IMG/VR virus record: IMGVR_UViG_3300025000_000449
Span: 1-22,262 of that record
Source of the DNA: a virus
Direction: 5' to 3' (one strand)
Length of the DNA: 22,262 bases
Below, in pieces: positions 1-22,262 of the stretch. The notes beneath the pieces were generated by a model. The model saw only the letters and a list, made by a program, of their open reading frames with translations, searched no databases and was not told where the DNA came from. Positions within the stretch are counted from its first letter, which is position 1, and every line of letters begins with the position of its first letter. The position numbers were made by a program, and so were the translations under genes.

Positions 1-3
1 CTT

Positions 4-10
4 CCTCCTT
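4..10 (-). promoter_or_regulatory. Shine-Dalgarno site of a gene beyond the left edge
   Basis: On the minus strand positions 10-4 read AAGGAGG, followed by only three more bases before the window ends. This is the same ribosome binding pattern as the genes to its right, so the leftward operon continues and another gene should start within a few bases outside the window. Confidence 0.7.
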
Positions 11-22
11 TTAATCCACTCA

Positions 23-340
23 TTAAAGGTTCAGTAAGGACTTAATGAAGTCCACTCTGTACTTAGACCCTGAAGAAAGACTATGGATTTGATGGGAGAT
101 CTTAATGCAATCTCTTATGAAGTCCATAGTCTCCTGGTCACCCTTGAGGTTCATAGCAATTTTGAACTTCTCCACATTTTGAGTCCAGATGGTATGATCT
201 TCCATGGACTCCCCATCTGCTATATCATTCTCCAGATAGTAATAGCAAACATTCTCTAAGCGTTCGAAGGCTCGAGCCATGTCACTCTCGTGGTTCTTCC
301 TACATTGGAGGATATGTAAGAGGTCGATTAGTTGTTTCAT
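23..340 (-). CDS. hypothetical protein, 105 aa
   Basis: I do not recognise this protein. It is mostly helical-looking and acidic, with a short Cys/Tyr-rich stretch (CYYYLE) near residue 35. The start at 340 is chosen because AAGGAGG lies five bases upstream of it; an in-frame ATG 33 bases further up has no such site. Its ATG overlaps the stop of the upstream gene as ATGA, so it is probably coupled to it. It is the last complete gene of the leftward operon in this window. Confidence 0.75.
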   Translation of the reverse strand: MKQLIDLLHILQCRKNHESDMARAFERLENVCYYYLENDIADGESMEDHTIWTQNVEKFKIAMNLKGDQETMDFIRDCIKISHQIHSLSSGSKYRVDFIKSLLNL

Positions 341-534
341 CTGGACCTCCTTTTTAGAGCACTCAGAGCACAATCTATATTATGAGCTAATCTTCTATCT
401 CTATTAAGACTATCCATATCAGGATAATATCTCATAATATCTAGCTTAGGGCTACAATCATCCCTCTTCAAGTAAACTACAAACCAAAGCCAGTTGAGGA
501 TTCCCACAGTTCTAATCTCTCGTAACCATTTCAT
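337..534 (-). CDS. small hypothetical protein, 65 aa
   Basis: Unrecognised. The N-terminal part is aromatic and hydrophobic (GILNWLWFVVYL) but is flanked by charges and is too short for a confident membrane segment. The C-terminal half is Arg-rich (NRDRRLAHN and LKRRSR). It is joined on both sides by ATGA overlaps, to the DUF3987 gene upstream and the 105-aa gene downstream. That tight packing is the main evidence that it is a real gene. Function unknown. Confidence 0.65.
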   Translation of the reverse strand: MKWLREIRTVGILNWLWFVVYLKRDDCSPKLDIMRYYPDMDSLNRDRRLAHNIDCALSALKRRSR

Positions 535-1736
535 ACTTCACCCCCTGGCCTTACCTTATGATACCTAAGTATGGTGTCGTTACCCCTCTCTACTCGTGTG
601 ATAAAGCCCATACCGGAGAGTGTCTGCACAATCAACTCAAGGACACGGGCATCTGCATCGTGGTAGAATTTCTGCTGGAGTTCCCTCATACTAATCTCAC
701 CCGCGAGGCCAATCTCATTCATTACCTTAGATAGAACTTCAGCATGAGGAGATTTTCCAATGCCTGAGAAGGTTTTAGGCATGTTGCGTTCAGTCTGTTC
801 AATGGTACGGATGGAACGACTAAGGTCGTCAGCCGTGACAATCATTGAGTCAGTGTGGCAGGCACTAAGTATTAAAGCAAGTTTCATCACATGCACTGGA
901 CGACGCTCACAGTAGGGAGCCAGGTGTGGATCATCGAAGGGATGTTGTTGGTCACTCTTGATGTACCACTCGACCCATAAGTCAATGAAGTCCTTAGAGG
1001 GTTTGAAGACTCCTTTCATCATGTGGATTTGTTCCAAGTCATAGTACAATGACTCGCTTAAATCCTTCTCTACCTGAGAGAGGAAGGGTGCAGGACAACT
1101 CTGGAATTTGTCTGGTTCATATACAAAGATGATCCTTGAGGTAAGACCGCCTCCTATGGCATCCATACTAAGGCATGAGCGTAGGAGGTCTGGAGTTGTG
1201 GCGCCAATCAGATTTATCCAGATGCCTACTATCTCATCAGTACCTTGGTGCTTAGTGCGATAGGTCCACTTGCCATCAGGCCCAGAGCCACAGTCAAACC
1301 AGTCAGTTAAATCCATCATGAGTTGTTGCTGGTTGTAGCCTAGGAAGACTACTAGTTCAGGTGCGTACACTGTCAATGAGGAATGGAATGTCATCTCACC
1401 AGTCTCAGTATCAATCTCAGTAGTCTGAGCATTCATGATCTCTCGGACTAGGGCCTCTCTGGTGATGGACTCCGCAGCCATCTTAATACCTAAGCGTGAG
1501 AGGAAGTTCTTCCCGTAGGACATAGCTGTCCCCTTACGTGCCCTCCCCGCAGGCCCACAAAGTACGACATACATGTTAGGATAGAATTGAATAGGTCCCC
1601 AATTCATTACGCACTTTCGCTGGAGGGCAGCGGCCACTGTAGAGATGGCAGTCCAGGTGTGGTAGAGTTTGGGGGGCTCCGAGTTGTTTGTATAGATCAT
1701 GTAAGAGTCGAGCCAGTCACTTAACTTTCTTGACAC
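531..1736 (-). CDS. DUF3987-type primase/helicase-like ATPase
   Basis: Probable phage replication ATPase of the DUF3987 (YfjI-like) family, 401 aa. A Walker A-like loop GPAGRARKGT sits at residues 61-70, after a short N-terminal helical region (LSDWLDSYM). The middle carries the family's LVVFLGY and WTYRTKH-type segments and INLIGATTPDLL, followed by GGGLTSRIIFVYE. A winged-helix-like tail ends the protein. The start is a GTG at 1736 preceded by TAGGAGG seven bases away. An in-frame ATG 48 bases further upstream has no ribosome site and would run through the small zinc-ribbon gene. It lies directly downstream of the DNA polymerase block, consistent with a role in opening or priming the replication fork. 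The exact biochemical activity is inferred. Confidence 0.8.
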   Translation of the reverse strand: MSRKLSDWLDSYMIYTNNSEPPKLYHTWTAISTVAAALQRKCVMNWGPIQFYPNMYVVLCGPAGRARKGTAMSYGKNFLSRLGIKMAAESITREALVREIMNAQTTEIDTETGEMTFHSSLTVYAPELVVFLGYNQQQLMMDLTDWFDCGSGPDGKWTYRTKHQGTDEIVGIWINLIGATTPDLLRSCLSMDAIGGGLTSRIIFVYEPDKFQSCPAPFLSQVEKDLSESLYYDLEQIHMMKGVFKPSKDFIDLWVEWYIKSDQQHPFDDPHLAPYCERRPVHVMKLALILSACHTDSMIVTADDLSRSIRTIEQTERNMPKTFSGIGKSPHAEVLSKVMNEIGLAGEISMRELQQKFYHDADARVLELIVQTLSGMGFITRVERGNDTILRYHKVRPGGEV

Positions 1737-1887
1737 TGTTAGGCCTCCTATTAAACATTTCTTTACATTTCTTACATGATACATTAGCAGGAGATTCTAC
1801 AGTTAGGCCGTATCCTGCACCTCTATGAACGTATCCACAAATAGCTTTCTTACAATTAGTTAAGTCTCGCAAATGTGTAGCACTCAT
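1717..1887 (-). CDS. small zinc-ribbon-like protein, 56 aa
   Basis: A short gene that begins MSATHLRDLTNCKK and ends RRPNSVKKVK. It has a Cys pair around residues 12 and 17 and a CKKC knuckle at about residues 38-41, which suggests a small zinc-binding fold. AAGGAT lies about six bases upstream of the ATG. Its 3' end overlaps the start of the DUF3987 gene by 20 bases and carries that gene's Shine-Dalgarno site. Palindrome copy 1 ends 17 bases upstream of the start. Function unknown; a nucleic-acid-binding accessory factor is a guess from the fold alone. Confidence 0.6.
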   Translation of the reverse strand: MSATHLRDLTNCKKAICGYVHRGAGYGLTVESPANVSCKKCKEMFNRRPNSVKKVK

Positions 1888-1903
1888 CACTAATCCTTAT
1901 CTT

Positions 1904-1926
1904 CTATGTTACAATATGTAATGTAG
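1904..1926. repeat. 23-bp palindrome, copy 1
   Basis: Arms CTATGTTAC and GTAATGTAG around AATAT. The left arm contains the stop codon of the DNA polymerase gene. The site lies 17 bases upstream of the small zinc-ribbon gene start. Confidence 0.9.
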
Positions 1927-4396
1927 GGAGCCATCGTTCAGTACACTTATAGTAAGTCTTTTCCAGATACTCAGGATCGAATGAGTCGAGATCTCGACCC
2001 AATTCCTTATTAAGTGATACGCCCATTGTTGTATCTGCAGGAATCACAAACTTCAGGCCATAGTGCGTATACAAAGGTGTCTCAAGTGACGCCTTGATTT
2101 GGGTTAGGATTCTTCCATGATCTTCCCAGGACACGGGAGTGTCTGGATGCAGAGGCGTCGGGATTTGGAATCCAATTTGATCGTGAACTTGGATAAGAAG
2201 TTTAACACTTCTGAAGAGCTCTGATCGGTTGTAGTAGACGAAGTTAAGACCTCGTTCATCAATGATATCTCCAACTGTTCCTTGAGGTATGCAGGCATAG
2301 GCGTCCTTGTAGAGGGCATCGTCAATCTTGTCTGTAAAGACAGTTTTACGATCCATGAGATTAGTTAGGGTTCTGTTTCTGTTAATACAGCTCTGTACAT
2401 AGGAATGGAACCCGTTTCTGACGCCGGGATAAGCTTTATGGTATATGTCAACGATAAGCTTTCCATCTCTATCTGGGATTTCGTTGTAGAGGGAGAAAGT
2501 TTTATATCCAAGATCGTAGTTAAGTCCGTGGTTAGCTTTCTTTCCCCAGTCTCTCCAGCTTTTCTTCCCATCCCCAATGGGAGCGAGGGTAGTTTTAACA
2601 TTGATGTCGCGAGCTTTCTCAGCTCCGAAGAAGATATTTGCCATGATTTTGGCGGTAAGGCCATGGATGTCCTCCTTATTTTCGAATGCTTCTATCATTT
2701 GAGAGATGCGTCCCACATAGGCCACGATCCTATTCTCAGCCTGGCTTAGGTCCATCCCATAGAATACGTGATAGGGATCGGCAAGGAAGTGTGTAAGCAC
2801 CCTATGGGGTTGGTTCTGAAGATTGTTACCTGTCCCGAATATATTCTCAGAGCTTGAAGCCCTAGAGAATCGAGTTCCAACTGGGTTGTAAGAGCATCGC
2901 ATTCTTCCATCAGGGTCAACTTTAGCAGTATCGAGAAAAGTCGCTCGTTCTTTGTTAAGTCCACGAATTTTAAGGATGATCGAGGCCTCGGGGTAGCCTT
3001 TCCTGGCAATGCGCTTGAGTGCTTTTTCATCAGTAGTGTTGCCTCCATCCTTATTTTTATACGCAGGTAATTTCTTGGTGACGTAGAAGTATGTGGCTAC
3101 TTGCTTAGGGGAGTTAGGATTCAGTTCAAAGCCACATTTATAGTGGAGTTGACGAAGAAGATCTTCCTCTTCCCTGAGTGCATCATCATAAGCCTGCTTC
3201 ATAGAGCCAAGATTGATCCTAATTCCATGCTCCATTATGAAGACGTAGGGGAGGATAGATTTCCTTTTTCTTTCGTAGGCGAAGTAGTTGTGTTGTTTGA
3301 AGAGGGCGTCCATCTGCTTAGGATATGCATCAGCACAAACCACAGAATCCAAAGCATTATAACGCCAACCTGACTCCCAATTTCCAATACCTTTGAGCCA
3401 GTATTTTCCGTCATCCTTATAATATGGGATGTCAGTATACTGAGAGCAAATGAAGTGGAGACCGACAGGGTAATCGGGCAGTAGGGTCTTCTGCGCAACC
3501 ATTGTGTCGTGTATGTTGGAGGTGTGGATTCCATATTTCCTCAGCATGTAGTGACAGTCGAAGACCAAGTTTTGGCCTAGGATTGGGATAGTAGGATCTT
3601 CAAGGATGGAGGCAATCTTCTTGAGAATTTCCGCTTCTTGGGGAAGGGTGAAGTAGTCCCCTCTCTCGCATGTGAACGGGATGGACATAACGTCTGTAGG
3701 GGTGTAAGCAAAGGAGATACAGGTCATCTCTCCGTTGAAGACATCTACCTCGATGTCGTAGGCTACGGGGTTGCCAAGTTTGCCCCACATAGAGCAGACG
3801 TTCAAGAAATTCATACTCTGAGAGAAGGTTGGCCTGATTGCTATATGTCGATCTAGGGTTTTCCACTTCCCCTCTTTTACTTGTCTGGCTCTAAGGAGGT
3901 CATAGATAAGGAGTCGCTTGTTCGTGTATTGGTTCTTGGGGAAGATAATAGTACTGGGGTGGATTGAGGGAATAAGAAGTTTGTCAGAAACGAGTGTTGG
4001 ACTGATAACTGATCCTCTCCACTTTGTAACTCCAACTCTGTCGGCCATTGCGAATAGAGCCGTATTCCCAAGAGCGATAATAATTCTTCCCGAGCATTCT
4101 GTAAGTTCTCTTGCGAGTTCATTAATGTACTCCTGTCCCGGAGGGTGGATGGTAGTACCCTTGCGAGGATTGAATTCAATGTAGTGGCCGAGGGGTCTAT
4201 CGGCGTCCTTCACTACATTTGTCATATAGCAGTCTGCACGATTAATCCCCGCGATGCGGAGGTTATCTTCTAACTCAACGCCAGAAGGTCCACAGAATGG
4301 CCTACCGCGCATGATTTCTGTCTTCCCAGGCTGTTCTCCGACAATTATGTACGGGGAATCTTTTGAGCCAGATGGGCCTACATAGGTTGCTCTCAT
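1904..4396 (-). CDS. UDG-like/3'-5' exonuclease/family A DNA polymerase fusion
   Basis: The phage replicative DNA polymerase, 830 aa in three parts. Residues 1-170 resemble a uracil-DNA glycosylase fold: GEQPG at 20-24, GRPFCGPSG at 31-39, TNVVK at 59-63, KWRG at 125-128 and HPS at 146-148. The Cys pattern of iron-sulfur family 4 enzymes is not evident. Residues 205-360 hold a DnaQ-like proofreading domain: Exo I D214-I-E216, Exo II N276-x3-D280, Exo III Y346-x3-D350. The polymerase domain has GTRFSR at 507-512, NNLQNQP at 524-530 and motif A DLSQAE at 549-554. Motif B keeps R615, K619 and Y627, with H623 where Pol I has Phe762. Motif C reads HDQ instead of HDE. Such fusions are known, e.g. 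in SPO1-like phages. Whether the glycosylase part is active cannot be seen. The ribosome site is weak (AAGGT). Confidence 0.93.
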   Translation of the reverse strand: MRATYVGPSGSKDSPYIIVGEQPGKTEIMRGRPFCGPSGVELEDNLRIAGINRADCYMTNVVKDADRPLGHYIEFNPRKGTTIHPPGQEYINELARELTECSGRIIIALGNTALFAMADRVGVTKWRGSVISPTLVSDKLLIPSIHPSTIIFPKNQYTNKRLLIYDLLRARQVKEGKWKTLDRHIAIRPTFSQSMNFLNVCSMWGKLGNPVAYDIEVDVFNGEMTCISFAYTPTDVMSIPFTCERGDYFTLPQEAEILKKIASILEDPTIPILGQNLVFDCHYMLRKYGIHTSNIHDTMVAQKTLLPDYPVGLHFICSQYTDIPYYKDDGKYWLKGIGNWESGWRYNALDSVVCADAYPKQMDALFKQHNYFAYERKRKSILPYVFIMEHGIRINLGSMKQAYDDALREEEDLLRQLHYKCGFELNPNSPKQVATYFYVTKKLPAYKNKDGGNTTDEKALKRIARKGYPEASIILKIRGLNKERATFLDTAKVDPDGRMRCSYNPVGTRFSRASSSENIFGTGNNLQNQPHRVLTHFLADPYHVFYGMDLSQAENRIVAYVGRISQMIEAFENKEDIHGLTAKIMANIFFGAEKARDINVKTTLAPIGDGKKSWRDWGKKANHGLNYDLGYKTFSLYNEIPDRDGKLIVDIYHKAYPGVRNGFHSYVQSCINRNRTLTNLMDRKTVFTDKIDDALYKDAYACIPQGTVGDIIDERGLNFVYYNRSELFRSVKLLIQVHDQIGFQIPTPLHPDTPVSWEDHGRILTQIKASLETPLYTHYGLKFVIPADTTMGVSLNKELGRDLDSFDPEYLEKTYYKCTERWLPTLHIVT

Positions 4397-4431
4397 AACT
4401 TTGCTACCTTAGGTTAGGGTTTGGGTTGGTG

Positions 4432-4454
4432 CTATGTTACAATATGTAACGTAG
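4432..4454. repeat. 23-bp palindrome, copy 2
   Basis: Arms CTATGTTAC and GTAACGTAG around AATAT, 36 bases upstream of the DNA polymerase start. The right arm overlaps the hairpin at 4449-4467. Confidence 0.9.
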
Positions 4455-4467
4455 GAAACTCCTACGT
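4449..4467 (-). terminator. 8-bp hairpin between operon blocks
   Basis: Perfect inverted repeat ACGTAGGA / TCCTACGT with a 3-base loop, 10 bases past the stop of the 71-aa gene. It has no clear T-run, so it may be a weak or factor-dependent terminator or an RNA processing signal. Confidence 0.4.
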
Positions 4468-4476
4468 CCTTTAGTC

Positions 4477-4692
4477 TCACGTACTACAGACTTCGTCTGG
4501 TAAGGGCCCAGATATAATTTTAGATGGCTGAGGTTGGGATGGAATCCCGCTGGGCCTTCTCCTAAGGAGGTCATTAATCCCTTTAGCAATACACTGCATC
4601 ATGGCCAAGTGGCAATCACACCCGTAGCAATTATCCAAGATGTCTTGGACTTCAAGAGGGGTGATATACCGTGGGCGTTTAGTATGGGGCAT
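4477..4692 (-). CDS. hypothetical protein, 71 aa
   Basis: Unrecognised small protein. A Cys cluster (CYGCDCH) lies in the middle, followed by an amphipathic stretch and a Pro-rich tail. The start at 4692 (MPHTKRP) is chosen because AGGAGG lies six bases upstream; the longer in-frame reading has no such site. It begins 10 bases after the DUF6378 gene and is the last gene before a hairpin and palindrome copy 2, so it probably closes that operon. Confidence 0.65.
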   Translation of the reverse strand: MPHTKRPRYITPLEVQDILDNCYGCDCHLAMMQCIAKGINDLLRRRPSGIPSQPQPSKIISGPLPDEVCST

Positions 4693-4702
4693 GGAGTACC
4701 TC

Positions 4703-5152
4703 CTAATCGCTAAGGCGATCTGCAGCAATGCTTACATAGCCGGCGATGTCGATGTAGTTGTCACGAGAAGGACGTTGTCCTTGGACGCGAGCCATCTTGA
4801 AGAGAATCATCATGTGGGCCACATCCTTCCCTGTCAAGTGCATCCCCTTTCCATCATATTTGTTTAGGTATGTGGACCAGTACTCGGCTATGAGTTCGAA
4901 GGAATCTTCAGGCTTTCCGTAGACATCTTGACGCTCTCCACAGATTACATCCTTGGCCTCATCGAGACACTTGCCAAGGGGGCGAGTAGGGCACTCATCT
5001 GCGATAGACCTGAGTTCATCCATTAGTGTTTCATCATTCTTATTCACATCACCCTCCAAAGATTTATTACATTCTGGACAAGTACACTTAGATCCTCCGA
5101 AACTTCCAGAGGCAGCTGGAAAGTTATGGTGCATCTCATTTAACCAGACCAT
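4703..5152 (-). CDS. DUF6378-like protein with N-terminal Cys knuckle
   Basis: 149 aa. The C-terminal 90 residues match what I know of the DUF6378 family of phage proteins: GERQDVYGKPEDSF, then IAEYWSTYL, LTGKDVAHMMILFKMAR and DNYIDIAGYVSIAA. This resembles MazG-type nucleotide pyrophosphohydrolases, but I see no proof of activity. The N-terminal 40 residues add a CTCPEC motif that may bind zinc. Its ATG overlaps the stop of the exonuclease gene as TAATG, placing it in the same translationally coupled run. A role in nucleotide-pool handling is inference. Confidence 0.7.
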   Translation of the reverse strand: MVWLNEMHHNFPAASGSFGGSKCTCPECNKSLEGDVNKNDETLMDELRSIADECPTRPLGKCLDEAKDVICGERQDVYGKPEDSFELIAEYWSTYLNKYDGKGMHLTGKDVAHMMILFKMARVQGQRPSRDNYIDIAGYVSIAADRLSD

Positions 5153-5760
5153 TACATTATACCTCTTTCCTTGAGTTCAAAATAACATCTCATAGTCGCA
5201 CGTACATCAGCCATAGCATCATGGGCACCCTCGAATTCTTCCTGGAAGAGGATCCTATGAAGCTCTTCGAGCTTGGGGAATTTCTTCCCCTTTCTACCAC
5301 TGGGGAAGGGAAGGTTGCAGTAGGAAATGGTTGATGCCATGGTGCAGTAATAAGGGAGTTCCTCTATGTCTGACATCAACAATGAGGAAGTGTCAGGGTC
5401 GGTGAAGGTTCCTTGGATTTGAGCACTGGTTATTTGGATCATTTTAATATCAAAGTTGAAATGATGGCAAGCCAATGCATCGCATGATTGGGACATCTCA
5501 TGAAATTTAAGGAACATTTCTGTAGGAGAGATACCTTCATCATTTGCTTTTTTAGCAGAAATTCCGTGTGCTGCAAGAGCATAGGGATTAATAGGAGTAT
5601 CTCCAATCTGTACTAAATTAGTAAACTCTGAAAGTACTGTCCCATTTTCTGATACTAGGAGGGCTCCTAGTTGGAGGATCTTAGGCTGAGAGGGGTCATG
5701 ATTAGGCTTTTTAAATTGCGGGAGATTTGTCGTCTCAGTGTCGAAGAATAGAATATTCAT
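5152..5760 (-). CDS. DnaQ-like 3'-5' exonuclease
   Basis: 202-aa DEDDh-type exonuclease. Exo I is FDTET at residues 6-10 (D7, E9). Exo II lies in HHFNFDIKM near residue 105. Exo III is H180-D-A-M-A-D185, giving the His and Asp of the DEDDh subclass. Its length is that of a lone epsilon-type domain with no helicase or polymerase fused. The DNA polymerase here already carries its own proofreading domain, so this enzyme more likely trims DNA ends or works in recombination and repair. The start overlaps the stop of the methyltransferase gene as ATGA. Confidence 0.9.
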   Translation of the reverse strand: MNILFFDTETTNLPQFKKPNHDPSQPKILQLGALLVSENGTVLSEFTNLVQIGDTPINPYALAAHGISAKKANDEGISPTEMFLKFHEMSQSCDALACHHFNFDIKMIQITSAQIQGTFTDPDTSSLLMSDIEELPYYCTMASTISYCNLPFPSGRKGKKFPKLEELHRILFQEEFEGAHDAMADVRATMRCYFELKERGIM

Positions 5761-7106
5761 GCGCAGCCCTCCAGGTAGGCTTGAAGTTGAACTATAAATC
5801 CCTCTTTGAATTCCTTCGTCAGGTCATTGCCAAAGGCTCCCACTTTGCACGTATGTGCAGCCAGTAGACTGGTACCTGATCCGAGGAAGGGAATGTAGGC
5901 ACTCTTTCCGGGAGCACAGAAGGTACTGAAGACTTCGACCATGAGAGGTAGGGGCCTCTGAGTTGGATGGATCTTCTGAGCTGGCGGCATAGGGTTGAAT
6001 TCGAATATATTGGACCGACCCATCTTGTTGAGTTTGGCATTACCTTGCTTGCGGCAATAGAAGAAGGGTTCATAACAGTTGGCGAACTGAGTCTCGGGTT
6101 GCATCGTCTGCCCTGTGGGCTTTATCCATAGGCCAGGGAGAAGATTGAGTTTGAATCCAATCTCCTTTAGGAGGGTGGAGATAAAATTGAACCAAGGGTC
6201 CATAGCAAACCAGCAGATCATCCAGCCATCATCCCTCAAAATCCTGTGAGATTCAGTCAAGACTTTGGTAATGAACTCAGGGTAGGCCAGCATCTCAATT
6301 TCATTATACCCGAGCATGGAACCTTCAGACTTCTTGGAGTGAAGGTCCATTGCATAGGGTGGATCGATCTCGATGAAGTCTATGGACTTGGCTGGGATCT
6401 GGGCAAAGGTTTCGAAGCAGTCCCTCAGGATATAGGAGTCATGTAACTTTTTGAAGGTCTTATCTCCTGTGCCCATGTCCTTAGTGAACTTCTCACTCTG
6501 GACTGAGTTGTTTAGCTTCTTACCGATGGAGTTGAGTAACTTCAGTGCGTCGGACTTGGACTTACACTTGTCCAGTCCAATCTGCGGGAACTGTTCTATG
6601 GCTTGTGCCAACTTAAGATCCCTCGTAAGGTTCGCAGGACTCTCCTTAAGCAACCTAGCGGTGTCTGCCTGAGACCATCCTGCCGCATCAGGTGTTTTAG
6701 AATGCTTGGCTCCATGTATGCTGATCTGCAAATCATTAATTTTCCTTTTAAGGGCGATTTCTTCGACATAGGTCATCTCCTTCCTATCTAAGTTTTCAGC
6801 GAGTTCGATAGATCTGAAGTCAAGTTCGGTCAGAGGTTGATCATAGATCTTGGCTGGTACATGAGACCATTTCATGTCTAAGATGGCAGCCATACGACGG
6901 CCACCGGCCAGGAGGGTGTACTTCTTGTCAGACTTACAGTCTATTTTGAGGGACTCAGTTAGGCCCACGGCTACTGGAGTAATCAATCCGTTTTTCTTGA
7001 TCGAGTAGATCAACTGACCTAGGTCTCCGTAGTCCTTCCTGAATCTATCTCCAACATCAATATCCTCGATAGGGACATGAAGGAGTTGTGATACATCTTG
7101 GGTCAT
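5757..7106 (-). CDS. ParB-domain/DNA methyltransferase fusion
   Basis: 449 aa. Residues 1-125 form a ParB/Srx-like domain: GDRFRKDYGDL, LITPVAVG, LLAGGRRMAA (the box that is usually GERR) and ELAENLDRKEM. A helical linker follows. The C-terminal half is an N4/N6 amino-methyltransferase of the beta order, with the catalytic DPPY in IEIDPPYAMDL and later the SAM-binding FLGSGTSLLAAH. It would methylate adenine or cytosine in the phage or host DNA, and no partner restriction enzyme is visible. The start at 7106 overlaps the upstream stop as ATGA, with AGAGGT upstream. An ATG 45 bases further up would overlap the neighbouring gene more. This fusion type is known in phages; its target site is not evident. 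Confidence 0.88.
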   Translation of the reverse strand: MTQDVSQLLHVPIEDIDVGDRFRKDYGDLGQLIYSIKKNGLITPVAVGLTESLKIDCKSDKKYTLLAGGRRMAAILDMKWSHVPAKIYDQPLTELDFRSIELAENLDRKEMTYVEEIALKRKINDLQISIHGAKHSKTPDAAGWSQADTARLLKESPANLTRDLKLAQAIEQFPQIGLDKCKSKSDALKLLNSIGKKLNNSVQSEKFTKDMGTGDKTFKKLHDSYILRDCFETFAQIPAKSIDFIEIDPPYAMDLHSKKSEGSMLGYNEIEMLAYPEFITKVLTESHRILRDDGWMICWFAMDPWFNFISTLLKEIGFKLNLLPGLWIKPTGQTMQPETQFANCYEPFFYCRKQGNAKLNKMGRSNIFEFNPMPPAQKIHPTQRPLPLMVEVFSTFCAPGKSAYIPFLGSGTSLLAAHTCKVGAFGNDLTKEFKEGFIVQLQAYLEGCA

Positions 7107-7312
7107 GATTTGTACCTCTTGTATAGTTGCGCTAATGCGCAGGATTTGCATTTAGTTGAGAGGCCTAGTAGGAGGTTGTCCCCACGGACCTCCCTTACAT
7201 TGCCACAGGAGCAGGTGACAGTCCACATTACATGGCCTCCCTTCGATGGGACTCTCTCTCCAACTTTCCATGAGCCGAAGGTTCTACCTTTGATATTTGT
7301 TAGAGGCATCAT
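7103..7312 (-). CDS. stand-alone zinc-ribbon protein, 69 aa
   Basis: Contains GRTFGSWKVGER, then WTVTCSCGN and TKCKSCA, giving a CxC...CxxC zinc ribbon. This is the arrangement found at the front of phage HNH and AP2-type endonucleases, but here it stands alone with no nuclease domain. Either of two adjacent ATG codons could start it. The first overlaps the upstream stop as ATGA. Probably a small DNA-binding protein; this is inferred from the fold. Confidence 0.7.
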   Translation of the reverse strand: MMPLTNIKGRTFGSWKVGERVPSKGGHVMWTVTCSCGNVREVRGDNLLLGLSTKCKSCALAQLYKRYKS

Positions 7313-7563
7313 TCCATCAATCCTTTGATAAGTTCGGCAGCCAGTCTAGCCTTGGCATCATCGGTGAGGCCATTAGCATATTGGAATAAGTCCTGCTGTT
7401 TAAGGTTGCCTTTCTTAGGAGCACGGGCCACTTTAGCTGGAGTACTCTTCTGTCTAGGAGGGGGACGAAGCCGGCGCTGGGTGCGAATCCTTCCTAGATG
7501 TTCGAAGAGTGCCGCCCTCGTCATGTGGGTGATGGAGATGTTTAAGGATTCTATTGTGGCCAT
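7309..7563 (-). CDS. small basic hypothetical protein, 84 aa
   Basis: Unrecognised. The centre is very basic and Pro-rich (RRLRPPPRQK, APKKGN), with a short helical acidic-basic tail (DDAKARLAAELIKGL). The start at 7563 is supported by GGAG seven bases upstream and by a TAATG overlap with the stop before it. The basic linker suggests nucleic-acid or protein contact, but nothing more can be said. Confidence 0.65.
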   Translation of the reverse strand: MATIESLNISITHMTRAALFEHLGRIRTQRRLRPPPRQKSTPAKVARAPKKGNLKQQDLFQYANGLTDDAKARLAAELIKGLME

Positions 7564-7760
7564 TAGTATCTCCATACTTTAGGTTCATTGAGATGGTATA
7601 ATTTCCAGTGGCCAGGGCATATATGCCAGCCATCTGAATCTACCCATAATTCTTCTACTCTTTTATTACAGTGATCACAAATAGATCTTATGGAAGTAGC
7701 TTTCATCTTATAGAACTGATTTTCTATATGAGCATTTACATCTGTTCTATATTTAGACAT
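7563..7760 (-). CDS. small CxxC/CxxxH protein, 65 aa
   Basis: Unrecognised. It has CDHC near residue 28 and CPGH near residue 48, which together could bind one zinc ion, with Trp-rich sequence between. AAGGAG lies about six bases upstream of the ATG. It is more AT-rich than its neighbours. It lies between the RHH-like gene and the basic 84-aa gene in the same run. Confidence 0.65.
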   Translation of the reverse strand: MSKYRTDVNAHIENQFYKMKATSIRSICDHCNKRVEELWVDSDGWHICPGHWKLYHLNEPKVWRY

Positions 7761-7763
7761 GAC

Positions 7764-8009
7764 TTACTCCTTAGGGATAGCAACTTGGGTGTAAACTTCT
7801 CCGGCCTTAGCCAGTTGGACTATATTCACATGACCTGATATGATGGCACCTACAGCGTTGAATCCTCCTCGGTTGTGGAGCTCGATGACTCCATCAAGCA
7901 GAGCTTGAAAGAGAAGTTTTTGAGTACCATGTGGAAGGATGTCTTGGAGCTTGTTGAACTGGTCTTGGCGAACCTCCACAGATAGGCGTGGGCGATAGTC
8001 ACTACTCAT
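7764..8009 (-). CDS. possible ribbon-helix-helix regulator, 81 aa
   Basis: The N-terminal half reads RPRLSVEV, then QDQFNKLQDIL, then TQKLLFQALLDGVIEL: a beta strand and two helices in the order of Arc/MetJ-type ribbon-helix-helix DNA-binding proteins. Such proteins bind palindromes as dimers, so it is one local candidate for the 23-bp palindromes, but there is no direct evidence. It has no strong ribosome site of its own. A 9-codon open frame with a good site ends inside its start (ATGAGTAG), suggesting coupled translation. Confidence 0.6.
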   Translation of the reverse strand: MSSDYRPRLSVEVRQDQFNKLQDILPHGTQKLLFQALLDGVIELHNRGGFNAVGAIISGHVNIVQLAKAGEVYTQVAIPKE

Positions 8010-8031
8010 GATTTGGGTACTTACTTGTCAT
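8002..8031 (-). other. possible 9-codon leader peptide
   Basis: GGAGGACTTATG gives a strong ribosome site and start. The frame encodes MTSKYPNHE and stops at TAG within the start region of the 81-aa gene. It may load ribosomes for that gene by termination-reinitiation. Confidence 0.4.
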
Positions 8032-8046
8032 AAGTCCTCCATGTAA

Positions 8047-8078
8047 AGAGGGCAGGGGATAGTTAGTCCCCCACCCTT
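8047..8078 (-). terminator. possible GC-rich hairpin downstream of palindrome copy 3
   Basis: On the minus strand GGGTGGGGGA and TCCCCTGCCC can pair imperfectly around ACTAAC, followed by TCTTTAC. It could act as an attenuator between the palindrome and the 81-aa gene. Confidence 0.3.
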
Positions 8079-8089
8079 AAGGTTAAATG

Positions 8090-8112
8090 CTATGTTACAT
8101 AATGTAACAAAG
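8090..8112. repeat. 23-bp palindrome, copy 3
   Basis: Arms CTATGTTAC and GTAACAAAG around ATAAT, four bases after the stop of the 145-aa gene and 59 bases before the possible leader peptide. Confidence 0.88.
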
Positions 8113-8115
8113 GGA

Positions 8116-8553
8116 TTACGCCCCAGTGACGAACTTCTTCACTTCATTCTGATCACCATATTGTTCTGAGTGGGAGACTCCTAGGATAGCGTAACCCTCC
8201 TTGCCGACCATATTAGAAAAGTTGATCTCAGCCAAACCGAAGGCACGTTTGAAACATTCGAGTTCCCATTTAGTGCCATTCAGTTTCTTAGGTTCCATTT
8301 CAGGAGTGGGTACCATGAAGACCTTGGACAAGCCCTTGGAGAATTCCTCATCGGGGATATCAAAGGTGATGATAAAGAACTTGTTGCCAGCTTCAGAGGT
8401 TCGGATAATCTTGCCCTCGGAGTCCTTCTTGAATCCTGTAATACGGATCTTGTACTCTCCAGGGTCTACTACTGAAGGCTCCTGAGAGTCACTGGTGTCG
8501 ATGTCAAGGAGAGTCTCGTTCATTGCTGCCATTTCTTCGTCGAATTCGGACAT
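8116..8553 (-). CDS. possible single-stranded DNA-binding protein
   Basis: 145 aa with an acidic N-terminus and then a beta-rich core: GEYKIRITGF, KFFIITFDIP, KVFMVPTPEM, FKRAFGL, EGYAILGVSHSE. This looks like the DUF669/OB-fold type proteins that accompany Sak4-like ATPases in phages. It lacks the acidic DDDIPF-like tail of bacterial SSB. It sits two genes after the Sak4-like ATPase, which supports a role in coating DNA during recombination. The function is inferred from pattern and context. GAGG lies eight bases upstream of the ATG. Confidence 0.55.
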   Translation of the reverse strand: MSEFDEEMAAMNETLLDIDTSDSQEPSVVDPGEYKIRITGFKKDSEGKIIRTSEAGNKFFIITFDIPDEEFSKGLSKVFMVPTPEMEPKKLNGTKWELECFKRAFGLAEINFSNMVGKEGYAILGVSHSEQYGDQNEVKKFVTGA

Positions 8554-8587
8554 AATTGTTGCCTCATTAGGTTGGGGTGGTTAGTAT

Positions 8588-8601
8588 AGGGCTAAGGCCC
8601 T
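8588..8601 (-). other. short hairpin AGGGC/GCCCT
   Basis: A 5-bp stem with a 4-base loop, 10 bases after the stop of the 93-aa gene and upstream of the 145-aa gene. There is no T-run. It may be a processing or pausing site. Confidence 0.3.
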
Positions 8602-8611
8602 CAGGTGTTAT

Positions 8612-8893
8612 TTACTTTTGGTTAAAGAGCTCGAGGGCTCCGCGGAGCTTGCCGATTACCTTTGTTTTCTCTGGTGGGTTTACCTCCTCGACGATTGAGA
8701 TTAGTTGGGGAATAGATTCATTGAAGATATCTACAGCATTCATGTCAGGAGTATTCATAATCTCCTGTCTGAGTTCCTCAATGGTGTCAGCAGGGGTTCT
8801 GACGGGAGCCTCCAAGATCTTCTCCGTTTGGTGTTTATCTTCCTCTTTGAGAGGGAGATCGGGGTCATCTGGTAATGTTACTCTAAAGGTCAT
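8612..8893 (-). CDS. acidic hypothetical protein, 93 aa
   Basis: Unrecognised. It is strongly acidic in its first two thirds (DDPDLPLKEEDK) and helical-looking throughout, ending KVIGKLRGALELFNQK. AGGAGG lies five bases upstream of the ATG, an excellent site. It starts ten bases after the Sak4-like ATPase and precedes the possible ssDNA-binding protein, so it may be an accessory subunit of that recombination set. That is inference from position. Confidence 0.65.
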   Translation of the reverse strand: MTFRVTLPDDPDLPLKEEDKHQTEKILEAPVRTPADTIEELRQEIMNTPDMNAVDIFNESIPQLISIVEEVNPPEKTKVIGKLRGALELFNQK

Positions 8894-8902
8894 ACTTACC
8901 TC

Positions 8903-9640
8903 CTATAAGGTGAAATCACATTTTGAGTCCTTCAGGTCAACTCCTGAATAGTACTCGTCTATACGTCTGGACACTATATCCAGGTCGTTTGGGATTCGGT
9001 TAGGGAACATATCATAAGGACTTTTGGCAGTGGTATAACCATTACTCTGGGTGGCGAAGTAGTACATTTGCTTATCATTTTCGGAGAAGACTTCGCCAAA
9101 GAGGACGATGGAACTCAGACCCTCCAAGGTCACCTTGTCATCCAAGAGTTTGCCCAGGGTCTTCATTTTACGCTCAGTGCCGGTGTCCTCCTCGTGGGTG
9201 AGGAAGAACACCTTAAGGCCAGGGCGGAGTTTAGTAGTGAGGAGAATAATCTCAAAGATGTTCTTAGCCATCATGGTAAACTTCTCGTAGCCTTTCTCAA
9301 GGGCCTTCATCATGAATTCTGTAGCCATGACGTAGTGGCCGTCGTCAATTACGAGGTTCTTCCATTTCTCGTTGCGGGAGACTTCCATCATAGTACTGCG
9401 GATTTTGGCAGCATCGGTGGACACCAGCATGTTGTCCTTCTCCTGGTATTGGCCACCTTTAGGGAAGGGGAGAGGTTTGCCCAGAATGTTGATGAGGAAG
9501 GTTTCCTTAGGGTCAAGGTTACGGATGGCGGTGGACTTGCCTCGGCCACTCTTGGCTATTATGAGGATGAGCATACTTTTCTGGCCCTTATAGAGGGCAA
9601 TTGCATCAGTAGGGTCGAGATGATGATTGATTTCAGACAT
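8903..9640 (-). CDS. Sak4-like RecA-fold ATPase
   Basis: 245 aa. Walker A AKSGRGKST is at residues 29-37. Walker B is in NLVIDDGHYV, with D99 and D100. A later segment VFFLTHEED resembles the sensor strand of RecA-fold enzymes, and the C-terminus has FPNRIPNDLDIV. Length and motif spacing suit the Sak4 group of phage single-strand annealing or strand-exchange ATPases. The neighbours are a possible ssDNA-binding protein and a Cas4/RecB-like nuclease, a common phage recombination set. The start at 9640 is chosen because GAGG lies seven bases upstream; the in-frame codon 12 bases earlier has no such site. Annealing activity is inferred. Confidence 0.78.
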   Translation of the reverse strand: MSEINHHLDPTDAIALYKGQKSMLILIIAKSGRGKSTAIRNLDPKETFLINILGKPLPFPKGGQYQEKDNMLVSTDAAKIRSTMMEVSRNEKWKNLVIDDGHYVMATEFMMKALEKGYEKFTMMAKNIFEIILLTTKLRPGLKVFFLTHEEDTGTERKMKTLGKLLDDKVTLEGLSSIVLFGEVFSENDKQMYYFATQSNGYTTAKSPYDMFPNRIPNDLDIVSRRIDEYYSGVDLKDSKCDFTL

Positions 9641-9649
9641 GATTAGCCT

Positions 9650-9662
9650 CACTAGGTTAGTG
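9650..9662 (-). other. hairpin next to a ribosome site
   Basis: CACTA/TAGTG with a 3-base loop, directly beside the GAGG site of the Sak4-like gene. It could reduce ribosome access. Weak evidence. Confidence 0.25.
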
Positions 9663-9693
9663 TTATTAGATTTCTATTGAGTAATTCTATATC

Positions 9694-9942
9694 CTATTCT
9701 TCGTATGAATAGTTTTCAAGAAGTGCTAAGGTTTCATCAAATTCCCTGGTATTCATCCAGTAAGAACATACTTTAATTCCCTCAAGAAATATTTTCATTA
9801 CTTCTGCTGGAGGACATTCTGGTTTTAGTATAAATATTCTTCCAGAATTTCTTGTAGCCATATAAAGTTCAAGGGTGTTGGACATTTCTCCAATACAAAG
9901 TTCTCTAACTTCATCTTTACATATAATATACTCAGTACCCAT
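9694..9942 (-). CDS. hypothetical protein, 82 aa
   Basis: Unrecognised. An acidic, Cys-containing protein (CKDEVRELCIGE), then RIFILKPECPPAEVMKIFLEG and an acidic tail. AGGAG lies seven bases upstream of the ATG. It is AT-rich compared with the nuclease and ATPase genes on either side, suggesting a separately acquired small gene. It begins ten bases after the nuclease gene stops. Confidence 0.65.
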   Translation of the reverse strand: MGTEYIICKDEVRELCIGEMSNTLELYMATRNSGRIFILKPECPPAEVMKIFLEGIKVCSYWMNTREFDETLALLENYSYEE

Positions 9943-9951
9943 GGCATTCTC

Positions 9952-10905
9952 CTAAAGGGTTAATATCTCACGCAATTCCTCTTCCAAGGGGTTCCAGAAA
10001 CTCACTTCCAGATCAGTGGGCATCCTTTCGATATGCTGAAGAGGGTTTGCGTGGCTGGTGCACATATCGAGGTAGATACAAGTACGACCCCAATTAGTAC
10101 AACTTCTACCATTCATTACGAAACACTTCATTATGTCATCAGAAGGGGATGATGTCTCAAGTTCCTCCACATCTCTGTAGATCTTATCCATCCAGGCCTT
10201 GGTGTTCTCAAGCCATTTGTACATTTGTATATTGCTTAGAAGGATGGGGAAGCGTTGGAGGATGTACTCGGGTTTCTTAGTCTTCTTCATACAGAGGCAG
10301 TTGATGATTACTCCACTGACCTTAGATGGTGGGACCATACAATTGAGGACGTGGGTGTATGTCCCTACCTGAATCCCCATCATGTGTTCGTAGTAGTATC
10401 CGTCTCCGATATAGTTCCCTCCCTTCGTCTTGTGCTCCAAAGAGCAATAGAGACCCGTTTCACGATCGATAAGGACGGTGTCCATCTTGAAAGCTAACTT
10501 ATGCTTCTCAGACAGACTCACTGTACCACCGAACTCCGTCTTGTAGACCTCATATCGGGTGAGGTCATCCGGGTAAGTCTTAAGATATTGGATTAACATG
10601 TCGAAGAAGCGAGTAGGAGTCTTCGGGCTATAGATCACATCAGTCTCTTCGGGGAAGAAGGCCCGGTACTCCTGGTTGAACATCTCCAGAGCTTCCATCA
10701 CAGCTTCCACTCTATAACCATGGAGGATTATGTGTTCCAGGGCGATGTGTACTGCCTTTCCAAAGTGCAAATGGTTATTAGGACGAGCACTCCGCCAACC
10801 CAACATATACTCGTAGAAAAACATTCTTGGGCATGATTGGTAGGCTTGGACCTTGGTGGAGTCCAGCACCTCCTGAGACGGGTGGTAAGGTATGGGTAAG
10901 GACAT
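9952..10905 (-). CDS. Cas4/RecB-like PD-(D/E)XK nuclease with probable iron-sulfur cluster
   Basis: 317 aa. The N-terminus has STKVQAYQSCPRMFFYEY (C25) and HFGKAVHIALE, typical of the RecB-family fold. The catalytic core is D142 in FKMDTVLID and E157-H-K159 in SLEHKTK, followed by QVGTYTH. Three cysteines near the C-terminus (KCFVMNGRSC, then TC and MC) together with C25 match the 1+3 cysteine layout of Cas4 and AddB, which hold a 4Fe-4S cluster. It probably processes DNA ends for the Sak4-like recombination system. No CRISPR array or cas genes are nearby, so an adaptation role is unlikely. The start at 10905 has GAGGAG upstream, one base after the previous stop. Confidence 0.85.
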   Translation of the reverse strand: MSLPIPYHPSQEVLDSTKVQAYQSCPRMFFYEYMLGWRSARPNNHLHFGKAVHIALEHIILHGYRVEAVMEALEMFNQEYRAFFPEETDVIYSPKTPTRFFDMLIQYLKTYPDDLTRYEVYKTEFGGTVSLSEKHKLAFKMDTVLIDRETGLYCSLEHKTKGGNYIGDGYYYEHMMGIQVGTYTHVLNCMVPPSKVSGVIINCLCMKKTKKPEYILQRFPILLSNIQMYKWLENTKAWMDKIYRDVEELETSSPSDDIMKCFVMNGRSCTNWGRTCIYLDMCTSHANPLQHIERMPTDLEVSFWNPLEEELREILTL

Positions 10906-10906
10906 T

Positions 10907-11080
10907 TTAGATCTCCTCAAGTTCTTTGGAAATTCTTTCTTCCATGAATCTAAGTATCCACTGAGCCACTATTACTGATGGGATCAGGGGACATAGTTCG
11001 ATGATGGCTGCTATGCAGATCTCCTCGGAGATTCCCTCTTTATGCATTGAGAGGACTTTCTTGTATTGTTTGTTAGTCAT
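10907..11080 (-). CDS. small helical hypothetical protein, 57 aa
   Basis: Starts MTNKQYKKVLSMHKEG and ends EERISKELEEI. It is helical with a hydrophobic middle (IAAIIELCPLIPSVIVAQW), which may pack against a partner or, less likely, insert in a membrane. AAGGAGG lies about six bases upstream of the ATG. It overlaps the gene before it by eight bases and ends one base before the nuclease start, and its last codons carry the nuclease's ribosome site. This packing strongly supports a real gene. Confidence 0.65.
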   Translation of the reverse strand: MTNKQYKKVLSMHKEGISEEICIAAIIELCPLIPSVIVAQWILRFMEERISKELEEI

Positions 11081-11399
11081 TCCTTACCTCCTTAGTAGCA
11101 TCTACAAAATTACATTCGAGAAGGATATTAACTATTTCCTCAGGAGTAGTGTTTGAATCTATAACAGAGAGTTTAGAGAAAAGGTCTTTGAATTCTTCAA
11201 AAGCTATCCAACTATCATAGAACATACAGAGTTGAACTGTAGGAATTTTACCTAGATCTATCCAATTAATAGAGAATTCAAATTCACAAGATTCATCCTC
11301 GTCATAGAGGCCTATGGTGATGTTATCTATAATTGTATCTGCTGCAAGACATACTTTACCATACCAAGCACGTTTGAGTTGTCTAAATTCTCTTCTCAT
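11073..11399 (-). CDS. acidic hypothetical protein, 108 aa
   Basis: Unrecognised. A basic first 12 residues (RREFRQLKR) are followed by an acidic, beta-rich middle (ITIGLYDEDESCEFEFSINWIDLG) and a helical tail. AAGGAG lies about eight bases upstream. It is AT-rich. It overlaps the genes on both sides, by 8 bases downstream and 17 upstream. Confidence 0.65.
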   Translation of the reverse strand: MRREFRQLKRAWYGKVCLAADTIIDNITIGLYDEDESCEFEFSINWIDLGKIPTVQLCMFYDSWIAFEEFKDLFSKLSVIDSNTTPEEIVNILLECNFVDATKEVRND

Positions 11400-11604
11400 C
11401 TTTTATCTCCTTAAGTATTCTAGCATATTCCCAAGAATTTACTATGTGCTGAATAGATTCTCGGGCTACACTTATGTTATATTTCTCTGATTTCGAAACA
11501 CACTCTCGATTGGATAGGTGGGAGAGGGTGCTGAGGACTCCTCTAATGAGGAATTTAGTCCAGTTGCGTTTCTGGGCAAGTCTCGTCTTGAGTGAGTTCT
11601 TCAA
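11383..11604 (-). CDS. hypothetical protein, 73 aa, TTG start
   Basis: Unrecognised basic, helical protein (KNSLKTRLAQKRNW, SVARESIQHIVNSWEYARILKEI). The open frame extends upstream with no ribosome site. The best start is TTG at 11604, with CGGAGG seven bases before it. This makes the gene overlap the 3' end of the 116-aa gene by 50 bases. The start is a judgement; the frame downstream is well supported by its fit with the next gene. Confidence 0.5.
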   Translation of the reverse strand: MKNSLKTRLAQKRNWTKFLIRGVLSTLSHLSNRECVSKSEKYNISVARESIQHIVNSWEYARILKEIKDEKRI

Positions 11605-11905
11605 AAGAGATCCTCCGTTGTTTGTAGTGACCCTTGTTGTCCCCACCGATTTGGTAGATGAGGAGATTGAGGACACCGTGTTTGATTGAGAACATGCTGC
11701 ATAGGATGCTGGTCATCACCGAAGGTCCCGAGACCAGGATGTAGTCCTCTTTCGTAGATGCCTGAATGATAGGCATGAACGTCCGATACATTCGGCCTAT
11801 GGAGAGGATGCTGATCTTGCCTGCGGTGAGGTAGATCAACTCCCCGAAGCGTGTAGCCTCTGAGAAGTCATGATAGCTTTTGTTAGGGATGAAGACTTTA
11901 GTCAT
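11555..11905 (-). CDS. conserved phage hypothetical protein, 116 aa
   Basis: Pattern RFGELIYLTAGKISILSIGRMYRTF...DYILVSGPSVMTSILCSMFSIKHGVLNLLIYQIGG is one I associate with a widespread phage family of unknown function, with a central strand-helix core and a conserved LNLLIY segment. A GGAG site lies ten bases upstream of the chosen ATG. It overlaps the end of the 76-aa gene by eight bases. The ribosome site of the following TTG-start gene lies inside its 3' end. Confidence 0.65.
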   Translation of the reverse strand: MTKVFIPNKSYHDFSEATRFGELIYLTAGKISILSIGRMYRTFMPIIQASTKEDYILVSGPSVMTSILCSMFSIKHGVLNLLIYQIGGDNKGHYKQRRISFEELTQDETCPETQLD

Positions 11906-12128
11906 GGGAATACTCTCCAATTTGCATCATTATACTTCTACCATTCTCTGACAATTCTTTACATTTAGTAATAGCTTCTAACTGGAAACAGAAAGGATTA
12001 GGCCATTTAGAAGATATTTTATATATAGTGTTGAAGAACTTTGCCTGATCTCCAGAATTCATATCGCAGAAGATTTCTGCCAGTTCTTCAGGTGTGGGAT
12101 GGATCTCGATTGTTATAGTTCGATTCAT
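11898..12128 (-). CDS. hypothetical protein, 76 aa
   Basis: Begins MNRTITIEIHPTPEELAEIFCDMNSGDQAKFF and continues helical. The TPEELAEIFCDMNSxxQAxFF pattern recurs in small phage proteins of unknown role. AAGGAG lies six bases upstream of the ATG. Palindrome copy 4 ends 18 bases upstream, so it is probably the first gene of a block. A longer in-frame reading upstream runs through that palindrome and lacks a ribosome site, so I rejected it. Confidence 0.7.
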   Translation of the reverse strand: MNRTITIEIHPTPEELAEIFCDMNSGDQAKFFNTIYKISSKWPNPFCFQLEAITKCKELSENGRSIMMQIGEYSHD

Positions 12129-12145
12129 AAGGATCTCCTTGATTG

Positions 12146-12168
12146 CTATGTTACAATATGTAATGTAG
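12146..12168. repeat. 23-bp palindrome, copy 4
   Basis: Arms CTATGTTAC and GTAATGTAG around AATAT, flanked by TTG on the left and CAA on the right, which extends the symmetry. It lies between the ligase gene and the 76-aa gene. Confidence 0.9.
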
Positions 12169-12172
12169 CAAA

Positions 12173-12189
12173 TACTTTCTTCGAAAGTA
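12173..12189 (-). terminator. 7-bp hairpin after the ligase gene
   Basis: TACTTTC/GAAAGTA around TTC, four bases past the ligase stop and just upstream of palindrome copy 4. It has no long T-run, so termination is only possible, not shown. Confidence 0.35.
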
Positions 12190-12192
12190 GGG

Positions 12193-13059
12193 TTAGATGA
12201 TTCGTACTGCTCTGGAGAACAGTGGGACTTTGTTCTTATCAGACATGGTTTGGTACTCAATTTCTAAATACCTACCTGAAAGATCTTCAGGAGCAGCTAA
12301 CCAATGTTCCCAGATATATGCTCTATCTTGATGAGAGATTTTACCTGCCCCCACAGAGAAGGGAGTCCCCATGTCGTCAATGCAGTTGAAGCCACCTACC
12401 ATACCTTTACCCTTGCCTTCGGCAGTGATGGCCTCATATACACCAGTTATGAGGTATTCATCTGAAGCTTTCGGCTTAAATTTCATCATAGCAGGGGACC
12501 TCCTCCTCAAGTATGTAGCATCTACATGCCTAATGATGAAGCCCTCGTAGCCAAGGCCGATGAACTTTTCGTAAATTTGGTAGATTTCTTCAAGAGTGTT
12601 GGCCATATACGGTACAACAAGTTTCAGGCATGGGGAAAGACTATTAGACTTGAACCTCTGGTTCAATTGGATTAACCTGTTGATCTGACTCCCCTCAGTA
12701 ATAATGTCGAATAGGTGAAGTTGCATAGCTCCATAGTTAGGGTGCATGGTGCTAGTGGTCGAGACCACACTGTGGATTTCAGCCCAGGTCCATCCGTGAA
12801 CATAGAGTTCACCGTCGAATTCTCCCTGGGGCAGAAGGAGGCCAGCCTCATTTATGTGAGGCACGGAGGATATTATCTCCTCCGTTGAGGAGAGGAGGAG
12901 GCACCTATCTCCCTCATGGATCAGACGGCACCTCTCCCCGTTCAGCTTGGGCTGAAGGATGTAAGGAGGGGACCATTTGAGGAAGAAGCGACCTTGATTT
13001 AATAGGCGACGTTCTTCGAAGGGGTATGCTAACTGGATGCCAGAGCGTGGATTGGACAT
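12193..13059 (-). CDS. ATP-dependent DNA ligase
   Basis: 288 aa. Motif I is QPKLNGER with the nucleotidyl-accepting Lys at residue 38. Motif III is FDGELYVHG, IIIa LHLFDII, IV GYEGFIIRH and V MMKFKPK. A short OB-like C-terminal domain includes GGFNCIDDMGTPFSVGAG. This is the minimal two-domain ligase typical of phages, with no zinc finger or BRCT domain. It seals nicks after lagging-strand synthesis or recombination. AAGGAG lies about eight bases upstream. It follows the DnaJ-like zinc protein and ends an operon before a hairpin and palindrome copy 4. Confidence 0.92.
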   Translation of the reverse strand: MSNPRSGIQLAYPFEERRLLNQGRFFLKWSPPYILQPKLNGERCRLIHEGDRCLLLSSTEEIISSVPHINEAGLLLPQGEFDGELYVHGWTWAEIHSVVSTTSTMHPNYGAMQLHLFDIITEGSQINRLIQLNQRFKSNSLSPCLKLVVPYMANTLEEIYQIYEKFIGLGYEGFIIRHVDATYLRRRSPAMMKFKPKASDEYLITGVYEAITAEGKGKGMVGGFNCIDDMGTPFSVGAGKISHQDRAYIWEHWLAAPEDLSGRYLEIEYQTMSDKNKVPLFSRAVRII

Positions 13060-13070
13060 ATTATCTCTCC

Positions 13071-13277
13071 TTAATCATTCTCAGGAATGGGGCCACAAGA
13101 ACAAGCTGCCTTAATCATTGCTCCACAATATTGACAGTATGGAGAAGAATCGTAATCTTCATCATCCCACTTATGCTTGCCACTACCATTGCAATTCATA
13201 CAGGCACTTTCAGTACCTTCTATATCAGTACAAAGGCCAGTACCATTACAACATTCACAGTCTTCTGTATGTTTCAT
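13071..13277 (-). CDS. DnaJ-type Cys-rich zinc protein, 68 aa
   Basis: Carries two CxxCxGxG repeats (CECCNGTG and CMNCNGSG), as in the DnaJ zinc domain, then CQYCG and CSCG. With about eight paired cysteines it could hold two zinc ions. No J domain is present. Its ATG overlaps the upstream stop as TAATG, with GGAGG before it. It could help folding or bind nucleic acid; neither is shown. Confidence 0.72.
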   Translation of the reverse strand: MKHTEDCECCNGTGLCTDIEGTESACMNCNGSGKHKWDDEDYDSSPYCQYCGAMIKAACSCGPIPEND

Positions 13278-13549
13278 TAGTGGCCCTCCTTCAACTCTCC
13301 TGAAATTCTAACGAGATTGGACAGACAGAACACCTCACAAGTGTTAAGGGTGATGGCCAACTTGGCTGAGTAGGTGCCAGAGTCCCATACATCTTCTTTG
13401 TAAGTGGGGAAGAGTTGGAGGAAGGAACCTTCAGTCATGTGGATCTTAGGGTGGTTATTAGAGAGGTAGACTCCAAGGATGCCGTGAGATGCTGGTGCGT
13501 CCTTGAGAAGGGAGGTAAGTTCGGATAGGAACTCCAATTGTGTAGTCAT
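13277..13549 (-). CDS. hypothetical protein, 90 aa
   Basis: Unrecognised. It has mixed alpha/beta character, with LEFLSELTSLLKDA at the front and TYSAKLAITLNTCEVFCLSNLV later. GGAG lies seven bases upstream of the ATG. A TGGCC/GGCCA hairpin at 13562-13574 lies in its short leader. It is the first gene after the terminator of the gene at 13681-14076, so it needs a promoter of its own, and I could not find a convincing one. Confidence 0.65.
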   Translation of the reverse strand: MTTQLEFLSELTSLLKDAPASHGILGVYLSNNHPKIHMTEGSFLQLFPTYKEDVWDSGTYSAKLAITLNTCEVFCLSNLVRISGELKEGH

Positions 13550-13561
13550 AATGGACTCCAG

Positions 13562-13574
13562 TGGCCGAAGGCCA
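13562..13574 (-). other. hairpin TGGCC/GGCCA in a leader
   Basis: A 5-bp GC-rich stem with a GAA loop (on the plus strand), 13 bases upstream of the 90-aa gene start and close to its ribosome site. It may affect translation. Confidence 0.3.
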
Positions 13575-13614
13575 AGGGCTGTTTTTGATATTAATTTGTG
13601 GCAATCTAGTGGAG

Positions 13615-13638
13615 AAAAATCCCCTCCCCTACGGGGAG
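13615..13638 (-). terminator. intrinsic terminator
   Basis: On the minus strand CTCCCC and GGGGAG pair around GTA, followed by GGGATTTTTC with a five-T run. It lies about 40 bases past the stop of the 131-aa gene. This is the clearest factor-independent terminator in the window. Confidence 0.75.
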
Positions 13639-13680
13639 TAGGAGAAGGGATGGTTGAGTTAATCTTGACTACAAGAGGGT

Positions 13681-14076
13681 TTAGTCGACAGCTACGCCAA
13701 GTTCCCTCAAGTATTCCTTCTGCTTCTCCGGAGTCCAGGTGGCGAAGGCAGCCTTGACGGCCTGAACAGGATCGACCTGAGTCTTTTCGACGGCCACGCC
13801 GAGGACGTAAGTGGAGATGAATTCCTGGATCTTTTCAGCAGAGAGGCCAGCCTTGAGTTTGGCACGAATAATTCCCTGGATTACGACACGGGCGTTGGCT
13901 TTGAACTGGGAGAAGACTACGTCAGAGCCGAACTTCTCACTTGCTGCCTCGATGGAATCACCGAGGTCATAGTCCACCTGACATTCCTGCCATACAGCCT
14001 TTCCCTCACCGTCCAAGACTGCATTTCCATTCTCATCTTTTACCTGATACCGTGCTGAGATCTGTTCCATTGCCAT
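13681..14076 (-). CDS. hypothetical protein with its own promoter and terminator, 131 aa
   Basis: I do not recognise the function. The N-terminus looks beta-rich (ARYQVKDENGNAVLDGEGKAVWQECQ is one stretch by position 8-33). A helical core follows with KANARVVIQGIIRAKLKAG and EKIQEFISTYV, then WTPEKQKEYLRELG. The gene has a consensus promoter (14158-14185), GGAGG eight bases before the ATG and an intrinsic terminator, making it a stand-alone expression unit. It looks richer in GC than its neighbours. These traits suit an abundant early protein or a moron-type gene. The 133-aa protein at 18380-18781 has a loosely similar layout. Confidence 0.72.
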   Translation of the reverse strand: MAMEQISARYQVKDENGNAVLDGEGKAVWQECQVDYDLGDSIEAASEKFGSDVVFSQFKANARVVIQGIIRAKLKAGLSAEKIQEFISTYVLGVAVEKTQVDPVQAVKAAFATWTPEKQKEYLRELGVAVD

Positions 14077-14157
14077 AATGTTACCTCCAGTTGATATTGT
14101 TATTTGTGGGCTAGATGCCCGATGTATGGAGCGCCGATGTGCTCCGATTGAATGGCC

Positions 14158-14185
14158 ATTATACCATGCTGAATGGGTATGTCAA
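14158..14185 (-). promoter_or_regulatory. consensus sigma70 promoter, leftward
   Basis: The -35 box TTGACA (14185-14180) and -10 box TATAAT (14163-14158) match the consensus exactly, with a 16-base spacer. It drives the 131-aa gene, with an untranslated leader of about 75 bases. Confidence 0.88.
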
Positions 14186-14190
14186 CAACT

Positions 14191-14210
14191 AATGGAAATT
14201 TATTTCCATT
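14191..14210 (-). terminator. AT-rich hairpin after the 76-aa gene
   Basis: AATGGAAAT/ATTTCCATT around TT, one base past the stop at 14212 and just upstream of the consensus promoter. It may end or slow incoming transcription. Confidence 0.4.
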
Positions 14211-14211
14211 C

Positions 14212-14442
14212 CTACACAAGAGTAGGACTAAGGGTAGCTAGATGGATATCCTGAGGACCTTCGTCAATCTCACGGATTACCCATCTATCCTGCATTAAGT
14301 ATCTAGCTGTCTCATTATCGAATTGCATAGTGAGTTCTCTATCTTCTGAGTTAGCCACTAATGTGGCCTCCTCAAGGGAGTTAGCTTCAACTATGGTGTA
14401 AGCAGTGAGTGGAACTTTGGCTACAAAGTGATAAGTAGGCAT
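14212..14442 (-). CDS. small DpnD/PcfM-like hypothetical protein, 76 aa
   Basis: Begins MPTYHFVAKVPLTAYTIVEANSLEEA. The strand-then-VEAxSLEEA pattern resembles the small DpnD/PcfM-type proteins found on phages and conjugative elements, whose role is unknown. CGGAG lies about eight bases upstream. It is the last gene of its block, followed by an AT-rich hairpin and the promoter of the next gene. Confidence 0.65.
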   Translation of the reverse strand: MPTYHFVAKVPLTAYTIVEANSLEEATLVANSEDRELTMQFDNETARYLMQDRWVIREIDEGPQDIHLATLSPTLV

Positions 14443-14485
14443 AGTAGATCTCCGTGGGTAAGGGTGGCGTATAGGAATAGTAGGG

Positions 14486-14686
14486 TCATAATTCCTCCAT
14501 TGGTATGGGTTTGATTAGATGGGTTAGTCTGGGCCAAGGTTGAGAGTGCCACAGTACTTCCACTATGCTAGGGTAGCGATATGCTAGGCTGTAGTACTCG
14601 ATGCCCTCAGGCACAGGAATGGAGTTCTCCACCTGTATAGGGTGAAAGGAAACTCTATTGTTTCGGATATTGTAGTACCTATTCAT
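14486..14686 (-). CDS. hypothetical protein, 66 aa
   Basis: Unrecognised. It is rich in Tyr, Pro and Trp (NRYYNIRNNR, EYYSLAYRYP, WHSQPWPRL). The ATG overlaps the tail of the previous gene by eight bases, so translation is probably coupled. The ribosome site is weak (AAGAAGAG). Supported mainly by packing. Confidence 0.55.
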   Translation of the reverse strand: MNRYYNIRNNRVSFHPIQVENSIPVPEGIEYYSLAYRYPSIVEVLWHSQPWPRLTHLIKPIPMEEL

Positions 14687-14951
14687 CACAGGACTCTTCT
14701 TCTGGAGTGGTTAGTTTGTACTGCTCCATATTGTGAGAAGCAGTGAAGAGGGCCTGAGATAAAAGCTCCATAGCTTCTTGAGTGAGATGCATATCAGTTA
14801 TGAAAGGTTTAGCATCTGGACCATCCCAGAAGGTTGAGATTCTTACTGAAGTATTAGCGTTGGACCATCTAGTTACTTCTATAGAACGATTGGGATTCCT
14901 AGTGTCCTTAGCTATGAAGGAATGTGTAGGAGTGATATTTGGCTCTGTCAT
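14679..14951 (-). CDS. hypothetical protein, 90 aa
   Basis: Unrecognised. It has alternating polar sequence with a likely small beta sheet (SIEVTRWSNANTSVRISTFW), then a helix (LTQEAMELLSQALFTASHNM) and an acidic end. AAGGA lies eight bases upstream of the ATG, two bases after the previous stop. It resembles small phage proteins that carry a front sheet and a back helix. Confidence 0.6.
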   Translation of the reverse strand: MTEPNITPTHSFIAKDTRNPNRSIEVTRWSNANTSVRISTFWDGPDAKPFITDMHLTQEAMELLSQALFTASHNMEQYKLTTPEEESCDE

Positions 14952-14953
14952 GA

Positions 14954-15475
14954 TTATAGTCCTTTTGGTAGGCCGACTGGTTCAGATGGCTGACACTTGC
15001 AGGTTATGGAACTTAGAAGTTCCTCAATGAAAGCTGCCCTCTCGTCCTTATTGAGTGATGCTAAGACTTCTTTCATTTGATCCGCTCTAGGCATTGAGGA
15101 ACGGGTGTAAGTAGGTTGAGTTGTGAGAGTGTGTTTGGGAACTCTCTTGACCAAGCCAGAAAGTTCAGCCTGCCTAATGATGATAGCCGTTTGCAATTCA
15201 GACCACTTCTTTCTCTCGGCTTTGGCCTCCACGAGTTCGGCCTCAAGTTGCCGCTCCCAACAGAGGGAGTCAGTGAGGGAGGCTCGCACTGAGGCAAGGG
15301 CAGAGCGGAGTGTGGAGAGTTTGGTCATTCTATTAATGGATTGCTTTGTTACATTTTGTAATGTAGCAATATCTTCTTCCGGAAGGGTGCTAGGAAGGGG
15401 TGGTAGAGTGGTGGGACAGGCCTCAGACAGTGGAGCATATTCTTTGGTACTAGTTCTCTCTTCTTCTGTTCTCAT
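14954..15475 (-). CDS. coiled-coil hypothetical protein, 173 aa (start uncertain)
   Basis: Unrecognised. The C-terminal 120 residues are helical, with a coiled-coil stretch (RQLEAELVEAKAERKKW) and a Lys/Asp-rich tail containing LNKDERAAFIEELL. Two starts compete. ATG 15475 has GGAG five bases upstream but adds a Pro/Ser/Thr-rich front that runs through palindrome copy 5. ATG 15328 lies 16 bases after that palindrome, like other palindrome-linked genes, but lacks a ribosome site. I list the longer form. A still longer reading from 15607 has no ribosome site and overlaps the next gene. Confidence 0.55.
   Translation of the reverse strand: MRTEEERTSTKEYAPLSEACPTTLPPLPSTLPEEDIATLQNVTKQSINRMTKLSTLRSALASVRASLTDSLCWERQLEAELVEAKAERKKWSELQTAIIIRQAELSGLVKRVPKHTLTTQPTYTRSSMPRADQMKEVLASLNKDERAAFIEELLSSITCKCQPSEPVGLPKGL
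15344..15366. repeat. 23-bp palindrome, copy 5
   Basis: Arms CTTTGTTAC and GTAATGTAG around ATTTT, with ATTG and CAAT flanks that extend the symmetry. It lies 16 bases upstream of an alternative ATG of the coiled-coil gene, or inside that gene if the longer form is right. Confidence 0.85.
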
Positions 15476-15548
15476 TAGTTCTCCAGTACTGCCGCTGGCA
15501 GCTAGTGTTCTTAGGCTTGGCACATTAGTGCCACTAGTGGTGGCAGGG

Positions 15549-15866
15549 TTAGACTCCGAAGGGGCAGAAACTGTGAGAGGGGTTCCAACCACTAACATTC
15601 TTAACATATTTATAACTAGAAGTTAAGTCTATAGTTCCCTTAATTATACCTTTTCGGAGTTCAGTAAATCTTTTTCTAGAATAGGTTATATGACCTCTTC
15701 GGCCAGAGAAATTAGGAGCATTCTTCATTTTGAGACAGTGAAGGAATTCCTTAGGATCATCAGCATTTACTATAGTTATACCAATGTCCTTGACACACGC
15801 TACTACACGCCCTTTATACTTACCACCATTAGCTGAGATGAAATCTATAATTTTGTCTTCGAACAT
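15549..15866 (-). CDS. hypothetical protein, 105 aa
   Basis: Unrecognised. An opening helix (MFEDKIIDFISANGG) is followed by strands (YKGRVVACVKDIGITIVNADDP) like a small SH3- or barrel-type fold, then a basic region (GRRGHITYSRKRFTELRKG). AAAGGAGG lies seven bases upstream of the ATG, an excellent site. It is AT-rich. The basic half suggests nucleic-acid contact but nothing proves it. Confidence 0.65.
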   Translation of the reverse strand: MFEDKIIDFISANGGKYKGRVVACVKDIGITIVNADDPKEFLHCLKMKNAPNFSGRRGHITYSRKRFTELRKGIIKGTIDLTSSYKYVKNVSGWNPSHSFCPFGV

Positions 15867-15881
15867 GGCAAGCCTCCTTTG

Positions 15882-16100
15882 TTATCCAGTTATTTCATCA
15901 AAACAGAGTTCGCACAACCCTGAGATTGAATACTCTTTTCGGCCTGCAGGACTATAGCATCTAGGTGCTGCAATCTTCTTACAGTTGATACATACACCTA
16001 TCTCTTTGGCCCTTGATAGAGGGATGCCAAACAGCTGACGGGCCAAGTCTTCTTGGAGTGCGTGTAGTGAAGCACTAACGTGCTGGGGTTCAGAACTCAT
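15882..16100 (-). CDS. phage zinc-ribbon protein, 72 aa
   Basis: CINC near residue 38 and CELC near residue 64 frame a single zinc ribbon, with RCYSPAGRKEYSISGLCELCFDEI between and after. The combination of CxNC, AGRxEYxISGxCExCFD is one I associate with a common small phage family of unknown function. AAGGAG lies about ten bases upstream. It precedes the 105-aa gene in the same block. Confidence 0.7.
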   Translation of the reverse strand: MSSEPQHVSASLHALQEDLARQLFGIPLSRAKEIGVCINCKKIAAPRCYSPAGRKEYSISGLCELCFDEITG

Positions 16101-16125
16101 GACTTCTTTCTCCTTTTGGTATGAG

Positions 16126-16653
16126 TTATTCTATTGGAGGGATTTCCCCAAGTACTGAGAACATATCCTGACTTCTTTTCTGACCTTCTTCAATCTGGCC
16201 GCTGAGTTCCTTGAGTAGACGCTCATTGAGTAGAGACTGGGCCTGAAGGAGTTCCGGAGAATCGTTACCCACGGCGGCATCCCTCCTTCCCTTTGAATGA
16301 AGTTTGACTTTCTCTACAGGGTCCAAGAATGTCTGAAGAGAGTTAGGGTTGATCTTACCTTCTTTAGCCAGAGCTTTGAGAACATTAGTCCTCTGAACAC
16401 CTTGGGTCATCAATCCTGTGGTGGCCAGGAGTTCAGAGGCAGCCTCCTGAGAGTCGATAAAGTCTACCATATGTGAGGTGACGAGCATCTCAGCAAAGGA
16501 TTCAAGGGAGAGTCTGGCTAACTCAGAAATGGACCTAGGGGCCTCACCAGCACCCCTCCAAAATGCGACTAATGTCGCCAGGTGCCTCATGTCAGCACGG
16601 GTGGAGATGGCAAGGGTTGCCTTTCGGGTATGAACTTGATCTAATTTACTCAT
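16126..16653 (-). CDS. helical hypothetical protein, 175 aa
   Basis: Unrecognised and almost entirely helical: RADMRHLATLVAFWRGAG, ISELARLSLESFAEML, TTGLMTQGVQRTNVLKALAKEG and a long C-terminal helix. The start at 16653 is chosen because GGAG lies seven bases upstream and its ATG overlaps the previous stop as ATGA. The in-frame ATG at 16686 would lie inside that gene. Function unknown. Confidence 0.65.
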   Translation of the reverse strand: MSKLDQVHTRKATLAISTRADMRHLATLVAFWRGAGEAPRSISELARLSLESFAEMLVTSHMVDFIDSQEAASELLATTGLMTQGVQRTNVLKALAKEGKINPNSLQTFLDPVEKVKLHSKGRRDAAVGNDSPELLQAQSLLNERLLKELSGQIEEGQKRSQDMFSVLGEIPPIE

Positions 16654-16808
16654 TTCTTTCTCCGCATTTTTCCTCTCATTTTCCAAAGTTTCTTGGCATT
16701 GTAAGACTTTGGCTTAGGATACTCTTTCTTAGCAGAGTATCTGAGTTCGTAAGATCCAAAATCTACTGGACATCGTAGCAGTATGTCTATTTTTGTTTCT
16801 GGATACAT
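16650..16808 (-). CDS. very basic small protein, 52 aa
   Basis: Starts MYPETKIDILLRCPVD and ends KMRGKMRRKK, with most of the C-terminal half Lys or Arg. GGAGG lies three to four bases upstream of the ATG, and the stop overlaps the start of the 175-aa gene as ATGA. The basic tail suggests DNA or RNA binding. No family recognised. Confidence 0.65.
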   Translation of the reverse strand: MYPETKIDILLRCPVDFGSYELRYSAKKEYPKPKSYNAKKLWKMRGKMRRKK

Positions 16809-16837
16809 TATACCTCCAATTATTATCAGTATTGGAC

Positions 16838-16867
16838 CTCATCACATTAGTGATGCCAGTAATGGGC
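16838..16867. repeat. dispersed hairpin repeat, copy A
   Basis: CTCATCACAT-TA-GTGATGCCAG followed by GGGCC four bases on. The CATCAC/GTGATG stem lies 25-40 bases past the stop of the 71-aa gene on the minus strand. A near copy is at 20160-20188. Confidence 0.55.
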
Positions 16868-16879
16868 CACAGTTGAATT

Positions 16880-17095
16880 CTACTTACAGTTGGAGATAAA
16901 CTCTCTTAGAACCTTATCATGAGAGGAATCATTCTGACGAATTCCAAGAGAGTGTTTTATCTCAGGGATGATCTCAGTAGGGTTAATGGCCCGAGAAGTG
17001 GTGACCATCCGAGTGTACTTCTCTTTCTTGTAGGAATTGAGAGAGTGGAGAGATCTGGTAACAGCTTCGATGTACTTGATTTCTTGTGACTTCAT
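16880..17095 (-). CDS. hypothetical protein, 71 aa
   Basis: Unrecognised, basic and helical (EAVTRSLHSLNSYKKEKYTRM, then IPEIKHSLGIRQND). The start at 17095 (MKSQEIKY) is chosen because GGAG lies eight bases upstream. The open frame continues upstream through palindrome copy 6, which I take as non-coding. It begins the block that ends with the 105-aa gene at 15549. Confidence 0.55.
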   Translation of the reverse strand: MKSQEIKYIEAVTRSLHSLNSYKKEKYTRMVTTSRAINPTEIIPEIKHSLGIRQNDSSHDKVLREFISNCK

Positions 17096-17180
17096 AGCAG
17101 TAGCTCCATAACAAGAGTTGATAAGTGTAGGCTCATGTCCTAGGCATGGCCCTGTGGGACGGTGGAGATAGGACGGAGTC

Positions 17181-17203
17181 CTATGTTCCATATTGTAATG
17201 TAG
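17181..17203. repeat. 23-bp palindrome, copy 6
   Basis: Arms CTATGTTCC and GTAATGTAG around ATATT, 86 bases upstream of the 71-aa gene. In copies 6-9 the left arm ends TTCC instead of TTAC. Confidence 0.88.
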
Positions 17204-17254
17204 CAACCAATGGTTGCTGGAAGGATAGGGTGAAGGTGATTGCTATCCGCAATC
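17202..17254 (-). terminator. tandem hairpins after the one-TM protein gene
   Basis: GATTGC/GCAATC (17238-17254) begins one base past the stop, and AGCAAC/GTTGCT (17202-17218) follows, both with 5-base loops. No T-run follows. They probably mark an operon end, possibly by pausing or RNA processing. Confidence 0.4.
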
Positions 17255-17464
17255 CTACAAACCTTTAGGCACACCTGTGCTCAGGGCATCAATAATAGGT
17301 TGGAATATTTCGTGGGCAGCATGAGTACCAAAGTAAATGAGGAGACCCACTAAGGTGGCAGCTCCGAGGCTCCAAAGGACTCCTAGGCACACTGCTTCGG
17401 TGGACATTGCAGACAACGGGGTGAAGGTGTTCTTGTGTGATGTGGAACGAGTATTAGTCTTCAT
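17255..17464 (-). CDS. single-pass membrane protein, 69 aa
   Basis: A Ser/Thr-rich basic front is followed by one clear membrane segment, CLGVLWSLGAATLVGLLIYF, near residues 26-45, and a short amphipathic tail. No signal cleavage site is evident. GGAG lies seven bases upstream of the ATG and the gene overlaps the previous one by 11 bases. It is transcribed early and far from the lysis genes, so an inner-membrane role such as superinfection exclusion or host takeover is possible, but this is speculation. Confidence 0.65.
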   Translation of the reverse strand: MKTNTRSTSHKNTFTPLSAMSTEAVCLGVLWSLGAATLVGLLIYFGTHAAHEIFQPIIDALSTGVPKGL

Positions 17465-17699
17465 GAGATTCTCCAAGAGGTTGAGATAATTTGGGACACT
17501 TGCCTTGAAATATCTTCAACATTTCAAAGGCATCTGCCATACTAGCCATTCTAAACCAACTTTTGGGCATAGTGCTACGGCCCTGTACGTAGTGAAACCA
17601 TACGATGTCAGGAGGATCTACAGCAATCTCTGCTACGAGTTTACCCTTCTCATACAACTCATACATGATGAAACCCTTCTTGACATACTTCCTAGTCAT
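17454..17699 (-). CDS. hypothetical protein, 81 aa
   Basis: Unrecognised. It starts basic (MTRKYVKKGF) and continues with strands (YELYEKGKLVAEIAV, DIVWFHYVQG) and a helix (SMADAFEMLKIFQG). TGGAGG lies five bases upstream of the ATG. A near-consensus promoter lies about 40 bases upstream, so this is the first gene left of the origin-like stretch. Confidence 0.65.
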   Translation of the reverse strand: MTRKYVKKGFIMYELYEKGKLVAEIAVDPPDIVWFHYVQGRSTMPKSWFRMASMADAFEMLKIFQGKCPKLSQPLGESHED

Positions 17700-17740
17700 A
17701 GGCCCTCCAGTAAGTTAAGGTTCTGTCTGATTGTCCCATT

Positions 17741-17769
17741 ATTTTAACACACCCATAATGCATTGTCAA
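17741..17769 (-). promoter_or_regulatory. near-consensus sigma70 promoter, leftward
   Basis: -35 TTGACA (17769-17764) matches perfectly and -10 TAAAAT (17746-17741) matches five of six, with a 17-base spacer. It sits at the left edge of the origin-like region and drives the 81-aa and one-TM genes. Confidence 0.75.
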
Positions 17770-17799
17770 TATCTAACCATATTATATTATCTTGACTTG

Positions 17800-18150
17800 G
17801 GGGCATTGTAGATGCCCATTGTCATGGATGACATGGTTGTGACGCCTTGCATGTAAGTCATGCATGTCATGGACCCCGTGTGTACGCTCATTGTCCATAT
17901 TCCAATGGTACATTTCTCTTCTCTCATTTATATATAAGTAGTTAAGTATATATTGATTGTTAGTTATATATGTAATAGAATTTCTATATATACATATTGT
18001 TAATTACTTATATATTATCTTTTAATTAGATATGTATATATAACTGAAGACAAATGTACCATTGCAATTTCGCACACAGACCGGGTTCATGCGGTGCATG
18101 ACATACATCAACCCCATGCATTGCATGACAATATGACATGCATGACAAAT
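17800..18150. other. candidate replication origin
   Basis: A gene-free stretch with an AT-rich core of about 137 bases framed by a perfect 13-bp inverted repeat (CAATGGTACATTT near 17903, AAATGTACCATTG near 18053). Inside lies a second inverted pair of about 18 bases with two mismatches (near 17928 and 18001) and a central ATAGAA-T-TTCTAT. Outside, TGTCATG-type heptamers occur on the left (near 17820, 17856 as AGTCATG, 17865) and as CATGACA on the right (near 18098, 18125, 18142). A GGGCAT/ATGCCC hairpin sits near 17801. AT-rich core plus inverted iteron-like repeats is what an initiator-dependent origin looks like. No initiator is identified. A partition site or regulatory region is the alternative. 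Confidence 0.6.
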
Positions 18151-18169
18151 GGTCACTGTGTGACCCTTG

Positions 18170-18286
18170 CTAATACTCCATATATGTCCAATATAGGAAT
18201 TGGATACGTTTGGAGAATTCATAGTAGTGGCCGACCTCAATAGATGCCTGCCTTTCCATAATCCTATACACTATCCAATGTTTCAT
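18170..18286 (-). CDS. small hypothetical protein, 38 aa
   Basis: Starts MKHWIVYRIMERQ and ends LYWTYMEY, rich in Tyr and Trp. AAGGAG lies seven bases upstream of the ATG, as good as any site in the window. Palindrome copy 7 ends 26 bases upstream of the start. It lies between the 133-aa gene and the origin-like region. Very short, so less certain. The end may be off by one base. Confidence 0.5.
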   Translation of the reverse strand: MKHWIVYRIMERQASIEVGHYYEFSKRIQFLYWTYMEY

Positions 18287-18311
18287 GATGATTCTCCTTA
18301 TTGAATGGTTC

Positions 18312-18334
18312 CTATGTTCCATAATGTAATGTAG
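18312..18334. repeat. 23-bp palindrome, copy 7
   Basis: Arms CTATGTTCC and GTAATGTAG around ATAAT, 26 bases upstream of the 38-aa gene, with a hairpin on its right side. Confidence 0.9.
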
Positions 18335-18359
18335 GAATGGCTCCTTTCGAGGCCACTCC
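18334..18359 (-). terminator. bulged GC-rich hairpin after the 133-aa gene
   Basis: GGAATGG/CCACTCC with one mismatch, then CCT/AGG around a 4-base loop, about 20 bases past the stop. No T-run. It is a probable operon boundary beside palindrome copy 7. Confidence 0.45.
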
Positions 18360-18379
18360 CATCATGAGCTTGACCGATG

Positions 18380-18781
18380 TTATCCTTGTTCGGCCTCTTC
18401 TTTAGCCACAGCTGCCTCGATCAAACTATCATACATTTCTTGCGTGATGAATCCACCCATGACCAGAGCATCCAGGCGTTCAGTCTCACTCAGCTTATTC
18501 ATATCGGCCGCCACGGCTTTCTTCTGTTCCTCAATGGTCATGACCTTGGCTACACGTTTAGCGAACATAGCCTGGCCAATGGTCAATTCCCGGGGATATT
18601 CCCCTTTGATGAATGCACTCCAGTTGTTCCGAATCTGCGATTGAATTTCCACCGTATACGCTTTGAGAGCGTATTTGAGCATGGTAGCGTCATCACATTT
18701 CTCCACATTGACCACGACGTCGAATACATTACCGGCCAATTTCTCCTCGTTGTTCATTGCAATCTTGAATTTCATTTCCAT
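18380..18781 (-). CDS. hypothetical protein, 133 aa, CGN-only arginine codons
   Basis: Unrecognised. A beta front (MEMKFKIAMNNEE, NVFDVVVNVEKC) leads to helices (KYALKAYTVEIQSQIRNNW, then TIEEQKKAVAADMNKLSETERL) and an acidic end. The start at 18781 is chosen because GGAG lies six bases upstream; an earlier in-frame ATG at 18796 is part of that site. All four arginines use CGN codons, whereas AGA and AGG are common in the genes to the left. The layout resembles the 131-aa protein at 13681-14076. It is probably cotranscribed with the 62-aa gene upstream from the consensus promoter at 19084. Confidence 0.65.
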   Translation of the reverse strand: MEMKFKIAMNNEEKLAGNVFDVVVNVEKCDDATMLKYALKAYTVEIQSQIRNNWSAFIKGEYPRELTIGQAMFAKRVAKVMTIEEQKKAVAADMNKLSETERLDALVMGGFITQEMYDSLIEAAVAKEEAEQG

Positions 18782-18811
18782 GATATGCTCCATTGGTGTT
18801 GGTTGATAGAT

Positions 18812-18837
18812 GGGAATGGCCTTCATTGACCATTCCC
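18812..18837 (-). other. 8-bp intercistronic hairpin
   Basis: GGGAATGG/CCATTCCC, perfect, with a 10-base loop, between the 62-aa and 133-aa genes. No T-run, so it is more likely an RNA stability or processing element than a terminator. Confidence 0.45.
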
Positions 18838-18846
18838 GAATAATCC

Positions 18847-19035
18847 TCAATAGCCTGTAATTTCATCGGATTCCAAGCTGATAACTCCGCTTGGTTCCCA
18901 TCCCATGCTAATATATTTCAGCCGATAATTTACGGAATCATATTCCGGGCACAGCTCCGATATGTCCACATTCAGCACCACATCAAGCTCCGGGTTAACC
19001 TTTTGTAATTCAATGATCAGCTCACGTACTTTCAT
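18847..19035 (-). CDS. small conserved-type hypothetical protein, 62 aa
   Basis: Starts MKVRELIIELQKVNPELDVVLNVD, the opening of a widespread small family (MxVxELIxxLxKxxPxxxV) found in phages and bacteria with no firm function. The rest is beta-rich. GGGAG lies seven bases upstream of the start. It is the first leftward gene after the consensus promoter at 19084-19112, with an untranslated leader of about 40 bases. Its arginine codons are CGN. Confidence 0.7.
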   Translation of the reverse strand: MKVRELIIELQKVNPELDVVLNVDISELCPEYDSVNYRLKYISMGWEPSGVISLESDEITGY

Positions 19036-19083
19036 AATATTCTCCCGATGTCCATTGGCCACATGGCCCTTTCACATGATTCC

Positions 19084-19112
19084 ATTATACACCATTGCCA
19101 CCAGGTTGTCAA
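19084..19112 (-). promoter_or_regulatory. consensus sigma70 promoter, leftward
   Basis: -35 TTGACA (19112-19107) and -10 TATAAT (19089-19084), both exact, with a 17-base spacer. It drives the 62-aa and 133-aa genes and perhaps more of the leftward half. Confidence 0.9.
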
Positions 19113-19215
19113 TCGGCCAGCATCCTATCCCATGTGAAGGCCGGGTCGATGGGGGAAAGCTAGTGGGCGACGCATTAGAACCCCCTACCTACATTGTGTT
19201 GGAGATTTCATTATG

Positions 19216-19229
19216 GTACCAATTGGTAC
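19216..19229. repeat. perfect 14-bp palindrome
   Basis: GTACCAATTGGTAC, perfectly self-complementary, upstream of the leftward promoter. It shares ATGGTAC with the inverted repeats that frame the origin core. Possible operator. Confidence 0.5.
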
Positions 19230-19240
19230 ATGGTGATCTT

Positions 19241-19263
19241 CTACGTTCCATTTCGTAACATAG
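19241..19263. repeat. 23-bp palindrome, copy 8
   Basis: Arms CTACGTTCC and GTAACATAG around ATTTC, in the divergent regulatory region. Confidence 0.88.
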
Positions 19264-19272
19264 CAATCACTC

Positions 19273-19287
19273 TTGCCCTATGGGCAA
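19273..19287. other. hairpin between palindromes 8 and 9
   Basis: TTGCCC/GGGCAA around TAT, 10 bases right of copy 8 and 5 bases left of copy 9. The same palindrome-plus-hairpin pairing is seen at copies 2, 4, 6 and 7. Confidence 0.5.
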
Positions 19288-19291
19288 TCTT

Positions 19292-19314
19292 CTACATTCC
19301 ATAATGTAATATAG
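19292..19314. repeat. 23-bp palindrome, copy 9
   Basis: Arms CTACATTCC and GTAATATAG around ATAAT, 29 bases right of copy 8. Confidence 0.88.
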
Positions 19315-19485
19315 CAACCATCATTTGGGTGGGCCCGAACACTAAGGTGTTCATTAGGAGCGGAACGAGCGACAGCGAGCAGACAGATATCCTTTCCACG
19401 ATCACTTTCATGAGTATGGTTCACATGAGCATTGCGAATGGTAGGATTGGTGATCCTAGTCCTCTCTAATATACCATTTACTTCA

Positions 19486-19514
19486 TTGACAACCCCAGAC
19501 CAGTCTGGTACAAT
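19486..19514 (+). promoter_or_regulatory. consensus sigma70 promoter with operator in the spacer, rightward
   Basis: -35 TTGACA (19486-19491) is exact and -10 TACAAT (19509-19514) matches five of six, with a 17-base spacer. The spacer holds the inverted repeat CCAGAC-CA-GTCTGG (19495-19508). A dimeric protein bound there would block polymerase. It drives the terminase-like gene and probably the rest of the rightward block. Confidence 0.82.
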
Positions 19515-19556
19515 TCCCACATAGGCAGGAATTTTACCTTACTTCAGAGGCACCTT

Positions 19557-20159
19557 ATGACAGATCTACAAATAGCAGAATACACAACTCCCTCAGGGGA
19601 GATTAAGACATACTCCTATCCGAAGTCCCGCTGGACTGATTCCTCTCGAGTTGATGGCCGCCACCGTAACGGAGGTCGTAATGGTGGAAAGAAGGCTGAG
19701 GGAGATAAGAAGCAGGGATGGCAGATCTCCGAGATGTGGGACAATCATCATGAGATAGCGCGCCGGCTGGTTCTGGGTCAATCTAACACTGACATCGCTG
19801 AGGCGATGGGCTGTACTCCTCAGACAGTCTCTAATGTGAAGAACTCTCCTGTGGTCAAGGATAAGTTGTCCATCATGCGGGCTGCCCGTGATGCTGGAAC
19901 TGTGGATCTTGCAAGGGAGATCGCAGACCTTGCTCCATTGGCCATTCAGAGGATTAAGGAAGTTCTCGAGAATGGTGCTATAATGGGTAAGGAAGCCAGT
20001 GCCTCAGTAATCCTCAAAGAGGCTAATGGTCTCCTCGATAGGGAAATGGGTAAGGCCATCCAGAGGGTTGACACCCGTGGTGTCCATGCCCACCTCTCTA
20101 TGGAAGACTTGGATCGCATTAAGCAGAGGGCCCAAGAACTAGCTGGACTCAACGAGTAA
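19557..20159 (+). CDS. probable terminase small subunit
   Basis: 200 aa. A basic Gly/Arg/Lys-rich region (RHRNGGRNGGKKAEGDKK) precedes a helix-turn-helix near residues 66-100 (HEIARRLVLGQSNTDIAEAMG, then PQTVSNVKNSPVV). A helical middle follows and an end containing SMEDLDRIKQRAQEL. The N-terminal helix-turn-helix plus long helices suit small terminase subunits, which bind phage DNA and hand it to the large subunit for packaging. Being first in the late block supports this, but the large subunit is not in the window. A plain helix-turn-helix regulator is the alternative. AGAGG lies about six bases upstream. Confidence 0.6.
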   Translation: MTDLQIAEYTTPSGEIKTYSYPKSRWTDSSRVDGRHRNGGRNGGKKAEGDKKQGWQISEMWDNHHEIARRLVLGQSNTDIAEAMGCTPQTVSNVKNSPVVKDKLSIMRAARDAGTVDLAREIADLAPLAIQRIKEVLENGAIMGKEASASVILKEANGLLDREMGKAIQRVDTRGVHAHLSMEDLDRIKQRAQELAGLNE

Positions 20160-20188
20160 CTCATCACATACAGTGATGTCAGCGGGCC
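20160..20188. repeat. dispersed hairpin repeat, copy B
   Basis: CTCATCACAT-AC-AGTGATGTCAG followed by GGGCC. The CATCAC/GTGATG stem begins two bases after the terminase-like stop. It is closely similar to copy A at 16838-16867. It may protect or end the transcript. Confidence 0.55.
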
Positions 20189-20263
20189 CCACCGCCACGC
20201 ATGTGCAAGTGAATCTTCAGGGCCGCTTCCATTAGGACCCCATTTCAGAATGGAGGATCTACC

Positions 20264-21028
20264 ATGGATTTACGAATTATTACTCTGGTGACAGTGGGAT
20301 TAGTGCCCTTTCTCTTCGGAGGGTGTTCGGCTAGTATCAATTTCACCGACATAGCGTTCTCTCAGAAGGTGAACGAGGGTGGGACTGGGACCATGAAGAC
20401 GGATGCCGCCGGACTTACCAATTCCACGGTCCCAACTCAGGATGCCTCTGGTAGTGCAGCTACCCAAGGAGCGATGGCCGCTCTAGAGGGAATCAAGGAC
20501 TCTGTTGCTAAGTACCTCCCCACAGCTACATCCACCACTGATAACTCAGTAGTCTCCTCGACACCCACCGCGTCCACGGTCCCAGTGAATCTTCCTACTA
20601 CTCCAGCCCCTGGAACTACTACTCCAGAGGTGAAACCTCCTACTCCCACTCCTCTTAGTGAGGATCCAGTCACAGATGCGGGCGAGGTGAGTGTTCCTAC
20701 TCCAGGTGTGAGTGAGTCCTTAGATTACAACTCCAAGGAATCCTTTACATCTTATGGTGTTCGTAACGGAGGACGCCAAGCTTGGCGAATCAATAAGAAG
20801 GGGCCAGCTTTTGGTTCTAACATCAAGGTAGTCTTCGCCAACGGTCATACTGTCTATGTAAAAGACACCTCACATAATTATCGTGAGAAGGATGGATTTG
20901 TATTTAAGCCTGGTATCGGACCGAATGGTGTAGGAGATGCTGACACTGGCACTGATCATGGTGGAGTTTATCTTCATGCCCCTTATGGTAACTCCTCCAA
21001 GATTGCAACTTTCTATTACAATAAGTAG
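20264..21028 (+). CDS. phage lipoprotein, 254 aa
   Basis: Residues 1-21 are a lipoprotein signal (MDLRIITLVTVGLVPFLFGGC) with the lipid-carrying Cys at 21. A long Thr/Pro/Ser-rich low-complexity linker covers about residues 45-150, then a folded C-terminal domain (YGVRNGGRQAWRINKKG, VVFANGHTVYVKD, TGTDHGGVYLHAPYG). An anchored protein with a flexible arm and end domain could reach across the periplasm. It lies upstream of the holin-like and endolysin genes, so a lysis or cell-surface role such as a spanin-like part or superinfection factor is possible. No family recognised. GGAGG lies seven bases upstream. Confidence 0.75.
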   Translation: MDLRIITLVTVGLVPFLFGGCSASINFTDIAFSQKVNEGGTGTMKTDAAGLTNSTVPTQDASGSAATQGAMAALEGIKDSVAKYLPTATSTTDNSVVSSTPTASTVPVNLPTTPAPGTTTPEVKPPTPTPLSEDPVTDAGEVSVPTPGVSESLDYNSKESFTSYGVRNGGRQAWRINKKGPAFGSNIKVVFANGHTVYVKDTSHNYREKDGFVFKPGIGPNGVGDADTGTDHGGVYLHAPYGNSSKIATFYYNK

Positions 21029-21035
21029 TCCAGCG

Positions 21036-21131
21036 ATGGTCATTGTGTGTGAGATGTGTGGTCACAGGTACATAGGGCCCTTTTGCCCAGTTTGTGGCTG
21101 GCCCTCTGATAATGATGACTGTGAGGATTAA
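21036..21131 (+). CDS. tiny zinc-ribbon protein, 31 aa
   Basis: MVIVCEMCGHRYIGPFCPVCGWPSDN is the core by position 1-26: CEMC and CPVC make a complete four-Cys zinc ribbon in about 20 residues. It starts seven bases after the lipoprotein stop without a strong ribosome site. An in-frame reading from 20937 would overlap the lipoprotein and lacks a proper site. The intact zinc motif is the main support. Confidence 0.5.
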   Translation: MVIVCEMCGHRYIGPFCPVCGWPSDNDDCED

Positions 21132-21147
21132 TTCTTAGGAGAGGGTC

Positions 21148-21333
21148 ATGAGAGTCATAGCGGATGACAGCCTACACATGAGTGACAAGGACTCTAATGG
21201 TCTTCATGAAGTTAAGGACCGCTACTGTGATATGAGTAATCCTTGCTTCTCCTTTGACTCTAATGGTCGTTCCGGAGAGGGTTGCGAACACTTCAAGAAA
21301 CTCCCCACAGGTGTCAAAGTGTGTACTAAGTGA
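21148..21333 (+). CDS. small Cys-containing hypothetical protein, 61 aa
   Basis: Unrecognised. Four cysteines are spread through DRYCDMSNPCFSFDSNG, GEGCEHF and VKVCTK, so it may bind a metal ion. AGGAG lies about seven bases upstream of the ATG. Its stop overlaps the GTG start of the next gene. Confidence 0.65.
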   Translation: MRVIADDSLHMSDKDSNGLHEVKDRYCDMSNPCFSFDSNGRSGEGCEHFKKLPTGVKVCTK

Positions 21334-21725
21334 AATACTGGATTGGGTATGATAGAGTCGTGGCTGAGGACTTCTTTGTCCAGACAACAATCTACGGCTA
21401 CGACATATCAGATAAGTTCTTCCATCTCTATCCTTCTGGCAAACTCGAGATCTACCAAGGTTATGCGTGGGATGGGAACTCTGGACCCTTTCCTAACTTC
21501 ACTTCAACAATAGAGGCGAGTTGTGGTCATGACATCATCTGTGACCTCATAAATAGTGAGAGATTGCCAGATGTGGAACAGCCTAAGGCTGACCAATTCT
21601 ACTATGATACAGTAATCAGGAAGGGGCTATGGCCCTGGGTAGCACGTCAGGTGACCTTGGTCATTAGGCTGCATATGCTTAAGAAAGGATCGAAGAGGTT
21701 TAATCGTAAGGTGTATGAAGCCTAG
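21330..21725 (+). CDS. DUF1353-like phage protein, 131 aa
   Basis: The central GYAWDGNSGPFPNF, followed by ASCGHDIICDLIN and ADQFYYDTVIRKG, matches the pattern I know for DUF1353 proteins (a WDGASxP-type segment then a His-Asp in a helix). These are common next to phage lysis or tail genes and have no established function. The C-terminus is basic. The start is GTG at 21330, overlapping the previous stop, so translation is coupled. Confidence 0.65.
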   Translation: MKYWIGYDRVVAEDFFVQTTIYGYDISDKFFHLYPSGKLEIYQGYAWDGNSGPFPNFTSTIEASCGHDIICDLINSERLPDVEQPKADQFYYDTVIRKGLWPWVARQVTLVIRLHMLKKGSKRFNRKVYEA

Positions 21726-21733
21726 GAGAAGTG

Positions 21734-22087
21734 ATGACAGAGGAGATGGAAGTGTATGCTGGGCAGGGATATAGTGATCGGGCAGGATCTAGACGCCGTT
21801 ACAACCTAACGAATGAAGATCTTGAGGCAATCACCGCAATCGTCGAGGCAGTAGTCTACAAGCAGCAGCACACTGACATGAATTGTCGCTTCGCTGCCAT
21901 CCAACCAGGGGACCTCAAGGCCATGGTGGATGCACATAAGAAATTCACCATTATGATGGATGATAATAGGACGGTGGTTAGGAGATTTGTCCTGGTTCTC
22001 ATTCTGACTGGTGTGGCCGGTACCACCATCTACGGATACTGGGCTAAGTTCACCGATGCAGTTAAGAAAGTAGTAGCAGGGGGATGA
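21734..22087 (+). CDS. one-TM holin-like protein, 117 aa
   Basis: A soluble helical front (NEDLEAITAIVEAVVYKQQ) is followed by basic residues (RTVVRR) and one membrane segment, FVLVLILTGVAGTTIYGYW, near residues 83-101, then a short charged tail. It stops three bases before the endolysin gene, so a holin is the natural guess, but single-pass proteins in this spot can also be other lysis helpers. ATG 21734 is chosen over GTG 21731 because AGGAG is then five bases away. Confidence 0.55.
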   Translation: MTEEMEVYAGQGYSDRAGSRRRYNLTNEDLEAITAIVEAVVYKQQHTDMNCRFAAIQPGDLKAMVDAHKKFTIMMDDNRTVVRRFVLVLILTGVAGTTIYGYWAKFTDAVKKVVAGG

Positions 22088-22090
22088 GGG

Positions 22091-22262
22091 ATGTCACCTT
22101 TACTCAAGCGTCAACAAGAGTTCACCCACCTCCTAACCCAACTCTTCATCTTCATTCACGACAATGGTTATGAATTCACCTTAGGTGATGCCTATCGTAG
22201 CCCTGACTCCCCTTATGGCCTACCAAACTCTCTCCATAAGCTGAGATTGGCATTAGATATTA
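22091..22262 (+). CDS. M15-family peptidase endolysin, N-terminal part
   Basis: 57 codons before the window ends. The N-terminus is a helix (RQQEFTHLLTQLFIFI), then GYEFTLGDAYRSP and SLHKLRLALD. The Ser-x-His...Asp spacing (H49 and D56) is the first half of the zinc site of M15 peptidases such as phage L-alanoyl-D-glutamate or DD-carboxypeptidase endolysins. The second zinc His would lie outside the window. It cuts peptide cross-links of the cell wall to release phage. No signal peptide is visible, so it depends on a holin. Confidence 0.8.
   Translation, partial: MSPLLKRQQEFTHLLTQLFIFIHDNGYEFTLGDAYRSPDSPYGLPNSLHKLRLALDI

Follow-up and report, generated by a model that had tools for sequence, protein, structure and literature searches.

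A single-gene expression unit recurring upstream of the DNA ligase in uncultivated tailed phages encodes a candidate early protein of the replication-recombination module

The stretch of viral DNA analysed here (22,262 nt, hereafter the window; IMG/VR record IMGVR_UViG_3300025000_000449) contains a 131-aa gene which carries its own promoter, ribosome-binding site and terminator (minus strand, 14185-13619). This raises the question of whether the cassette is a moron or a unit for a protein needed in quantity early in infection, both of which had been suggested from the sequence alone. The elements of the cassette are as follows.

14193..14208, no strand: palindrome TGGAAATNNATTTCCA, directly upstream of the -35 element, its sole exact match in the window
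14185-14180, minus strand: -35 element TTGACA (by sequence)
14158..14185, minus strand: consensus promoter, TTGACA-16-TATAAT with extended -10 TG (12/12 match)
14108..14145, minus strand: leader hairpins (MFE fold, z -2.2)
14083..14088, minus strand: Shine-Dalgarno sequence GGAGGT, 6 nt 5' of the ATG (by sequence; kept in relatives)
13681..14076, minus strand: 131-aa gene of an unnamed phage protein family (ORF, homologs, purifying selection, AlphaFold model)
13619..13651, minus strand: intrinsic terminator, 14-pair stem with 7 G-C pairs followed by TTTTTC

The extended -10 element reads TGgTATAAT with its last base at 14158, 16 nt from the -35 element, and transcription is predicted to start at approximately 14151, giving a leader of about 75 nt with two hairpins (14145-14128, GGAGC/GCTCC; 14120-14108, GGGC/GCCC). 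The palindrome could possibly act as an AT-rich UP element or as an operator. Two exact 12/12 promoters were detected in the window compared to a mean of 0.01 in dinucleotide shuffles, of which 1% contained any; the other one (19112-19084) lies at the start of the leftward early block. With a 12/12 promoter, GGAGGT, one gene running from the ATG at 14076 to the stop at 13681 and a terminator stronger than any other in the region scanned (4000-22262), the complete expression unit described in the sequence-only reading is real.

The cassette had also been described as isolated between two leftward blocks. It does form a unit of its own, but it reads leftward itself and lies inside a leftward block of early/replication genes in a tailed phage, which includes the following.

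12193..13059, minus strand: ATP-dependent DNA ligase, the conserved downstream neighbour (phrog_114, E 7e-55; synteny)
9952..10920, minus strand: PD-(D/E)XK (Cas4/exonuclease-like) nuclease of the same module (PF12705, E 6e-10; phrog_1218)
8903..9652, minus strand: Sak4-like ssDNA annealing protein/ATPase of the same module (phrog_2872, E 3e-62)
5757-7151, minus strand: ParB N-terminal domain fused to an N6/N4 DNA methyltransferase
1904-4396, minus strand: 830-aa protein with uracil-DNA glycosylase domain, 3'-5' exonuclease and family A DNA polymerase

In two related contigs of ~50 kb the opposite arm carries the late genes, the arms being read from the ORF layout. The gene sits in the early/replication arm, in agreement with the suggested early expression.

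To determine how widely the gene accompanies this module, loci were collected with a ligase profile, the best 80 of 383 confirmed ligase loci being taken. Using an iterated profile, a homolog of the 131-aa protein was found upstream of the ligase in 58 of these 80 loci. Seven of the 22 loci without one have less than 500 nt of upstream sequence; among the 73 loci with at least 500 nt upstream, 15 have no detectable homolog, and the gene is therefore not obligatory for the ligase. As this set had been chosen by ligase, a converse scan was run from the protein itself. The family profile returned 51 loci, partly overlapping with the first set in that some contigs occur in both, and 40 of these loci have a downstream ligase in the same orientation. 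Of the remaining 11, four are cut off within 1.1 kb, and a Sak4-like ATPase lies downstream in the other seven (ligase and Sak4 were called here by profiles built in this analysis). Across the 51 loci the gene and the ligase diverge together, with a Pearson correlation of identities of 0.71 and a Spearman correlation of 0.34, a value as high being reached in 0 of 999 permutations.

Among 50,697 phage records a single named relative was found, the hypothetical protein WBK39730.1 of Desulfofustis phage LS06-2018-MD01 (OP947158), with 32% identity over 74% of the protein (E 9e-5). Its gene directly precedes an ATP-dependent ligase, in the order seen in the window, with nuclease and ATPase genes further on, and a 10/12 promoter ends 82 nt before its ATG. 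It differs in being without the long N-terminal hairpin insert, and those of its module proteins that were compared are only distant relatives of the ones in the window (ligase 34%, ATPase 25% identity). Genome scans covering 69 and 80 stretches had no relative among them, the same being true of 51 stretches in a scan with the Desulfofustis phage protein, and the plasmid collection gave no match.

The signals flanking the gene were then counted in 84 distinct homologs, with duplicate genes and loci of less than 150 nt upstream or 100 nt downstream dropped beforehand. A promoter matching at least 10/12 positions within 200 nt of the gene was present in 51 of the 84, compared to 33 of 742 control genes (Fisher p 2e-36), while a terminator within 160 nt was present in 50 compared to 14 (Fisher p 2e-44), and both together in 30 compared to two (Fisher p 3e-30). 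The controls were the other same-strand genes of the same loci, minus those overlapping the cassette's own signals, and L117 (loci are numbered with the prefix L) was left out of the promoter counts due to its truncated start. When the first members of 49 clusters at 60% identity were counted, 24 had the promoter, 26 the terminator and 13 both. Ribosome-site strength was not used as evidence because the start codons of homologs had been chosen partly by their match to a ribosome site. Homolog leaders often have a hairpin at their very beginning, within a few bases of the predicted start, and over 24 leaders folding was on average better than in shuffled sequence (mean z -1.9), weak cases such as L078 and L114 lying near 0. 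The signals vary in sequence between lineages while the plan is kept. This high-output architecture is therefore conserved though not universally, 33 of the 84 homologs having no such promoter and 34 no such terminator within these distances. Its recurrence beyond chance and beyond the control genes supports the reading of a product needed in quantity early and extends it to the family.

Ten IMG/VR contigs hold the whole or nearly whole gene, nine at 98-99% protein identity and one at 75%, with an eleventh holding only the first 21 codons at the contig end. The nine represent nine out of nine close relatives spanning the site, in a search that was seeded by the cassette protein itself; a ligase-seeded scan gave the same contigs as all of its close relatives (86-89% ligase identity). 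Across the six aligned sequences with an uninterrupted leader (the window, L016, L018, L019, L021 and L022) the hexamers of the promoter do not differ, and the second leader hairpin is GGGC/GCCC in five sequences of this group and CACC/GGTG in L019. Selection on the gene is strongly purifying, dN/dS against close relatives being approximately 0.02-0.05 compared to 0.07-0.08 for the ligase, with dS near saturation in several pairs.

It should also be noted that the leader of L017 is interrupted between the promoter and the second hairpin by an insertion (L017:5842-5947), upstream of which the promoter remains intact with the same hexamers. The insertion contains a tRNA-like element (Rfam RF00005, 30.9 bits, E 9e-5) with an unusual central region, which was not called by ARAGORN and was missed when the entire locus was scanned against Rfam at default settings. 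In L017 the element would share a transcript with the 131-aa gene. By alignment, L014 and L024 carry the same insertion. Loci with this insert would count as promoterless above because the promoter lies more than 200 nt from the ATG.

The family consensus of the protein is ..YDFG..L..A...FG..VV.SN....A.V..Q...R..L.AG.....I......WKPGV.....DP..A....FA..S.E.....L..L, with G50, V54, Q67, R71, G77, G93, D102 and P103 nearly invariant. Searches of PHROGs, Pfam and NCBIfam with 52 members gave no convincing match (best E 0.0048, 0.0059 and 0.0056, from one member each), and library scans with the single window protein gave only weak ones (E 0.011 to 0.21). An AlphaFold model built on a 52-row alignment (pLDDT 90.2, pTM 0.64) improved on one built on 11 mostly near-identical rows (pLDDT 65) and predicts two strands and five helices, arranged as a beta hairpin, one short and one long helix, another helix and a pair of helices at the C-terminus. 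Foldseek found no PDB or BFVD match to this model at E<=0.001. With VIA-align no match reached Z 5, the best being Z 4.0 over 46 residues. The structure prediction and remote homology search proposed for the protein thus gave no clear family or fold match in these libraries, which is no proof of a new fold.

Several candidates were rejected. Many Cas9 rows at Z of about 2.5-3 were taken as chance structure matches, and a PDB sequence match to 8vd6, a 'CAP repeat' (E 7e-6), owes its score to a short motif added up across five designed repeats. An OB-fold single-stranded DNA-binding protein would require a five-stranded barrel, absent from the model. HU/IHF-like nucleoid proteins are expected to be strongly basic, while the median pI of the family is 5.2 and that of the window protein 4.8; this median and the charge of -5.5 of the window protein do not suggest a simple DNA-coating protein. 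An Ocr-type DNA-mimic anti-restriction protein was discarded as one third of the 52 members are without net negative charge.

A gene family kept ahead of the ligase, with its promoter and terminator enriched over control genes, is most likely an as yet unrecognised core early protein of the ligase/Cas4-like exonuclease/Sak4 module, its activity being judged from context. That it is a core early gene of this replication-recombination module, overproduced from its own unit to give a stoichiometric product, is considered about an even chance. The module comprises the ATP-dependent ligase, the Cas4-like nuclease, the Sak4-like ATPase and the family A polymerase, and the cassette would be a dedicated high-output transcription unit within the early operon. 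The consensus sigma-70-type promoter would initiate a short mRNA, the hairpins near its 5' end may protect it and keep the ribosome site open, and the terminator would stop the transcript after one gene; the small protein would therefore be made far in excess of its neighbours, an abundance read from the signals. That a whole family of related viruses retains this gene, in many cases together with its switches and mostly just before the ligase, suggests that they require large amounts of the product during DNA replication. It would probably act stoichiometrically, most likely by coating or scaffolding replicating or recombining phage DNA or as an accessory of the ligase or Sak4, rather than as an enzyme. 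This role in DNA replication is the least certain step, judged slightly below an even chance, and is drawn from the neighbours, the conservation and the lack of an enzyme family match. The protein at 8116-8553, which presumably resembles an ssDNA-binding protein, could fill the ssDNA-coating role instead. More tentatively still, the product may be an unrecognised stoichiometric component, the fourth and most abundant partner, of a widespread recombination-dependent replication module (ligase/Cas4-like nuclease/Sak4) of uncultivated tailed phages, overproduced from its internal transcription unit and folded in a way that has no clear precedent.

As the main rival reading, the protein would serve host takeover or counter-defence in stoichiometric fashion, being produced early and abundantly to titrate a host nuclease, RNA polymerase or restriction system. 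A small and mostly acidic product (median pI as above), a strong separate promoter and an early position would all suit such a role, but takeover and counter-defence genes usually change quickly, and this gene is conserved over many phage lineages, locked to the replication module and 98-99% identical among close relatives. The acidity is also uneven, with 67% of the 52 members negatively charged. With conservation and module linkage arguing against it, this alternative is regarded as unlikely, though it ranks ahead of the others. It is less probable again that the protein is a regulator, abundant early and governing the early-to-late switch or its own promoter. The gene does have its own promoter with a palindrome directly upstream of the -35 element, but that palindrome is retained in only some of the close relatives, as read by eye from the alignments, the protein has no match to a DNA-binding family in the libraries scanned, and regulators seldom need so much product.

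The suggestion of higher GC holds locally, with 51% at 13501-14000 compared to ~45% around, but the gene is not foreign in composition, its third-position GC of 0.60 falling within the 0.50-0.62 of conserved replication genes of a relative (ligase 0.55, Sak4-like gene 0.61). A moron or horizontally acquired accessory cassette bringing its own promoter and terminator, to which the anatomy and the local GC rise had pointed, is largely refuted and considered very improbable, since the check set in advance (presence in relatives, matching composition) found the cassette always there, in nine of nine spanning close relatives, with third-position GC like that of its core replication neighbours, and the gene is ligase-adjacent across a wide phage range and diverges together with the ligase. 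The cassette shares the promoter-gene-terminator anatomy of phage morons and is unlike them in not being an insertion itself, as it is kept in place and co-diverges with its neighbours.

Strong early single-gene units are already known as a kind. Phage T4 gene 32 and T7 gene 10 are highly expressed single genes with stabilising leaders, and the cassette resembles this type in its strong promoter, 5' hairpin, strong ribosome site and terminator, while its protein family is unrelated as far as tested, with no library match. Literature searches on the Desulfofustis phage, on Sak4 and early genes, on genes upstream of ligases, on strongly expressed early genes and on two metagenome numbers gave, in the portions of text retrieved, no description of the family, and the retrieved passages of PMC10370329 treat the history and host prediction of the Desulfofustis phage with the homolog gene unmentioned there. 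Within the libraries and the literature portions covered, neither the family nor its promoter-leader-gene-terminator unit before a ligase was found.

In uncultivated sequence, phages carrying this module appear to be widespread, and yet this strongly promoted early gene occurs in none of the three scanned family libraries and matched only one of the 50,697 named phage records. Being conserved, probably overproduced and encoded beside the ligase, the small protein is a tractable target, which would identify either a missing component of the Sak4-type DNA metabolism of phages or a takeover factor that many of them share.

A number of minor observations were also made. Behind the second perfect promoter (19112-19084) lies an early protein (18380-18850, minus strand) with no library match, which is 100% identical over the aligned length in a relative. 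Comparison with the cassette protein gave an hhalign probability of 11% (P 0.0027; other alignments P 0.081 and 0.09), which only hints at paralogy. A different family, with an LGDAA motif, lies downstream of the ligase in five of the ligase loci that gave no cassette homolog (L095:5694-6125, L106:1481-1903, L109:5805-6218, L113:4100-4516 and L118:2500-2880), two of these loci, L106 and L118, being cut upstream; its remote similarity to the cassette family (probability 14%, P 0.002) is a hint only. Negative controls for these comparisons gave P 0.7 and 0.28. The close relative L047 (contig 3300024999_000153) encodes at 18065-18988 an adenylosuccinate synthetase (PF00709, E 1e-39; third-position GC 0.12) not seen in the window, which may be a PurZ-like enzyme with a link to adenine modification in phage DNA. 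Two loci contain a further, diverged copy of the cassette family, at L137:874-1284 and 3962-4333 (E 2e-11) and, more weakly, at L069:2788-3180 and 3232-3684 (E 0.0017).
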